A stretch of DNA of 64,000 nucleotides, taken from Spirochaetaceae bacterium 4572_59. GTDB lineage: Bacteria; Spirochaetota; Spirochaetia; DSM-2461. Made by a program: the position numbers and the translations under genes. The stretch covers positions 1-64,000 of the forward strand of contig NBMC01000026.1 in assembly GCA_002084805.1 (NCBI GenBank), read 5' to 3'. Positions 1-64,000 of this stretch are shown here, in pieces (position 1 is the stretch's first letter; each line of letters starts with the position of its first letter). The notes under the pieces are model-generated. The model had not been told where the DNA came from. It made no database searches and worked only from the letters and a program-made list of their open reading frames with translations.

Positions 1-28
1 AAACTAAATGAGACATTGAACAAGTTCC

Positions 29-580
29 TCAGACAACTGCCTCTAACATTGAAAAATCACTTCGAGTCAGTTGCTTGAAGAGGTATGCGAACTTTGAGTT
101 ATAATATGCATTCATTGAAACGGCAGTATAAACAATATGGCCATCTTTATGTATGAAGCGTTTTTCCACAGTATAAGCTTCTATTTCATGAGCCAACATT
201 TTATTAAATTGACTTATATCTGCGTCTAAATCATCAGCATAGGTTAGTTCTACCCAAGTCATTTTTTCCAACTCTTCTTTGGAATAACCAAGCATTTCAC
301 ATATAGCGTCATTTATTTCAATCCACTCTTTATTGACTGAAGTAATTGTCATTCCAATCAAATTTTGTTCAAAGTATTTATGAAAACGTTTGTCACTTGT
401 CAATAACTCTATACTTACTGTTCGTAGTTGTTTTTCTGTTGCTGATAACTTTTGCTGACTTAGCTTAAGTTGTTGATTTGCCACTTGTAGATTTCTTTCG
501 AACTCTTTATTTTTTTTACTCAACTCTTTCAATTCAATGGCAAATTGACCTTTTGTTTTATTCAAATCATTTTTCATCAC
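29..580 (-). CDS. Coiled-coil plus PAS-domain protein, probably truncated
   Basis: This 183-residue protein has a charged coiled-coil stretch (about residues 8-58) followed by one PAS domain (about 64-155; motifs such as GMTITS, EMLGYSKEEL and KRFIHKDG are typical PAS core). PAS domains bind small ligands or mediate signalling and usually precede a kinase or GGDEF output. Here the PAS fold breaks off after the last core strand (VYTAVSMN), and an unrelated 25-residue tail ends at a stop at 29. No output domain follows. It is therefore either a stand-alone sensor or, more likely, a remnant of a larger signalling protein cut by a rearrangement near position 110. Confidence 0.55.
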   Translation of the reverse strand: MMKNDLNKTKGQFAIELKELSKKNKEFERNLQVANQQLKLSQQKLSATEKQLRTVSIELLTSDKRFHKYFEQNLIGMTITSVNKEWIEINDAICEMLGYSKEELEKMTWVELTYADDLDADISQFNKMLAHEIEAYTVEKRFIHKDGHIVYTAVSMNAYYNSKFAYLFKQLTRSDFSMLEAVV

Positions 581-718
581 CTATCCTCCTGTTATTTTAC
601 AACAGAGAATTGACTGAACTCTTTCTCTATGCCATCACCAACATGTTGGTATCCTGTTGTCATAAGATCTTTTACTTGAAGTTCAATATAGATTTTACCA
701 CAGAACAGGTTCAAAACA

Positions 719-784
719 CAGGCGGACTTGCATTAACATCTCGTGGCGCGTGGTATAGTTTAATTCTAAGCGCCAAATAGCCTG
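719..784. repeat. Nested inverted repeat in the gap before the DTW gene
   Basis: CAGGC at 719-723 pairs with GCCTG at 780-784, and inside it GGCGC at 745-749 pairs with GCGCC at 770-774. The two arms are unequally spaced (21 versus 5 bases), so any structure would be bulged. No T-run follows. The rest of the 581-826 gap holds nothing else I recognise. Confidence 0.3.
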
Positions 785-826
785 CCCCCTATGAGGAGCA
801 AGGATTTAACTGCTACAATTGATACT

Positions 827-1312
827 ATGAAGATCTACCTACTGACCCATCAGAGGGAGTTTAAACGCCCCAGCAATACCGGGAATATCGTCACAAGAAT
901 TGGCATCACTATTGCGAAAGCTATCCCCTGGGAACGCAAAAACTCAAATCTGGAATTACTCGAAACTATTAAGGATAAAAACACGGTTCTCCTCTTTAAT
1001 AATCCGGAAGCTGAGATCATTAAAGATAAACTACCCTATGATAATTTTATCATTTTGGACGGAACATGGCAGGAAGCAAAGAAAATTTACAATAAAAGCC
1101 CTTACTTGAAAGAGATGAAAACCATCAATCTTCAAACCGGCAGAAAATCTATTTACAGTCTCAGACGTAATCAGAAAGAAAATGGACTTTGTACAGCAGA
1201 GTGTGTGGCCGAAATCTTAAGACTGAAAGGGAAGCGAGAGCAAGCGGAAAAACTGGATATGGCCTTTCAGGAGTTTATGAATCAATGGACTATTAAGAAA
1301 AGCCAACCATAA
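827..1312 (+). CDS. DTW-domain protein, probable tRNA-uridine aminocarboxypropyltransferase (TapT family)
   Basis: The family transfers the 3-amino-3-carboxypropyl group of S-adenosylmethionine to uridine in tRNA, making acp3U. The protein shows the family layout: an N-terminal THQREFKRPSNTG segment, a central LLFNNPEAE loop, the diagnostic D-G-T-W motif (LDGTWQEAKK) and a downstream R-Y/R-x-L-R-like segment before LCTAECVAEIL. It is short for the family and lacks the N-terminal CxxC zinc site often present. An upstream ATG at 791 is in frame, but homologues normally begin close to the MKIYLLTH segment, so 827 was preferred. Neither start has a convincing ribosome-binding site. The substrate is inferred from family only. 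Confidence 0.75.
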   Translation: MKIYLLTHQREFKRPSNTGNIVTRIGITIAKAIPWERKNSNLELLETIKDKNTVLLFNNPEAEIIKDKLPYDNFIILDGTWQEAKKIYNKSPYLKEMKTINLQTGRKSIYSLRRNQKENGLCTAECVAEILRLKGKREQAEKLDMAFQEFMNQWTIKKSQP

Positions 1313-1322
1313 AGGCTGGCTT
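1300..1322 (+). terminator. Weak hairpin at the end of the DTW gene
   Basis: AAGCCAACC at 1300-1308 pairs with GGCTGGCTT at 1314-1322 with one mismatch. The DTW stop codon lies in the loop, and a short T-rich stretch follows. It sits between convergent genes and could act on both strands; the T-run is poor. Confidence 0.4.
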
Positions 1323-1347
1323 CTATATCACTCAGATAAGCGGAAAA

Positions 1348-1734
1348 TCATGCCAGACGCTCAGCTCCGCAGTATACCTCTTCAACATTCATATAAAAGG
1401 CGGCCTTGGGAGTCAACTGAGGATGGTTTGTATGTACCCATTCAACGGCATCTGTATATTTCTGTCCTTCTGTGGCACACTCCATCTTACCCTTAATCTG
1501 ATAAGATTTTTTAGTATCAGGATCCAGCACAGTGAAAGAAAGAACGGGATTGTCATCAAGATTTTTTCTTGTCTTATCAAATTTATTATCTGCGATCAGA
1601 ATTGTCTCATCGTCAAGGGCCTTTAGATAAGTAATATAAACGACATTGGGAACACCGTCTTTACTTGCTGTTGCGATACAGGTTGGCATTGTTTTTTTAA
1701 TTGCCACCTGAACTTCTGTTGATAATTTTGCCAT
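1348..1734 (-). CDS. Pyridoxamine 5'-phosphate oxidase-like flavin-binding protein
   Basis: A 128-residue single-domain protein of the PNPOx-like split-barrel fold. The sequence begins with a helix (LSTEVQVAIKKT), then the strand pair CIATASKDGVPNVVYI, a segment ILIADNKFDKTRKNLDDNP typical of small FMN- or F420-binding members, and a C-terminal KMECATEG strand. True PdxH enzymes are about 210 residues, so this is one of the short general-stress or flavin-reductase-like members and not a vitamin B6 enzyme. It is monocistronic, convergent with the DTW gene and divergent from the cyclase gene. The substrate is unknown. Confidence 0.75.
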   Translation of the reverse strand: MAKLSTEVQVAIKKTMPTCIATASKDGVPNVVYITYLKALDDETILIADNKFDKTRKNLDDNPVLSFTVLDPDTKKSYQIKGKMECATEGQKYTDAVEWVHTNHPQLTPKAAFYMNVEEVYCGAERLA

Positions 1735-1911
1735 TTATAGCTCCTTAATGGGAATATTCTCATATTAAACTATCAATATAACGTTAAATGCTCAACTATA
1801 ATATTCAGAAACAACAAGGTTTATTAAAAAAAGTTCCCAGCCCGGATTCATACCATCAATAATGATAATATCCTAATTGAAAACGGGGGTAATCGGAACT
1901 ATGATATAGAT

Positions 1912-3108
1912 ATGTTTATCTTTTTTGATATAAAGACTCTCGGCATTGTAAACATCCTTATGTCTGTAACATTCAGTTTACTGATTCTATTAATCAGGAT
2001 TCAATTCCCCAAACAGTTTAAAGGCACCACGCTCTGGTTTATTGCCCTGTTTCTGCCATCTATCTCTTTTACATTATCCTTATTAAATAACCCATCCCCC
2101 GATCAGCTACAATATACGGATACCCTTCCCATAAGAATTATGAGCCTCACCTATATAGTCAGTAATCTTTTTTTAAAAATGGGATGGCGGAAATTTTTTC
2201 AAGAGAATATCAGGATGCTCTATAATAGCTTTTTATTATTTCTTTCTCTTTTATTCCCGATAATCCTTAAAAAATTCAAGATTCCCCCTACAATAATATT
2301 CAATACTTTCAATATCATAATCTATTCTCTTCTTCTGATGTTCATTTTGAAAAAATACAAAGAACGACACAGTTATGCTTCTCTTCCGATTATCCTGTTG
2401 AATGGCCTGGCATTGTTCACAGCAATAATTCCGATCCTGTGCTATATTAGAAACGATTATAATTTGAACCCAGAACTCTCGATTATCATTGCCTCCATTA
2501 CCTATATGTTCAGAAATACCTTTGTTCTGTTTTCAATCTATGTGGCTGTAATATTCCAATTCAAAGTGAACCACAATGCGATTCTGGAAGAAAAAGATCA
2601 ACTTGTAAAAGAACTTGAAGTCTTATCTGTTACGGATTCACTGACAGGGCTTTATAACAGACGCGGATTTGACAGCTTTATAGATTATGAGTTCAAACAG
2701 GCCAAAAGACAGGATTCCCTTTATACCGTCACCCTGGGAGATATCGATTTCTTTAAAAATGTTAATGATAGCTACGGACATGACTGTGGTGATTATACAA
2801 TAAATTGTATCTCTCAAAAGATTCAAAAAAATCTACGGGAACAGGACTGCCTGGCCCGATGGGGTGGCGAGGAGTTTATCATATTACAGAAGAACTCTCT
2901 GGAAACAACCCAGAAGGTAATAGACAGAATACGAAAACAAATTGAAGAAATGGAATTAAGCTATGAGAATCACATTTTTTCCATTACTATGAGTTTCGGA
3001 ATTGCTCAAATGTCCAAAAACGATACACATTACGACAAGGTTATTATTCATGCGGATACCATGCTCTACAAAGCAAAAGAAAACGGCCGAAATAGGGTCG
3101 TCTATTAA
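1912..3108 (+). CDS. Membrane-anchored diguanylate cyclase (GGDEF)
   Basis: It makes cyclic di-GMP from two GTP. Residues 8-215 carry about seven hydrophobic segments forming a membrane sensor. A short coiled coil (about 223-238) leads to a GGDEF domain at 240-398. The active-site loop reads GGEEF (318-322), a functional variant. The metal-binding aspartate sits in GDIDFFK (276-282). An RxxD inhibitory site (R309-D312) lies exactly five residues before GGEEF, so product feedback inhibition is expected. The start has no obvious ribosome-binding site. The next gene overlaps its 3' end. No phosphodiesterase domain is present. Confidence 0.9.
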   Translation: MFIFFDIKTLGIVNILMSVTFSLLILLIRIQFPKQFKGTTLWFIALFLPSISFTLSLLNNPSPDQLQYTDTLPIRIMSLTYIVSNLFLKMGWRKFFQENIRMLYNSFLLFLSLLFPIILKKFKIPPTIIFNTFNIIIYSLLLMFILKKYKERHSYASLPIILLNGLALFTAIIPILCYIRNDYNLNPELSIIIASITYMFRNTFVLFSIYVAVIFQFKVNHNAILEEKDQLVKELEVLSVTDSLTGLYNRRGFDSFIDYEFKQAKRQDSLYTVTLGDIDFFKNVNDSYGHDCGDYTINCISQKIQKNLREQDCLARWGGEEFIILQKNSLETTQKVIDRIRKQIEEMELSYENHIFSITMSFGIAQMSKNDTHYDKVIIHADTMLYKAKENGRNRVVY

Positions 3109-3724
3109 GAACAAAAAAATATTTATTCTTTTATTGTCAGGATTACTTACCGGCCCGCTTTTCTCACAGACTGGCAACAGCTCGAAGATTGGTGATCAAC
3201 TGCAGAAGTTTCATCTGCTAGGCTTATCCTTTGGACGTGAAACAAGGATCCTCACTGAAAACTATCAGACAGACTCTTCAGATTATGACTCTAGTCTAGG
3301 GATCATAGGTTTAAATTACTGCACCCTGATCGGAAGCCGTTTAGGATTCTATTCTGATCTGTATCTCCAGATCCCCCGTGAATCTCAAGAGGGTTTTCTT
3401 ATGGACTTTACAGGCGGAATCGGCTGGAATGTCTGGCATAACAACTGGGGCTTACTGCCGGGTATAGGGTTTCATGGGGGCTGCAGTTCTCTGAAATCAG
3501 ATCCATTTGCAGAGGATGAGGATATGCTATACCTGTCCTTTGGATTCGGAGCCGGCATAAAACTGCTTTACAGACTAACAGACCGTATAATCCTATATTC
3601 AGGTTTCTCCGGGAATTATGATACCCTTGAATTCACAACAAATGCCCGTTACAGAGACAGGAATAATGAGTTTCAGAGAGCTTTTGATTACAAGGGCAGC
3701 GCCGGTATGGGAATAGACCTATAA
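3050..3724 (+). CDS. Putative secreted or outer-membrane beta-barrel protein
   Basis: Not recognised by family. The start is uncertain. An ATG at 3050, inside the cyclase gene and preceded by AAGG about ten bases upstream, gives a long basic n-region followed by a signal peptide ending LLTGPLFSQ. An in-frame ATT at 3104, overlapping the cyclase stop, is an alternative. The mature part alternates glycine- and aromatic-rich strands (LGLSFGRETR, GFYSDLYLQIP, GGIGWNVWHNNWGLLPG, YLSFGFGAGIKLLYRL) and ends SAGMGIDL. This resembles a small outer-membrane barrel of about eight strands. Overlap with the cyclase suggests coupled expression. Confidence 0.6.
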   Translation: MRIPCSTKQKKTAEIGSSIKNKKIFILLLSGLLTGPLFSQTGNSSKIGDQLQKFHLLGLSFGRETRILTENYQTDSSDYDSSLGIIGLNYCTLIGSRLGFYSDLYLQIPRESQEGFLMDFTGGIGWNVWHNNWGLLPGIGFHGGCSSLKSDPFAEDEDMLYLSFGFGAGIKLLYRLTDRIILYSGFSGNYDTLEFTTNARYRDRNNEFQRAFDYKGSAGMGIDL

Positions 3725-3744
3725 TAAAGCGTTTTTTTGCCAGA

Positions 3745-4347
3745 TCAACTTTCCCTTCTTTTAGCGTCATTAGCCTCCCATTTGAGGTAGTCCTCCGGGG
3801 TATCCAGATCAGCAAGCACTGAATCATCCTTCCAGGGAATCTCCAGAACATCCCAATGCCTTAATTCATGAATAAGACGCTTTCCCCTGCAATTCTGAAT
3901 TTTTTCCTTATAGGAGAGGGGACAGAGTATGGGGTGACCGGGATTATCATTAAACACTGGCCTGACAACCTTTCCTTCCGGAAGATACTCAAACAGCTTT
4001 TTATAATGGATTTCACTGATACCGGGCATATCAACAGGAGTTATAAAAAAATCCTTTTCAACAGCCTGCAGACCAGTTTGGACTGAGGATAACATCCCCT
4101 TTTCATAATCCGGATTATGCAGGATTATCAGATTATGATAGGGAGCAAGCAGGTTCTGAAGATCCTCAAAACGGAATCCTCCAACAATAATTACTCTCTC
4201 ACAGATATTCATGGCAGTATTTATAGCATTCTCCAGAAGTGAGATTCCACCAGCTACTGGAATCTCAAGTTTCCAACTACCCATCCGAGAAGAATATCCT
4301 GCGGCAGGAATAATACAGTCCACCCATAACTTATTATGAACTATCAA
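3745..4347 (-). CDS. MocA-like nucleotidyltransferase (molybdenum-cofactor cytidylyltransferase family)
   Basis: The N-terminal IIPAAGYSSRMG-x3-K signature marks a NTP transferase of the GlmU/MocA fold. The later motifs GMLSSVQTGLQAV, ITPVDMPGI (metal-binding aspartate) and the GHPILCP loop fit the MocA/YgfJ branch that attaches CMP or AMP to molybdopterin. The last part (VLADLDTPEDY) is the usual MocA ending. No other molybdenum gene lies nearby, so the substrate is not certain. The start is TTG with GGAGG six bases upstream. It is convergent with the barrel gene. Confidence 0.75.
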   Translation of the reverse strand: MIVHNKLWVDCIIPAAGYSSRMGSWKLEIPVAGGISLLENAINTAMNICERVIIVGGFRFEDLQNLLAPYHNLIILHNPDYEKGMLSSVQTGLQAVEKDFFITPVDMPGISEIHYKKLFEYLPEGKVVRPVFNDNPGHPILCPLSYKEKIQNCRGKRLIHELRHWDVLEIPWKDDSVLADLDTPEDYLKWEANDAKRRES

Positions 4348-4390
4348 CTAATGCCTCCATATATTTTTTTTAACAATAATAAATAGATTT

Positions 4391-4419
4391 TTGATATAGC
4401 ATAGTCTATATTATTATAC
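4391..4419 (+). promoter_or_regulatory. Candidate sigma-70-type promoter of nrnA
   Basis: TTGATA at 4391-4396 and TTATAC at 4414-4419 are separated by 17 bases. The nrnA start lies 16 bases beyond, with AAGGA as ribosome-binding site. The region is very AT-rich, so a chance match is possible. Confidence 0.45.
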
Positions 4420-4434
4420 ACAAGGATTTAGAAA

Positions 4435-5418
4435 ATGACACTTAATGAATTAGGAGATTTGATTCTCAATAAGGATAATTTCATTATTACTGCTCACGAA
4501 GCACCCGATGGCGATGCCATAGGTTCAGAGATAGTTTTACAGTCAATCCTTCAATATCTTCATAAAAATGCCATCATTATAAACTCAGACCCCACAGATC
4601 ATAAATATGGTTTTATGGATCCAAAGGGTATTATTAATCATATCAGAAAAGATGACCCCCTCCCGATAAAACCAGAAGATTATACTCTCTTTGTTGTGGA
4701 TACCGAACCGGGCAATATAGGGCATCTAGGATCACGACTGAACAAAGATACAGTCAGAGATCTACTGGTTATCGATCATCATGATTATAAAAACGGTACA
4801 CCCTTTCAAGGTATTTTTATTTCCGAAGCTTCATCCACATGTGAGATTCTCTATAAATTGCTAAAACATTTTGCCATTCCTTTTTTCAATCCTCTTACAG
4901 AAGCGATGTTTGCAGGGATTGTATATGACACGGGTTCTTTCATTTATCCAAAAACCTCGGCAGAGACCTTTGAAATTGCTCACCAACTCGTTTTGAATGG
5001 CGCCAGACCCAACTTTGTTTACTCGGAACTGTATGAGAGTAAATCTACGGAATCCTTAAAACTACGAACTCTAGTCGGAGCAACAATGGAGCTACACTAC
5101 TCTGACCATCTAGCCTATCAGTACATGAGCAAGAAGATGCTTGTTGAATCGGGAGCACGATACGAAGAATCCCAGGAGATAGTCAATATTCCCCTGCAGT
5201 GTAATGCTGTTAGAATTTCTGTTTTTGTTAAAGAAAATAACGAAGGAGTTACACGTTGCTCCATTCGCACAAAAAATGAAATAGACTGTCTGACTCTTGC
5301 ATCACGCTTTGGAGGAGGGGGCCATCCCACAGCAGCAGGTTTCAAGATTACACAAGCTATTGATGAAGTTAAAAAGGAAATACTTGACTTCTTTGCACCC
5401 TATTTTAATAAAAAATAA
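4435..5418 (+). CDS. nrnA: NrnA-type DHH/DHHA1 phosphoesterase (oligoribonuclease / pAp phosphatase)
   Basis: It degrades short RNA oligonucleotides and 3'-phosphoadenosine 5'-phosphate. The DHH-domain metal motifs are visible: HEAPDGDAIGS (21-31), VVDTEPG (88-93), IDHHDYKNG (113-121) and DTGSFIYPKTS. The DHHA1 domain ends with the substrate-binding GGGGHPTAAG (about 293-302). At 327 residues it has the normal family length. AAGGA lies eight bases before the ATG. A lipoprotein gene follows 41 bases downstream and may be cotranscribed. Confidence 0.9.
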   Translation: MTLNELGDLILNKDNFIITAHEAPDGDAIGSEIVLQSILQYLHKNAIIINSDPTDHKYGFMDPKGIINHIRKDDPLPIKPEDYTLFVVDTEPGNIGHLGSRLNKDTVRDLLVIDHHDYKNGTPFQGIFISEASSTCEILYKLLKHFAIPFFNPLTEAMFAGIVYDTGSFIYPKTSAETFEIAHQLVLNGARPNFVYSELYESKSTESLKLRTLVGATMELHYSDHLAYQYMSKKMLVESGARYEESQEIVNIPLQCNAVRISVFVKENNEGVTRCSIRTKNEIDCLTLASRFGGGGHPTAAGFKITQAIDEVKKEILDFFAPYFNKK

Positions 5419-5459
5419 CGGTCTAGCAATTTTTTCTTTTCTTGAACATAATAATCTCC

Positions 5460-6977
5460 ATGAAAAAAACCATAGTCCTTTTATCAACCCTGCTCATCCT
5501 TTTTTCCTGTCATAAAAAAGAGAACAGCAAGATTCCTCCGCTAACTCCCAGAATCATCAGTCCTCACTCTGTTTCAGAAGAGATTCAGAATACAAAAACA
5601 GATTATATAGATAATGAAGAAGATCATAAATTTCTGGTTCCCATGATCAGTCTTCCCCAAGAGGAAACTATACTTCTAACTAATGATCTAAACCTTGACT
5701 ATGATACGGAAGACGAACAGATTATTCTGACCCATAATAAAATCGAAGATAACACAAGAATCAATCTTTATATTGTGGATTATGATAATGATAAAATGGC
5801 TTTCCATACTGTTCTGGAAACTATCATTACTCCTGATAATACCGAAGGAATCAGCATTCTCATACAGGACATTACGGGCAATAATCTGAATGAAATCATC
5901 ATTACCGGATTTTCAACGACACAGAATCATACCATGGACGCCTTTACCATTACATCCTCCGGAGGGATCAAAGGACTGCAACTGGATCCGATTCTGAAAC
6001 TCAGTATCAACGGAATTATCGACATCCAAACCCTTGACCGATCCCAGGATTATAAGATGGGTAAAAACACAAACGAAAGCTTTACCATTGTAACAGAAGA
6101 GACTGATTCCACATCAGAAGATAATCTTGATTTGATAAAAACAACATATAAGTGGAACAATAGCGTAAATAAGTATAATCCATCCTCTATCGACAAGATT
6201 CCCGGAGTATCTATTAAAGAGAAAAAACTGGAGAAGATATACAAAGGAAGCCTTGATGAGTTTGTTGGCTATATTTCGGGTCCCTGGTACCGGGTGGAAG
6301 ATCTGAATAGAAAGAAACAGGCTCTTCTCGAAGAGATTATTCTTTTTCATCCAGAGAATGATCAGATTGTTTTCTCAGTAGATGATATTCAGGAGATCTA
6401 TATGTGGAATGATACATTCAGAACCATTTTCAAAGGTATCAATATTCAGTCCAGAAACTCTCTTATCAGCAGTCATAGAAGAGATATTTACCTGTCACTG
6501 GAAGAATTGGACAGAATTAAGGTTAATATTCATGGTTCAACAGAATGGGACGGATATTACAAGCCGGTAGATTCTATTCTACAGAAGTCTCTCATGCCTG
6601 ATTCAGGAATTGAAGAATCAAAAACCCTTTCCAGACTGTCAGGACAGTTCAGAAACAATAAAGGTGAAGATCTGAATCTGGAGCTCCCCTACTTTACTCT
6701 AAAATCCGGAACTGACAGCATCGCTCAGGGAGTTATCGAATTCTATATACTGAATGAAATATCCATAATGGAAATGCGCTATTTGAAGAATAATGGATTA
6801 GTGGAACACAGAGAGATCTATTCCGTTGAATATAAGGAATCCACTGACAGTTCACGCATAATCAGAACCCTTACCCTTTCTCCCGGATCACTTTCCATAA
6901 AGGGATTTACACTGGTACCGGGTGAAGCTATCCAGTATGAACAGATTGAAGTTATTGATTCAGCTAAAACTGAGTGA
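5460..6977 (+). CDS. Large lipoprotein of unknown function
   Basis: A 505-residue predicted lipoprotein. The N-terminus MKKTIVLLSTLLILFSC has a lipobox (LFS-C), so the mature protein would be anchored by Cys17. The start at 5460 was preferred over an in-frame ATG at 5442 because it gives a standard signal peptide. The body is rich in Asp, Glu, Asn and Ile and contains FG-GAP/VCBS-like stretches such as DYDTEDEQIILTHN and IQDITGNNLNEIIITG, suggesting a beta-propeller-like fold in the first half. I see no HExxH or other catalytic motif. It overlaps the convergent SPOR gene by 14 bases. Confidence 0.65.
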   Translation: MKKTIVLLSTLLILFSCHKKENSKIPPLTPRIISPHSVSEEIQNTKTDYIDNEEDHKFLVPMISLPQEETILLTNDLNLDYDTEDEQIILTHNKIEDNTRINLYIVDYDNDKMAFHTVLETIITPDNTEGISILIQDITGNNLNEIIITGFSTTQNHTMDAFTITSSGGIKGLQLDPILKLSINGIIDIQTLDRSQDYKMGKNTNESFTIVTEETDSTSEDNLDLIKTTYKWNNSVNKYNPSSIDKIPGVSIKEKKLEKIYKGSLDEFVGYISGPWYRVEDLNRKKQALLEEIILFHPENDQIVFSVDDIQEIYMWNDTFRTIFKGINIQSRNSLISSHRRDIYLSLEELDRIKVNIHGSTEWDGYYKPVDSILQKSLMPDSGIEESKTLSRLSGQFRNNKGEDLNLELPYFTLKSGTDSIAQGVIEFYILNEISIMEMRYLKNNGLVEHREIYSVEYKESTDSSRIIRTLTLSPGSLSIKGFTLVPGEAIQYEQIEVIDSAKTE

Positions 6978-8001
6978 TCCTGAAGACTTCAAATCCAGCC
7001 CCGGCAAGTTGTCTCTGATCTTTACCGGGATTTCCTGTTTCAATTATGACCTTGAATACCTCTCCCCTTTTATTGATAGAAGCGGAAAGTCCTGTTTTTC
7101 TTTTAATATCCTGTTGCAGATAAACAGCATTGGCCTGACTGCTGAAAGCTCCCGCCTGTAGATAAAAACGGACTTGAACCGGAGTGGCGGGAACAGGGTC
7201 TTCCAGAATGAGAGCTCCTCCCCCTATCAAAAAAGCCGGATTTGAAAGAAGACTCATACGTCCTTCGGCAATAGCAGTTTCGGGTGCCTTTGAAAACTTA
7301 TGCATCAGGATGGATTTGTATTCATCGGCCCTGTCCTGTTTTTCTGCATGAGAATAAAAATACCAGTTAAAGAAAAGCCATTCCGGGTAATTCCTTAAAA
7401 AAGGAAATCGTCCCTCCGCCTGTTCCTGCCAATTGATCACCTGATTAAGATCATCAGAGGCAATATTGAGATAGAAAAAATAGACCAGGGCTTTATTTTT
7501 AACATAAAGCTCATTATTTGTATGAAAGGAGATAGTTAAGGGATCTTCAGGGATCTTCTCACTACCCTTCAGAACGCCATAATAAGATAGGATCCAATCG
7601 TACTCCCCATTTTTCATATCATGGAGACTTGAAAAATACTCTTTGGCCTTTTCACTCTTTCCAGACAAATCTGCCACATAGCCTGCGAATTTTAGAATTT
7701 CGATTCTGTCATGGCTGTTTGTAACAGCAGGAAGATAGGAGTCAAGGACATTGAGAATGTCGTCAATGTCCCCTCCCATACGCAAAACATGAAGAAGAGT
7801 TCTACCATAGGAAGGGCTTTGATGGTTAATTTCTTTTTGCAACCAGCTGAGATACAATGTCCTGGCTTCTGAGGTTCGACCTCTTTTTTCGTACTCGGAA
7901 GCAGTGCTTAAATCATCAGCCTCCAGAGAAGAAAAAGCACAGAGACAGCTGATAAAGAGAAGAAATAAACCCTTCTTACGGCCCGGTATTGATCTGTTCA
8001 C
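6964..8001 (-). CDS. Secreted TPR-like protein with C-terminal SPOR domain
   Basis: SPOR domains bind glycan strands lacking stem peptides, mostly at division sites. A signal peptide (residues 1-28, ending SSLEA) leads to helical, TPR-like repeats (about 30-250). The C-terminal segment starting FYLQAGAFSSQANA and ending FKVIIETGNP is a SPOR domain (about 275-335). The gene is the third of a minus-strand set after the LCP and LapA-like genes and overlaps the latter by 26 bases. The context suggests a role in peptidoglycan or cell-envelope assembly. The TPR assignment is by helical pattern only. Confidence 0.75.
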   Translation of the reverse strand: MNRSIPGRKKGLFLLFISCLCAFSSLEADDLSTASEYEKRGRTSEARTLYLSWLQKEINHQSPSYGRTLLHVLRMGGDIDDILNVLDSYLPAVTNSHDRIEILKFAGYVADLSGKSEKAKEYFSSLHDMKNGEYDWILSYYGVLKGSEKIPEDPLTISFHTNNELYVKNKALVYFFYLNIASDDLNQVINWQEQAEGRFPFLRNYPEWLFFNWYFYSHAEKQDRADEYKSILMHKFSKAPETAIAEGRMSLLSNPAFLIGGGALILEDPVPATPVQVRFYLQAGAFSSQANAVYLQQDIKRKTGLSASINKRGEVFKVIIETGNPGKDQRQLAGAGFEVFRITQF

Positions 8002-8314
8002 CCGTTGTTTCTTCCGCTAACTTTTTTCTGTCAGTCTTTTTTGCAGACTTCTCTTGTTTCTCTTTTTCTTTAAGCTCTTTCGTCTCTTGTTTCTTCTTGC
8101 GAAGAGACTTGAACTGTTTCCCTATGATATAAGGAACAACCGACAGAGCACCAAGAATATACATGATCAAGAAACTGATAACAATGGGAACTTCGCTGAA
8201 TTGGCCCTTCTCTGAAAACCAGAGATTCACATCAGACGTATTCCCTAAATTCAGTCCTATAAGTGTTACCATAAATACCAGGACAATAATATAAGAAATT
8301 AGTTTAAAAGGCAT
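7976..8314 (-). CDS. LapA-like (DUF1049) small membrane protein
   Basis: A 112-residue protein with two hydrophobic segments (about 4-24 and 41-66) separated by a short loop containing NLGNTSDVNLWFS, the pattern of LapA/YciS-type proteins. A highly basic, lysine- and glutamate-rich cytoplasmic tail follows (69-112). In other bacteria this family is tied to lipopolysaccharide assembly or is simply unknown. The LCP gene lies 11 bases upstream and the SPOR gene overlaps its 3' end, so the three are probably cotranscribed. Confidence 0.65.
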   Translation of the reverse strand: MPFKLISYIIVLVFMVTLIGLNLGNTSDVNLWFSEKGQFSEVPIVISFLIMYILGALSVVPYIIGKQFKSLRKKKQETKELKEKEKQEKSAKKTDRKKLAEETTGEQINTGP

Positions 8315-8325
8315 AAGATTCTCCT

Positions 8326-10353
8326 TTAAGATGAAGTCAAAATGGATCGAATAAAAAGTTTTATCCGACTCCAGTCATTATTCTTTGGTAATACGATCCA
8401 TCCACCCTTATAAAACCCGGGATCTTCAAGGGCTTTTTCCTGTTCCTCATCGCTTAGGCGATACAGGTTTGTATAGGTCGCATATAATACATTATCGGTA
8501 TTAAGGACATTCTGTCCATTTATTTTATAATCCTTATAGCTCAGAAAATACCTAACCAGATCAGATGTGGATAAATTAGTACCCAAATACTTCTGAGCCA
8601 CCTGCATAAAGTCATACATCTTCGTAATATCGCTAATACCCATATCGCTCACATTGTCCCGCAATGCGGCAATCACTTTCTGCTGCCTTACGGCTCTCTC
8701 AAAGTCGGATGAGGTATGCCTTGAGCGAGCTATCCGCAGTGCGGCTATTCCATCCAGATGATGCTCTCCCCGGGGATAGTACAATGTTGACCACTGTCCA
8801 TTTTCTCTGACCTTATAGGTCGGATCTATAAGGGCCTCATCAAGTTCCACATCAATCCCGCCCAACAGATTAACAACATCAATAAAGGCATACATATCTA
8901 TGGCCACATACCTACTTATATCCAGACCTGTTATAGTAGACAGTTCCGATGCCAACCTTGCAGGACCATAGTTCCTGTAGATGGAGTTGATCTTCAAGCC
9001 CTTATAATAAAGGTCTCTTGGAACACTCAGCATAACAATCTCTTCAGTAATGCTGTTGCAATGAACAATAATCATGGTATCCGCATTATGCTCATGACAT
9101 CCGATCAGAAGAAAGGTTTCTGAACCGGAAGAAGGCATATAGATAGATGGTTCGGAGGATTCAACACTATTTTCCTGAAAGGAGTAGCTCAGTTCATGAT
9201 CCGGGGCAAAGGTTTTCAGAGAACGAACGGGAATATCATCCCGGTCCATCAGATAGAGTTCTCCGAATTCCTTCTGCAGGGCATAGGATCCTGCCAGTTG
9301 TCCCTTCTCATCTGTTAAATCGTAATAAAGGTAGTCATTATCTTCCCGATGATCCGCTTCTATGGAATATCCCAGGTTTTTAAGATGGGCAGTAAAAGCG
9401 GGATCCTTCATAAGATTATTCATCTCATTCAGAACAAGGTCGTCCATAATTTCAGCATCTGTCCGGAGATCATTCTTCTCAAGATAGAGGAGAACCGCGG
9501 CCATCAATTCATCAAGTGAGTTCAAATTCTGTTCTTTCAGCATAAAGGACATAGCCTCAATACTTGTTGATAAAACAGTTAATACCGTAGCATCCTTTCG
9601 AAGGATAGGAATCAGACAATTAACCCCTTTAAAGGAGGAAGATCCCAGAGATAAGTCACGGTCTCTCAATTCGTTCTTAAAGGCCCTGTTAGCATAGAGA
9701 GACCCCAATTGAGTATTGAGTCCCTCAATGGCCTTGTAAGCCAGTTTCTGACGGGAATATTCATCAGAGAGAAATTGAATACAGCCGGTATCAATCTGTT
9801 GAAAATGTCTGCTCTCATCGCTGAGTCCCGGAAATAGTTCAACTGTATTGTCAGAAATATCATATTGAATAATAAAGTATTCAGTCTCTTTGTCTCCACT
9901 GAGGATCCAATTAAAATCACTCTTCTTTTTTAGGGTCAGGGAGTGCTCGTTTACAAATTCCTTCAGCTTGTCTGATTGAAGGAAACTGTTAAATCTCTGA
10001 ATTTGGGAATACTCATTATTATATTTATTCAGAAAAAGAGCCGCATCATAGGCAGCTAATTCAAAACTGTTTGTTTCCGGACTGTCAGAGTCTGTGGAAT
10101 CATCCCCGACTCTATCAGGAAACTTCAGTGCCGGAAGACTCAGATACTGTCTCAGCTGCTGGGCATTCTGTTTTACAAGATCCTGTGATTCATTTATAAA
10201 ACCCAAATCATCCCTGGTCTGGTTTATAAAATGATTCAGCATTTCATCCTGAGCCGTGATCCGGCTTCTGAGAGAAATCTGGTTTACTAGGGTAAATACG
10301 AAAACAACTGCCAGTAGGGCAGTTGCCGTCGTAATGAGAATTTTATTTTTCAT
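8326..10353 (-). CDS. LCP-family (LytR-CpsA-Psr) envelope glycopolymer transferase with a long extracytoplasmic insert
   Basis: LCP enzymes transfer lipid-linked glycopolymers to peptidoglycan or similar acceptors outside the membrane. One N-terminal transmembrane helix (TTATALLAVVFVFTLV) is followed by about 370 residues of mostly helical, unassigned sequence, then the LCP domain (about 415-560). The domain shows MLSVPRDLY, KINSIYRNYG and RIARSRHTSSDFERAVRQQ, which hold the pyrophosphate-binding arginines and aspartates. An ATG with GGAG 12 bases upstream was preferred to the TTG at 10371. LCP proteins are best known in Gram-positives; the long insert is unusual. It is first of the LCP, LapA-like, SPOR set. 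Confidence 0.85.
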   Translation of the reverse strand: MKNKILITTATALLAVVFVFTLVNQISLRSRITAQDEMLNHFINQTRDDLGFINESQDLVKQNAQQLRQYLSLPALKFPDRVGDDSTDSDSPETNSFELAAYDAALFLNKYNNEYSQIQRFNSFLQSDKLKEFVNEHSLTLKKKSDFNWILSGDKETEYFIIQYDISDNTVELFPGLSDESRHFQQIDTGCIQFLSDEYSRQKLAYKAIEGLNTQLGSLYANRAFKNELRDRDLSLGSSSFKGVNCLIPILRKDATVLTVLSTSIEAMSFMLKEQNLNSLDELMAAVLLYLEKNDLRTDAEIMDDLVLNEMNNLMKDPAFTAHLKNLGYSIEADHREDNDYLYYDLTDEKGQLAGSYALQKEFGELYLMDRDDIPVRSLKTFAPDHELSYSFQENSVESSEPSIYMPSSGSETFLLIGCHEHNADTMIIVHCNSITEEIVMLSVPRDLYYKGLKINSIYRNYGPARLASELSTITGLDISRYVAIDMYAFIDVVNLLGGIDVELDEALIDPTYKVRENGQWSTLYYPRGEHHLDGIAALRIARSRHTSSDFERAVRQQKVIAALRDNVSDMGISDITKMYDFMQVAQKYLGTNLSTSDLVRYFLSYKDYKINGQNVLNTDNVLYATYTNLYRLSDEEQEKALEDPGFYKGGWIVLPKNNDWSRIKLFIRSILTSS

Positions 10354-10392
10354 TAAATCAATCGACTCCAAAATTCATTATTTGAACTGTTA

Positions 10393-11268
10393 CTATTTCC
10401 TGTTTTGTGCTGATTGAATTGTGTTAAAAAGCAACATAGTAATCGTCATGGGTCCGACACCACCGGGTACAGGTGTAATATAGGATGCCACTTTTTCGGC
10501 TTCTTCAAACATAACATCTCCTGTCAGACGGTAACCCCGCTTCCTGGTATCATCGGGAACACGGTTTACACCGACATCAATAACAACGGCTCCGGGCTTA
10601 ACCATATCGCCACTGATCATCTCAGGCTGTCCCGCCGCGGCTATAAGGATATCGGCATCCAGGGTCTCCTTTTTAAGATCAGGGGTTCTGGTATGACAAA
10701 CTGTTACGGTGGCATTTCCCCAGGATTGTTTCTGAATCATCAGATTGGCAAGGGGTTTACCTACGATATTACTTCGCCCCACTATGACAACTTTTTTCCC
10801 TTCAGGTTTAATATCACAGTATTCAAGGAGTTTAAGGATTCCATGAGGGGTACAAGGGAGGAAAGTTTCCTGCTCCAACACCATCTTTCCGACACTGACA
10901 GGATGAAAGCCATCAACATCCTTTGAAGGATCTATACCGAGAATCACCTTGTTTTCGTCCATATGGGAAGGAAGAGGCAACTGAACAAGAATACCATCAA
11001 TGTCTTTATCTTCATTCAGTTTTCCGATCAAATCCAGCAACTCTTCTTCACTGCTATCTGCGGGCATGCGAATATCACGGGAGTACATTCCCAATTCACC
11101 GCAACTTTTCTCTTTTGCTGTAACATAAGATCTACTAGCCGGGTCATCACCTATCAGAACGACAGCTAAACCGGGAGTAATTCCTTTCTCCTTAAGAGAA
11201 TCCACTTTTAATTTCAGCTGCTCTCTCAGATCTGCAGAAACGCTTTTTCCATCAATAATTATTGCCAT
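10393..11268 (-). CDS. folD: FolD, methylenetetrahydrofolate dehydrogenase / cyclohydrolase
   Basis: It interconverts 5,10-methylene- and 10-formyl-tetrahydrofolate in one-carbon metabolism. The 291-residue protein has the catalytic Y-x3-K in SYVTAKEKSC, the family signature segment VDGFHPVSVGKMV, the NADP-binding GRSNIVGKPLA and the C-terminal PVPGGVGPMTITML. The start at 11268 gives the usual MAIIIDGK N-terminus and has AAGGA seven bases upstream; longer in-frame starts lack family similarity. It is divergent from the small barrel gene, an arrangement I recall from Treponema pallidum (TP0732/TP0733). Confidence 0.95.
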   Translation of the reverse strand: MAIIIDGKSVSADLREQLKLKVDSLKEKGITPGLAVVLIGDDPASRSYVTAKEKSCGELGMYSRDIRMPADSSEEELLDLIGKLNEDKDIDGILVQLPLPSHMDENKVILGIDPSKDVDGFHPVSVGKMVLEQETFLPCTPHGILKLLEYCDIKPEGKKVVIVGRSNIVGKPLANLMIQKQSWGNATVTVCHTRTPDLKKETLDADILIAAAGQPEMISGDMVKPGAVVIDVGVNRVPDDTRKRGYRLTGDVMFEEAEKVASYITPVPGGVGPMTITMLLFNTIQSAQNRK

Positions 11269-11301
11269 AAAACAGTCCTTTTCACAGTCTTTGTAACCAC
11301 A

Positions 11302-11330
11302 TTGATGCTTTGTTGTTACTATGTTATTAT
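11302..11330 (+). promoter_or_regulatory. Candidate promoter of the barrel/lipoprotein pair
   Basis: TTGATG at 11302-11307 and TATTAT at 11325-11330 are separated by 17 bases, in the short divergent gap between folD and the barrel gene. Confidence 0.45.
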
Positions 11331-11359
11331 CACATATCTTTCGAGAATGAGGAATCAAC

Positions 11360-12010
11360 TTGAAGAAAAAATCTCAATACAATTTTTCTAATATCACTTT
11401 AATAATTCTGTTATTTTTACTGTTAACAGTACCCTTGCTAGCTGCCCAGGACTCAGAAACTTCTGATGAAGATGCAAAAGTCAAAATTGATTACAATAGT
11501 ATGGGAGATCAGATCTTTTCTATTAATGCCGGTCTTTTCATCCCTCTGTTTATTCACAATCCTTCACCCGCTAGTGGTGAGGATGCGATTAATTCATCAA
11601 ATCTCTCAATTGGCGGTACCGGATCACTCTATTACGGCGCCTACCTGAATAACAATTTTCAGTTGGGAATGGAAATCGGGGCTATGTTTTCAAGAAGCCC
11701 CAATGACAACAACTTTTACATGGTACCGATTACCTTTAGAGGAAGCTATGAGTTCCAGTTAAAGAATAATCTGTTTTCCATACCTGTTTTTCTTGGTGCC
11801 GGAATGTGTATGACATCTTATCTGGAAGATTTTCACGTGGATATGATCTTTAAACCTGGTGCAGGATTTTTCTGGAATTACAGCTCCAACTGGTCCTTTG
11901 GTACAAACATGACCTACTGGTGGGTTCCCCAGATTTACCCCTCGGATTCTGAATTGAATCGATTAGGTAATTTTATGGATGTCAGCCTGTCTGCGGTTTA
12001 TCACTTCTAA
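11360..12010 (+). CDS. Small outer-membrane beta-barrel protein, TP0733-like
   Basis: A 216-residue protein with a signal peptide (residues 1-29, ending PLLAAQ) and a mature region of alternating aromatic and glycine-rich strands (SIGGTGSLYYGAYL, FQLGMEIGAMFS, ITFRGSYEFQL, PVFLGAGMCMTS), ending in the terminal aromatic VSLSAVYHF expected of outer-membrane barrels for BAM recognition. Length and the folD neighbour resemble TP0733 of T. pallidum; this is from memory. The start is TTG with GAGG upstream. A lipoprotein gene follows by ten bases, so both are probably one transcript. Confidence 0.7.
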   Translation: MKKKSQYNFSNITLIILLFLLLTVPLLAAQDSETSDEDAKVKIDYNSMGDQIFSINAGLFIPLFIHNPSPASGEDAINSSNLSIGGTGSLYYGAYLNNNFQLGMEIGAMFSRSPNDNNFYMVPITFRGSYEFQLKNNLFSIPVFLGAGMCMTSYLEDFHVDMIFKPGAGFFWNYSSNWSFGTNMTYWWVPQIYPSDSELNRLGNFMDVSLSAVYHF

Positions 12011-12020
12011 TGAGGAAATC

Positions 12021-13298
12021 ATGAAAAAAATATTATTTAACTTATTACTTATTATGATTTTGGCAGGATGTTCCGGTGACGGAATCTTCTACGCTCTCGA
12101 AAATGAAGAGAGAATCGTAGATGCCAACAATATGGGAGACCATACTCCTCTGGATAATATGTTTATCTACTCGGACGGTTCAAGTAAATACTATGTTGCC
12201 AACGGCACTAGAGTTTGGTACAGCCTGGTTGGAGCAGATACAAACAGCTGGAATACCTTTCCCGTTCCTTCCGCATACAGTAAATACCCCACTTTCCCAT
12301 CCATTGCTCAGCTGGACGGAGAGCTTTATGCAACAATTATCAGCCACGAAGCAAACTACAGGAGTGGTCTTCTGAAGCTTGATCGTGCAACAAAAGAGTG
12401 GGTAGAGATCCTCTATGATGTAAAAAACGACAGTAGCCTAAGTGACTATACCTACTCCAACATGTATCTGTTCGATACCAAGCAGGGTCTCTATATCAAC
12501 AAGGTTTACTACTATAAAGACAGCTCCGAAGTATCAATCAAGAACAGCCGACTCTACTTTTATGCCACTGCGGATGAGGGGACTCTTGCCGGAGCTGACG
12601 AACTGACAGCATCTCATGAGCTGATTGCGGGAATAGATTTTCCCGGCTTTAATATTCCAGCTATATCCGCTGAAAGCGATCCCCAACGGATAGTGGATAT
12701 AGTCTCCGGTAACGGATTAGAGAGCTATATGATCTACAATATTGACGGTAGTGCCAATAAGAATGGTGTTTTGGCCTACTCTGCCAGTAATCCGTCTTCC
12801 TTTTTTACTACCCCTGAAAATACTGGCACAGATAAATATGATTTTATAAGCATCTATTACTCCTCAGTTCAGGATATGGTTTTTATGGGAACAGAAGGCA
12901 GCAGCGACACCCATCCCTTATTTTACAAACAGACGGGAGCTGACTGGAAGTCAAAGGCATTTAATAATGACTACGAGTTTGCCGCATTCTGTGATATAGA
13001 CAGCATACAGTCCAAAACAATCCTGGCCGGAACACGGGCCTTTAAAGACCCCTCAAACAGTTCTTCCAACCTGGGAGACGGCTATATTGAAATTGATGTG
13101 ACAAATCCTGAGGATCCCAGCCTGCAGAGTAATACATTTTCCGAAGACAATAACTACTCAAGCAGTGACCTTGAAGATGCCACTATCAATAATTTTTTCT
13201 ACGACAGCGACAATGACAGGCTCTATGCCGCTACAAGAAATTACGGTTTGTGGCTGAATACAAAAGAGGGTAATGACAGAGAGTGGTCTCAGGAATAA
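12021..13298 (+). CDS. Lipoprotein with probable beta-propeller-like body
   Basis: A 425-residue lipoprotein: MKKILFNLLLIMILAGC has a canonical lipobox (LAG-C, Cys17). The start at 12021 was chosen because it gives this signal peptide with GAGGAAATC just before the ATG; an in-frame ATG at 11979 lies inside the preceding gene. The body has recurrent Tyr/Trp-rich segments (YYVANGTRVWYSLVG, LDGELYATII, ILAGTRAF, RLYAATRNYGLWL) that look like WD/Kelch-type blades. No enzyme motif was seen. It follows the barrel gene by ten bases and is terminated by the hairpin at 13331. The function is unknown. Confidence 0.65.
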   Translation: MKKILFNLLLIMILAGCSGDGIFYALENEERIVDANNMGDHTPLDNMFIYSDGSSKYYVANGTRVWYSLVGADTNSWNTFPVPSAYSKYPTFPSIAQLDGELYATIISHEANYRSGLLKLDRATKEWVEILYDVKNDSSLSDYTYSNMYLFDTKQGLYINKVYYYKDSSEVSIKNSRLYFYATADEGTLAGADELTASHELIAGIDFPGFNIPAISAESDPQRIVDIVSGNGLESYMIYNIDGSANKNGVLAYSASNPSSFFTTPENTGTDKYDFISIYYSSVQDMVFMGTEGSSDTHPLFYKQTGADWKSKAFNNDYEFAAFCDIDSIQSKTILAGTRAFKDPSNSSSNLGDGYIEIDVTNPEDPSLQSNTFSEDNNYSSSDLEDATINNFFYDSDNDRLYAATRNYGLWLNTKEGNDREWSQE

Positions 13299-13330
13299 AG
13301 TCCGTATAGCCCGGACACAGGTATTTCAAA

Positions 13331-13364
13331 AAAAGCCCTGCTTGAAAAATGCAGGGCTTTTTTT
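13331..13364. terminator. Strong bidirectional rho-independent terminator
   Basis: AAAAGCCCTGC at 13331-13341 pairs with GCAGGGCTTTT at 13351-13361 around a nine-base loop, with A-run on one side and T-run on the other. It serves the lipoprotein gene (plus) and the phosphoribosyltransferase gene (minus). Confidence 0.9.
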
Positions 13365-13386
13365 ATAGATAAAGTTATTGGTATAA

Positions 13387-13995
13387 TTATTTCTTTTTAT
13401 TCAACAGTTCAAAAACTTCCAGCAGTTCACTGTCTTTGCTTATAAACTGATCTTGCTGTTCCTCTTCGCTAAGACCTACCAGTTCATGACTCATATAGTG
13501 AATCCACACATCATCTTCCTTTTTGTCCAGTTCAAACTTCCGGCAGAAATAATCGGGCTGTATAGGCAGACGTTCTTTATAGCTATGTATCTTATAATCA
13601 TGAACGACGACTTTTATATCCTCACGGGGAATACCCTTTTGAAGGATGGTCTCTACCAGATGATTCAAAGTTCTTCCCGTGTCAAAAATATCATCAATAA
13701 ACATAACTTTATCACCATTTCTCAGGTACGCAGGATTATAGGTCCAGCCATCTATCATGATATTATCCTGCTGTTTTATGTCGGTATAGGACCTGGCAAC
13801 AACGGCCGCATAGAATACAGGTCTTTCATTCTTCCGGACAATCTTAAAGAACTCACTGAATACATTTCCCATATAGGCTCCACCTCTCAGGGGAACATAG
13901 ATTACATCGGGAACAAATCCATCCTGATAAACCCTATAGGCCAGTTTCAGTGCATTATTTCGAATTACATCATAAGGTGTAAAAAGTTTGCTCAT
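13387..13995 (-). CDS. Phosphoribosyltransferase-domain protein
   Basis: A type I phosphoribosyltransferase fold of 202 residues. The PRPP-binding loop is VMFIDDIFDTGRTL (about 104-117), preceded by the conserved PLRGGAYMG loop. The closest family by appearance is the xanthine/hypoxanthine-type or archaeal-like PRTases, with a C-terminal extension ending in lysines; the base substrate cannot be read from the sequence. It stands alone between two terminators. The start is ATG with a weak upstream site in an AT-rich leader. Confidence 0.8.
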   Translation of the reverse strand: MSKLFTPYDVIRNNALKLAYRVYQDGFVPDVIYVPLRGGAYMGNVFSEFFKIVRKNERPVFYAAVVARSYTDIKQQDNIMIDGWTYNPAYLRNGDKVMFIDDIFDTGRTLNHLVETILQKGIPREDIKVVVHDYKIHSYKERLPIQPDYFCRKFELDKKEDDVWIHYMSHELVGLSEEEQQDQFISKDSELLEVFELLNKKK

Positions 13996-14060
13996 TTATT
14001 ACTCTCAATTATTTTTATTTTAATAGTTATTATAGTTTATTCACACTTAAAAGGGAATAA

Positions 14061-14095
14061 AAAAAAGGGATTGCCCGTTAAAAATAGGCAATCCC
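14061..14095 (-). terminator. Rho-independent terminator after htrA
   Basis: On the minus strand GGGATTGCC (14087-14095) pairs with GGCAATCCC (14067-14075) and is followed by eight T residues. It closes the ppi-nusB-TPR-map-htrA run. Confidence 0.85.
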
Positions 14096-14116
14096 CATAT
14101 TCATAATAGTCAGGAT

Positions 14117-15613
14117 CTATTTTCTTTTCAATTTTGAAGATTCCATTTCAACGCCCTCCCTGAGAGAGGAAATATAAAAATACTCATCATCCAGATCATT
14201 CAGGATAGAATAAAAGTCACCCAGGTTTTTAACTACCACACCATTAATTCCAGTAATGATATCACCAGCCTGAATACCGGCAATCTGAAAAGATGTTTTT
14301 GGATATACTTCGGCAACAAAAACGCCTGTTGTCTCTTCGGGAAGTTCCAAACGTTCCAAAAGCTCTTTTTGTACCGTAAAAACAGAGACTCCCGGCCAGG
14401 CCTGATTATTCATCTTCCTGACCTCCTCTTCCGCTTCACGTTCTGTTATTTTAACCTTGAGAGACATTTGGCGGTCTTCTCTCATCAGAACAAACTCGGC
14501 TATATCATCGGGACGCATATCTCCGATCATCCTGGTAAGATGATTCTTATCAGTAGCTTTAACACCGTTTACAGAAAGAATAAAGTCACCGGGACAAAGA
14601 CCTCCCTTCTCTGCAGGAGAATTGTTAAACACCTGATATACAAAGGCACCCTTCTTTCCTTTCAGTTCAAACTCGTCTGCAATAAGTTCAGGAAGGTCCC
14701 CGATGCTGACTCCCAACCATCCATAGCGGACTTCTCCATTATCGATAAAATCACGGATCGTTCTTTTAACATTATTGATGGGAATACTGAATCCCAAACC
14801 GATGCTGCCACCGCCTGATGTAGTGATCCATGTATTGATACCAATAACTTCCCCTTTCAAATTGACAAGAGGGCCACCTGAGTTCCCCTGATTGATAGCA
14901 GCATCAGTTTGTATGAAGTCGTTAATATTCCCATCGGGACCATTTTGACGCCCCAGCGCACTGATAATACCGGCTGTAACGGAAAATTTATATCCAAAGG
15001 GGCTGCCAATAGCCAGAACCCAGTCTCCCACGAAGAGAGAATCGGAATCTCCAAGATTTGCTACGGGGATCCCCTTGTCTTTGGTCTCAAACTTCACAAG
15101 TGCCAAATCTTTTCTAGGATCTGATCCTACAAGTTCCGCATCATAATCAATTCCGTTATCCAGCTTCACAGTAATTTCATCAGCCTTTCCGCAAACATGA
15201 TAATTGGTCACAACATAATAAGTATTCTTATCTTTTTCAACAATAAAACCGGATCCCAAACCAGCACTTCTGAATTCCTGTACATCCGGTTCAGTACCGT
15301 CTAAACCTTCTCCGGGATTCCCGAAAAAATAATCCCATGGAAAACCATTAGCCTGAGCTGTTTCCCTGGAGCTAAGCTTCACCGTATTTATTTCTACAAC
15401 CCATGGAAGTGTTTCTGCCGCTACCTTGCGAAAGCCGTTTTGAAAATTTTCAATAGTTTCCGCTTCTGCTGTATTAGGTTCAGCATAAACCTGAGATGCC
15501 GGTTTCAATGCTGGTAGAAAACTATAAAGAAACAGACAAAGTATAAATCCTGCAATTGTGCCGCCTAATGCGGTAATTGCAATTTTTGAACGCTGTTTGC
15601 TATCATTACTCAT
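14117..15613 (-). CDS. htrA: HtrA/DegP-type serine protease with two PDZ domains
   Basis: A periplasmic quality-control protease and chaperone. An N-terminal membrane anchor or uncleaved signal (about 11-32) is followed by a trypsin-like domain with the catalytic triad His139 (TNYHVCG), Asp169 (DPRKDLAL) and Ser245 (QGNSGGPL). PDZ1 is at about 295-385 and PDZ2 at about 400-490. 498 residues is normal for Do-family members. AGGAG lies about ten bases before the ATG. It is last in the run that starts with the flavodoxin-like or ppi gene. A second, one-PDZ HtrA lies at 54-55 kb. Confidence 0.92.
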   Translation of the reverse strand: MSNDSKQRSKIAITALGGTIAGFILCLFLYSFLPALKPASQVYAEPNTAEAETIENFQNGFRKVAAETLPWVVEINTVKLSSRETAQANGFPWDYFFGNPGEGLDGTEPDVQEFRSAGLGSGFIVEKDKNTYYVVTNYHVCGKADEITVKLDNGIDYDAELVGSDPRKDLALVKFETKDKGIPVANLGDSDSLFVGDWVLAIGSPFGYKFSVTAGIISALGRQNGPDGNINDFIQTDAAINQGNSGGPLVNLKGEVIGINTWITTSGGGSIGLGFSIPINNVKRTIRDFIDNGEVRYGWLGVSIGDLPELIADEFELKGKKGAFVYQVFNNSPAEKGGLCPGDFILSVNGVKATDKNHLTRMIGDMRPDDIAEFVLMREDRQMSLKVKITEREAEEEVRKMNNQAWPGVSVFTVQKELLERLELPEETTGVFVAEVYPKTSFQIAGIQAGDIITGINGVVVKNLGDFYSILNDLDDEYFYISSLREGVEMESSKLKRK

Positions 15614-15688
15614 GTTATATTATTCTCCTGTCTTAATGATAATCACAACTCTTAAACCAGCATAATCAAAATGTGTTACAGACAATTT

Positions 15689-16441
15689 CTATAAAGCTGT
15701 CAAGATTTCCGGTTTATCGTCAGTAATGAGAATAGTGTGTTCAAAATGAGCAGATAAGGCCCTGTCTTCCGTTTTAACCGTCCATTCATCATCCAGAACT
15801 TCAACTTCATGAGTACCAAGATTGATCATAGGTTCAATGGCCAGAACCATACCCTTTTTCAAACGATGATTCATACCGCGTGAAGGATAATAATTGGGAA
15901 TCTGCGGATCCTCATGAACATCCAGACCTACCCCGTGTCCGCAGAAGGAGTCCACAATTCCATAAGCGTAAGGTTTAAGGTATTCAGTAATGGCCCGACC
16001 TATATCCTTAATTCTTCCACCTCTTACAGCAGCATTGATACCTGCATAGAGGCTCTCTTCTGTCTTTTTAAGAAGCTGAGCCGCTTCATTGCTTATGGAT
16101 CCTACGGCGTAGGTATGGGCACTGTCACTATAGTATCCATTCAGTTCAATTCCGATATCACAACCAATGATATCCCCGTCCTTCAGGATTTCAGTCTTAC
16201 TGGGGATTCCATGAATAACCGTATCATTAACAGAGGAACAAATAGATCCCGGAAAACCTCCGTATCCCAGAAAAGCAGCGTTTCCACCCATTTTCCTGAT
16301 GATTTCGGCAGCATACAGGTCTATATCCCATGTAGACATACCCGGTTCGATAAACTCTTCCAGTTTTGTAAAGAGTTCTGCCAGTAGTTTACAGGATGTT
16401 CTTATTCCTTCAATCTGTTTCTCATTCTTTATAATAATCAT
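15689..16441 (-). CDS. map: Type I methionine aminopeptidase
   Basis: It removes N-terminal methionine from nascent proteins. The 250-residue protein has the expected metal ligands: two aspartates in GCDIGIELNGYYSDSAHTY, the histidine in GHGVGLDVHEDP, and glutamates in AIEPMIN and HFEHTILIT. AAAGG precedes the ATG. The upstream TPR gene ends 18 bases away and htrA begins 75 bases downstream, so they are probably one transcript. Confidence 0.95.
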   Translation of the reverse strand: MIIIKNEKQIEGIRTSCKLLAELFTKLEEFIEPGMSTWDIDLYAAEIIRKMGGNAAFLGYGGFPGSICSSVNDTVIHGIPSKTEILKDGDIIGCDIGIELNGYYSDSAHTYAVGSISNEAAQLLKKTEESLYAGINAAVRGGRIKDIGRAITEYLKPYAYGIVDSFCGHGVGLDVHEDPQIPNYYPSRGMNHRLKKGMVLAIEPMINLGTHEVEVLDDEWTVKTEDRALSAHFEHTILITDDKPEILTAL

Positions 16442-16459
16442 ATATTTAACCTTTCATTT

Positions 16460-18112
16460 TTATTTTATTCTGTTTAATTGACTCTTGGCATTGAAATTGT
16501 CAGGATTGAACTGAATGGACTTTTCAAACGCCCCGGAGGCATTCCGGAAATCTTCCTGATCAAGATACATTTCTCCCAGATTGACATACATATCTGAAAG
16601 AAGATCTTTTCCATTCAGCATGGATGTCTCTTTGCTCAAGTCGCTAATGGCAGATTGGATCTGCATTATAGCTATATCCAGATAACCAAGACTGTAATTC
16701 AGCATAGATTTATTTCTTTCATAAAGCCATGAGGGGAAAATTCTGGAAGCCTCTTCCATTTTTTCAAGAGCCTTGTCTATATCCTGTTCCAGAAAGAACA
16801 GGATCCCCTCATAAAATAGATACCAGTGAGGTTTTTCCGCAGCATAATCATAACGCTTCAACACGATCCGGAGACTCTTACTGTCCCCCAGTCCGGACAG
16901 ATACCAGAGAAGAAATCTTGCGACAGATTCATCCTGATCCCCATTATTAAAATACTCCCATAAATGTGCCTGATACTGTGTTGAATTCATGGGATCGGGA
17001 AAATAGCGGATTTTCAACAATTTGGCTTCCATATCATTCGGAAAATGACTGATATGGGCCTCCAGTTTCTTTTTAACTATAAGACCATAATCCTCAGCAA
17101 AAAAAAGAACATAATCTGTTAACAGTTCGATCTGATTGGGAAAAGCTTCTAATCCCTCTTCCAGGATAATTTTTGCCTTCCGGCTGTATCCTCTGTCATA
17201 ATAGAGCCGTGCAATATTACGGTAAAGCTTCCAGCTACCCTCTGCATGAAGAGACAGACCTGTTTCATAAGACGCTAAAGCTTCGTCCCCTCTTCCCAGA
17301 AGGTATTGAAGATCGCCTATCTGCTCTTTCATGGAAAAACGCTGATTTTCCTTCATTTCATCAACGATATCCTGAGCCTGATAGAATTCCAGAGCATTCT
17401 TATATTTTCCAAGATCATAACTGACAATCCCCATCCTATAGGGAGAAATTTTGTTTAATGAAAGGCCTTTAAGAATATTTTCAGCATCCTGAAACTGACC
17501 TTTTTCCATATAAAGCAATAACGCATTATAAAGGAGTACTTCATTATCAGCCAGTGTTCCAATGATCCTGAAAAAATCAGGATCTTCCTGATAGCCTATT
17601 TTTTCTTTAATAAAATCAATGGGACTCTGATCGTGAAAAGAGTAATTACGGTAAACTTCAAAGGATAAAAGACTTTCAGCACTGAGAGTTTCAAAACCTG
17701 GCTGCTTGATGGAATATAAACTGGCAGCAGCCCGTTCATACTGATCAGTCCAGAGAAGAGATGCTGTAAAAAGAGCATCATGTTCAGGACCAGCCTTTAT
17801 AAACTTTCTGGATCGTTCGATAAGATCATTAAATGTGGAATAATCATTGAGAGCATGACAAGAGATGTAGGAGCGCTTAAAAAGGCTGAACCACTGGTTC
17901 TTTGTATCTGCGTATCGAGATGCCCTTATTAAAATATCGGGGACATCCCTGTAACGTTCTACTTTAACAGACAGATCTGATTGATCAAGATAGAACTGGA
18001 ACCGGTTTTCATCCGCTTGAAAAAGGATAAAGACTCCCAGTATACTGGCAATCATAAAAAGAATCAGAGCGAGTATCAATAAGCGCCTGACATTCCCTGC
18101 ATCCTGACCCAC
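16460..18112 (-). CDS. Membrane-anchored TPR protein
   Basis: A 550-residue protein with one N-terminal transmembrane helix (about 9-29) and a long array of helical repeats. Clear TPR units are seen near the end (MYVNLGEMYLDQEDFRNASGAFEKSIQFNPDN) and in the middle (YRNIARLYYDRGYSRKAKIILEEGLEAFPN). It is probably a scaffold; partners are unknown. The start is GTG with AGGA just upstream, seven bases after the nusB stop, which implies translational coupling. Similar TPR proteins occur three more times in this window. Confidence 0.75.
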   Translation of the reverse strand: MGQDAGNVRRLLILALILFMIASILGVFILFQADENRFQFYLDQSDLSVKVERYRDVPDILIRASRYADTKNQWFSLFKRSYISCHALNDYSTFNDLIERSRKFIKAGPEHDALFTASLLWTDQYERAAASLYSIKQPGFETLSAESLLSFEVYRNYSFHDQSPIDFIKEKIGYQEDPDFFRIIGTLADNEVLLYNALLLYMEKGQFQDAENILKGLSLNKISPYRMGIVSYDLGKYKNALEFYQAQDIVDEMKENQRFSMKEQIGDLQYLLGRGDEALASYETGLSLHAEGSWKLYRNIARLYYDRGYSRKAKIILEEGLEAFPNQIELLTDYVLFFAEDYGLIVKKKLEAHISHFPNDMEAKLLKIRYFPDPMNSTQYQAHLWEYFNNGDQDESVARFLLWYLSGLGDSKSLRIVLKRYDYAAEKPHWYLFYEGILFFLEQDIDKALEKMEEASRIFPSWLYERNKSMLNYSLGYLDIAIMQIQSAISDLSKETSMLNGKDLLSDMYVNLGEMYLDQEDFRNASGAFEKSIQFNPDNFNAKSQLNRIK

Positions 18113-18118
18113 TATGTC

Positions 18119-18535
18119 CTATTCCTCAATCTGTTTCTTTATATTATCCAAAACTCCATTCACAAATCGGTAGGAGTCCGGAGTTCCATATTCTTTTGTT
18201 ATTTCAACAGCTTCATCAATGGTTACGCCATGAGGAATATCTTTTTGATATAACAAAGCATAAACACTCATTCTTAGTATGGCAAGATTAACCTTTTCGA
18301 GTCTTCCAAAATCCCATTTTTTCAGACTGCCCTTAATCTTGCTGTCAATTTCTGTAAGATTATTAATGGTTCCCTTAATCACAAAAGAAGCGAAAACTTT
18401 AATATCTTCCGCCGGTTCCTCTCTGGACCAGGTAAATGTAAATAAATCCGAAGGATCACATTGAGTGATGTCCCAACTATATAAGCCCTGAAAAGCCAAA
18501 ATTCTGGCTTTCCTTCTGTTTCCTAAACTTTTCAT
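18119..18535 (-). CDS. nusB: NusB transcription antitermination factor
   Basis: It binds boxA RNA with NusE and supports rRNA antitermination. The 138-residue all-helical protein shows R-R-K-A-R-ILAFQGLYSWD at the N-terminus and the conserved NLAILRMSVYALLY...IPHGVTIDEAVEITKEYGT...FVNGVLD region at the C-terminus (about 83-130). Length is normal. It lies ten bases after the foldase gene and seven before the TPR gene. Confidence 0.95.
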   Translation of the reverse strand: MKSLGNRRKARILAFQGLYSWDITQCDPSDLFTFTWSREEPAEDIKVFASFVIKGTINNLTEIDSKIKGSLKKWDFGRLEKVNLAILRMSVYALLYQKDIPHGVTIDEAVEITKEYGTPDSYRFVNGVLDNIKKQIEE

Positions 18536-18544
18536 TTAATGTAT

Positions 18545-19588
18545 CTATTCTATATTATCCGTAAATCTTTGAATATCAGCCTGTTCGCTTAATTCAGCAA
18601 CAACATCATTTGCTGCCATTTGAAAGGCCTCCTGCTGTTTTTGCATCCCCAGATAATTTTTAATATACTCCCTGACTGTTTGTGTTTGAACAGGACTTAT
18701 CTGATCATCAAGATTAAGGAATCGTTTATCCCTATGCTGTGTTACTTTAACAATGTGATATCCCTGGCTCGATTCCAGAAGTCTTACTTCTGTATCCAAC
18801 TTCATGGAAAAAACAGCATCTATAAAACTTCTTCCGAAAGCAGAAATATTCTGTTCACTTCTATCAAGATAGCTTCCCAAGTCTCCATCACGAACAAGAG
18901 ATTGCTTATCTTCGGTATTATCCCTTACCAGTTCTTCAAAAGTACTGTCGCCAGCGTTATATTTTTGCAGAACCTGATCTGCCAGTTTCTTTTTCTCTGC
19001 CTTATCTTCAGGAGAGAGTCCCCTGGTAGCAAGGAAAACATGACTGACCTTTATCATTTCGGGATTAATAAACTTCTGCTCATTCTCGCGGTAAAAAAGT
19101 TGTATTTCCTCAGTGTTCGGGGTTGCAACTTGAAGAATAAAATCCTTTTTCTTTTCACTTACATACTTTTCAAGAATCAGCTGCTTACGGATTTCTTCTT
19201 TATAAACACTATAATCCATACCGGTCTGATCTTTGATTATCTGTTTATACTGTTCTTCCGTCAGCCTGCGGCCAATCTGCTGCTGTAGCTGTCCCATTCC
19301 AACCTGAAGAACCTGATCATCACTTACGAGAACATTGTCCCGTTCCGCAGCCTGGAAAACCAGTATCTGATTGATAAGTGTTTCCAGAATCTGTTCTTTT
19401 TCGGGTAAACTGAGCTTACGCTTTGTCCGCTGCTCATAAAGTGAAATATTATAAGCCAGCTTTTTAACAGTGATAACATCCATTTTTGTCAGTTTAACCA
19501 TAGCTACCGGCTTATCAATAGCTGTCTGAGCAAAAAGGTTAGCTGTAAATAAAACCAATACAGCTAAAATGATATTTTTTTTGTACAT
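18545..19588 (-). CDS. SurA/PpiC-like peptidyl-prolyl isomerase foldase
   Basis: A 347-residue secreted foldase: signal peptide ending ANLFAQ, a SurA-like helical N-terminal domain (about 22-165, with ILETLINQILVFQAAER), and one parvulin-type rotamase domain (about 172-285; VSHVFLATRG, GDLGSYL, GYHIVKV). It probably helps outer-membrane protein folding, which fits the many barrels here. The start at 19588 was chosen because AAGGA lies six bases upstream of it; the ATG at 19594 abuts that site. nusB follows after nine bases. Confidence 0.85.
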   Translation of the reverse strand: MYKKNIILAVLVLFTANLFAQTAIDKPVAMVKLTKMDVITVKKLAYNISLYEQRTKRKLSLPEKEQILETLINQILVFQAAERDNVLVSDDQVLQVGMGQLQQQIGRRLTEEQYKQIIKDQTGMDYSVYKEEIRKQLILEKYVSEKKKDFILQVATPNTEEIQLFYRENEQKFINPEMIKVSHVFLATRGLSPEDKAEKKKLADQVLQKYNAGDSTFEELVRDNTEDKQSLVRDGDLGSYLDRSEQNISAFGRSFIDAVFSMKLDTEVRLLESSQGYHIVKVTQHRDKRFLNLDDQISPVQTQTVREYIKNYLGMQKQQEAFQMAANDVVAELSEQADIQRFTDNIE

Positions 19589-19629
19589 TCCCATTCCTTC
19601 GTTGTAAGTCTCTACGATTCTATAACAAC

Positions 19630-20040
19630 TTACGTTATGTGAAGTTTCTTTCCGATTAGTTCTGCTTCATCAGCAGCTGAAATAACATCCGAGATCTTAA
19701 GAAACATACCTTCTTTTTCCATAATTTTCATTAAAGACTGAAGTGCCTTACTGACAAAAAGACCTTTCTTCACGACAAAAGCATAACATTTTTTTCCACT
19801 AACTGTTCCGGAATTCTTCAAATTTTCGGAGATTTTTCCGCTTATCTTTCCACTAAAGAAAGAGTTAGGGGCTGTTCCAAGGATGATATAATCAAAAATA
19901 GTCAATCTTACATCTGAATCAGTTTCCATATTAATAATGCTAACCTGATGACCTGAGGATTCAACACCTCTTGCCAAAAGAGTTGCTACTTCTTTCACTT
20001 TCTCAAAGCCGTTTTTGTAATAGACAACAGCTACACGCAT
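19630..20040 (-). CDS. Flavodoxin-like protein
   Basis: A 136-residue protein beginning MRVAVVYYKNGFEKVKEVA, the first strand and loop of a flavodoxin fold, followed by FDYIILGTAPNSFFSG and KKCYAFVVKKG, matching the next strands. The FMN phosphate loop is not the classic T/S-x-T-x-T-G-T type, so flavin binding is uncertain. The start at 20040 has GGAG seven bases upstream; the longer in-frame reading to 20139 runs through the secG terminator. It may be the first gene of the run ending in htrA. Confidence 0.6.
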   Translation of the reverse strand: MRVAVVYYKNGFEKVKEVATLLARGVESSGHQVSIINMETDSDVRLTIFDYIILGTAPNSFFSGKISGKISENLKNSGTVSGKKCYAFVVKKGLFVSKALQSLMKIMEKEGMFLKISDVISAADEAELIGKKLHIT

Positions 20041-20109
20041 AATCAAGCTCCTACAATACGGCTTTCTTTTTAAACAGGAGAGAAAACCTGGAATACCTTG
20101 AAATAGAGA

Positions 20110-20133
20110 AAAGAACGGGAGCAATGTGCTCCC
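20110..20133 (-). terminator. Rho-independent terminator after secG
   Basis: On the minus strand GGGAGC (20128-20133) pairs with GCTCCC (20117-20122) around a five-base loop, followed by a T-rich stretch. It separates the glycolytic operon from the flavodoxin-like gene. Confidence 0.75.
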
Positions 20134-20145
20134 ATTCATTTTCTA

Positions 20146-20508
20146 TTAATCTTGAGGAATGATGAGAGATTCGCCCTCACCACTTCCTGGGGCAGTATCG
20201 ACCTGCCACCAGTTCTGACCATTTCTGTTTTCAGCATTCATCTGTCTGGCTTCGCTTAAAACGTCACTGCTGTTGGGTGATTTAACTACAAATGCCACCA
20301 GAAGAGAACAAACCATAAAGAGAGTACCCAATACGCTTGTAATTCTAACCAGTACATTGCTTGTAGCACCACCGAAAGGAGAACCACTTGATCCGCCGAA
20401 TAGGCCTCCCAAACCTTCTCCCTGATCATCCTGCAACAGTACAAAAAGTATGAGCAGAGCACATACAATTACAAACAGAACAATCAGTAAAGTACCAATA
20501 ATACCCAT
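20146..20508 (-). CDS. secG: SecG, preprotein translocase subunit
   Basis: A 120-residue protein with two transmembrane helices (about 3-23 and 52-72) joined by the diagnostic loop LLQDDQGEGLGGLFGG and the SPFGG segment. SecG stabilises the SecYE channel. It follows tpiA by 20 bases, the widespread tpiA-secG arrangement, and ends at a terminator. Confidence 0.93.
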   Translation of the reverse strand: MGIIGTLLIVLFVIVCALLILFVLLQDDQGEGLGGLFGGSSGSPFGGATSNVLVRITSVLGTLFMVCSLLVAFVVKSPNSSDVLSEARQMNAENRNGQNWWQVDTAPGSGEGESLIIPQD

Positions 20509-20528
20509 TATATATTTCTCCCAGGTAA

Positions 20529-21281
20529 TTATTTATTAAAATTAGCCAATGAAGCAAAAGAGTCGGCTTTAAGGGATGCTCCCCCGATAAGACCGCCGTC
20601 AATATTTTCCATAGCCATTAATTCCTTGATATTTTCCGGTTTCATAGATCCACCGTACTGTATAACCATTTTTTCAGCCGCTGCAGCAGAGTACATTTCG
20701 GCAATTTTCTTCCTGCAGGATGCGTGGATAGCATCTGCATCATCGGGAGTGGCCGTTTTACCAGTTCCGATTGCCCATACAGGTTCGTATGCAATGACGA
20801 CATTGTCAAGTTCTTTTTCAGATACACCTGCCAGACCTTTCTCAAGCTGCTCAAAACATACTGTTTCAGCCTTTCCGGCCTCTCTTTCTTCCAGAAGCTC
20901 ACCAATACAAAGTACAGGCATCATTCCGTGCTTCAGAGCCAGTTTAACTTTTGCGTTAATCTGTTCATTGCTTTCACCATAAATATGTCTTCTTTCGGAA
21001 TGTCCGAGAAGAACAGCGTCTACAGCCAGATCTTTCAGCATAAGAACAGAAGTTTCACCAGTAAAGGCGCCCTCTTCAGTTCCAGCCATGTTCTGAGCGG
21101 CTACGATAATATTGCTTCCCTTCAGTACTTCAGCAACACCGGGAAGACAGACAAAAGAAGGAGCAACCATTACTCTGTAATCGCTGTCTTTAACCAGGGT
21201 GAGGATTTCCTTCGCAAGCTGTACAGCTTCAGAAGGAGTCTTGTTCATTTTCCAGTTTCCTGCAATGAGATAATTTCTCAT
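20529..21281 (-). CDS. tpiA: Triosephosphate isomerase
   Basis: It interconverts dihydroxyacetone phosphate and glyceraldehyde 3-phosphate. The 250-residue enzyme shows the catalytic lysine in AGNWKMNK, the electrophilic histidine in LLGHSERRH, the catalytic glutamate in VIAYEPVWAIGTGKTA with its mobile loop, and the phosphate-binding QYGGSMKPEN and GGLIGGASL. All active-site residues are intact, unlike its upstream neighbour pgk. Confidence 0.97.
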   Translation of the reverse strand: MRNYLIAGNWKMNKTPSEAVQLAKEILTLVKDSDYRVMVAPSFVCLPGVAEVLKGSNIIVAAQNMAGTEEGAFTGETSVLMLKDLAVDAVLLGHSERRHIYGESNEQINAKVKLALKHGMMPVLCIGELLEEREAGKAETVCFEQLEKGLAGVSEKELDNVVIAYEPVWAIGTGKTATPDDADAIHASCRKKIAEMYSAAAAEKMVIQYGGSMKPENIKELMAMENIDGGLIGGASLKADSFASLANFNK

Positions 21282-21313
21282 GATATTTCTCCTATAGTGT
21301 TTGTTTTATAAAC

Positions 21314-22438
21314 TTATTTTCTCAATGCTACAACACCGGGCAGAGCTTTTCCTTCCAGATATTCCAGAGAAGCTCCAACAGAGTCTCCACCACCAACAAC
21401 CGTTGTACCGGCACAATCAGCTACAGCGTTTGCAACATCAAGGGTTCCCTTGGCAAACTTGTCAAACTCAAAAACACCCATGGGACCATTCCAGACGACA
21501 GTTTTTGCCGAGGCAATTCTGTCTTCAATGGCTGCGACAGTTTTGGGGCCCACATCCATAGCTAGCTTTCCATCAGGAATATCCACAGAATCAATGGCTT
21601 CAGGTTCAGCATTTTCACTAAACTCAGAGGCAACGATATGATCCATGGGAAGGATAACTTCCACACCGGCTTTTTCAGCATTTTTCAGAAACTTTTCAGC
21701 TGTTTCGATAAATTCCTCTTCGAATAGAGAGTTACCGATGGTATGCCCCTGTACTTTCAGAAATGTGTATGCCATTCCGCCACCGATTACAAAGGTATTA
21801 CACTTGTCAATCAGGGATTCCAGAACGGCAATTTTTGAGGAAACTTTCGCACCACCGATAATAGCGACAAAGGGGCTTTCAGGATTTTCCAGAACTTTAT
21901 CAAAGAAAAGACACTCTTTCTCCATGAGAAAACCTGCACAGGCAGGTAGATATTTTGTGATTCCTTCTGTAGAAGCATGGGCTCTGTGAGCTGCTCCGAA
22001 GGCATCGTTTACATAAACATCAGCCAGCTTTGCCAAGTCTGCAGCAAAGGCTGCATCATTTTTCTTTTCTGCTTTGTGGTAACGGGTATTCTCCAGAAGG
22101 AGGATTTCACCGGCTTTCAGTTCAGAAGCCATTTTTTCTACTTCCGCACCAACACAATCAGGAGCTGTTGTTACTTTAACTCCGCAAATTTCAGCAAGAT
22201 GAGCCTCAAGTTGTTTCAGGCTGAACTGGGGTTCTCTCTCTTCCGAGGGTCTTCCCAGATGGCTCATCACAATCAGTGATGCTCCATCCTGTTCCAGTAT
22301 GTACTTTAAAGTAGGCAGTGCTCTCTGCATTCTGGTATCATCAGTAATAACACCATCTTTTAGAGGAACATTGAAATCTACGCGTACCAGGACACGTTTA
22401 TTCTTAAGATCAAAATCTTTTACAGTAATTACACCCAT
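21314..22438 (-). CDS. pgk: Phosphoglycerate kinase with an in-frame deletion near the C-terminus
   Basis: It would transfer phosphate between 1,3-bisphosphoglycerate and ADP. N-terminal substrate residues are intact ([40 protein letters not shown]), as are IGGAKVSSK and [11 protein letters not shown]. At 374 residues it is about 20 shorter than usual bacterial enzymes. The loss is at one place: GGGDSV (near 355) runs straight into [10 protein letters not shown], so the family segment of about 19 residues containing GLADK and the S-T-G-G-G turn is absent. That turn contributes to phosphate binding and catalysis, so activity is doubtful. The deletion keeps the frame; a sequencing or assembly error cannot be excluded. 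It lies between gap and tpiA. Confidence 0.9.
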
Positions 22439-22449
22439 TAGGTTGCTCC

Positions 22450-23448
22450 TTATATCAATTTCTGAGCCAGGTCGACTACACGAGTGGAATAACCCATTTC
22501 GTTATCATACCAGGAAATAACTTTAAAGAATCCTTTACCCATTTTCATGGTACACCCTGCATCAAAGATGGAGGAATTAGGATTTCCTTTGATATCCATA
22601 GAGACTATGGGGTCTTCTGTATACTCCAGAATCCCCTTCATAGGCCCTTCGGCTGCTTCTTTAATTGCTGCATTCACATCTTCAACTGTGCAGTCTTTTT
22701 CTAGCTGTACCGTCAAATCCACAACAGAACCGGTAGGAGTGGGAACTCTCATGGCTCCACCGTTTAACTTACCCTCAAGTTCTGGGATAACCTTACCAAC
22801 CGCTACTGCCGCACCGGTGGTGGTGGGGATAATATTCATGGCAGCTGAACGGGATCTTCTCAGATCCGGATGGGGAGTATCTAAAATTACCTGATCATTT
22901 GTATAAGCATGGATCGTTGTCATCAGTCCTTTTTCAATACCAAAAGAATCATTCAATACTTTGGCAACAGGCGCCAGACAGTTGGTTGTACAGGACGCGT
23001 TGGAATAGGCTGCTACATCCCCGATGATTTTTTCTTCATTCACACCGAGAACAACAGTTTCGATCGCATCTTTTGCGGGTACAGTGAGAATAACCTTCCC
23101 GGCACCGGCAGTGATATGATCGAGATAACCGCCCATATCACTTGTTGCGGAACGGAAGATCCCGGTGGATTCAATAGCGACATCCACGCTCAACTCTTTC
23201 CAGGGAAGATCCCTAGGATTGCGAATAGCAAAGATTTTAATCTCTTTTCCATCAATGATAATGGCATCGTCCTTTGCTTCAACTGTTTTATTATAAACTC
23301 CGAACGTGGAGTCGTATTTCAGGAGATGAGCCAGAGTTTTGGCATCGGTCAGATCATTGATACCGACAATTTCCACCCCTTCTCTTTCCATGGCTATTTT
23401 AAAAACATTCCTTCCAATTCTTCCAAAGCCGTTTATAGCAAGATTCAC
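22450..23448 (-). CDS. gap: Glyceraldehyde-3-phosphate dehydrogenase, type I
   Basis: It makes 1,3-bisphosphoglycerate with NAD. The Rossmann start [16 protein letters not shown], the catalytic cysteine in [12 protein letters not shown], the catalytic histidine in IHAYTNDQ and the C-terminal [10 protein letters not shown] are all present; 332 residues is normal. The usual tryptophan in the last motif is methionine, a substitution also found in some other family members. The start is GTG behind GGAGG. It is the first gene of gap-pgk-tpiA-secG, preceded by a good promoter. Confidence 0.96.
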
Positions 23449-23489
23449 CAGGGTATCCTCCGGATAACATTAAAAATTTTACGTAATTT

Positions 23490-23518
23490 AATATAGTAAA
23501 ATAGCGGGTACTGGTCAA
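23490..23518 (-). promoter_or_regulatory. Candidate promoter of the gap-pgk-tpiA-secG operon
   Basis: On the minus strand TTGACC (23513-23518) and TATATT (23490-23495) are separated by exactly 17 bases, about 40 bases before the gap start. It is the best sigma-70-type match in the window. Confidence 0.6.
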
Positions 23519-23521
23519 TAA

Positions 23522-25495
23522 CTAATAGAGATGGAGAAGCTGTGTTTTCAGTTCATCATTCATTCTACCAGGGTCCATCAGCTGATCTTCCGCATTTTCC
23601 GGCAGGGTATACACTTCATCCCCCGGATTAACCAGATCAAAGGGGGAATTCCGCGTCAATATTCCGCTTGAAAGCTCTTCCTGAACTTTATCAACAAGTA
23701 CAGTTCCCAAAACATCATCCGCTTCATAATCCATAAAGGGAGGCTTATCCAGCCATCGCCCCCCACCCTTTCTCAAAAGGATAAAAGACATTTCCGGTTC
23801 AACCTGATTTAAAAATCCCAGATTGACCAGGACTCTATCCCCGTCCACACTTAACAGCTGCCCCTTTATGGGCAGGCGGGTTTCAATATTATCCGATGTC
23901 TTGCGTAGTATATCACTTACTCTATTATTACCGGATCTGAGCAGATCAAATGAATCTGTCAGGACTCCTGTCCGGGAGAGGTAGATTTCACAGTGCAGAC
24001 GGATAGACCTCTCCATTTCGGAGACTGTTAGTAGAATATAGAAATCAGATCCACCGTTACGGCTAATTCTATAAGCCTCCGACACGGAGTATATAGTTTT
24101 TATCTCCCTGATTTCAAAACGAGGGTTTCTCATAAGAGAATCTCCAATATAACGGAGAAGATCCTCTTCTCCCCCCTGATGCAACAGCTCACTCTGAGAG
24201 GAATCCACATAGAGTGAAAGTTTTACAGTACTGTCACGATGTACAACAGGAGCTTTCCAATCCGTCATCAAGGAGAGATCCTCTGAACTCATGATCAGTT
24301 CATACAGATTGAGAAAATCAGTATTGTCATAATTTTCACGGTAAAGAGCTTCTACTTCCCGGCGGTAACGGTTGGGTTGCTCCAGGGCATCCAGGATACC
24401 CGCATAGTCCCACCAGCCGTCAAGATTCAGTGGTGAGAGCAGTCGCCCCCGTCTGTACTCACTGAAAGCTTTTTCGAACTGATAATCCCCTTTCTGTTCG
24501 CTACCTTTTTCAAAGTGCCATAAGGCAGCGATATTGCGCTCTTCATGATTGATGGGGTAATTTCTCAGCAGAAGATTTTCTGCGCTAATTCTGGCAATCT
24601 CATCATGGGGATCAATAATATTCACAGTTTTAAAACAAAGCAGGGCTTCGTCATATTTTTCAAGCCCCATAAAGCTGCGTCCCAGATGATACCAGATCAA
24701 TGAGTTTTCCTGATAGGACCTGATGCTTTCCTGAAAATAGTGAACCGCTTCTTCATAGCGCCCTGTATTCTCATATATCAGTCCCAACGTTATATTTATT
24801 TCTTCATTCTCCGGATCAAGAGACATCAGCTGCAAAGCCAGGTTCTCAGCCTTATCCCACTGATCTACCATGGAGTAGTGCTGTATAGCCTCACGGATAA
24901 CCATGACATCCTGGGGAAAGAGCTTAATGGCTGTCATCATATAATGTTCAGCCTTATCAGGCAGTTTCAGCTGATCAGATAAGGCAACAAGGGACAATAA
25001 TGCCCGTCTGCTGTCAGGATTTACATTCAGACTTTTTTCAAAGAGAGCAGAACCTTCCCGGAAATTTCCCCGAAAGACTGCGATTTCCGCCTTACCATAG
25101 GCAGCATTTATATTATTTGGTTCTATTCCAAGAACCTGATTGAACATATCTTCGGCATTCTCAAGCTCTCCCAATCCAAGATAGATCCTGCCCTGTAGAT
25201 TTAAAATTTCAATTCTCCTGCTGGCACCTATCCGGGCTTTCTCGGAGTAGTCGAGAGCCTCATGATACTCCTGCAGAAGAAAATAAGCTTTTGAAATACC
25301 AATTAGAGCATCAACATAAGAACTGTTTAAACGAAGTGCCTGTTTATAATAATCGAGAGCGCTATAGTAGTCCCCTTCATCCAGGGCATCATTTCCGCCT
25401 GCATTAAGAACAACAGGAGACTCGGCAAAAAGCAGAGATAACGAGAATACAAGTAGTAAGATGAGGAATTTAACTTTCCCTTTGCCCATGCTCAT
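23522..25495 (-). CDS. Secreted TPR protein with C-terminal beta domain
   Basis: A signal peptide (LILLLVFSLSLLFAES) is followed by at least seven TPR units (about 30-330; for example NAGGNDALDEGDYYSALDYY and SLIWYHLGRSFMGLEKYDEA). A C-terminal region (about 430-640) has strand-rich sequence including GQLLSVDGDRVLVNLGFLNQV and DVLGTVLVDKV, resembling the curli/FlgT-type domains found in periplasmic assembly proteins. The start is 25495 or 25489; both overlap the tlyC 3' end, so translation is probably coupled. I recall a TPR protein next to tlyC in Treponema too (TP0648). Confidence 0.75.
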   Translation of the reverse strand: MSMGKGKVKFLILLLVFSLSLLFAESPVVLNAGGNDALDEGDYYSALDYYKQALRLNSSYVDALIGISKAYFLLQEYHEALDYSEKARIGASRRIEILNLQGRIYLGLGELENAEDMFNQVLGIEPNNINAAYGKAEIAVFRGNFREGSALFEKSLNVNPDSRRALLSLVALSDQLKLPDKAEHYMMTAIKLFPQDVMVIREAIQHYSMVDQWDKAENLALQLMSLDPENEEINITLGLIYENTGRYEEAVHYFQESIRSYQENSLIWYHLGRSFMGLEKYDEALLCFKTVNIIDPHDEIARISAENLLLRNYPINHEERNIAALWHFEKGSEQKGDYQFEKAFSEYRRGRLLSPLNLDGWWDYAGILDALEQPNRYRREVEALYRENYDNTDFLNLYELIMSSEDLSLMTDWKAPVVHRDSTVKLSLYVDSSQSELLHQGGEEDLLRYIGDSLMRNPRFEIREIKTIYSVSEAYRISRNGGSDFYILLTVSEMERSIRLHCEIYLSRTGVLTDSFDLLRSGNNRVSDILRKTSDNIETRLPIKGQLLSVDGDRVLVNLGFLNQVEPEMSFILLRKGGGRWLDKPPFMDYEADDVLGTVLVDKVQEELSSGILTRNSPFDLVNPGDEVYTLPENAEDQLMDPGRMNDELKTQLLHLY

Positions 25496-26258
25496 TAACA
25501 ACGACCTTTACGGTTTTTATTTTATGACCCTCTACAGACTGTATGATAAAATCCAGATTTTCAAAAGACACTTTTTCATACCTTACGGGGATTTTCCCGA
25601 AAAGGTCAAAAACGAATCCTCCGAGAGTGTCAAATTTCTCATCGGGTAGATCTTTTTTTATATGGTCATTCAGATCTTCAATATCAATTCTGGCATCACA
25701 TAGATAGGTATTTGCACCAATCTCCAGAATATCATCTTCTTCGTTATCAAATTCATCCTGTATGTCACCGACAATTTCTTCAATTATATCTTCCATACAG
25801 ACAATACCGGATACACCACCGTACTCATCGACTGCAATGGCAATATGAACACGCCGTAGTTTAAATTCCCTGAGCAGAGAGTCCAGTTTCATACTCTCCG
25901 GAACAAAATAGGCTTTCCTCATGAGATCTTGAATCTTATAATCCTCTTTCCTGATCATAAAACCCAGAAGATCCTTAACATAAAGAACTCCCACCACATT
26001 ATCGATAGTGTCGCTATACACAGGAAATCGGGAGTGACCCGATTTAGTCAGAATATCAAATAGATCATCCTGATCTATTTCAACATCTATAAAGACAGTA
26101 TCAATACGAGGAATAATAACCTCTTTAATTGTCGTTTCTGACAGTTCAACAATTCCCTGAATCATGACTTTCTCTTCGGTATTCAAATCTGTCAGTGATT
26201 CGTGATCAACGATTGTCTCTTTCTTATTTCTTCTTATTATTTCTTTAAAAAGTTTCAT
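25470..26258 (-). CDS. TlyC/CorC-type CBS-domain protein
   Basis: A cytosolic CorC-like protein of 262 residues: an N-terminal ELSETTIKEVIIPR segment, two CBS domains (about 50-175; GHSRFPVYSDTIDNVVGVLYVKD and VDEYGGVSGIVCMEDIIEEIVGDI) and a C-terminal CorC/HlyC transporter-associated domain (about 185-255). CorC assists magnesium or cobalt efflux; 'hemolysin' naming in spirochaetes is historical. No DUF21 membrane domain is present. It starts on the last base of ybeY and its 3' end overlaps the TPR gene. Confidence 0.88.
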   Translation of the reverse strand: MKLFKEIIRRNKKETIVDHESLTDLNTEEKVMIQGIVELSETTIKEVIIPRIDTVFIDVEIDQDDLFDILTKSGHSRFPVYSDTIDNVVGVLYVKDLLGFMIRKEDYKIQDLMRKAYFVPESMKLDSLLREFKLRRVHIAIAVDEYGGVSGIVCMEDIIEEIVGDIQDEFDNEEDDILEIGANTYLCDARIDIEDLNDHIKKDLPDEKFDTLGGFVFDLFGKIPVRYEKVSFENLDFIIQSVEGHKIKTVKVVVNEHGQRES

Positions 26259-26716
26259 TAAAAAATCCTGAATGATTTTAAATCATCCAATAATATCTCC
26301 TGATGCTTCAGCATTTTTTCTTCCTGATCGTTTGTTTCATGGTCCATGCCTTTCAGATGGAGAATCCCATGAATGATAACTCTTTTCAATTCTTCTTCCA
26401 GAGAGACTTCAAACTGCCCGACATGATTTTTCAATGTATCCATTGAAATAACGATATCACCGGCAGAAACTAAGTCTGAGGAAGGCCGATCAATGAACTC
26501 TCCTTCATTCTGGCAGAACGAAAGAACATCGGTCGGTTCATCTTTGCTCCGGTAAAGGCTGTTTAATTCCTTTATATAAGGATCATGACAGAGAGTCAAT
26601 GAAATTTCCCAATTTGCCAGCTCTTCCTTCTCCAGAACAAGCTGAACATAGCTTTCAAGCTTATCAAGCCATTCGGGCATGGGTTCCAACTGTGAAATAA
26701 TATCAATTTCGCTCAT
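26258..26716 (-). CDS. ybeY: YbeY endoribonuclease
   Basis: A single-strand-specific metal-dependent RNase involved in 16S rRNA 3'-end maturation and ribosome quality control. The zinc motif H-G-x-L-H-L-x-G-x-D-H (HGILHLKGMDH, about 115-125) is perfect, and the upstream SKDEPTDVLSF segment is conserved. At 152 residues it is normal in length. It lies between the HD protein and tlyC, as in many bacteria. Confidence 0.95.
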   Translation of the reverse strand: MSEIDIISQLEPMPEWLDKLESYVQLVLEKEELANWEISLTLCHDPYIKELNSLYRSKDEPTDVLSFCQNEGEFIDRPSSDLVSAGDIVISMDTLKNHVGQFEVSLEEELKRVIIHGILHLKGMDHETNDQEEKMLKHQEILLDDLKSFRIF

Positions 26717-26718
26717 TC

Positions 26719-28902
26719 CTATTCCTTTTCTCTGTCGGGATATTCTATTCTTGTATGATACTGTCCTGTCAGGACATGTACAAAGGAGGACTTTATTGAC
26801 TCAAGCTCCTGCAGGGTCATTCCACACTCATTCAACTCTCCATCTTTAAAGCGGAACATAATCAGATCCCATAAAGATTTTTCCAGTTTGGCAACCGTCG
26901 GTTTAGACATGCTTCTGGTTGCGGCTTCCGCCATATCAGCAAGCATAACCACGGCGGCTTCTTTACTCTGTGGTTTGGGACCGGAGTGGGAATAATCCTC
27001 CAAGGTGACTTTATTACTCCCCTTTTCACTGATAGCTCTCTGATAGAAGTATTCTATCACACTAGTACCATGGTGCTGTGCAATAATACTAATAACTTTT
27101 CCAGGGAGTCCCAGTTCACGGGCCTTTTCAATGCCTATTTTCACATGAGACTTAATAACCGCCACTGAAAGCGAAGTTTTCAAATCATCATGTTTATTAT
27201 AGTCCTTCTGATTTTCACTGAAGTATTTAGACTGATCAATTTTTCCGATGTCATGATAATAGCCCCCGACCCTTGCGAGCAGAGCATCAGCACCGATATT
27301 ACGGCATCCGGTTTCCGCCAGATTAGCCACATTCATGGAATGCGCATAAGTACCGGGGGCCAATGCCAGCATTCTCTTTAAAAGGGGTGCATTAAGATCT
27401 GAAAGTTCCTGCAAGCGGAAGGTGGTACAGGCATTCAGCATATGTTCAAATAGAGGTAGTATCATCAATGAAAGAAAACCGCTGATTATACCATTTAGGA
27501 TGGCAACTACAAATGAGAGAAGCATAAGTTTCAGGGACAGAGGCGTGATCATAAACATCAGGGCTAGCATAAGAACCTGAACCAGAGCCAGATAAATTCC
27601 ACCCTTAATCAAATCGATCCGTTTTTCCGCACCTTCGATAACAAGGCAGGCTCCGTAACCTGTAAAAAGCGTCATAAAAAAGGCCTGATCATGAAACCCC
27701 AGAACAAAAAAGACAAACACTGACTGTACGGTTATAAAAATCAGTGCAGCCCTTCTGTTCGTCAGGATGGCCATAAGAAATGAGCAAAGCCCGATTGGAA
27801 GAAACAGAACGGCTGGAATAGCACCCGGCTTTCCCAGCAACCTATACAGAAGCAGAGAACAGACTATGTGAAACAATGACAGGAAAAATACCAGGAGCGG
27901 ATATTCCAGCAATCCCATGGCCGAGGGGAATACAATCAACAGCACCGCCAGAAAGAGAAAGATAAGAGCCGTGTACAAAAAGGGTGTGATTATAGTATTG
28001 ACCCTGATACGTCCCCGGCTGTTTTTTACGGCTTCAATTCTCTGAATTTCACTGCTTGTTACGATGCTACCCTTTGTCAAAAGGGCATCTCCCGGTTCCA
28101 GTTTTATCCAGACTGGTGTCATGGTCTGCCTGACTTCCTGTTGTTTCAACTCAGTCAGTTCAGAGCTGTAAAAACAGTTTGCTTCCAGAAAATAATAAAC
28201 AATCAGCTCAATAAATCTAGTCTCACCATCCGTAAAATCATAGTGAGCCAGGGAATCACGGATAAAGATCTGCCAATTATCAATTGTCAGGGCATTCTCC
28301 GTCAGCATCGTCGTTTTTTCACCAATTTCGGTTCTGAAAATTTCAATCAAACCGGTGGCTCCGCTTAAGGAGTTGTCCAGCTGACTAAGGATCCCCCGGG
28401 ACAGAAGAGTTTCAAGAGAATCCTGAATGGAAGACATCATCAGATTCAAGCGGACCGGATCAACTTCTCTCAGATCACCCAGATACTGGAATCCGGGATA
28501 TACCTTATCTAGAGACTCAATTTTCTCCTGGGGGAAACCCTCACTGTTCGATTCAGACAAGCTGTTGCGAAACTGAGAATACTGCTCGAGAATACGTTCG
28601 TTGATATTCTCTTTAATAACATAAACCGGCAGAATCAGCTCCATTGCCAGGTTCTGTTTCTTTTCTGTTGCCTTTTCATCAATAAAGGAGAGAGACTTTG
28701 TTAGAAGGACTGTCTCCTCTACCCTGTCACCCTCTTTGTATCCATAATAGCGTTCCCGCAGAAATAGACTGTCAAACTGGGTAAAAAGCAGAATGGTTAG
28801 AACAAAGACCACATAAAAAATAATAATGGAGTTTCTGTTCAAGGTTTTATTTTCTGAAACAAATGGATGTTTCAGAAAGCTAACGCGAATATTCCTGTTC
28901 AT
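26719..28902 (-). CDS. PgpH/YqfF-type 7TM HD phosphohydrolase
   Basis: The family hydrolyses cyclic di-AMP. An N-terminal transmembrane helix (about 28-46) leads to an extracellular 7TMR-HDED domain (about 60-290), then a cluster of six or seven helices (about 305-485) and a cytoplasmic HD domain (about 505-680). The HD motif reads SMNVANLAE...YYHDIGKIDQSKYF, with later IIAQHHG and MLADMAEAA. The phoH-pgpH-ybeY order is common in bacteria; here only a PhoH fragment remains upstream, overlapping by 23 bases. No cyclic-di-AMP synthase lies in this window. Confidence 0.9.
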   Translation of the reverse strand: MNRNIRVSFLKHPFVSENKTLNRNSIIIFYVVFVLTILLFTQFDSLFLRERYYGYKEGDRVEETVLLTKSLSFIDEKATEKKQNLAMELILPVYVIKENINERILEQYSQFRNSLSESNSEGFPQEKIESLDKVYPGFQYLGDLREVDPVRLNLMMSSIQDSLETLLSRGILSQLDNSLSGATGLIEIFRTEIGEKTTMLTENALTIDNWQIFIRDSLAHYDFTDGETRFIELIVYYFLEANCFYSSELTELKQQEVRQTMTPVWIKLEPGDALLTKGSIVTSSEIQRIEAVKNSRGRIRVNTIITPFLYTALIFLFLAVLLIVFPSAMGLLEYPLLVFFLSLFHIVCSLLLYRLLGKPGAIPAVLFLPIGLCSFLMAILTNRRAALIFITVQSVFVFFVLGFHDQAFFMTLFTGYGACLVIEGAEKRIDLIKGGIYLALVQVLMLALMFMITPLSLKLMLLSFVVAILNGIISGFLSLMILPLFEHMLNACTTFRLQELSDLNAPLLKRMLALAPGTYAHSMNVANLAETGCRNIGADALLARVGGYYHDIGKIDQSKYFSENQKDYNKHDDLKTSLSVAVIKSHVKIGIEKARELGLPGKVISIIAQHHGTSVIEYFYQRAISEKGSNKVTLEDYSHSGPKPQSKEAAVVMLADMAEAATRSMSKPTVAKLEKSLWDLIMFRFKDGELNECGMTLQELESIKSSFVHVLTGQYHTRIEYPDREKE

Positions 28903-29212
28903 AGGCCTCTAATGTATTTTTGAATAGTGGATGTCTTACAACATTCCCCGTAATGACGTATCTCAATCCCTCACCCAAAGTACAGACAGTGAGATTTTGG
29001 TCTTTTAATGATGTGTTTTCCAAGTCATGGATAATATTCTGAAAGAGATATATTTGGCCGGGATTAGCGCCATCCGAATGGATTTCGTTACCCCTTTTAT
29101 AGATTTTTAAATTTAGAAGCCTTTCCAATTCCTTCGGTTTCCGACCATGGGAACCGCAAATTTTCCATAATAGCTCCGGATCTTCAATTGTAATCATGTC
29201 AGTTTTCGTCAA
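28880..29212 (-). CDS. Orphan PhoH N-terminal (KH-like) domain protein
   Basis: A 110-residue protein whose first half (MITIEDPELLWKICGS, then KELERLLNLKIYKRGNEI) matches the small KH-like domain that precedes the ATPase of PhoH. The PhoH ATPase (Walker A/B, about 200 residues) is absent: the frame ends at 28880 inside the start of the HD gene. The remaining sequence (about 65-110) is not typical PhoH. The start is TTG with AAGGA six bases upstream. Position directly before pgpH-ybeY is where full phoH normally lies, so this looks like a reduced phoH. Confidence 0.6.
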   Translation of the reverse strand: MTKTDMITIEDPELLWKICGSHGRKPKELERLLNLKIYKRGNEIHSDGANPGQIYLFQNIIHDLENTSLKDQNLTVCTLGEGLRYVITGNVVRHPLFKNTLEAYEQEYSR

Positions 29213-29275
29213 AAGGCTTCCTTATTATCAAACATTGTACAGTCTGATCCTTTGAATAGTCAAGAAGTCTATGGT

Positions 29276-32200
29276 TTACTCTGTATCTACAAGCCATTCT
29301 TTATCCTCATATTGAATATCCGTCTGGATCTGGGGAATGGGATTCCATTTGAGAAAGACGGAAAATTCTGAATCCCACACATACTTTGAATCTTCAAGGC
29401 TTGGGGTCCCTGTATAGTTCAGAGTCAGATCCCACTCTCTGAGATGATGAATAAGCTTCAGATTGATTTTTTCCAGATTAAAAGAGGAGTCATACCTGTC
29501 TTCTTGTCCCGGACTCAAGATATTGAAGGATTTCATCAAATCACCAAAAAAACTATACTCCTCGTTAATCCCGAGCTTATCCCTATATGCGGGGATATAC
29601 AGATACATATTATTGTTGCTGGAAATCATGGACAACTGCAGATCCATAAACTGATAGATATTCATATTATAATCCCAAGTAAAACTGAGTCTGTTATCAT
29701 TATACTGCTGAAGGTCGACAGTCCAGTCCAGAGTCAGATCAGAGTTATGGAAAATTCTGTTCTTCCAGTAGGGGTTTTTCTTATACACCCAGGAATAACC
29801 GGTACTGAAACTGGAAGGGACGAAGGCTTCATCCTTTGACACCCAGCTTAAATTATCACGGTCCCAGTCATAGGGGGTCGTATATTCCATGGTATAGGAG
29901 GCATAAGCGCCCCATGCCTTGATATAGGAACGGCTTTTTGAAAAAGAGTCCTCTTCGAAGTCATATTCCAGATCCTGCTCAAAAGTCAGCCTGTCATAAG
30001 GTTTATAGGATGTTTTAGAGACAAGGGGGTTTACGGTCCACTCTTCATGTTCCAGATAAAAAGAGTGGCTCAGGCTGCTTTTCCACTTATAAATTTCCAG
30101 CCCACAGCTATTGCTATAACTATCCTTACGATCCAGGGGGGGTAAATCATACTGGGCGCTTGATGTCACATAGTAAACAGCCGGATTGTACTTAATGGTG
30201 AGCTGTGAATCGTGACGTTTTATATCATCCTTATCCCAGGAACCCCAATCCTCATTATAAACAGGATCTTGACCATCAGTATAGGAATCAAAGGATTTCT
30301 TATAAATCAGATTATCAATATTATATGAAATCTTTGACTGGGCGAAATCATCAAAAGCCTTCAGAGGATAAGAATAGCTTTCAAGATCATTGTCCCAGCT
30401 GATGGAATGATACTGGTAGTCACTCAAGCGATCACTGTATTCCAATAAAGATGTATCCGCACCCATCGCATCCAGATGAGTTCTGTAGTTTAGAGAAAGA
30501 TCATTATCGTTAACAATCCCGAAAACATTATCAAAAAACTGATTGCTGAATGTCGTCGAGAAGGTATTATTCGTCTCAAAGAGACTCTCTTCCATAGACC
30601 ATTCCAGATCATCGGGGGAGTCCCATTCCTCATTATCAGTGCTTCCTTCCAAATGTGCGCTTGAAAAGAAAGAATAGCTGAGCGAGTTTTTATAGACAAC
30701 AGCGGCATAATCAGAAAAACGGGGTTCCCAGAGCTCAGCAATCCTCAGAGAATCGTCCTCATCAGAGGATTCTTCTTCCTGGACATCTTCTTTTTCCTTT
30801 CCTTCCCAGGGAGGAAGAAGCGAGTCAGTGCTGCTATCGGCTTCTTTGTCCTTTTCTGTTTTATTCCAACTCCAGCCATCAAGAGAAGAATAAGAGAAGG
30901 GGGTTCCAGACAGGCTAATTTGAGCATAAGGTATGCTGACAGATTCGGGGTAAAAGAATTCAGAAGCCGGATCATTATCATACTTTATGTCTTCCGACTC
31001 GTTTGTCTTGTTATCCCAGTCCATCTCAAACTTAAGCGTATTAAGACTGATTTTTTCAATATAAGGAGACAGGAATTCCGGTGAGAACGACCGTGAGTAG
31101 CTTAAATTCCAGTTCATATCACCGATTTCATCGGGTTCATCATCATCACTCATTTGCGTAGCCAGAACAGTATTCAACCAGTCAAAAGATTCTTCCCTCA
31201 CCATAAAGTCCTGATTGAAATAAGGGTCTGAATAAAACTGGAAGGCAGCATTCAGATGAGTGCTGCTGACTTCAAGAGTCTGCCCCCATCGGAAAGGAAG
31301 TTCATGATTTCCCCAAAAGATACTGTTCCAGTCCGAAACATATTCGGAATCTTCTGAGAAATAGATATTATTGTCATCACTGATGGTTCTACTGACTCCG
31401 ATACCACTTGAAAAACCCAGCTCAGAGAAAATACCCTTATCATAAAAGCGACCTTCCAAGCCGGAAAATACACCCAGACGGGAGTACCAGTCCTCCATTA
31501 TTTTCAGTGTATCCTCAGACTCCTCCTCTTCCTGCTGTCTATTTTCTTTCATCAGATAGAGGCCCTGTCTGACAAGTTCATAATTCTTTTCATCGGAATC
31601 ACCCAACTTGAAAAAAGCAAGGTTTTCACTGGAATCCTTGCGTCCCAGAAGGTAGGTAGTGGTCTGAAGAAAGTTCCCCTCCCGCAATTTAGAACCAATG
31701 ACAGGATTAAATATCATTTCGTTTCCGGGTTTGTAATAGAAAGGAATATACAGGACAGGAACATGTCCCATATAGAGAATACCGTGACGTATTCCCCACT
31801 CTTTCGGTCCCATCAGCCAGAGTCTCTGTGCCTTTAAGTGAAAATCGGGGTTTTCCATATCCTGAGTCTGAACAGCACCATCCTCCAAAATAAAGATTCC
31901 ACCAGAGCCGGATTTACGAATCAATTCTCCATTAAAATAAAAGCTGCGATTCACCCCTTCCACCATCTCATTCCGCAGGGAGGACCCCTTGAAAATAACA
32001 CCATTCCAAGAAGATATGGAAAATGTCAGACTGTCACCATAAAAAAGATCTTCATAGTCACCACTGATCATCCTGTATTCAAGATTACCCCTTGCCGTGA
32101 TAGACTGTTCGCTCTGATTGAAAATCAATTCATCTGCTTTGATGATATGCCTTCGATTAGAGTCACTCTCTTCCATTTCAACGATAACATCTCCCTGAAG

Positions 32201-32548
32201 ACGCACCATATCCTGACCTTTTTCTTCAATGGTAAAGTAGTCCGTATCTTTAGCAGATTTAATCGTAATAATCGAACCGGAAGGTGATTCCTTACTTTCA
32301 GGGCTTATATTATAGAAGGAGTAGAGTGCCTTTCTAAGACTCTCGATACTACCTTGAGCAGGCAGGTCAAGGCTGCAGAGCCACGCCACTAGTTCATAGT
32401 ACCCTGCCGTTTCCAAATCTTTTACCAGGGTTTTCTCATAAAGAGACTGAGGATGCTCTTCCAGATCTGCAGAATCTTCCTCCGCCCCCAGAGAAGGCAG
32501 TAGGAAACAGAGCATAAACAGTAGAACAGGAAGCTGTAGACAGCGCAT
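29276..32548 (-). CDS. LptD/OstA-like outer-membrane assembly protein
   Basis: A 1090-residue secreted protein: signal peptide (ending LLPSLGAEE), an OstA/LptA-like domain (about 95-215) with the repeating pattern KADELIFNQSEQSITARGNLEYR, then a very large strand-rich region with Trp/Tyr/Asp-rich hairpins to the C-terminus, as in the LptD barrel. LptD inserts lipopolysaccharide in the outer membrane. Treponemes lack LPS yet I recall an LptD-like protein beside uvrA there (TP0514-0515). An acidic low-complexity stretch lies at about 575-600. It begins one base after the uvrA stop. Confidence 0.75.
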   Translation of the reverse strand: MRCLQLPVLLFMLCFLLPSLGAEEDSADLEEHPQSLYEKTLVKDLETAGYYELVAWLCSLDLPAQGSIESLRKALYSFYNISPESKESPSGSIITIKSAKDTDYFTIEEKGQDMVRLQGDVIVEMEESDSNRRHIIKADELIFNQSEQSITARGNLEYRMISGDYEDLFYGDSLTFSISSWNGVIFKGSSLRNEMVEGVNRSFYFNGELIRKSGSGGIFILEDGAVQTQDMENPDFHLKAQRLWLMGPKEWGIRHGILYMGHVPVLYIPFYYKPGNEMIFNPVIGSKLREGNFLQTTTYLLGRKDSSENLAFFKLGDSDEKNYELVRQGLYLMKENRQQEEEESEDTLKIMEDWYSRLGVFSGLEGRFYDKGIFSELGFSSGIGVSRTISDDNNIYFSEDSEYVSDWNSIFWGNHELPFRWGQTLEVSSTHLNAAFQFYSDPYFNQDFMVREESFDWLNTVLATQMSDDDEPDEIGDMNWNLSYSRSFSPEFLSPYIEKISLNTLKFEMDWDNKTNESEDIKYDNDPASEFFYPESVSIPYAQISLSGTPFSYSSLDGWSWNKTEKDKEADSSTDSLLPPWEGKEKEDVQEEESSDEDDSLRIAELWEPRFSDYAAVVYKNSLSYSFFSSAHLEGSTDNEEWDSPDDLEWSMEESLFETNNTFSTTFSNQFFDNVFGIVNDNDLSLNYRTHLDAMGADTSLLEYSDRLSDYQYHSISWDNDLESYSYPLKAFDDFAQSKISYNIDNLIYKKSFDSYTDGQDPVYNEDWGSWDKDDIKRHDSQLTIKYNPAVYYVTSSAQYDLPPLDRKDSYSNSCGLEIYKWKSSLSHSFYLEHEEWTVNPLVSKTSYKPYDRLTFEQDLEYDFEEDSFSKSRSYIKAWGAYASYTMEYTTPYDWDRDNLSWVSKDEAFVPSSFSTGYSWVYKKNPYWKNRIFHNSDLTLDWTVDLQQYNDNRLSFTWDYNMNIYQFMDLQLSMISSNNNMYLYIPAYRDKLGINEEYSFFGDLMKSFNILSPGQEDRYDSSFNLEKINLKLIHHLREWDLTLNYTGTPSLEDSKYVWDSEFSVFLKWNPIPQIQTDIQYEDKEWLVDTE

Positions 32549-32549
32549 T

Positions 32550-35366
32550 TCAGTCCAAAAGCTCTTTCAAAAACCGCCCGGTATAGGATTCGTCACATGC
32601 TGCAACCTCTTCAGGGGTCCCTTCTTTCACAAGATACCCCCCCCTATCACCGCCTTCAGGCCCCAGATCCACCACGTAATCCGACTGTTTTACCACATCC
32701 AGATTATGTTCAATCATGCAAATGGTGTTCTTTTTTTCCACCAAAGTCTGAAGTACTTCAAGAAGCTGCTTAACATCGGCAAAATGAAGCCCTGTGGTGG
32801 GTTCATCAATAATATAAAATGTTTTACCTGTCTGTCTCTTGGACAATTCCAGAGCAAGCTTCACCCGCTGTGCTTCCCCTCCAGAGAGGGTTAAAGCGGA
32901 TTGGCCCAGCTTTATATACCCCAGTCCTACAGATTGAAGGGTCTGACATTTATGGGCGATTTTCGGGATAGCCTTAAAAAACTCAAGTGCTTCATGAATA
33001 GACAAATCCAGAACCTCATGAATATTCTTCCCTTTATAACGAACATCCAGGGTTTCACGGTTAAACCTTTTACCCTTGCACACTTCACAGCTAACATAGA
33101 CATCAGGAAGAAAATGCATTTCTATCTTTTGAGTTCCCGCTCCCTGACAGTGCTCACATCTTCCGCCCTTCACATTAAAAGAGAAACGTCCCGGTTTAAA
33201 ACCCCGGGCCTTTGATTCAGGAAGAGAGGAAAAGAGTTCCCGGACAGCTGTAAATAAGCCCACATAGGTAGCAGGATTGGACCGGGGAGTTCTTCCGATA
33301 GGACTCTGGTCAATACAGATAACCTTATCAATTTCTTCCATCCCGCTAATTTCCCTATGGGCTCCCACAGGATGCTTAGTCCGATTAAGTTTATTATTGA
33401 GAGCAGGATAGAGTATATCGGTCAGAAATGTGGACTTACCTGATCCGGAAACACCGGTAATAACAGACATCGTTCCCAGAGGGATGGAGATATCAATATT
33501 TTTCAGATTATGTTCGGAGGCGCCTTTTACAACGATTTTTTTACCGTTTCCCTTCCGGCGCTCCGCAGGACATCCAATACTGACGGCACCGCTTAAAAAT
33601 TGACCGGTTGGGCTCGCAGGATTTTCCAGGATATCCTGAAGAGATCCTTTGGCAGCGATCTGTCCGCCATGAACACCGGCCCCGGGGCCCATATCCACAA
33701 TATAATCGGCAGTTCTGAGAGTCTGTTCGTCATGTTCCACCACGATGAGGGTATTCCCTATATCCCGCAGATGTTTCAGCGTATTGATAAGCCGTTCATT
33801 ATCCCTTTGATGCAGTCCGATAGTTGGCTCATCAAGAATGTAGAGTACTCCGATAAGAGAGGAACCTATCTGCGTAGCCAGTCGTATCCGCTGCGCTTCT
33901 CCCCCGGAAAGGGTGGCTGCTTCACGGTGCAGAGTCAGATACTCAAGGCCTACATTTTCCAGAAAGGAAAGGCGATTCCGGACCTCTTTCAGAATCTGTT
34001 CGGCAATATGTTTTTCCGTTTCCCCCAGCTCCAGGCTGTTAAAAAACTGAACACTCTCCTTGATGGACAATCTTGTAATATCATCGATATTCCTGTCATG
34101 AACCAGTACAGAAAGTGATTCCTTTCTCAGACGCTTCCCGCCACAGGCATGACAGGTTTTTTTCTCCATAAATTCTTCCACCCAGTCTTTCATGGAGTCG
34201 GAGGAGCTCTCTCTGTAACGTCTTTTCAGATCTTCAATGATACCCTTGTACTGGGAGTTATACTCAAAACGACCGGTCCCTTCTTTATTTTCATACAAAA
34301 CTTCTATTGCATCATCTGAGCCATAGAGCATAATATCCAGGAGCTTGGGGTCCAGGTCTTTTAGTGGGGTATCCAGTGAAAAATCGTAAAACTTTGCCAG
34401 AGCTTCAAACCAGCTACGATGCCATTTGGCCTTGGGGTTATAGGGGGCCACACCATATTTATTAAAGGATAGGTTCATATCCGGGAAAATAAGATCACGG
34501 GAAAACTCTAAGGTCTGCCCCAAACCGGAACAGTCAGGACAGGCACCATAGGGATTATTAAAACTGAAAAGCCGTGGCTGTAGTTCGGGCATACTGAACC
34601 CGCAGTTGGGGCAGGAGTTTTTTTCAGAAAAGAACTGCTCCGTATCTTCTTCCCCCTTTTCCAGAACGATGACCTTTCCCTCAGAAATAGACAGAGCAGT
34701 CTCCACAGACTGGGTCAGACGGGAAATAGTATTCTTGGAGAGTTTTACACGGTCGACAAGCACTTCTATGGTATGTTTTTTGTTTTTCTCAAGCTTAATT
34801 TCATCTTCAAGGGAGAGAATCTCTCCATCCACCCGGACTCTCATAAATCCTGACTTCAGGGCATCTTCAAAAATTTTCCGATGCTGGCCCTTTTTACCGC
34901 TCACCAGAGGGGCAAGGATCATAAGCCGACTACCCTCCTCTTTTGAAAGAACCGCATCAATAATCTGATCAACAGACTGCTCCTTTATCTCGATTCCACA
35001 ATTTGGGCAATGAGGCACTCCTATACGAGCAAAAAGAAGGCGCAGGTAATCGTATATTTCTGTTATGGTTCCAACGGTGGAACGGGGATTTTTATGGGTT
35101 GTTTTCTGTTCTATGGAAATAGCAGGGGACAATCCTTCAATATAATCAACATCGGGCTTATCCATCTTGCCTAAAAACTGTCTGGCATAGGCAGAAAGGG
35201 ATTCCACATAGCGCCTCTGCCCTTCTGCAAAGATTGTATCGAAGGCCAGAGAGGACTTTCCACTACCGCTCAAGCCTGAAATAACTATAAATTTTTCTCT
35301 TGGAAGTTCAAGATCTACATTTTTAAGGTTATGCTCACGAGCACCTTTGATTATAATATTTCTCAT
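32550..35366 (-). CDS. uvrA: UvrA, excinuclease ABC subunit A
   Basis: The damage-recognition ATPase of nucleotide excision repair. Both ABC modules are present: Walker [13 protein letters not shown] (about 31-42) and [11 protein letters not shown] (about 640-650), with LSGGEAQR signatures twice and both Walker B segments ([27 protein letters not shown]). Zinc cysteines occur as CPNCG, CPDC, CHACGG and CEHCQG...CEVCKG. 938 residues is standard. It lies in an apparent ispG-TPR-uvrA-lptD transcript; uvrB is separate at 52-54 kb. Confidence 0.97.
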
Positions 35367-35386
35367 ACAAGATACTATACTCCTGT

Positions 35387-36505
35387 TTAGTATATAAGTG
35401 AAGCGGGTTGAAGTTCAGGATCTGATAGAGCTTTCAAGCTCAGAGTTTTCCAGCTTGACTCCCGGCCACTCAGAGATACAAGCGTCCAGACCTCATCCGC
35501 TCTTTCTGGAAAACCTTCATGATAGAGAGACTGTGCAAGAAAAAAAAGTGCCCGGTAGAGTTTTCCATCCTTCATAAGAGAGGACAGAGCACTCTGCTTT
35601 TCCATTTTTCTCAAAGTATAGAGGGATGCAGTCATGGCAAAAGAAGGATTCCGGGAGTGAATAATCTTCTCGGCTCTGAGAGTATCATCAAGAATCTGCA
35701 TGGCTTCAAGGGTTTTCAAATCCCTTTTATAGCTGAATTCCGGATCAATGGCAGTAGCATATTCCTCATAGAGTGAAATAAGGAATTCATCATCTCTCTC
35801 CCAGGCTTCCTCCATATTCACAGGAAAGGAGAAACCCTGATCCATTTCTATTAAATATTCGATTCCTCCTGAAAAACCAGACAGAACAGCATAAAGATTT
35901 TTAATAAGGGAACTCTTCCAGACAGTACTGCGGGCATAGTAGACACCAAGCTGTTCTGCGGCTTCAAGAGAGTAGGAGAGACGGATTCGATAGAGAAGAA
36001 GAAGCTTGTCCAGCCCCTTCTCCTTAAGCATCTGCACATAGGCATGCTCCCGGAAAACAACCTCCGCATTCCGGATCATTTCTTCATCAAATATGGAAAG
36101 GAGGAGCTGTTCATAATGCTCATACTCTTTCCGGTTAAGATAGATTCCTGCCAGACTGTACTGAATCAACCATTTATCTTCGGGAACATAGAGAAAACGG
36201 GCATCCTCCATCGCTTCCAGGTAACGTTCTTCTGCCAGAAGAAGATCCCCCTCTTCCTCATAGACTTTTCCAATCCAATAGATAGCTTCCGGAGTTAACA
36301 CACCATTCCCCGCAGAACGGGTAAAAAACTCTAAAGCCAGGTCCAGATCACCCTTATCATAAGAGGACAGCCCCTTCTGAAAAAGGACCCAACCGGGCAG
36401 TTTGGGCTCAGAATTATACTGAGCCGCCAGGTTCAGAGAAAAAAGAAGAATCAGCCCTGCTGTAATCGCACCAACTCTTCCAGAAATGCTTCTTTTGCTG
36501 TACAA
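35387..36505 (-). CDS. Secreted TPR-like protein
   Basis: A 372-residue protein with an N-terminal signal segment (about 13-28, ending LNLAAQ) and helical repeats; [24 protein letters not shown] and [25 protein letters not shown] are clear TPR units (about 42-110). The rest is helical without recognised motifs. The ATG lies 55 bases inside the ispG 3' end; no better later start keeps the signal peptide. Its place between ispG and uvrA gives no functional clue. Confidence 0.65.
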
Positions 36506-37518
36506 GGATCTTCCCTCCGAATGACTTTCCCATGACGGAAAATCTGAATCTGTTTTCCATAACCTGTAATACCAAGATCAGCATGAGAAGCCTCTCCGGG
36601 ACCATTAACGGTACAGCCCATGATGGCGACAGTCACATCTACTGGCAGGGTATAGAGTTCTTCCTTAACTGAATCAAGAAAGGCATGAGTGTCAAAACTG
36701 GAACGTCCGCATTTTGGACAGGATATAATTTTAATCCTTCCTTTACGCAGCTCCAGGTTCCCCAGCAGTTCATTCGCCGCCAGAATCTCATACTCGGGAT
36801 TATCCGAAATCGAGATTCTTACGGTTTCACCGATACCCTCTTTTAAAAGATCGGCTAAACCTAAGGTAGATTTAACTATTGCCGGAATAAGAGGTCCTGC
36901 TTCTGTAATACCAAGATGGAGCGGATAGTCATGGCGCTCTCTGAAAAGTTTGTTTGAGTGATAGGTCACATGAATATCTGAAGACTTCAGAGAGATGACT
37001 ATATTGGAAAAACCGCTCTGTTCAAAGACCTCCAGATTAGCCTCTGCTGCTTCAACCAGCACACGGCTCCTCTCCTCAACAGAACCATCCCTGGCTCTTT
37101 GCTTCTGCTCTGCCGACAGAGATCCCTCATTGGCTCCGATTCTAATGGCAGTACCATGATCGGAAGCAGCTTTAATTACTTCACGGATTTTCCATTCCTC
37201 ACCGATATTCCCGGGATTTATCCGTATTTTATGAAAACCAGCTTCAATGGCCTTCAATGCAATTTTATAATCAAAGTGAATATCCCCGACAAGGGGCATA
37301 CTGACTTTCGGAATTAACTGGGAAATTATATCGACATCGTTCAGACTGGGCAGAGCAAAACGAACCAGGTCACAACCTTTCTTATGATAAGACTCCATTG
37401 TCTTTATAAGAGAATCATCCACTTCCCGGATAGGCCGGTCCCACATGGTCTGAACTGTGATGGGTGCGCCACCACCTATAAGGATGGAACCTACTTTTAC
37501 TTGTTTTACTGATGACAT
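36451..37518 (-). CDS. ispG: IspG (GcpE), HMBPP synthase
   Basis: The penultimate enzyme of the methylerythritol phosphate isoprenoid pathway, a 4Fe-4S reductase. Cluster ligands Cys267 and Cys270 (SCPKCGRSSFD), Cys302 and Glu309 (MGCTVNGPGE) are all present, and the TIM-barrel start has VQTMWDRP. The start at 37518 has GAGG seven bases upstream and gives 355 residues; the longer in-frame extension to 37629 lacks family similarity. The operon continues into a TPR gene, uvrA and lptD. Confidence 0.95.
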   Translation of the reverse strand: MSSVKQVKVGSILIGGGAPITVQTMWDRPIREVDDSLIKTMESYHKKGCDLVRFALPSLNDVDIISQLIPKVSMPLVGDIHFDYKIALKAIEAGFHKIRINPGNIGEEWKIREVIKAASDHGTAIRIGANEGSLSAEQKQRARDGSVEERSRVLVEAAEANLEVFEQSGFSNIVISLKSSDIHVTYHSNKLFRERHDYPLHLGITEAGPLIPAIVKSTLGLADLLKEGIGETVRISISDNPEYEILAANELLGNLELRKGRIKIISCPKCGRSSFDTHAFLDSVKEELYTLPVDVTVAIMGCTVNGPGEASHADLGITGYGKQIQIFRHGKVIRREDPCTAKEAFLEELVRLQQG

Positions 37519-37590
37519 GAATATACCTCGCATCATCATTATAGTGGATTCAGATAAAAGACAGAAGTGTTTTTTCCAGAGTCCCGGAGT

Positions 37591-37617
37591 AAAAAATAAG
37601 CTCCCGGAAGGGAGCCT
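37591..37617 (-). terminator. Rho-independent terminator of the V-ATPase operon
   Basis: On the minus strand AGGCTCCC pairs with GGGAGCT around a short loop and is followed by a TATTTTTT run. It lies directly after the K-subunit gene and before ispG. Confidence 0.8.
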
Positions 37618-37652
37618 ATCATTAAACAAATGTATTAGAAAAAGATGAGATC

Positions 37653-38090
37653 TTAGAGGGCTCCCATCAGGAATACCATAGCAAACAGAGCAACTGTTTC
37701 AATGACACCAAGTACCATCAGGTAGTTAACAAAACCTTTTCCGGTTTCACCCATGGCATCACAGGCACCGGCTCCAGCCTTACCCTGAGCATAAGCAGAA
37801 GCACCCATGGCCAGCCCCCCGAAGAGACCCATACCCAGAAGCTTATAGCCTTCGGCACCTGAAGCGATCATCTGGTTCATCAGAATAAATCCGTAAATGG
37901 TCTGAGTCAGAGGTGCACCAACAAATGCTACCAACAGGAAGGGAGCAGGTTTATTGTTGGCAAAACATTTTTTCCATGCTCCGATAGCAGCCTGCCCTGC
38001 AAAACCCGCACCAAATGCAGAACCAAAACCAGCTAAACCCAATGCAGCAGCTAAACCCATTAATCCAATATCCATACCTATCTCCTTCAA
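37653..38090 (-). CDS. ntpK: V-type ATPase subunit K (rotor ring proteolipid)
   Basis: A 145-residue, four-helix duplicated proteolipid. Helix 2 carries PLTQTIYGF (T62, Q63), helix 3 a glutamine in YAQGK (Q102) and helix 4 the ion-carrying glutamate in VIETVALF (E131). These four positions correspond to the sodium ligands T64, Q65, Q110 and E139 of the Enterococcus hirae ring, as I recall them, so sodium coupling is likely. Only the second hairpin carries the carboxylate. It is last in the ATPase operon, before the terminator. Confidence 0.92.
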   Translation of the reverse strand: MKEIGMDIGLMGLAAALGLAGFGSAFGAGFAGQAAIGAWKKCFANNKPAPFLLVAFVGAPLTQTIYGFILMNQMIASGAEGYKLLGMGLFGGLAMGASAYAQGKAGAGACDAMGETGKGFVNYLMVLGVIETVALFAMVFLMGAL

Positions 38091-38103
38091 AACTATTCTA
38101 ACT

Positions 38104-39924
38104 TTATTCTTGAACCTTTTTAAAAGGTTCGTATTTAAAACCAGACCATTCCATATCTAGATGGCCTGAATATTCCAGCATATTGAGTCTGACACCATGC
38201 ACTATCAGTGAAAGAGCTCCCATTACAATATTGAGAGAATGTCCCAACAGAAGGATCAAAGCTCCTCCGATCATAGCCACTCCCGGTTCCGCCATCATGG
38301 GCGCCGCCATGGCATTGAAACTGACTGCAATAGCCAGTGATGCCAGACCTACGGCGAAAAGTCTGATATAGGAGATAATGTCCGACAGCAGACTGATAGA
38401 ATCAAGAAACAACTGGAACAGACCAATCGGATTTAATCCTTTCAAGACACCCTTGAAGAAATTCACGCCTTTTTCCTGTTGGCTGAAAAGTATAATAACC
38501 ACCAGCCCCACAGCTATCATATTCATAGCATAGGGAGGAATAGGACTAATACCCAGAACAAGGAAGAGCACCACATGATAGATCCCCAGCAGCATTGTAA
38601 GCCAGCCCAGTTGCTCAAAAGCTACCAATGAAGGCATCTTGAAAACAAAGTTTTTAAACCTGGCAATACTCAGCTGTATGGTTGCAATAACAAAACACAT
38701 ATACTTAATGGTTGAACTGCTGTCCACATCTGTACCAAAGAGTTCCGGAAAAGCCGAAATCTGAGGGATAACAAGACCTTTCAGAGGTTCCCAGCTTCCA
38801 AGAGCCAGTGAACCAAACCAATTCCCCGTCAACATACCCCACAGGATCGTTCCCGAACTGAGAAGGTACATCAGGTTGAACCCGGGTCCACCTTTCTTCG
38901 ACTTGAATCTTACTAAGATAGTCAGAAGTAAAAAGAGCACACCGTAACCTGCATCTCCGATAATCATAGCAAAGAACAGGGTAAAGGAGATCAAGAAATC
39001 CAGACTGATATCCATCTCTTTATATCCAGGCAATACTTCCAGGATGTCAAACAGAGGCTTAATCGTATTGACTAGCTTATTGTTTTCTACAAGAGAGGGG
39101 ACAACGTCACCTTCTGTCGGTTCACTTAAGATCACAGCCCAAGCGTTTTCAGCTGCCAGAGACTGGATTTTATCCTTATCTCTTTCAGGCATAAAGCCGG
39201 TAAAATAGTCAAGATTGTCCTCGTTTCCGAGTCCTGTCCGTACTTCATGATATTCAATATCCTGTTCTACAGATTTTAGCAGAGCTTTCAGCATATTCTG
39301 CTGACCACTGAACTGTTGAAGAACTTCGTAGAGGCCTTTCAGCTTATTCTCAATATGTAGTTTCTGCTTCAGAAGTTCACTGACACTGTATTCAGGCAGT
39401 TTGACACTGTCTAAATCAGGAGCTTCTTCTCCTTCCGCAACAACAATTATACCGTAGACAGTATTTTTTACTGAAGAAACAACAAAAGAACGGTAATCTT
39501 TGAAAATATCTTCCCAATCATTCCTGGTCACCTCATAAAAGTGCAGCTCTACGCCCCTACTTTTCAGAATAGCAATCTCGGAGGGATCAAAATCTCCCCA
39601 GGGTTCCCACCAGATCAAATCTTCTTTGACCAGATTCAGCTTCTCTTCGCTCTCTTTAATGCTATCAAGGACATCCAGAACCTTTTGACTCAGATCCCGG
39701 GCCTTATCTTCTGAATAGGAGTACTCCTCCTGAACAGCTTTAACGTCCAGCCTTGACAGAGCACGAACAATCCTGTTCCGATCTGCAGCAAGCCCCGTCA
39801 GAGTCTCGCTGGATCCGGGAGTCCTCTGCAAATGAACAACACCGGCTTTCTGGATCTTCTCCAGGGCTGTATCTTTTTCGGAGTCCAGAAAGATAAAAGA
39901 GACTTTACTCATTTTTACTATCAT
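38104..39924 (-). CDS. ntpI: V-type ATPase subunit I (membrane stator, a-subunit homologue)
   Basis: A 606-residue protein: a soluble, coiled-coil-rich N-terminal half (about 1-320) that contacts the peripheral stalks, and a C-terminal half with about seven or eight transmembrane helices (about 325-585). The helix bearing the essential arginine is seen at IISYIRLFAVGLAS (about 515-528), matching the S-x-x-R-L motif of the family. It lies between D and K, with 13 and 1 base gaps. Confidence 0.93.
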   Translation of the reverse strand: MIVKMSKVSFIFLDSEKDTALEKIQKAGVVHLQRTPGSSETLTGLAADRNRIVRALSRLDVKAVQEEYSYSEDKARDLSQKVLDVLDSIKESEEKLNLVKEDLIWWEPWGDFDPSEIAILKSRGVELHFYEVTRNDWEDIFKDYRSFVVSSVKNTVYGIIVVAEGEEAPDLDSVKLPEYSVSELLKQKLHIENKLKGLYEVLQQFSGQQNMLKALLKSVEQDIEYHEVRTGLGNEDNLDYFTGFMPERDKDKIQSLAAENAWAVILSEPTEGDVVPSLVENNKLVNTIKPLFDILEVLPGYKEMDISLDFLISFTLFFAMIIGDAGYGVLFLLLTILVRFKSKKGGPGFNLMYLLSSGTILWGMLTGNWFGSLALGSWEPLKGLVIPQISAFPELFGTDVDSSSTIKYMCFVIATIQLSIARFKNFVFKMPSLVAFEQLGWLTMLLGIYHVVLFLVLGISPIPPYAMNMIAVGLVVIILFSQQEKGVNFFKGVLKGLNPIGLFQLFLDSISLLSDIISYIRLFAVGLASLAIAVSFNAMAAPMMAEPGVAMIGGALILLLGHSLNIVMGALSLIVHGVRLNMLEYSGHLDMEWSGFKYEPFKKVQE

Positions 39925-39925
39925 A

Positions 39926-40525
39926 TCAGGACACCTTTACCAATTTGTTCTTGGACATTTTTCCCCGGACAACCGCAGCTGTCTGCTGGTCTCCCAGGTA
40001 AACGCCAATTTTTTTGATGTTTGCCCTGGTATCGGGAATCATTACTTTCTCGAACAGATTCACCCTCTGTGTGGTGATTCTGAGCTCTTTGCCCAGTCTT
40101 TTAATCTGTTCTTCCAACACATTAAATTCCAGATCAAGCAGAATAATCTGCTTCAACTTCTCCGCGGCCTTATCAACCCAGAGAGGCATTTCAAAAAGGT
40201 TGTAGGAAACAGGATGGAACTCCGCTCCTTTAAATACGGGGATTTCTACACCGGCAATATTGCCCTTTGCGGTATCCACATATTTCACTCTTAACAGAGC
40301 ATCATCTAGACCAACGTCTTCAGCAAAGACAGCGATCCACTGGCGAAACTCCTGATTAAGGGCTTCCTGTTTATGACGAACCTCAGCTTCCCGCAATTCA
40401 ACATTACGGATTTCAACCTGGAGCTGTTGTTTTTTCAGGATGAGAGTCGGAAGATAGCGGGTATACATCTTAAGTGAGTCTTTCTGCTTCTTCTGCTCAT
40501 TCTTTGTCAGTTTTATATTCGCCAT
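39926..40525 (-). CDS. ntpD: V-type ATPase subunit D (central shaft)
   Basis: A 199-residue, highly helical protein forming the coiled-coil rotor shaft. The N-terminal helix (LTKNEQKKQKDSLKMYTRYLPTLILKKQQLQVEI) and the C-terminal helix with R-x-N-LFEKVMIPDTRANIKKI (about 150-170) are typical of V-ATPase D, analogous to F-ATPase gamma. It lies three bases after the B gene and one base before I. Confidence 0.93.
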   Translation of the reverse strand: MANIKLTKNEQKKQKDSLKMYTRYLPTLILKKQQLQVEIRNVELREAEVRHKQEALNQEFRQWIAVFAEDVGLDDALLRVKYVDTAKGNIAGVEIPVFKGAEFHPVSYNLFEMPLWVDKAAEKLKQIILLDLEFNVLEEQIKRLGKELRITTQRVNLFEKVMIPDTRANIKKIGVYLGDQQTAAVVRGKMSKNKLVKVS

Positions 40526-40528
40526 AGC

Positions 40529-41827
40529 TTAACTCACTGCTGGCCAAAACTGATCAATCAGGGATGATTTTAGCCCTGTTTCTTCTTTGTTAAAACTATC
40601 CGCAAGGATTTTCCAACCGTTATCCAGGGCTTTTTCAAGAGGAACATTAACAGATAAATCCATCATTTCCTTCTCGAAAGATGCTCCATATTTCAAGAGT
40701 TTACTATCCCATGCAGACATGGTAAAACCCATGGACTGTTTCTCCAGAGAGTCTTTGTAGGAAGCATAGAGTTTAATCATACCGTCCATAAGAGCTCTGT
40801 GGTCGTCCCGAGTTTTATCATTAACCTGCTGCTTCAGACGGGAGAGTGAACCGAAAGGTTCGATTCTTCCATTTTTCAGGTAGTACTGACCTTCTGTAAT
40901 ATATCCGGTGTTATCAGGAACCGGATGGGTTACATCATCACCAGGCATTGTTGTGACACCCAGGATGGTAATAGAACCTGCTCCTTGAATATCAACAGCC
41001 TTTTCATAGCGTGATGCCAACTGGGAGTAAAGGTCTCCCGGATAACCACGGTTTGAAGGTACCTGTTCCTGAGTAATAGCAATCTCTTTCATGGCATCTG
41101 CAAAGTTGGTCATATCTGTTAAGAGAACCAGTACTTTTTTACCCTGAAGGGCAAATTTTTCTGCTACTGCCAGAGAGATATCGGGAACCTGCAGACTTTC
41201 TACAATAGGATCTGCCGCCGTGTGAATAAACATAATGGTTCTGCTCAGAGCACCACCCTCTTCCAGAGTATCCTTGAAGAAAAGGTAATCATCATATTTC
41301 AAACCCATTCCACCAAGGATAATCATATCTACTTCGGCCTGCATGGCAATTCTTGCCAACAGTTCATTGTATGGCTCACCTGAGACGGAGAAGATCGGCA
41401 GTTTCTGGCTTTCCACCAGGGTGTTGAACAGGTCGATCATGGGAATACCCGTACGAATCATATTCTTGGGAATAATTCTGTTAGCCGGGTTGAAGGAAGG
41501 CCCCCCGATGGGAATCAAATTCTCATTCAGTGTGGGTCCATTGTCACGGGGTGCTCCCGATCCACTAAAAATACGGCCCATCAGATTTTCCGAAAAAGAA
41601 ACCTGCATGGGATGTCCCAGAAAACGAACTTCGTCACCGGTTGAAATACCCTGACCACCTGCAAAAACCTGGAGAGAAACCATGTCTCCATCCAGTTTAT
41701 TAACCTCAGCCAGAGAATCACCAAAGGATGTGGAGATCTCTGCGAGGTCTCCATATTTTACTCCGTCGGCTTTTACGGTGATAACGTTTCCAACGATTGA
41801 ATCAATTTTGCTGTAAACTTTTCTCAT
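40529..41827 (-). CDS. ntpB: V-type ATPase subunit B
   Basis: The non-catalytic nucleotide-binding-fold subunit of the V1 head. The 432-residue sequence has the beta-barrel start ([18 protein letters not shown]), the degenerate P-loop region [15 protein letters not shown] instead of Walker A, and conserved [17 protein letters not shown] and [18 protein letters not shown]. Length is normal for bacterial B subunits. It follows A by nine bases. Confidence 0.95.
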
Positions 41828-41836
41828 TTTTTAACC

Positions 41837-43600
41837 TCAGATCTTTTCCATTAAGGCGGCAGCTCTTTCATCCACCCTGATTTTCTTTTCAGCCAGAGTC
41901 TTTTTGATCTGTTCTTCCAAATCCTTGAAGGCATCACACTGCCATTCTGATCCGTTATAGTCCAGAATTACCTGACGGAGCTGGTTGAACCAGGAACGAG
42001 CCTCATCTTTACTACTCAAATCCAGCTCTGCACCCAGAATTTCCATCATAATATTAAAAAGATATTTCTGACGCTCTGGAGAGACTGCTGCATCTACAGG
42101 GTCAAAGGAGTTCTGCTGAAAATAGGTAGCATCCAGAAGTTCTCCTTTCTGATAGATAACAAAGTCCTGAAGGGATGTACCCTCTTCACCGACTACTTTC
42201 ATCATAGATTCGATTTCATTGGACCTGAACAGAATGTCATAGGCATATGATGTCTGCTCTTCATCAATAATTCCCTTGTATTTACTCCAAGAGTCAATAG
42301 GATGGATAGCAGGGTACTTACGGGCATCAGAACGCTCTCTGGATAATCCATGAAAGGCACCTACGACTTTCAGGGTAGCCTGTGTTACAGGTTCCTCAAA
42401 GTTACCACCTGCGGGAGATACGGTACCACCGATTGTGACGGAACCTTTCTGTCCGTCTTTCAGCTGAACAAGACCGGCTCTTTCATAAAATCCTGCAATT
42501 GTGGATTCCAGATAGGCGGGGAATGCTTCTTCACCGGGAATCTCTTCCAGACGTCCGGACATCTCTCTCATGGCCTGGGCCCAACGGGAGGTGGAGTCAG
42601 CCAGAAGCAGGACATCCAATCCCATCTGTCGGTAGTATTCCCCCAGAGTAACAGCCGTATATACAGAAGCTTCACGGGAAGCTACAGGCATGGAAGAGGT
42701 ATTACAGATAATAATGGTTCTCTCCATCAGAGATTTCCCTGTTTTTGGATCCAACAGTTCGGGGAACTCTTTAAGAGTTTCTACAACCTCACCCGCACGC
42801 TCTCCACAAGCAGCAACAATTACGATATCAACATCGGCAAATTTAGATGTGATCTGCTGCAGTACGGTCTTACCGGCACCAAAAGGACCGGGAATACAGT
42901 AGGTACCACCCTTTGCGACAGGCAGAAAGGTATCAACCAGACGAATCTGGGTTACCATCGGGTCTACTGGTCTAAGGCGTTCTGCGTAACATTTAATAGC
43001 CTTTTTAACGGGCCATTCAAAAGACATGCTTACGGGAATCACATTGCCTCTGCTATCTTCCAACTCCGCAATAGTGTCCTTAATATCATAAGAACCCTTT
43101 GACTTTATAGATTTTACGCTATAGTTATCAAGCATAGAAAAAGGAACCATTATATTATGCTTAATGGTACCTTCGGGAACTTCTCCCAGCTTGTCTGCCT
43201 TTACTACCTGTGCACCAATTTCAACAGAGGGGGTAAACTCCCATTTCTGATCTTTGGGAAGAGGATCCAGGTAAAACCCTCTTTCAAGGAAGTGTCCGGC
43301 CGCCTCAGCCAGTTCGGGAAGAGGGTTCTGAAGACCGTCATAGACCTGCCCCAAAAGACCGGGTCCCAGTTCTACAGCCAGTAGTTCTTCGGAAAACTCT
43401 ACTGGATCACCGATTCCAATTCCCTTTGTAATTTCAAAAACCTGCATCTGAGCCCGATCTCCGTTAATACGGATAACCTCGGATTTCAGCTTTGTCCCGC
43501 CGGTCACTACATAACCAACTTCGTTTAACTTAATGTCACCGGCGATCTCAACGGTCACCATATTTCCATTAACACCAACTACTTTTCCAGTACTTTTCAT
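41837..43600 (-). CDS. ntpA: V-type ATPase subunit A (catalytic)
   Basis: The catalytic ATPase subunit, 587 residues. Walker A reads GPFGAGKTV (238-246), the catalytic glutamate region is ACGERAGEV, Walker B LDVLLLADSTSRWAQAMREMSGRLEE, and the non-homologous bulge typical of A subunits lies at about 110-210. Its ATG overlaps the stop of the DUF2764-like gene (ATGA), indicating translational coupling. The A and B pair confirms an archaeal/V-type and not an F-type enzyme. Confidence 0.97.
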   Translation of the reverse strand: MKSTGKVVGVNGNMVTVEIAGDIKLNEVGYVVTGGTKLKSEVIRINGDRAQMQVFEITKGIGIGDPVEFSEELLAVELGPGLLGQVYDGLQNPLPELAEAAGHFLERGFYLDPLPKDQKWEFTPSVEIGAQVVKADKLGEVPEGTIKHNIMVPFSMLDNYSVKSIKSKGSYDIKDTIAELEDSRGNVIPVSMSFEWPVKKAIKCYAERLRPVDPMVTQIRLVDTFLPVAKGGTYCIPGPFGAGKTVLQQITSKFADVDIVIVAACGERAGEVVETLKEFPELLDPKTGKSLMERTIIICNTSSMPVASREASVYTAVTLGEYYRQMGLDVLLLADSTSRWAQAMREMSGRLEEIPGEEAFPAYLESTIAGFYERAGLVQLKDGQKGSVTIGGTVSPAGGNFEEPVTQATLKVVGAFHGLSRERSDARKYPAIHPIDSWSKYKGIIDEEQTSYAYDILFRSNEIESMMKVVGEEGTSLQDFVIYQKGELLDATYFQQNSFDPVDAAVSPERQKYLFNIMMEILGAELDLSSKDEARSWFNQLRQVILDYNGSEWQCDAFKDLEEQIKKTLAEKKIRVDERAAALMEKI

Positions 43601-44160
43601 TCTTGTTCTCCAACTGCATCATCATCCATCTGATTCAGGATATTCTGGTAAATTTCCTGATAGCGGGCAAATCCGGTTTCCTCATCGAAGCAGCTCTTCC
43701 TTTCCAGGATCTGAAGCTGCAGAGAATAGAGGATTAGAAAATCCAGATCAAAGAAATGCCCTACTTTCAGATTTTCCAGGAACTGCCATCGTCCCCGGTT
43801 TAAAGCATCCTCGGCATCCATGGGAGATTCCTGCTTAAAAGCATGAGAGGCCAGGGATGCGGTGTCGGGATAGCGTTCACTTTTTTCAATAAATTCTTCC
43901 GCGTCCAGCCCCATAGCAGAGGCTCTGAGGAGTACCAGTTCATTTCTTAAACTGATTTCCCATTTCCTGAATTCATCAGCCACAGAAGATTCTGATTCCA
44001 TCCGGGAATCAGGGATCAAAGAGGCTGAACTGAACAAATCCCATTCGGCCGGCTTCAGCCATTTATGACAGTCCGCCAGATAATCGGCGACTTTTAGCAC
44101 AGGGTGCTCATCATAGGACAGCATGGGCAGTGATGCGATAGTATAATAAAACTGACCCAA
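43597..44160 (-). CDS. DUF2764-like V-ATPase operon protein
   Basis: A 187-residue acidic, helical protein beginning GQFYYTIASLPMLSYDEHPVL. A protein of this type sits between E and A in ATPase operons of spirochaetes and chlamydiae, and the family is usually annotated DUF2764. No C or F subunit gene is present in the operon, so it may take the place of the C/d subunit joining the shaft to the rotor ring; this is inference from position and size only. It ends on the ATGA overlap with A. Confidence 0.75.
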   Translation of the reverse strand: MGQFYYTIASLPMLSYDEHPVLKVADYLADCHKWLKPAEWDLFSSASLIPDSRMESESSVADEFRKWEISLRNELVLLRASAMGLDAEEFIEKSERYPDTASLASHAFKQESPMDAEDALNRGRWQFLENLKVGHFFDLDFLILYSLQLQILERKSCFDEETGFARYQEIYQNILNQMDDDAVGEQE

Positions 44161-44172
44161 AATTGACTCCTT

Positions 44173-44772
44173 TTACTTTTCCAGAATGGATGTAAGACTG
44201 GGGCTCAGATACTTGGAAAGCATCGTCATCAGCTCATCATCCGAAAAATCATAAAAGGCCCTTCCATCTTTTGAAGAGATTCTGAAACCAGCTTCAATAT
44301 CATTAAATGGTTTGATTTCAAGTCCTTTTTCGATTTCACTTTTCAGCTGATTTTTCATATCAGCTTCCAGACTCTTTAACAGATTTTCAGGAACCATAAC
44401 AGTCAAATCTTTGACTTCTTCTGAGTTCCATGATTTCAGTACGGTGACTATACACTCTTTCAGGCTGGTCCCTTTCAGGACTTCCGCCGTTCCGGATTTT
44501 ATGACAGCGTCAAACAGAGCTTCAACATCCTTTCTGATTGAGATCAAAAGATCTCTTCCGGCCTGTTTCAAGGCTTCTTTTCCGGCTTGTTCCATTCGGG
44601 AAGCTTCGTTCTGAGCCTGAGATTTAATCTCAGCAACTTCCTTTTCAGCCTTTTCCATCATTGCAGAAGCATTTCTTTCTGCATCACTGATTATGCCGGC
44701 AGCTGTTTCTTCAGCACTCTTTACACCGTCATTCTTGATCTTTTCAATAAGTTCCTTAACCTGAACATCCAT
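44173..44772 (-). CDS. ntpE: V-type ATPase subunit E (peripheral stalk)
   Basis: A 199-residue protein with the long N-terminal helix of the peripheral stalk (about 1-85, with regular ISDAERNASAMMEKAEKEVAEI heptads) and a compact C-terminal domain (about 95-199; IVTVLKSWNSEEVKDLTVMVPENL). It would pair with a G-type stalk helix, which is not separately encoded here. It is the second gene of the operon, 14 bases after the leader gene. Confidence 0.88.
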   Translation of the reverse strand: MDVQVKELIEKIKNDGVKSAEETAAGIISDAERNASAMMEKAEKEVAEIKSQAQNEASRMEQAGKEALKQAGRDLLISIRKDVEALFDAVIKSGTAEVLKGTSLKECIVTVLKSWNSEEVKDLTVMVPENLLKSLEADMKNQLKSEIEKGLEIKPFNDIEAGFRISSKDGRAFYDFSDDELMTMLSKYLSPSLTSILEK

Positions 44773-44786
44773 GCAATTTTACCCTC

Positions 44787-45137
44787 TTAAAAGATATATT
44801 TTACAACTTTCTGTATTTTGTGTTCTGCTAAAAGAAAAACCGCATGAGGAAATTGATTCTCTTTTACAAAATTATCCAGAAAGACTTTTAAACCAGCTAT
44901 AAAAGACTCATTATCCTGATACTCTTCCGTTGGAAAGGTACTGAGGACCGGTAGCAATTTTTTCAGACAGGAGATTTCCCGCTCTAAAAGAGCTCCATTT
45001 TCCTGCTGGACATAGTGCGTAATTTCATGCTTTTCATACCGAGATTGATACAATTCGATTAACAAATTAATATCATTCTCGATTTCTTCTAACTCGACTC
45101 TCAGAATTTTAATAAATAATTTTCTATTGTCCGACAA
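44787..45137 (-). CDS. Unknown 116-residue helical protein, first gene of the V-ATPase operon
   Basis: Not recognised. The sequence is helical and charged (VELEEIENDINLLIELYQSRYEKHEI, then EREISCLKKLLPVLSTF and FVKENQFPHAVFLLAEHKIQKVVKYIF), with no signal peptide or membrane segment. Its first-gene position and size allow a role as a missing small subunit (F or G) or as an assembly factor, but nothing in the sequence proves this. The start is TTG behind GGGGGAG, within a perfect 28-base tandem duplication that repeats the ribosome-binding site and start. Confidence 0.6.
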   Translation of the reverse strand: MSDNRKLFIKILRVELEEIENDINLLIELYQSRYEKHEITHYVQQENGALLEREISCLKKLLPVLSTFPTEEYQDNESFIAGLKVFLDNFVKENQFPHAVFLLAEHKIQKVVKYIF

Positions 45138-45178
45138 ATTCTCCCCCTTTTCTATTGTCCGACAAATTCTCCCCCTTT
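45123..45178. repeat. Perfect 28-base tandem duplication covering a ribosome-binding site and start codon
   Basis: Bases 45123-45150 and 45151-45178 are identical. On the minus strand each copy carries AAAGGGGGAGAATT followed by TTGTCGGACAATAGA, that is ribosome-binding site, TTG start and first codons of the 116-residue gene. Because 28 is not a multiple of three, the outer copy opens a separate reading frame of 13 codons that ends at the TAG in the inner copy. Confidence 0.95.
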
Positions 45179-45181
45179 GTA

Positions 45182-45210
45182 AATATAAAAGAAACTATTG
45201 TAAATGTAAA
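45182..45210 (-). promoter_or_regulatory. Candidate promoter of the V-ATPase operon
   Basis: On the minus strand TTTACA (45205-45210) and TATATT (45182-45187) are 17 bases apart. Transcription would begin near 45175, inside the outer copy of the 28-base duplication, so both ribosome-binding sites would be in the mRNA leader. Confidence 0.5.
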
Positions 45211-45252
45211 TAATTTTTCTAGACAGAACCCAAACTCAGGTCACCCCATATT

Positions 45253-45591
45253 TTAATCATATTCCCATCCATCCTCCTTTAATAGATCTTGTTTTATCAA
45301 AAAAAGTACTTTTTTATCTATTTTTTGTCTATTTGTCTGACTAATTATATCCAAGGTTGAGATTTCGATCTCAATGATGTAACCCCTTCCCTTTTCTGAA
45401 CCGTAGCCGGGAGTAAAAACCGCCTGTATATTAAAAAGACCATCCATTTCAGGATTACAGGTTTCACCTCTTTCTGCCCGGTTAGGACGAAGCCGGTACA
45501 GATCACCATACTCGTCTTCCAACCAAGAATCAATTCTGTCACAAACGGCTTTCAGCTTCCTATCCCATTCACGCAGCTTAGGATGTCTCAT
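45253..45591 (-). CDS. Hypothetical protein, 112 residues
   Basis: Not recognised. A soluble, charged protein: helical N-terminus (KLREWDRKLKAVCDRIDSWLEDEYGDLYRLRPNR), a middle strand region with AVFTPGYGSEKGRGYIIEIEI and a helical C-terminus (KIDKKVLFLIKQDLLKEDGWEYD). No signal peptide. It starts one base after the lipoprotein stop, so the two are probably cotranslated. The 115 bases downstream hold the V-ATPase promoter and duplication. Confidence 0.55.
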   Translation of the reverse strand: MRHPKLREWDRKLKAVCDRIDSWLEDEYGDLYRLRPNRAERGETCNPEMDGLFNIQAVFTPGYGSEKGRGYIIEIEISTLDIISQTNRQKIDKKVLFLIKQDLLKEDGWEYD

Positions 45592-45592
45592 A

Positions 45593-46204
45593 CTATACCC
45601 ACTCCAGTACCCAGATAAATTGATTACGACTGTACAAGTCCTGTAAAGAGATACGATACTCCACCGTTCTACCGTTCGGACTTATCAGCCCATATGTAGA
45701 ATTCTGAATTGTTCCAGGTACAGAAATAACAAAATGCAGATAATCCTCATTATAAAATGAGGAGAGATAAGTGGTAGTTTCCCTTGATACAGCCTGATCC
45801 TGTTCAAAGAACTCCATGGTCAGCTGACTGATATCCCCAATCAGATTTAACTCTATGGGTATTCCGCAGTATTTACTCAATGTTCGAAAGGAAGAGAAAT
45901 TAAATTCAGAGTTTATATAGTTGTATTCCCGGTCTTCTCTGTCAATAACGTTGAGAATTGATATACCATCAATGCCGGCTGTAGTTTTATCAAGTTCCTG
46001 CCGGTTAACAGGGAGAGTGATCAACCGGGCTCCCGCAGGAGAGTCTTTCTGGAATCCTATGGCTTTTTTTGAAACACGGTAATCCATAGTTATTTTTCCA
46101 CTGCCATCCGGCTGTATGCTAAGATCAGCATTCACGGTCAAACAGGAGGAAAACAAAGAGATTAGAGTTACTATACTGAAGATATACCATGTATTTCTTT
46201 TCAT
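45593..46204 (-). CDS. Small lipoprotein of unknown function
   Basis: A 203-residue predicted lipoprotein: MKRNTWYIFSIVTLISLFSSC with lipobox (FSS-C, Cys21). After it, DLSIQPDGSGKITMDYRVSKKA resembles the start of a family of bacterial proteins with an LppM/DUF3153-like beta fold, where a secreted domain begins with a 'l.v..dGsg.v...y' strand. The C-terminus SRNQFIWVLEWV is hydrophobic and could be a short membrane contact. No enzyme motif. A 59-base AT-rich gap with a TATAAT-like element separates it from rsgA. Confidence 0.6.
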   Translation of the reverse strand: MKRNTWYIFSIVTLISLFSSCLTVNADLSIQPDGSGKITMDYRVSKKAIGFQKDSPAGARLITLPVNRQELDKTTAGIDGISILNVIDREDREYNYINSEFNFSSFRTLSKYCGIPIELNLIGDISQLTMEFFEQDQAVSRETTTYLSSFYNEDYLHFVISVPGTIQNSTYGLISPNGRTVEYRISLQDLYSRNQFIWVLEWV

Positions 46205-46263
46205 AGAATTACCGATTCTATTATATTATCATGCAATTAAAAAAAATATTCAACTGAGCACTA

Positions 46264-47190
46264 TCAATACTGTCTCTCATTCTCCTTAAGTTCTGCGAAC
46301 ATTCTTACATAACTTTCATAACGGTCTTCATTGATCACTCCTGACTGAACAGCATCTTTAATAGCGCATCCCGGTTCATGAAGATGATGACATCCATTAA
46401 AATTACAAGAACCGATCAAAGGCTGAAAGTCTATAAACCAGTGGTCCAAATCACTACTATCTATCCCCCATAAAAGGAGTTCCCTGATTCCGGGAGTATC
46501 AATGATATAACCGCTACCAAACTCATGAGGAATCATAACGGCAAAGTTAGTTGTATGTTTTCCCCGACACATTTTCCGGGAAACCTCGGCAGTTGTCTGT
46601 TCTGCATTAGGAATCAAACGATTCAGAAGAGTGGACTTCCCTACTCCGGACTGACCCGCAAATCCTACAATTTTCCCCTTAATCTCCTCTAAAAGGGCAT
46701 CCACGCCCTCTCCAGTTTCGGCAGAAACAGAATAAACAGGGATGTGAAGACTCTCAAAATAGCTCAGTCTACTTCGGACTGAATCCTCAATATTCTGATC
46801 GCATTTATTCAGAATAATAGAAATTTCAAGATGCCCCTGCTCGGCCATGATCAGAGCTCTATCTATAAAACGAGGTCTGAAAGGAGGCAGTTCGGGAGAG
46901 ACTATGCAGTAGAGACGGTCCATATTTACTGCCAGAGTCTGCAGAGCCCTTCCCTTTTTATTGTATCTAGCAAAGTAATTGAAACGATCATCACGACCTG
47001 TAATAATTGCCTTGTCGGGTTCTCCTGGGATATCTTCAAAATCCACCTGATCTCCCGCTGAAATAGGATTATAAAATTTTTTATGAGAGATCAGTTTTTT
47101 CCCTTTGATACGGCACTCCCGTTCGTTTCCATCATCTATTCCTTTAACTAAATAGATGTTATTGATTCCCCAGAGAACAAGTCCTTTCAT
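46264..47190 (-). CDS. rsgA: RsgA, ribosome-assembly GTPase
   Basis: A circularly permuted GTPase that checks late 30S maturation. The order of motifs is permuted as expected: G4 LNKCD (127-131), G5 region SVSAETGEG, G1 GQSGVGKST (179-187) and G3 DTPGIREL. An N-terminal OB fold and a C-terminal zinc site (GSCNFNGCHHLHEPGC) complete it. 308 residues is normal. Its ATG overlaps the last base of murI. Confidence 0.95.
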   Translation of the reverse strand: MKGLVLWGINNIYLVKGIDDGNERECRIKGKKLISHKKFYNPISAGDQVDFEDIPGEPDKAIITGRDDRFNYFARYNKKGRALQTLAVNMDRLYCIVSPELPPFRPRFIDRALIMAEQGHLEISIILNKCDQNIEDSVRSRLSYFESLHIPVYSVSAETGEGVDALLEEIKGKIVGFAGQSGVGKSTLLNRLIPNAEQTTAEVSRKMCRGKHTTNFAVMIPHEFGSGYIIDTPGIRELLLWGIDSSDLDHWFIDFQPLIGSCNFNGCHHLHEPGCAIKDAVQSGVINEDRYESYVRMFAELKENERQY

Positions 47191-48020
47191 TAAATTCCAA
47201 CCTCCAGAGTTTTTAATTCCATATTTTCAGATAGTGCTAGATCCTTATATTGATTGATCAGGCCTGAACTGTCAGTGATATTCAGTATTGCTATGGTAGA
47301 GGAGTTTTTTTTGTTCTGTCCGAGAGAGAGATCTACACACTCTTTTTCCAAAAGACTCAAGATTCTTTTCCCTACACCCTCTGTAGAATCAATGATTGAC
47401 AGAGTGGGACTCTTCCATTTTTCAAACCAGGGTTTCAAATATATATAATGGGTACAGCCCAGAACCATATGGCTCCATTCCCGCCGCTTGGCTTCCTGCA
47501 GATAGGGAATAACGACTCGTTTTATATCCTCTTCCCTTGCAGCTATCAGTTTATTTTCCACAAAATCTACCAAATCGGATGCGGCAATACAGTCAACAGA
47601 TTCCCCATGGGGAGTAAATTTGCGGATAAGCTCTTTCAGATAATCCCCTTCAACGGTACCTTTAGTAGCAAGCACACCGATTCTTCCCGTACCATAACAT
47701 TCGGCCGCCGGTTTTACTGCGGGGACCACACCAACAAAAGGTATGGAAAAACGAGCGCGAAGATCCGCCAATGCTGTTACGGATGCGGTATTACAGGCAA
47801 GGATAATTATATCGGGGGAGTAATGACGAATCATCAGATATGTTAGTTTGATAAGACGGTCTTTCAGCTCTTCTGAGGAACGTCCACCATAGGGAAAATA
47901 CTTATTATCAGCCAGATAGACATACTGCCAATCAGGGCGTTTTTCCCGGACCCACCTCAGATAGGGAATTCCTCCGATACCGGAGTCCATAAAAACCAGC
48001 TTTTTTTCTTTTGAGATCAT
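47190..48020 (-). CDS. murI: Glutamate racemase
   Basis: It supplies D-glutamate for peptidoglycan. The protein (276 residues) has the substrate-binding DSGIGGIPYLRWV start, the LADNKYFPYGGRS segment, and both catalytic cysteines in ACNTASVTAL (about 75-84) and LGCTHYIYL (about 187-195). It is the middle gene of the zinc ribbon-murI-rsgA set; starts and stops overlap by one base at each junction. Confidence 0.93.
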   Translation of the reverse strand: MISKEKKLVFMDSGIGGIPYLRWVREKRPDWQYVYLADNKYFPYGGRSSEELKDRLIKLTYLMIRHYSPDIIILACNTASVTALADLRARFSIPFVGVVPAVKPAAECYGTGRIGVLATKGTVEGDYLKELIRKFTPHGESVDCIAASDLVDFVENKLIAAREEDIKRVVIPYLQEAKRREWSHMVLGCTHYIYLKPWFEKWKSPTLSIIDSTEGVGKRILSLLEKECVDLSLGQNKKNSSTIAILNITDSSGLINQYKDLALSENMELKTLEVGI

Positions 48021-48298
48021 CAGGAGAAAAGATCCTCAAACTGTTTTTTTGCTCTTTTTACCCTACCATCCGATAGAGGCTTTTCCCTATTCCCTCCGGG
48101 GGTAAAATAGTCGCAAAAATTAGCTTTCAGTTTATCCTGAACAAGCTCTGCCTGGGGTTCCCTGCACTCGTGATGGGCCGAAGAATCGTAATGCAGACAG
48201 TTCATACATATTTTCATTTCTTTTCCACAGGATGGACAGAGAGTGGTTTTATAGATTTTTTCATTGAAAACAGCAGCACAAAAATAACATTTACCCAT
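48020..48298 (-). CDS. Small zinc-ribbon protein
   Basis: A 92-residue protein with three CxxC knuckles and further cysteines: CYFC (4-7), CPSCGKE (18-24), CMNCLHYD (31-38), then a His/Cys pair (HHECREP) and NFCDYF. This suggests two zinc sites. The C-terminal third is basic and helical (GRVKRAKKQFEDLF). The function is unknown; it may be a nucleic-acid or protein adaptor. It precedes murI with one-base overlap and is divergent from the pentapeptide-repeat gene 53 bases away. Confidence 0.65.
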   Translation of the reverse strand: MGKCYFCAAVFNEKIYKTTLCPSCGKEMKICMNCLHYDSSAHHECREPQAELVQDKLKANFCDYFTPGGNREKPLSDGRVKRAKKQFEDLFS

Positions 48299-48351
48299 AA
48301 ACGGATCTTAACCCCTTGTAAAAAAAAAGGCAATAAATTACATATCATTAT

Positions 48352-48942
48352 ATGTTTGATTTGGATTACTGTTCTTATCCCGACTGCAAAAAGAAAGTTC
48401 GAACGGGTTCCAGGCTCTGTGAAGATCACCAGAGCTGGCAAAGTGTTGAACACTTCAGCTCTCTCATGACAGAGAAAGACCTTATCGGGGACATCAAGGC
48501 CCCCGGGCTGACCTTTAAAAATCTGGACCTCAGGAACAAACGTTTCATCGATTGTTACTTTCACCATACACAATGGATCAACTGCCATTTTGATAGATCG
48601 ATATTTCAGATGTGCTTTTTTGATGAATCAGTCTTTATGGATACATCTTTTACAAAGGTAAATATGAAGCATTGTGTTTTCACAGATTCTGTTATGACCA
48701 ACATCGATTGGCATGGTTCAGATCTGATATCGGTCAATCTGAATAATATTCATGCTGTGAATAACAATTTCAGCGAATCAGACCTGTACTACTCACGTTT
48801 TATTGCGGCCTATCTGAAGGATGTAAAGATGATAGACTGTAATCTGAAGCGGGTCGATTTTTCCGCATCCCAAAGAAAAGGCGTCAATTTCAAGTATTCC
48901 AATACGGCAGAAGCCTATTTTGACACAGAAGAGATCCAATGA
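48352..48942 (+). CDS. Pentapeptide-repeat protein with N-terminal zinc-knuckle-like segment
   Basis: A 196-residue protein. The N-terminal C-x4-C-x10-C-x2-H pattern (YCSYPDCKKKVRTGSRLCEDH, first 25 residues, here described by its ligands) could bind zinc. Residues 55-185 show A/C-[D/N]-L/F-x-x type pentapeptide repeats (CHFDRSIFQMCFF, DWHGSDLISVNLNNI, SESDLYYSRFIAAYL), predicting a right-handed beta-helix. Such helices can mimic DNA or act as scaffolds. Its last bases overlap the ATG of the MBL gene, so the two are coupled. Confidence 0.75.
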   Translation: MFDLDYCSYPDCKKKVRTGSRLCEDHQSWQSVEHFSSLMTEKDLIGDIKAPGLTFKNLDLRNKRFIDCYFHHTQWINCHFDRSIFQMCFFDESVFMDTSFTKVNMKHCVFTDSVMTNIDWHGSDLISVNLNNIHAVNNNFSESDLYYSRFIAAYLKDVKMIDCNLKRVDFSASQRKGVNFKYSNTAEAYFDTEEIQ

Positions 48943-49529
48943 AACTATTTAACCATTTTACAGCAGTAGGTTTCAGCAATACCTATCTTATAGGTCCCGA
49001 TAAGGGGGGGGATGCCATACTGGTAGATCCCGGCACAATGGATGTCTCGCTCTTAAAACTGATTGAAGATCATAATTACTACATCCGCCATGTTCTTATC
49101 ACTCATGCCCATCCGAACCATTTCAGAGGCATAAAAACCATCCTGAAAATTTATGACGCTACAATTTATTCCAAGGTTGAGGAACTGGAAGGTATAAGTT
49201 GTAAAGTTCTGGAAGAAGGAGAAATAACCCTCAGTGATCAGAAGATCGAAATTATCTCTGTTGTCGGACATTCCTTTGATTCTCTCGTCTATAGATGCGG
49301 TCATTTTTTCTTTACGGGAGATGTACTCTCCGCCGGCAGGACAGGAACTACTCCTGACCGCTATACACGTGCTCTCTTAATAGACGAACTGGAAAACAAA
49401 CTGTTTACCAGAGAGGGCCATGGGATCCTGCTACCAGGCCACGGTCCTCCCTCAACAATCAAAGCAGAAAAAAATATATTTATTCATATGAATGAAGAAT
49501 ATGAAAAACAGAATCAGTCAGAAGCCTGA
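48939..49529 (+). CDS. Metallo-beta-lactamase-fold hydrolase
   Basis: A 196-residue glyoxalase II-like hydrolase. Metal motifs: THAHPNHFRG (about 52-61), VGHSFDS (about 109), FTGDVLSAGRTG (about 124-135) and LLPGHGPPST (about 168-177). In the first motif the usual H-x-H-x-D-H has Asn for Asp, removing one ligand of the second metal. The substrate is unknown. The ATG overlaps the stop of the pentapeptide gene; the 3' end overlaps the convergent rluD by 16 bases. Confidence 0.85.
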   Translation: MKLFNHFTAVGFSNTYLIGPDKGGDAILVDPGTMDVSLLKLIEDHNYYIRHVLITHAHPNHFRGIKTILKIYDATIYSKVEELEGISCKVLEEGEITLSDQKIEIISVVGHSFDSLVYRCGHFFFTGDVLSAGRTGTTPDRYTRALLIDELENKLFTREGHGILLPGHGPPSTIKAEKNIFIHMNEEYEKQNQSEA

Positions 49530-50440
49530 TCCTCGAGGTCAAGCCTCTCCTCCATCTTTTGAAAGCGCTTAGGAAGGGCTGATAAAAACTCCCTGGGCGT
49601 ATCTTCACCGGGAAGGCAGATACTCAGCTTCCAGGAATGTAGCATCAGAGTGGCATCGGGATGCCGGTTATCCTTTCGGGCATAGATAGGATCTCCCATA
49701 ATGGGACAGCCCATAGAAAGGAGGTGAACTCTTAGCTGATGAGTTCTTCCCGTTTCAAGTTTTAAACGGACCAGGGTATAGTTATTCCAGGCTTTCAGTA
49801 CTTCATAGCGGGTTAAAGCATGCTTTCCCTTGCTTTCATGTACGGTAAATTTCTTACGGTTTTTTTCATCCCGACAGATAAAGGTATCAATATCTCCCCG
49901 ACGAACCGGTAGCCGGCCTTTTACAAGAGCAACATAATATTTTTCTGTCTTTCTGTCACGGAACTGAGCCGAGAGAGATTCCAGAGAACCCGTATTTTTT
50001 GCTGTTATGATCAGTCCGGATGTATCTTTATCCAAACGGTGAACAATACCCGGACGGACTTTTTCTTCACTGAATGACGCAGAGAGTGTTTTATTGTAAT
50101 AAAGCAGTCCCTGCACAAGAGTCCCGTGATGATTACCGTTACCGGGGTGAACAACCATTCCCTGTGGCTTATTCAGCACAATCACCTGATCATCTTCATA
50201 CAAGATATCAAGATCCACCTCTTCAGGACCATATTCAGGTTCATCCGGAAACTCCCAGAAGACGGTGATATTTTCTCCATTTTTGAGTTTTCGGGAATTC
50301 TTAATTTCCCTTCCATCCATTTCTATCCGTACTTTACAGATATCAAATTGACTGCGGCTTACAACCCCCTTCCCGGAGATATACTTGTCGGCCCGGATAG
50401 CTTCGTCTTCGGGCAGTTCAACCTTTATTGTCTCTTCCAT
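49514..50440 (-). CDS. RluD-type 23S rRNA pseudouridine synthase
   Basis: An N-terminal S4 RNA-binding domain (about 12-65; SRSQFDICKVRIEMDGREI) is followed by the RluA-family catalytic domain. The catalytic aspartate is in GIVHRLDKDTSGLI, with later motifs KYYVALVKG, ALTRYEVL and LETGRTHQLRVHL and GDPIYA. 308 residues and S4 presence fit RluD or RluC-like enzymes; the exact sites in rRNA cannot be read. It lies three bases after the small signal-peptide protein. Confidence 0.92.
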   Translation of the reverse strand: MEETIKVELPEDEAIRADKYISGKGVVSRSQFDICKVRIEMDGREIKNSRKLKNGENITVFWEFPDEPEYGPEEVDLDILYEDDQVIVLNKPQGMVVHPGNGNHHGTLVQGLLYYNKTLSASFSEEKVRPGIVHRLDKDTSGLIITAKNTGSLESLSAQFRDRKTEKYYVALVKGRLPVRRGDIDTFICRDEKNRKKFTVHESKGKHALTRYEVLKAWNNYTLVRLKLETGRTHQLRVHLLSMGCPIMGDPIYARKDNRHPDATLMLHSWKLSICLPGEDTPREFLSALPKRFQKMEERLDLEDQASD

Positions 50441-50443
50441 TTC

Positions 50444-50851
50444 TTAATTCCTGTTTTCCTGTGTTAATTGGGGCTGTTTGCCAGCCCTGCTCTCTTTTAT
50501 CTGTGCGATAACAAAATCTGCGGCGGCGATACCGGCTGACAAAGAGAGAGACGTTATCAGTTTTATTTGTACATCCTCCTGATCTGTAGAAGTTCCCATT
50601 CTATATTCCGAATTAAAATCATGAGAGGCATAGAGAGAAAAATCATAAATCAGATTGGTCAGAATATAGGTCAATGGCACTGATCCGAAGAAAATAACTT
50701 CAAAGCGTCTGAGATCATGGGACCATTGGGAAAATTCCACATCCTCATAGGGCAGCGGCTCAGTACTAGGGCCCGTAAACTCTTCTTCTCCCCAAATCTG
50801 AGATCCCGGAACCAGGAGACAGATTATGAAAGACAAAAGAATTCTTTTCAA
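50444..50851 (-). CDS. Hypothetical exported protein
   Basis: A 135-residue protein with an N-terminal signal peptide (LKRILLSFIICLLVPGSQIWG read from a TTG start) and two further hydrophobic segments (FEVIFFGSVPLTYILTNLIYDF and LITSLSLSAGIAAADFVIAQI). It looks like a small membrane or outer-membrane-associated protein and is not recognised. The TTG at 50851 has GGAG eight bases upstream and overlaps the yggS stop (TTGA), which is convincing coupling; the longer ATG at 50914 lies inside yggS. Confidence 0.6.
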   Translation of the reverse strand: MKRILLSFIICLLVPGSQIWGEEEFTGPSTEPLPYEDVEFSQWSHDLRRFEVIFFGSVPLTYILTNLIYDFSLYASHDFNSEYRMGTSTDQEDVQIKLITSLSLSAGIAAADFVIAQIKESRAGKQPQLTQENRN

Positions 50852-51534
50852 GAACGAACTCCGAATATAGCACTTCCGATACGAACCTGTGTAGAACCTT
50901 CCTGCACGGCCCATTCAAAGTCGGAGGTCATTCCCATGGAAAGGCGCGAAAAATCCTGCTCTGGAAACTGTGCAGCCAGTTTATCACGGGCCTCCCTGCA
51001 ATGGGCAAACGCCTTACGCACAACTACTTCATCATCTGAGAAGGGCGCAATAGTCATTAATCCTCTGATGGAAAGGCAGCTCATAGCAGATAGGACTTGA
51101 ACAGTTTCCAGAAGCATCTCGAAAGAGGTCAATCCAGTTTTACTGATTTCATCAGAGGTCTTCAACTGTAGCAGTACATCCATCTTTCTATTAGTACTCA
51201 AACAGCGGGATTCCAACTTTTCAGCCAGCTTAACTGAATCAAGTGTTTGAATACAGGAAAAAGTTTCAACAGCGGTATTCAACTTATTGCTCTGCAAATG
51301 GCCAATCATTTCCAGGCGGACATCAGAGGGGAGCTGAACAGCCTTATCATGTGCCTCGGGAACCCGGTTTTCTCCAAAAACTCTCTGCCCAGCTTCGTAG
51401 GCTTCCATCAGCATTGCGAGAGGTTTTGTTTTACTGACGGCCATCAACTCCACGTCTTCGGCAGATCTCCCCGCTTTTATGGCGGCATTATTCAGGCTTT
51501 CCCTAACCATTAGTAGATTATCTTTAATACTCAT
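50848..51534 (-). CDS. YggS/PLPBP-family pyridoxal phosphate homeostasis protein
   Basis: A 228-residue alanine-racemase-like TIM barrel that binds pyridoxal phosphate without known catalysis. Signature segments: AVSKTKPLAML (PLP lysine at about 36), FGENRVPEAHDKA, EMIGHLQSNKLNT, GLMTIAPF and LSMGMTSDFEWAVQEGSTQVRIGSAIFG. The usual 'V.....' wording of the lysine motif is intact. The start is the ATG at 51534; a TTG lies six bases upstream in frame. The exported protein gene is coupled at its stop. Confidence 0.93.
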   Translation of the reverse strand: MSIKDNLLMVRESLNNAAIKAGRSAEDVELMAVSKTKPLAMLMEAYEAGQRVFGENRVPEAHDKAVQLPSDVRLEMIGHLQSNKLNTAVETFSCIQTLDSVKLAEKLESRCLSTNRKMDVLLQLKTSDEISKTGLTSFEMLLETVQVLSAMSCLSIRGLMTIAPFSDDEVVVRKAFAHCREARDKLAAQFPEQDFSRLSMGMTSDFEWAVQEGSTQVRIGSAIFGVRS

Positions 51535-51592
51535 AAGCAATACTCTAACACAGCTGACAAGTCGGAGAAAAGAGGGATCAGAGCTTACTGCT

Positions 51593-51979
51593 TCAATTCA
51601 GAAGCATACGAGAGCCGGTTTCCGCCTTTTCCCTTGTTTCATAGGAGTCCAGATAAGACTCTTTTACCCAGCCGTTCAGTTTTTCCCAGCTGATATTGTA
51701 CCAGATTGTTACGCTGTACCCCTTCTTATCTTTTAAATAGTGAATAGAGTCAATTTTAACAATATCCCCTTCTCTGAGAGTTGTTACTACAAACTGATCA
51801 TTATCGGGTTTAGAATTGATCTTCAGATATGCCGTATTTACAACACCCCAGCCTGTGGTACCTGTTAGAATAGGTGTGGGCGGTAGTACCAGATTCCACT
51901 GACTAACTTCTTTTTTACAGGAAAAAACAAGTCCCAGCAAAAACAGGGTGAGAAACAGAAGCCTTCCGGTTTTTTCCAT
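51593..51979 (-). CDS. Small lipoprotein with SH3-like domain
   Basis: A 128-residue lipoprotein: LLFLTLFLLGLVFSC lipobox (Cys about 21). The mature part (about 45-115; AYLKINSKPDNDQFVVTTLREGDIVKIDSI...NGWVKESYL) matches the bacterial SH3 type 3 fold, common in proteins contacting peptidoglycan. It begins on the last base of uvrB. No enzyme motif. Confidence 0.7.
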   Translation of the reverse strand: MEKTGRLLFLTLFLLGLVFSCKKEVSQWNLVLPPTPILTGTTGWGVVNTAYLKINSKPDNDQFVVTTLREGDIVKIDSIHYLKDKKGYSVTIWYNISWEKLNGWVKESYLDSYETREKAETGSRMLLN

Positions 51980-53964
51980 TATGTTTCTCCCTTCAATTCC
52001 CTGATTTCATCCCTGAGGATGGCAGCTTCTTCAAATTCCATATTTTTTGCTTTTTCCAACATCTCTTTTTCAAGAGCTTTGATTAATTTCTTTTTCTGAG
52101 ACGGGTCCAGAAGATTCACATTTTTCTTCATTACATCGATGGTCATCCGTTCGGCGCTCTTTTTCTTTTCCACCTTACGCAACAGTAGATCCTGAACAGC
52201 TTTCGTAACTGTTACAGCTGTGATACCATGCTCATCATTATATGCCTGTTGAATGACCCTCCGGCGTTCTGTCTCCCTGATGGCGGCTGTCATGGAATGG
52301 GATTCCTTATGGGCATACATAATAACCTTACCATTGGCATTACGAGATGCCCTTCCGATTATCTGAATAAGGGATGTTTCAGAGCGGAGGAAGCCGATTT
52401 TATCGGCATCTATAATGGCAACAAGAGAAACTTCCGGAATATCAAGCCCCTCACGGAGAAGGTTGATTCCCACTAGAACATCAAACTCACCCAAGCGGAG
52501 ATCCCTGATGATTTCCACCCTCTCAATTGTATCTATTTCTGAGTGGAGGTAACGGACCTTCAGCCCCAGTTCATTGAGGTAATCCGTTAAATCTTCTGCC
52601 ATCCGCTTGGTAAGAGTGGTAATAAGAACTCTCTCTTTCTGTTTTATTCTCTTTCCGATCTCTCCATACAGATCTTCCATCTGTCCTTCAGAGGGACGAA
52701 TCTCCACTTCAGGATCCAGCAGCCCGGTAGGTCTGATAATCTGCTCTGCAACCAGGGTCGATTTCTCCAGTTCCTCTTTTCCGGGAGTGGCTGACACATA
52801 GAGAATCTGATTCTTCAGTTTTTCAAACTCACTGTATATGAGGGGGCGATTATCCAGAGCCGATGGCAGGCGGAAGCCAAAATTCACCAGATTGGTCTTA
52901 CGGGAACGGTCTCCTTCGTACATGGCTCTAATTTGAGAAAGGGTCACATGAGACTCATCCACAAAGGTGAGAAAATCATTGGGAAAGTAATCCAGAAGAA
53001 CCTCAGGTCTCTCTCCGGCTTCCCGTCCCGCCAGTTGACGGGAGTAGTTCTCGATCCCCGAACAGTAGCCCATCTCCTCCATCATCTCCAGATCATATTC
53101 CGTACGGGTTTTTAGACGCTGGGCCTCTACAATCTGACCTCTGGATTCAAAAAACTCCAGCTGATGAACCATCTCTTCCCTGATAGCATTAAGGGTTTTA
53201 TGGACACGATCTTCGGGCATAACAAAATGCTTGGCCGGGTAAACTGTACACATGGGAAGATCCTGAAGAATCTCACCCGAAACAGGATGAAAACGACGTA
53301 TAGATTCGATCTCACCCCAGTCAGAACTGATCCGGTAAGCCTCTTTCATATAGGCGGGAAAAATCTCCATTACATCGCCACGAACACGAAACTTTCCCCG
53401 TTCCAGAACCATATCATTCCGCTCATACTGAAGAGAAATCAGATTCCTGATAATTTCATCCCACTTGTACTCCTTTCCCACCAACAGCTGAATCCTCATA
53501 TCCTTGTAGGAAGAAGGGTTTCCCAGACCGTAGATACAGGAGACCGTAGAGACAATCAATACATCCTCACGTTCCATCAGACTCATGGTTGCTGACAAAC
53601 GCATCCGGTCAATTTCATCATTTATGGATGAGTCTTTTTCTATATAGAGATCCCGAGCGGGCACATATGCCTCGGGCTGATAATAGTCATAGTAGGAGAC
53701 AAAATACTCAACCGCATTGTTGGGAAAGAAACTCTGAAATTCCCGATAGAGCTGAGCAGCCAGAGTTTTATTATGGGAGATAACCAATGTCGGCTTTTGT
53801 ATTTCCTCAACGATCTTGGCCATGGTAAAGGTTTTACCGGAACCGGTAACCCCCTTAAGAGTCACAGTCTGCTCGTTATTCCTCAATGCAGTAGATATTT
53901 TATCTATCGCCTGAACCTGATCTCCCGCAGCATCATAGGGCGATACAACTTTAAATTTTTCCAT
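51979..53964 (-). CDS. uvrB: UvrB, excinuclease ABC subunit B
   Basis: The damage-verifying helicase-like subunit. Walker A is GVTGSGKT (38-45), the beta-hairpin lies at YYDYYQPEAYVPARDLYIEK, motif II is DESHVTLSQI, motif VI IQIIGRASRN, and the C-terminal UVR motif (about 625-658; KLIKALEKEMLEKAKNMEFEEAA) binds UvrC. 661 residues is normal. It lies eight bases after the htrA stop and overlaps the lipoprotein by one base. Confidence 0.97.
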   Translation of the reverse strand: MEKFKVVSPYDAAGDQVQAIDKISTALRNNEQTVTLKGVTGSGKTFTMAKIVEEIQKPTLVISHNKTLAAQLYREFQSFFPNNAVEYFVSYYDYYQPEAYVPARDLYIEKDSSINDEIDRMRLSATMSLMEREDVLIVSTVSCIYGLGNPSSYKDMRIQLLVGKEYKWDEIIRNLISLQYERNDMVLERGKFRVRGDVMEIFPAYMKEAYRISSDWGEIESIRRFHPVSGEILQDLPMCTVYPAKHFVMPEDRVHKTLNAIREEMVHQLEFFESRGQIVEAQRLKTRTEYDLEMMEEMGYCSGIENYSRQLAGREAGERPEVLLDYFPNDFLTFVDESHVTLSQIRAMYEGDRSRKTNLVNFGFRLPSALDNRPLIYSEFEKLKNQILYVSATPGKEELEKSTLVAEQIIRPTGLLDPEVEIRPSEGQMEDLYGEIGKRIKQKERVLITTLTKRMAEDLTDYLNELGLKVRYLHSEIDTIERVEIIRDLRLGEFDVLVGINLLREGLDIPEVSLVAIIDADKIGFLRSETSLIQIIGRASRNANGKVIMYAHKESHSMTAAIRETERRRVIQQAYNDEHGITAVTVTKAVQDLLLRKVEKKKSAERMTIDVMKKNVNLLDPSQKKKLIKALEKEMLEKAKNMEFEEAAILRDEIRELKGET

Positions 53965-53972
53965 GTGTATCC

Positions 53973-55196
53973 TTAATTATTTGCAGGCCTTTCGGAAAGT
54001 TTCACATTAAACTCCCGGGTTTGTTTACCCCGGACAACTTGTATGATCACAGTATCTCCCGGCCTGGTATTCTCAAGACCACCGTAAAAGTCTGAAAGAG
54101 TGGCAACGGCTTTCCCATCGATTCCGACAATAATATCTCCACCCAGGCAGATCACCGAAGAACCGGAACGAACTACTTCTCTAGAAGAACCGCCCTCAAG
54201 TCCAGCCACTTCGGCATTGCCACCTGTAACGACCCGGGAAACAAGAATTCCCCGGGAAACAGGAAGATGGGCATAACGGACAAGAGAAGGGAAAAGCTGA
54301 ACCGGAACAATATCGATCCATCCCCGCTGCACCATTCCATAAGCTATCAAATCCGGAACAACCCGGCGGGCTGTATCCACAGGGATGGCAAAACCGATAC
54401 CTACAGAGCCACCGGATGGCGAATAAATCATTGTATTGATACCGATTATCTCCCCTTTCGAATTGATCAGGGGACCACCGGAATTACCGGGGTTGATGGA
54501 TGCATCGGTTTGTATCATATCGCGGATAACAAGACCGGCATCATTTTTAAGAGGCCGACCCAAACCAGATACGATACCTGTGGTAAGGGTTCTTTCGAAG
54601 GCAAAGGGATTACCGATAGCTATTACTTTCTGACCGACCTTGAGATTCTGCGATGTTCCAAAGGGGATGGTGACCAGATCCTGATCTCCCGGATCAAATT
54701 TCAAAACAGAGAGATCATTTTCATAATCTGTACCAATAACTTCCCCTTCATACTGAGTTCCATCGGCTAGTGTTATATAAACTTTAAAGGCTTTGTCCAC
54801 CACATGGTTATTGGTCAAAACAAAACCTCTTTTATCAATAATAGAGCCTGAACCGGAAGCCCCCTCCTGGGGAACAGGTTCGAGAAACCAGTTATAACCA
54901 ACCACTTCGGTTGTAACATTCACGACTGCCTCATTAAGAGCCTCATAGATCCGAATGTTATTCAGTTCATCCGCCGAGTAGTCTCCGTTATTATTCATAT
55001 TCAGACCAAGATTCAAGTTCAGATCGGACGTCATAAGGAGATCTTCAACCGGCAGTTCTGTACTGACAAGATTTTCATCGATTGAATTGGGTTTTCCTGC
55101 AAAAGAGAGAACTCCAAATCCCATAAGCAGCAAAATGACCACCAGGGCTGTGGCTGCAGAGTAAAATAATACCTGACTCCGACTGTATAATTTCAT
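53973..55196 (-). CDS. HtrA/DegS-type serine protease with one PDZ domain
   Basis: A 407-residue membrane-anchored protease. One N-terminal helix (about 10-33), a trypsin-like domain with His131 (TNNHVVD), Asp161 (YENDLSVLK) and Ser239 (PGNSGGPL), and one C-terminal PDZ domain (about 285-395). The single PDZ and anchor make it DegS-like, so it may sense envelope stress, but no RseA partner is seen. The ATG at 55196 lies 12 bases after GGAG; a TTG at 55208 is an alternative. The 159 bases upstream hold nothing recognised. Confidence 0.9.
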   Translation of the reverse strand: MKLYSRSQVLFYSAATALVVILLLMGFGVLSFAGKPNSIDENLVSTELPVEDLLMTSDLNLNLGLNMNNNGDYSADELNNIRIYEALNEAVVNVTTEVVGYNWFLEPVPQEGASGSGSIIDKRGFVLTNNHVVDKAFKVYITLADGTQYEGEVIGTDYENDLSVLKFDPGDQDLVTIPFGTSQNLKVGQKVIAIGNPFAFERTLTTGIVSGLGRPLKNDAGLVIRDMIQTDASINPGNSGGPLINSKGEIIGINTMIYSPSGGSVGIGFAIPVDTARRVVPDLIAYGMVQRGWIDIVPVQLFPSLVRYAHLPVSRGILVSRVVTGGNAEVAGLEGGSSREVVRSGSSVICLGGDIIVGIDGKAVATLSDFYGGLENTRPGDTVIIQVVRGKQTREFNVKLSERPANN

Positions 55197-55367
55197 AATA
55201 AACGCCAACTCCTCCCGAAAGGCTGTACCAGCCTGATTATAAAGTACAGAAAAAATGTGTAAATTTCAAACCACTGGACAATCTTTCTTTACTACTCTGA
55301 TAATTCGTTCTTTTTGAAAAGGATGTGGAAAATTTATTCATAGAAGGATCCTTATTCTTAGAGAAGA

Positions 55368-57806
55368 CTAGATATCGTCCATTACTTCTCCGATTTTTCT
55401 GTTTAATTCGTTATACTGATAGGGTTTTCTGATAAATCCGTTAAGTCCTTCTTCCTTCATTGCCAGAAGATCCTCACTCAGTGTAAACCCCGAGGAAATT
55501 ATTACTTTAATATCCTTGTCCAGATTTCTCAAGTCGCGAAAACAATCTTTACCATTCATTCCCGGCATAGTCATATCCAATAATACCAGTTGAATAGAGG
55601 CATTTTCAGTTCGGAAAATATCTAGCGCTTCCAAACCATTCTCAGCTTGAATAACATTCAAATTCATGAGCTCAAGCATCCCCATAGCGGCTTGTCTCAT
55701 GGCAGGTTCATCATCAACCACTAATACTGTTTCATTATTTCCTCTATACTCACCCATTTTTTCATGAGTCGAGAGTAATATCCCGGTCTTTAATGGAAAT
55801 AGTAATTTGAATACTGTTCCTTCTCCAATTTCACTATATACCGTGATTAAACCCTTATGTTGCTTTACAGTTCCGAAAACAGCTGCTAATCCAAGGCCTG
55901 TACCCTTGCCCTGGGGCTGTGTAGTAAAAAAAGGTTCAAAAATCCGGTCCTGAATTGCCTTGGGAATACCACAACCATTATCCCTGATTTCTATTTCTGC
56001 ATATGCCCCTGGTTTAAGAGAGTTAGCAAGAGTTTTAACCATATGGTCTGTTATTTCAATTTGACCTGTCGAAACCCAGAGATCACCACCATCAGGCATA
56101 GCATGAGAGGCATTTATAAACAGATTTAAAAAAGCATTCTGCAGTTGAGACAGATCGCCATTAATCATCAAAGGAGATTCATTAAACTCCTGATGCAGCT
56201 GTATCCGGGGATCGGCTGTATGCACAAATAACGCAAAGGCTTCCTTGAGAGATAAATGAATATCAAGCAAAACCATAACTGAAGAATCATGCCTGGCAAA
56301 CATCAGTAATTTTTCTGTTAAATCAGCGGCTCTACGGCTGGATGTCAGAATCATATCCAGAAATTGAGCCTGTTTGCTGTCTTTTTCAATATAATTTGCC
56401 AAAAGCTCAGCACCACCCATAATACCGCCCAGCATATTATTAAAATCATGGGCGATCCCTCCGGCCAATTCTCCGACAGCCCGCATTTTTTGAGATTGCT
56501 GCAGCTTCTCCCGCATTCTATATTCATCCGTTATATTCCTAAATACGAGGACAACACCAATGACTTCCCCTGTTTCTGTACGGATAGGAGCGGCAGAATC
56601 ATCAATAAGCCATTCTTCTCCTGTCTTACTTTGCAGTATTACCTTATCATCCTGCTTTACGGGGTTTTTGCTTTCAAGAACTTTACTGATAAGAGTGTCT
56701 ACCTTCTGTCTCGTTTTATTATCAATTATCCTGAAAACATCCTCCAGTGGCCATCCTATAATATCTGCTTCATTCCAACCGCATAGTTTTGAAGCCGTAT
56801 GATTCATGGAGGTAATAAATCCTTCTGTATCGCTTGTGATAACCGCTTCGGCTATTGATGCAAGAGTAACTCTTAACTGTTCCCCACTTTTCTGTAATTC
56901 GCTCGTTTTACTGTCTATAAGTCTTCTTAGTAAGTGGTTCCAAAAGATTGAGATAACAAGAAGAATGACAATGCAAAGCAAAGCTGCCGCAATATAGCGG
57001 ATTGTCGGTCTGTAATCCTTTAAATCGTCCAGATCATAGACAGCAAACCACTTTGAGTAAATTTTCTGATACTCTCCTGAACTTTTTAACTGGCTCAACC
57101 CTTCATTTATTAAAGCCAGCAGTTCTACTTCTCCTTTGGGAACGGCTATAGAATAATATCGTTTTAATACAGGAGGGCCGCTTATTTTGATATTTTTAAG
57201 CTTCTCCTCCTTTATAAAAACAACTCCCTGCAAGCGGGAAAGAATAGCGGCATCACCAAGTCCGCGGTTCAGACTTTCCATAACTTCTTCAGCGGTATCA
57301 CACAGAATAAGCCTTTCGGCTATCTGATTATTCATCATAAAATCGAAACCTACATCACTTTTCATAACGATGACAGATTTTTCATAAAGGTCATTTATTG
57401 ATTGAATCGGGGAGTCTTTTCTAACAAAAATAGCATAGGAGGCCACAAAATGAGGAACAGAAAAATCAACCTTTTTCTGCCTTTCTACTGTATTGAACAT
57501 CCCCATTAAAACATCGATTTTACCAGTTTCAAGCTCGTTTCGAACCTTACCCCAGAGATCCAGCTGAATATCAATTTCCAGCCCGACAATCTCTGCCACG
57601 GCTCTCATAATATCTACATTGAATCCTGCGGGCTGGTTATTTTCATCCAGATACTCATAGGGTGGATAAGCATAATCCCCTTTAACCAGAAGAGGACGAT
57701 CAAGCTCTTGAGACCTGCCTGATTCATTTGAATCCTTAACATCCTGAGAAAAAAGAGATGTACAGATAAGAAAAAAAAATGACAGATTGATCAGGATCAG
57801 CCTCAA
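55368..57806 (-). CDS. Hybrid sensor histidine kinase with periplasmic substrate-binding (SBP_bac_3) domain
   Basis: An 812-residue sensor: signal segment (LILINLSFFFLICTSLFSQ), a family-3 solute-binding domain (about 40-255; YPPYEYLDENNQPAGFNVDI) typical for amino acids, a transmembrane helix (about 270-290), a PAS domain (about 305-425), a HisKA domain with the phospho-accepting histidine in GELAGGIAHDFNN, a HATPase_c domain (DNGCGIPK, GKGTGLGLA) and a C-terminal receiver domain (VLVVDDEP, LVLLDMTMPG). The start is the TTG at 57806, seven bases after GGAGG; the ORF extends to a TTG at 57827 without a site. Its cognate output protein is not adjacent. Confidence 0.92.
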   Translation of the reverse strand: MRLILINLSFFFLICTSLFSQDVKDSNESGRSQELDRPLLVKGDYAYPPYEYLDENNQPAGFNVDIMRAVAEIVGLEIDIQLDLWGKVRNELETGKIDVLMGMFNTVERQKKVDFSVPHFVASYAIFVRKDSPIQSINDLYEKSVIVMKSDVGFDFMMNNQIAERLILCDTAEEVMESLNRGLGDAAILSRLQGVVFIKEEKLKNIKISGPPVLKRYYSIAVPKGEVELLALINEGLSQLKSSGEYQKIYSKWFAVYDLDDLKDYRPTIRYIAAALLCIVILLVISIFWNHLLRRLIDSKTSELQKSGEQLRVTLASIAEAVITSDTEGFITSMNHTASKLCGWNEADIIGWPLEDVFRIIDNKTRQKVDTLISKVLESKNPVKQDDKVILQSKTGEEWLIDDSAAPIRTETGEVIGVVLVFRNITDEYRMREKLQQSQKMRAVGELAGGIAHDFNNMLGGIMGGAELLANYIEKDSKQAQFLDMILTSSRRAADLTEKLLMFARHDSSVMVLLDIHLSLKEAFALFVHTADPRIQLHQEFNESPLMINGDLSQLQNAFLNLFINASHAMPDGGDLWVSTGQIEITDHMVKTLANSLKPGAYAEIEIRDNGCGIPKAIQDRIFEPFFTTQPQGKGTGLGLAAVFGTVKQHKGLITVYSEIGEGTVFKLLFPLKTGILLSTHEKMGEYRGNNETVLVVDDEPAMRQAAMGMLELMNLNVIQAENGLEALDIFRTENASIQLVLLDMTMPGMNGKDCFRDLRNLDKDIKVIISSGFTLSEDLLAMKEEGLNGFIRKPYQYNELNRKIGEVMDDI

Positions 57807-57969
57807 TAAAAAACCTCCGCTTGTCAAATCATAGGATGCTACAAGTTTTAATTATATCATTAGGATAATAGATATTTATTCAAAGCTCAAGAAACGGAGA
57901 ATTTTTCGACTAAGGATATTTGAGACAATCCCGAACATCCCGGAGGAGGTTCAGGAATATCTGTAAAAA

Positions 57970-58344
57970 TTAGATTACAGCGATAACTTCAATTTCTACC
58001 AGGGCATCCAAAGGGAGTCTGGCAACTTCAACGGCGCTTCTGGAAGGAAAATCGCCACTGAAAAACTCTTTGTACACTTCATTCATGGCTGCAAAATTGT
58101 TCATGTCGCTCAGGAAAACAGTTGTTTTGAATACTTTATCCATAGAAGAACCAGCTTCTTCAACGATAGATTTAACATTATTAAGAGACTGTCTTGTCTG
58201 CTCAGTGATTGATTCGGGCATTTTACCTGTTTCAATATTAATTGGAAGCTGACCGGAAGTATAAACACTGTTGTTTACAATATTTGCCTGTGAGTAGGGG
58301 CCGATTGCGGCAGGTGCTTTTTTTGTACTGACTATCTTTTTCAT
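57970..58344 (-). CDS. ridA: RidA-family enamine/imine deaminase
   Basis: It hydrolyses reactive 2-aminoacrylate and related enamines to keto acids and ammonia. The 124-residue protein has the family motifs AIGPYSQAN, SGQLPIN, FPSRSAVEVARLPLDALVEIEVIAV (with the substrate-binding arginine). The ATG at 58344 lies five bases after GGAGG. Its upstream neighbour is diaminopropionate ammonia-lyase, whose product is aminoacrylate-type, so the pairing is functionally sensible. The 142 bases downstream hold no clear terminator. Confidence 0.93.
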   Translation of the reverse strand: MKKIVSTKKAPAAIGPYSQANIVNNSVYTSGQLPINIETGKMPESITEQTRQSLNNVKSIVEEAGSSMDKVFKTTVFLSDMNNFAAMNEVYKEFFSGDFPSRSAVEVARLPLDALVEIEVIAVI

Positions 58345-58364
58345 ATGTTCCTCCAAAGTTTTAC

Positions 58365-58378
58365 GCGGATTATACCGC
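58365..58378 (-). promoter_or_regulatory. TATAAT box of ridA inside a GCGG/CCGC palindrome
   Basis: On the minus strand a perfect TATAAT is flanked by GCGG and CCGC, making a 14-base palindrome about 20 bases before the ridA start. A -35 element is weak. This suggests ridA has its own promoter and that a dimeric repressor may cover the -10 box. Confidence 0.4.
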
Positions 58379-58436
58379 TTTAATTCAAATAATTACTATA
58401 AAAACAACCACAAGTCTTAATGCTGATGGTGGTAGT

Positions 58437-59648
58437 TTATTCAGCTCCATAATAGATAATATCTTTATAGTTGTCAGGATCTGTATCACCTTCTGTGTTA
58501 AACAAAAGTACGACAGAGTCCTTATCAAGACCCAAATGGTCTCTTACTTCACTCAGTTCATTTCTTCTCATCAGAAAATCCAGTAAACCAATTCCAACAG
58601 ATCCGGATTCACCTGATACAATTTTTTTGTCTTTCCCCCGCGGGCAGGCTAACAGACGCATTCCTACTGCAGAAATGAAATCGGGACAGGCAAAATATAC
58701 AGAAGCAAAATCCCTCAGGATTTCCCATGTAACCAGATTTGGTTCCCCACAGGCTAATCCTGCCATAATGGTATTATGGTCCCCTTTTACAGCATGAGGC
58801 TTCCCGTCATTGGTCATGGCAGATTTATAGATACAGGCCGCGTTATTAGGCTCTACAATGGCAGTCACCGGATAGTTTTCTTTAAATTTATTAACATAAT
58901 ATCCTAAAACACCACCAGCCATCGCTCCAACCCCTGCCTGCAGGAAGAGATGAGTCGGCCTATCAATTCCTGCTGCCTCTAATTGCTTTTGAGCCTCGTC
59001 AGCCATAGTCATATAGCCCTGGGATATCCAGTTTGGAATTTTTTCATATCCTTCAAAGCCTGTATCCTGAACAAGGATCCAACCGTTTTCATCGCCGGTT
59101 TTTGAAGCAAGTCTTACAGCATCATCATAGTTCAGGTCTGTTACATGAATCTCCGCACCGGCCTTTCTGATAGCCTCGACCCTTGTTTCAGCCGCCCCCT
59201 TAGGCAGGAAGACAACAGAGCGACAGCCGATTCTTGAGGCGGCCCAGGCAACTCCCCGTCCATGGTTACCGTCAGTAGCTGTAACAAAGACAATATCTTT
59301 AATTTGATCATACACTTCTTTTGTTTTCAGATAGTCAAAACTTATCTCTGAGATATTCTTGCCAATCTTTTCACAAATCACCTGGGCAATGGAATATGTC
59401 CCCCCCAGAGCCTTGAAGGCATTCAGGCCGAAACGGAAAGACTCATCCTTGACGTATATTCCCTTAACACCCATATCCTGAGCCAGAGTATCCAGACTGA
59501 CCAGAGGTGTTTCTGAGTATTCATCTATGGTTTTATGGAAATTAGTAACTTTCTGAACTTCCTTACTGTTAAAGAGTTCAGGATAAGCTTTATAATTTTT
59601 TTCTGTAGCAACAGCTTTAATTCTGAATGCTTCATCAAATATCTTCAT
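58437..59648 (-). CDS. dpaL: Diaminopropionate ammonia-lyase
   Basis: A pyridoxal-phosphate enzyme that breaks 2,3-diaminopropionate into pyruvate and two ammonia. The 403-residue sequence shows the PLP lysine (K79 in RFGLNAFKALGG), TATDGNHGRGVAWAASRIG, the glycine-rich phosphate loop LQAGVGAMAGG and the late motif SGESGSVGIGLLD, all as in E. coli YgeX. GGAGG lies six bases before the ATG. It is preceded by a -24/-12 promoter and two palindromes, and followed by ridA. Confidence 0.92.
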   Translation of the reverse strand: MKIFDEAFRIKAVATEKNYKAYPELFNSKEVQKVTNFHKTIDEYSETPLVSLDTLAQDMGVKGIYVKDESFRFGLNAFKALGGTYSIAQVICEKIGKNISEISFDYLKTKEVYDQIKDIVFVTATDGNHGRGVAWAASRIGCRSVVFLPKGAAETRVEAIRKAGAEIHVTDLNYDDAVRLASKTGDENGWILVQDTGFEGYEKIPNWISQGYMTMADEAQKQLEAAGIDRPTHLFLQAGVGAMAGGVLGYYVNKFKENYPVTAIVEPNNAACIYKSAMTNDGKPHAVKGDHNTIMAGLACGEPNLVTWEILRDFASVYFACPDFISAVGMRLLACPRGKDKKIVSGESGSVGIGLLDFLMRRNELSEVRDHLGLDKDSVVLLFNTEGDTDPDNYKDIIYYGAE

Positions 59649-59692
59649 ATTAATCCTCCATGAATGTTATAAATATAATTATACAAACACTA

Positions 59693-59709
59693 TGCAATCA
59701 CTATGCCAA
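59693..59709 (-). promoter_or_regulatory. Sigma-54 (-24/-12) promoter of dpaL
   Basis: On the minus strand TTGGCATAGTGATTGCA has GG and GC separated by exactly ten bases, and matches TGGCAC-N5-TTGCA apart from one T at the -24 side. It is 45 bases before the dpaL ATG. Confidence 0.8.
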
Positions 59710-59791
59710 CTCATTTATTGCCAGTTTTTTTGTTTTTTTGGCTACAATGAGAGAGAATCTGCCTGGATAAAGGGATATTTCGAACAAGAGT

Positions 59792-59804
59792 TATCATTTT
59801 GATA
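59792..59804. promoter_or_regulatory. Upstream activator palindrome A
   Basis: TATCA-TTT-TGATA, perfectly palindromic. It lies about 90 bases upstream of the -24/-12 promoter and 19 bases, centre to centre, from palindrome B. Confidence 0.6.
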
Positions 59805-59809
59805 TATCA

Positions 59810-59824
59810 TTATCATATTGATAA
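59810..59824. promoter_or_regulatory. Upstream activator palindrome B
   Basis: TTATCA-TAT-TGATAA, the same TATCA-N3-TGATA core as palindrome A, extended by one base on each side. It abuts the stop of the sigma-54 activator gene. The pair is the expected layout for a dimeric enhancer-binding protein. Confidence 0.6.
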
Positions 59825-59826
59825 TC

Positions 59827-61563
59827 TCATAACGTTTGTTCCAGCTGATATTTTTTGATTTTTCGGTAGAGAGTCGCGATTCCGATACCCAGCTTTTCTG
59901 CGATAATTTTTTTGGCATCTATATCCCAGCCATAAAGGCTAAGCGCTCTCTCTATAAGCTTACGTTCCATGGCCTCCAGATTGAAATCCTGTATTTCAAA
60001 GTTCAAAGCGCTGGTTTTTATCTTTTTTGGAAGAAAATCTGCATTCAGAACCCCCCCCCGGGGAAGCATAACAATGACATACTCGATGGTATTCTGTAGT
60101 TCTCGGACATTACCGGGCCACACATACTCTTCCACAGCTTCCCAGAAATTGTCCTCAATCCCGACAACTTCCTTTTGAAACAACTCTGAAAATTTCTGAA
60201 TGAAAAAGAGAGTCAACTGCCGGATATCCCCCTCACGTTCACGAAGAGGAGGGAGTTGCAGGGGAATAACATTCAGCCTGTAATACAGATCGTCACGGAA
60301 GGTTTTTTCAGAAATCATGGCTTCCAGATCTTTATTGGTAGCCGTAATCACGCGGACGTCTATGGGGATATTCCGGGTAGAACCAATACGGGTAATTTCT
60401 CTCTCTTCCAAAGCCCTTAAAAGCTTTACCTGGAGATAGAGAGGCATATCCCCCACTTCATCCAGAAAAAGAGTTCCCTTATCCGCCAATTCGAATTTTC
60501 CGATTTTCCCTTTTGGATTGGCTCCGGTAAAAGCCCCTTTGTCATAACCGAACAACTCACTTTCTATCAGGTGTTCAGGAATAGCACCGCAATTAACAGC
60601 AACAAAGGGGGCCCTATGACTTTCTTCATGAAGAGCTCTTGCCAATAGCTCCTTTCCTGTGCCGCTTTCTCCTGTTATGAGTACGGTTGAATTGGTTTTT
60701 GCAACCATCTTCACTTTCTCTTTCAGTTTGTGAATTTGCGGAGATTTCCCCCTTGTCCTTTCAAGGCCGATTTTCTGCTGTGTCGTTGTAATTGACAGGG
60801 CATAGGAACGAACCATATCGGCATCCTTCAAGAGAAAGAGATCATGATAATCATCCATTTTAATCTCAAATTTCTTACCAATAAAAGTATGAACAGTTTC
60901 ACCAACTGTTATTTGATACTCTTCCTCATCCAAAACAAAATGACCTGTTGCTTTAATATTAATGGGAGCATTTTTATTATATCCCCCGAAATTAAGCATT
61001 TTCTCAGCGATATCATTCATATTCTGTATACATGAATGCTTATCCAGTACAAGCACACCCTGATCAATTCTATTATTTATCTTCTTCAGAAGATCCAGAA
61101 AGATCAGATTCTTATGGTTTTCAATTTTTTCTCCCGCCTTGGATGAAATAAGCTCGGAGATTTGTCCCGAAAATTCTACAAAAGTTTTGAAGTTATTCAG
61201 AAGATGCCTTTTTTGTTCTTCCGTAAAACAGACAAAACCGATAACACCTATCACCCTTGTTCCGATTTTAATGGGAGTACTTATTTCATAAACCTCTTCA
61301 CAATCACCAAACTTCGGACACTTGATACAAACAGGATCCACACCGGGATTCTCGATAATCTGCATGCGCCCCGACCGGATAACCTGATCATAGGCACATC
61401 CCTCATGGGCCATGGTTTCATTAACCTTATTTTTAAAGGCTCCTGTGCCGGAAATCCGTTCAAGAGAATCATCTGCAATTTCAACATCGAGTTTCAGAAC
61501 ATCAGACAGGACTGTGGCATATTTTTCAACTGAATCCTGTATATTCTTTAGAATCTTTTCCAT
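59827..61563 (-). CDS. Sigma-54-dependent activator with cysteine-containing sensor domain
   Basis: A 578-residue enhancer-binding protein. N-terminal sensor (about 1-140) with Cys56, Cys79, Cys82 and Cys88 (C-I-K-C-x5-C), a PAS-like region (about 160-250), an AAA+ domain with Walker A GESGTGKE (298-305) and the sigma-54-contacting GAFTGA (343-348), and a Fis-type helix-turn-helix (about 550-575; [18 protein letters not shown]). It resembles regulators such as YgeV/PrdR near amino-acid catabolic genes. GAGG is nine bases before the ATG. It lies directly upstream of dpaL, with its presumed sites between. Confidence 0.93.
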
Positions 61564-61578
61564 CAGAATAGACCTCTG

Positions 61579-62892
61579 TTACTTTCTGGTACGGGTAGGT
61601 CGCCTGGAAGACATATTTTTCTTTCCAGCAGAACCAGATCTGCTGGAACCACTGATCTCATCCGCATCGGATCTTTTTTTGGAAGGAAATCGTTCTGATT
61701 TATGCTTTTTTTTCTCCATATCCGTATCTTTCTGATTCTTGCCTAAAATCGTGTTGATATCATACTTGGGCTCAAATCCGGGAATAATCTCACTGGGGAT
61801 CTCATACTTTAATATCTTCTCAATTTTCTTCAACTGATTCTTCTCTGAAAAGGAAACCAGAGAGATAGCTGTTCCGGATTTTCCGGCACGGCCGGTTCTT
61901 CCAATACGGTGAATATAATCCTCGGGTATTTGAGGAAGTTCAAAGTTCACCACATAACTCAAATCATCCAGATCGATTCCTCTGGCGGCAACATCGGTTG
62001 CAATCAAAGCCTGGAGATCACCTGTTTTAAAGTTTTTCAAAGCCCTGTTCCGGGCGCCCTGGCTCTTATCACCATGAATGGCTAATGAGGGGATTCCGGC
62101 TTTCAGCAACTGAGAGGCCAGCCGGTCCGCACTGTGTTTTGTTTTTACAAAGATCAGCACCTGATACCACTGCCCTTCCTTAATAAGATGGAGCAGCAGA
62201 TCATAACGTTGTCCTTTATCCACATAGTGCAGGATCTGTTTAACATCTGCGGCGGCAGCATTTCTTTTTGCCACCTCTATCATAACAGGATTCTTCAGAA
62301 TTTTCTTTGCAAGAGATTCAACTTCCTGACTATAGGTAGCGGAAAAAAGCAGATTCTGGCTCTTCTTTGTAAGGGTCTCTATAATAGTTTTTATATCATT
62401 GATAAATCCCATATCTAGCATACGGTCTGCTTCATCAAGAACCAGAAGTCTTATCTCTGAAAGATCCACACTATCCTTCAGGATATGATCCATCAAACGT
62501 CCGGGAGTGGCAATAACGATATCTGTACCATTTTTCAGATTTGTGACCTGGGAACTCATTTTGACACCCCCAAAGACTTTTGTAATCGAAAGATCCAAAA
62601 ATTGTCCATAACTCTTAAAACTTTCCGCCACCTGATCCGCCAACTCTCTGGTAGGGGTCAGGATAAGAGATCTTGGAGCACAGGAAGGCCCTGCAGTTTT
62701 ATTAAGCAGCTGCAATACAGGAAGGGCAAAAGCAGCGGTTTTTCCGGTACCCGTTTGGGCTCCACCCATAATATCACGACCATCTAGAATAGCTGGAATG
62801 GCCTGAGCCTGTATGGGCGTGGTATCTTTATATCCTCTGGATTTTACTCCTTTAAGGATCTCCGGTTTTAAACCTAATTTCTCAAATTTCAA
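61579..62892 (-). CDS. RhlE-like DEAD-box RNA helicase
   Basis: All helicase motifs are present: Q motif TTPIQAQAIP, motif I AQTGTGKTAAF, Ia PTRELADQ, II VLDEADRMLDMG, III FSATYS, V ATDVAARGIDL and VI HRIGRTGRAGKSG. A basic, serine- and lysine-rich tail of about 60 residues (about 378-437) follows, typical for RhlE-type enzymes that bind RNA non-specifically. The start is TTG with TAGGAG upstream. The activator gene starts 15 bases after its stop, so read-through is possible. Confidence 0.92.
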   Translation of the reverse strand: MKFEKLGLKPEILKGVKSRGYKDTTPIQAQAIPAILDGRDIMGGAQTGTGKTAAFALPVLQLLNKTAGPSCAPRSLILTPTRELADQVAESFKSYGQFLDLSITKVFGGVKMSSQVTNLKNGTDIVIATPGRLMDHILKDSVDLSEIRLLVLDEADRMLDMGFINDIKTIIETLTKKSQNLLFSATYSQEVESLAKKILKNPVMIEVAKRNAAAADVKQILHYVDKGQRYDLLLHLIKEGQWYQVLIFVKTKHSADRLASQLLKAGIPSLAIHGDKSQGARNRALKNFKTGDLQALIATDVAARGIDLDDLSYVVNFELPQIPEDYIHRIGRTGRAGKSGTAISLVSFSEKNQLKKIEKILKYEIPSEIIPGFEPKYDINTILGKNQKDTDMEKKKHKSERFPSKKRSDADEISGSSRSGSAGKKNMSSRRPTRTRK

Positions 62893-63084
62893 AAAAATCT
62901 CCTACCCTGTGCGGTCTTATATAAAGTTTTACTGAAACTGAAAATACCATTTGAGAGAAGAAATGTATAGTTGCTATATTTTCAGATGCTTATAATTTTT
63001 CTGATTTCCCTTTTTCTCATCTCATAGAAAGCGAAACAAGAGCTTTTTCAGAAAAATATCTCAAAACCTGAACTGTGTCATATT

Positions 63085-63113
63085 TTGAAACAGAAAGCTC
63101 ATGCTATTATGAT
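63085..63113 (+). promoter_or_regulatory. Candidate promoter of the pyrimidine phosphorylase gene
   Basis: TTGAAA (63085-63090) and TATGAT (63108-63113) are 17 bases apart, 54 bases before the start codon, in the divergent gap between the helicase and phosphorylase genes. The rest of this 275-base gap is AT-rich without recognised elements. Confidence 0.5.
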
Positions 63114-63167
63114 TTATCAGTGAGGAAACTCATGCCGTATATGTTAATTATGTTGAGGAGTAAGACT

Positions 63168-64000
63168 ATGAGAATTTATGATCTGATTAAGAAGAAAAGA
63201 GATGGAAAAGAATTAAGCAAAGAGGAAATTTCTTTTTTCGTCCAGGAATATACAAATGAGAACATACCAGACTATCAGGCAGCAGCCATGCTAATGGCAA
63301 TGTTTCTTAAAAAAATGAATAAGCGGGAAACCGTAGATTTGACTGATGCAATTCTGCATTCGGGAGAACAGATTAACCTCGATTCCATCGAAGGTGTTAA
63401 AGTGGATAAACACAGTACCGGCGGTGTGGGCGATACCACGACCCTAATTGTAGGACCTCTGGTTGCGTCCTGCGATGTTCCTCTTGCCAAAATGTCAGGA
63501 CGAGGTTTGGGACATACCGGAGGGACCCTTGATAAACTGGAATCTATTGAGGGGTTCAAAATTGATGTATCCATGGAGAAATTTGTTGATCTAGTAAATA
63601 CCAATAAGATTGCCGTTATCAGCCAGACAAAGAATGTGGCTCCTGCCGATAAAAAACTGTATCATCTGCGTGATGTCACTGCGACAGTCGATAGTATGCC
63701 CCTCATAGCTAGCAGCATTATGAGTAAAAAGTTGGCGTCCGGCAGTGATGCCATCCTTCTTGATGTTAAGGTAGGTAGCGGTGCTTTTATGAAAGGCATA
63801 GATGAGGCCAGCGAGTTGGCCTCAGAAATGGTTGATATTGGGAAAAGCATGGGCCGTGATACTATTGCAGTCATCACTGATATGAATCAGCCCTTGGGTA
63901 ATGCCATTGGTAATGCCCTGGAAGTTAAGGAAGCCATAGAAATTCTCAAAGGCGAAGGTCCTGAAGATATTACGAAGCTGTGCCTGGAGCTATCTGCTCA
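63168..64000 (+). CDS. Pyrimidine-nucleoside (thymidine) phosphorylase, 5' part
   Basis: It cleaves thymidine or uridine with phosphate. The sequence starts [20 protein letters not shown] and carries the family signature [13 protein letters not shown] and [17 protein letters not shown], then VGSGAFMK. These are the phosphate- and base-binding parts of the enzyme. GAGGAG lies seven bases before the ATG. The frame is open to the end of the window, so about one third to 40 per cent of the protein is missing here. Pdp and DeoA types cannot be separated from this part alone. Confidence 0.92.

Follow-up and report, generated by a model that had tools for sequence, protein, structure and literature searches.

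The window (the whole stretch of DNA analysed here, 64,000 nucleotides) contains a phosphoglycerate kinase (PGK) gene, pgk, which sits on the minus strand between gap and tpiA (Table 1). The encoded protein belongs to the PGK family, with a PF00162 score that compares with a curated cut-off of 27 bits and a best stretch covering profile positions 1-352 of 379. Its nearest named record is L032 from Spirochaeta sp. UBA5339, a spirochaete metagenome assembly. The congener regions that correspond to the remainder of the window contain no good counterpart of its right end (55368-63877), which encodes a hybrid sensor kinase, a PLP enzyme, a sigma-54 activator, and a DEAD-box helicase, among others; a relative of the helicase is present elsewhere in the congener G003.

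Table 1. Features of the pgk locus and genes with internal holes elsewhere in the draft assembly (G000).
Feature	Location	Strand	Evidence or remark
gap, type I glyceraldehyde-3-phosphate dehydrogenase, intact	window 22450..23448	minus	TIGR01534, 427.8 bits, over cut-off
pgk, 374 aa as assembled, 19 internal codons absent	window 21314..22438	minus	ORF and Pfam PF00162, 481.7 bits
GGGDS motif, kept	window 21380..21394	minus	just upstream of junction; then one Val codon (21377-21379)
Deletion junction, GACTCTGTT/GGAGCTTCT	window 21376..21377	minus	57 bp absent relative to congeners
tpiA, triose-phosphate isomerase, intact	window 20529..21281	minus	TIGR00419, 189.2 bits, over cut-off
adhE (aldehyde/alcohol dehydrogenase), several frames	L163 (G000:C26) 224-1959	minus	at least 4 segments absent relative to G001
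ProX-like, glycine-betaine/choline-type ABC transporter	L220 (G000:C67) 8465-9199		clean hole relative to G003
ProW-like, glycine-betaine/choline-type ABC transporter	L220 (G000:C67) 14586-15318		clean hole relative to G003, at contig end
FtsH	L164 (G000:C30) 150-2292		~65 bp absent near C-terminal tail
HAD-IG 5'-nucleotidase	L164 (G000:C30) 13160-14368		52 residues absent soon after N-terminal DMDYT motif
MinD-like ATPase with ferredoxin motifs	L151 (G000:C5) 16799-17508		~55 residues absent relative to G003 (160 bp, out of frame)

Alignment of pgk with its counterparts in the congeners G001, G003, and G005 revealed a gap of exactly 57 bp, equivalent to 19 residues, between window bases 21377 and 21376, with a placement ambiguity of 1-2 bp. 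At this position the relatives have the residues AAVNKF.LADKIDHVSTGG. With this segment the protein has lost the greater part of helix 13, the strand that follows, and S-T-G-G in the hinge loop, while the GGGDS motif and one G of STGGG are retained. The initial annotation had described a PGK of 374 residues that lacks its S-T-G-G-G region, with a junction near 21374-21379 and a loss of "57 or so" bases in a multiple of three. Both the open reading frame and the congener alignment confirmed the length, the missing region, and the location; the deletion is indeed in frame, its size can now be given exactly, and most of STGGG, rather than all of it, is gone. Homology at the junction amounts to 1-2 bp (0 or 1 bp by automatic count, maybe 2 by eye), and the nearer contig end lies 21 kb away.

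Three aligned solved relatives have 19 residues between GGGDSV and GASLE that the window pgk does not have. Otherwise, the gene resembles bacterial PGKs (PF00162; structures 1vpe and 1php) in its whole N-domain, its GGGDS motif, its C-terminal GASLE..EGK..LPG tail, and its gap-pgk-tpiA neighbourhood. We fetched 109 PGK loci (L003-L111), some of which are the same gene obtained by two routes, so that they do not represent 109 independent genes; a motif search found identical spacing between the two motifs in 107 of them. In L057 the segment is present and the tail motif is slightly different, bringing the number of loci that carry the segment to 108, and the remaining locus, L031, is a gene fragment that matches residues 1-280 only and ends before the segment. 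STGGG itself (S370-T371-G372-G373-G374) is invariant in 26 of 26 aligned relatives. A degenerate DNA pattern for the short join, which detects one form of join only, matched 5 of 392 genomes of the phylum, compared with 6 for a backward-read control. Among the five, the window alone represents a short PGK: L127 (G051) carries the segment in a pgk of full length, and the hits L124, L125, and L128 fall in frames with stops and are not PGK. Comparison with the pgk of relatives, a check named in the initial annotation, yielded no other short PGK among either the 109 loci or the matches from 392 genomes.

We also considered whether the short form might be a trait of the genus, and this was ruled out by the presence of the segment in G001, G003, and G005. 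In G002, the gene is divided between two contigs that, taken together, cover residues 1-280 and 281-393 of the complete protein; the match in G004 covers residues 1-59 only. Viral contigs were searched with two exact patterns for further alleles from this species, and neither gave a match.

In an AlphaFold model of a full-length congener protein, the greater part of helix 351-359 and a short strand that follows it consist of the lost residues. A second model, of the short protein, has a mean pLDDT of 91.4; the helix is gone, and confidence falls locally to 63 compared with 90 in the full-length model at residues 351-360, and to 70 compared with 88 at residues 321-330. The hinge of human PGK is assigned to Ser392-Gly394 (strand L, loop L14), and Thr375 is said to contact ADP, in the portion of PMC3900376 used here. 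Matched by motif, the human hinge would, in our reading, correspond to the lost STG and Thr375 to the retained GGGD(S/T). In addition, the human PGK1 deficiency variant T378P, which affects helix 13, keeps 1.5% catalytic efficiency according to the section of PMC3279470 consulted. From the mutagenic primer given in that paper, we place Thr378 at the first lost position; the human variant is a single substitution, whereas the window pgk has lost 19 residues. A protein translated from the gene in its assembled form would almost certainly lack activity. PGK domains that have lost substrate- or ATP-binding residues do occur among the "dead" PGKs of kinetoplastids, as described in the part of PMC7729029 that we used, but there each is one among several isoenzymes, whereas the window pgk is the sole copy in its assembly.

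The assembly (G000, 3.29 Mb, 93.51% complete) encodes phosphorylating glyceraldehyde-3-phosphate dehydrogenase (GAPDH), phosphoglycerate mutase, enolase, and pyruvate kinase, and the pathway therefore needs PGK. A second pgk, also proposed as a check in the initial annotation, was sought in the assembly and none was found. Searches for PF02730 (the AFOR family, to which GAPOR belongs) and for TIGR00160 (methylglyoxal synthase) gave no match in the assembly, whereas both are present in the four congeners searched; this absence may reflect real loss or another gap in the draft. Three aldehyde-dehydrogenase genes were found in the assembly, encoding ProA, a SauS/acetaldehyde-dehydrogenase-like protein, and the broken adhE. 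Growth of Corynebacterium glutamicum on both glycolytic and gluconeogenic carbon sources depended on pgk, according to the part of PMC3996851 consulted.

Apart from the gap, the sequence of pgk is unblemished. We aligned it with 85 of the 109 relatives, the other 24 having been dropped by a length and frame filter, and found 101 columns in which identity among these relatives reaches 97% or more. The window pgk deviates at six of these, all within the gap, and at 0 of the 95 that lie outside it. Its dN relative to the three congeners (0.092-0.122) is like that of its neighbours relative to the same genomes (0.102-0.117 for tpiA and 0.116-0.147 for gap). There is therefore neither relaxed selection nor any further lesion of the kind expected from pseudogene decay. 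We conclude that the lesion either arose extremely recently or is absent from the organism itself.

To place the gap in the context of the draft, we compared 1.04 Mb of the 3.29-Mb assembly with genes of at least 150 aa from a 1.28-Mb portion of the complete congener G003. Matches of at least 60% identity were accepted, and an internal stretch of 15 aa or more that was cleanly missing counted as a hole. Six of 101 genes in the assembly contained a hole relative to G003: the FtsH tail, the HAD-IG 5'-nucleotidase, the MinD-like protein with ferredoxin motifs, the ProX-like and ProW-like proteins, and pgk. In the reverse direction there were none (0/101). Comparison of G003 with the window-equivalent regions of G001 and G005 likewise gave no holes (0/31 and 0/36), and neither did the reverse comparisons (again 0/31 and 0/36). 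With the G001 and G005 regions against the assembly, 1 of 24 and 1 of 23 genes were holed, and each time the gene was pgk. Together with adhE, which has no match in G003 and whose remaining pieces are well conserved and align well with G001, the five other genes from the survey bring the number of genes holed besides pgk to six. Holes similar to that in pgk are thus found elsewhere in the assembly and are absent from the relatives compared.

Nucleotide alignment resolved hole lengths of 65, 160, 83, and 57 bp, and of 67, 156, 151, and 120 bp within adhE. The HAD-IG and ProX holes, which the nucleotide script did not report, measured 52 and 70 aa by protein alignment. Homology at the junctions relative to congener DNA was 0 or 1 bp by automatic count at all of the nucleotide-resolved holes, and inspection by eye placed one adhE junction at an 11-bp direct repeat. 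The holes in FtsH, ProW, and adhE lie less than 2 kb from a contig end and the other four lie 6 to 21 kb away. That 3 of 7 holed genes fall within 2 kb of an end, compared with 14% of the surveyed bases, is suggestive only, and adhE was not drawn from the survey.

A genome undergoing ordinary decay would be expected to carry nonsense changes and small frameshifts as well as large deletions. Among the 101 genes, ProW, which is also holed, was the only one in which an internal stop or small frameshift was detected. Two further genes had a stop within the first ten aligned columns only, which we read as a difference in start sites. Alignment coverage exceeded 90% in 89 of the 101 genes; in the 12 with coverage of 90% or less, a lesion could be missed. 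The reverse survey showed one gene with a one-base shift near the N-terminus and two with N-terminal stops.

Although the shortened pgk is confirmed as an observation on the assembly, it is probably not a real feature of the biology. Judged from the sequence comparisons, we think it quite likely that the missing 57 bp are an error of a draft assembly that drops short internal segments in several places. This reading is favoured because the hole in pgk is not alone, given 6 of 101 genes in one direction and none in the other. Because the affected genes show holes but are otherwise clean, with four or more holes in one of them, the simplest common cause would be technical. The holes would then have arisen in sequencing or assembly and not in the cell, perhaps when contig ends were joined across low coverage or through chimeric amplified molecules, and the organism itself would probably carry an ordinary full-length pgk in a gap-pgk-tpiA operon.

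Several observations weigh against an assembly error. Given 1-2 bp of homology and a distance of 21 kb to the nearer contig end, neither simple collapse of a repeat nor proximity to an end accounts for the pgk junction. Apart from pgk, the genes with holes seem either to be dispensable or to be affected in a variable region (ProX, ProW, the HAD nucleotidase, the FtsH tail, and adhE, which is unmatched in G003), a pattern that is also expected of real deletions filtered by selection. Furthermore, pgk is the only holed gene when the window genes are compared with G001 and G005. The initial annotation had attributed an assembly error specifically to GGTGGTGG repeats. Whereas an error of assembly is what the holes elsewhere best support, collapse at these repeats was rejected, because it would be expected to join GGG to ASLE and lose DSV, yet DSV is kept; the short junction homology likewise speaks against it.

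A real and very recent 57-bp deletion that destroyed the sole pgk, either in the cells that were sequenced or in a fraction of the population, is in our estimation unlikely. The protein might then bind ligands partly but could not close its domains, and both glycolysis and gluconeogenesis would stop at the PGK step unless the substrates or partners of the organism avoid it. A clean junction with so little homology is what illegitimate deletions leave, and an otherwise intact gene is expected of a fresh lesion; the loss of the helix and of local confidence in the short model, as well as the residual efficiency of T378P (in the part of PMC3279470 cited above), fit a destroyed enzyme. However, pgk was indispensable on either type of carbon source in C. 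glutamicum (the part of PMC3996851 noted above), no enzyme that bypasses the step was found in the assembly, and holes without point lesions in other genes indicate one technical cause. The untouched remainder of the gene and the lack of a second pgk in the assembly also make a lesion in this central gene, as raised in the initial annotation, the less likely account.

It appears highly improbable that the short PGK functions despite having lost most of helix 13 and the STGG hinge. In its favour, the deletion preserves the reading frame and leaves every other near-invariant residue in place, and the predicted model is confident overall, but such a model, being derived from aligned homologues, carries no information on activity. 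The STGGG residues, most of which the protein lacks, vary in none of the 26 aligned relatives, no other short form occurs among the loci and pattern matches described above, and the residues matching the human hinge by motif (the portion of PMC3900376 cited above) are among those lost. It is an extremely remote prospect that another enzyme covers the step (a non-phosphorylating GAPDH, a ferredoxin-dependent GAPOR, a methylglyoxal route, or a second pgk) and has left pgk free to break: although a gene could be unseen because the assembly is incomplete and seems to lose segments, the assembly has one pgk, the two families sought are unmatched, the three aldehyde dehydrogenases are those named above, and the rest of pgk shows no relaxed selection. 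Hence, the three readings of the initial annotation are supported in part, with assembly error the best of them, a real lesion less likely, and a covering enzyme not found in the assembly.

If the holes were real, which we regard as quite improbable, the lineage or the sampled cells would recently have experienced a burst in which short deletions, but no point lesions, arose. One of these deletions would have taken out the hinge of the sole PGK, and the organism would live either with an enzyme lacking its hinge or without classical lower glycolysis. It would then be a bacterium that has no normal phosphoglycerate kinase and whose deletion spectrum is unusual. If, instead, the holes are artefacts of the draft, metabolic reconstructions and claims of gene loss made from it would be unreliable, and a reciprocal test, in which the genes of a complete congener are compared with the draft and back, exposes such holes.
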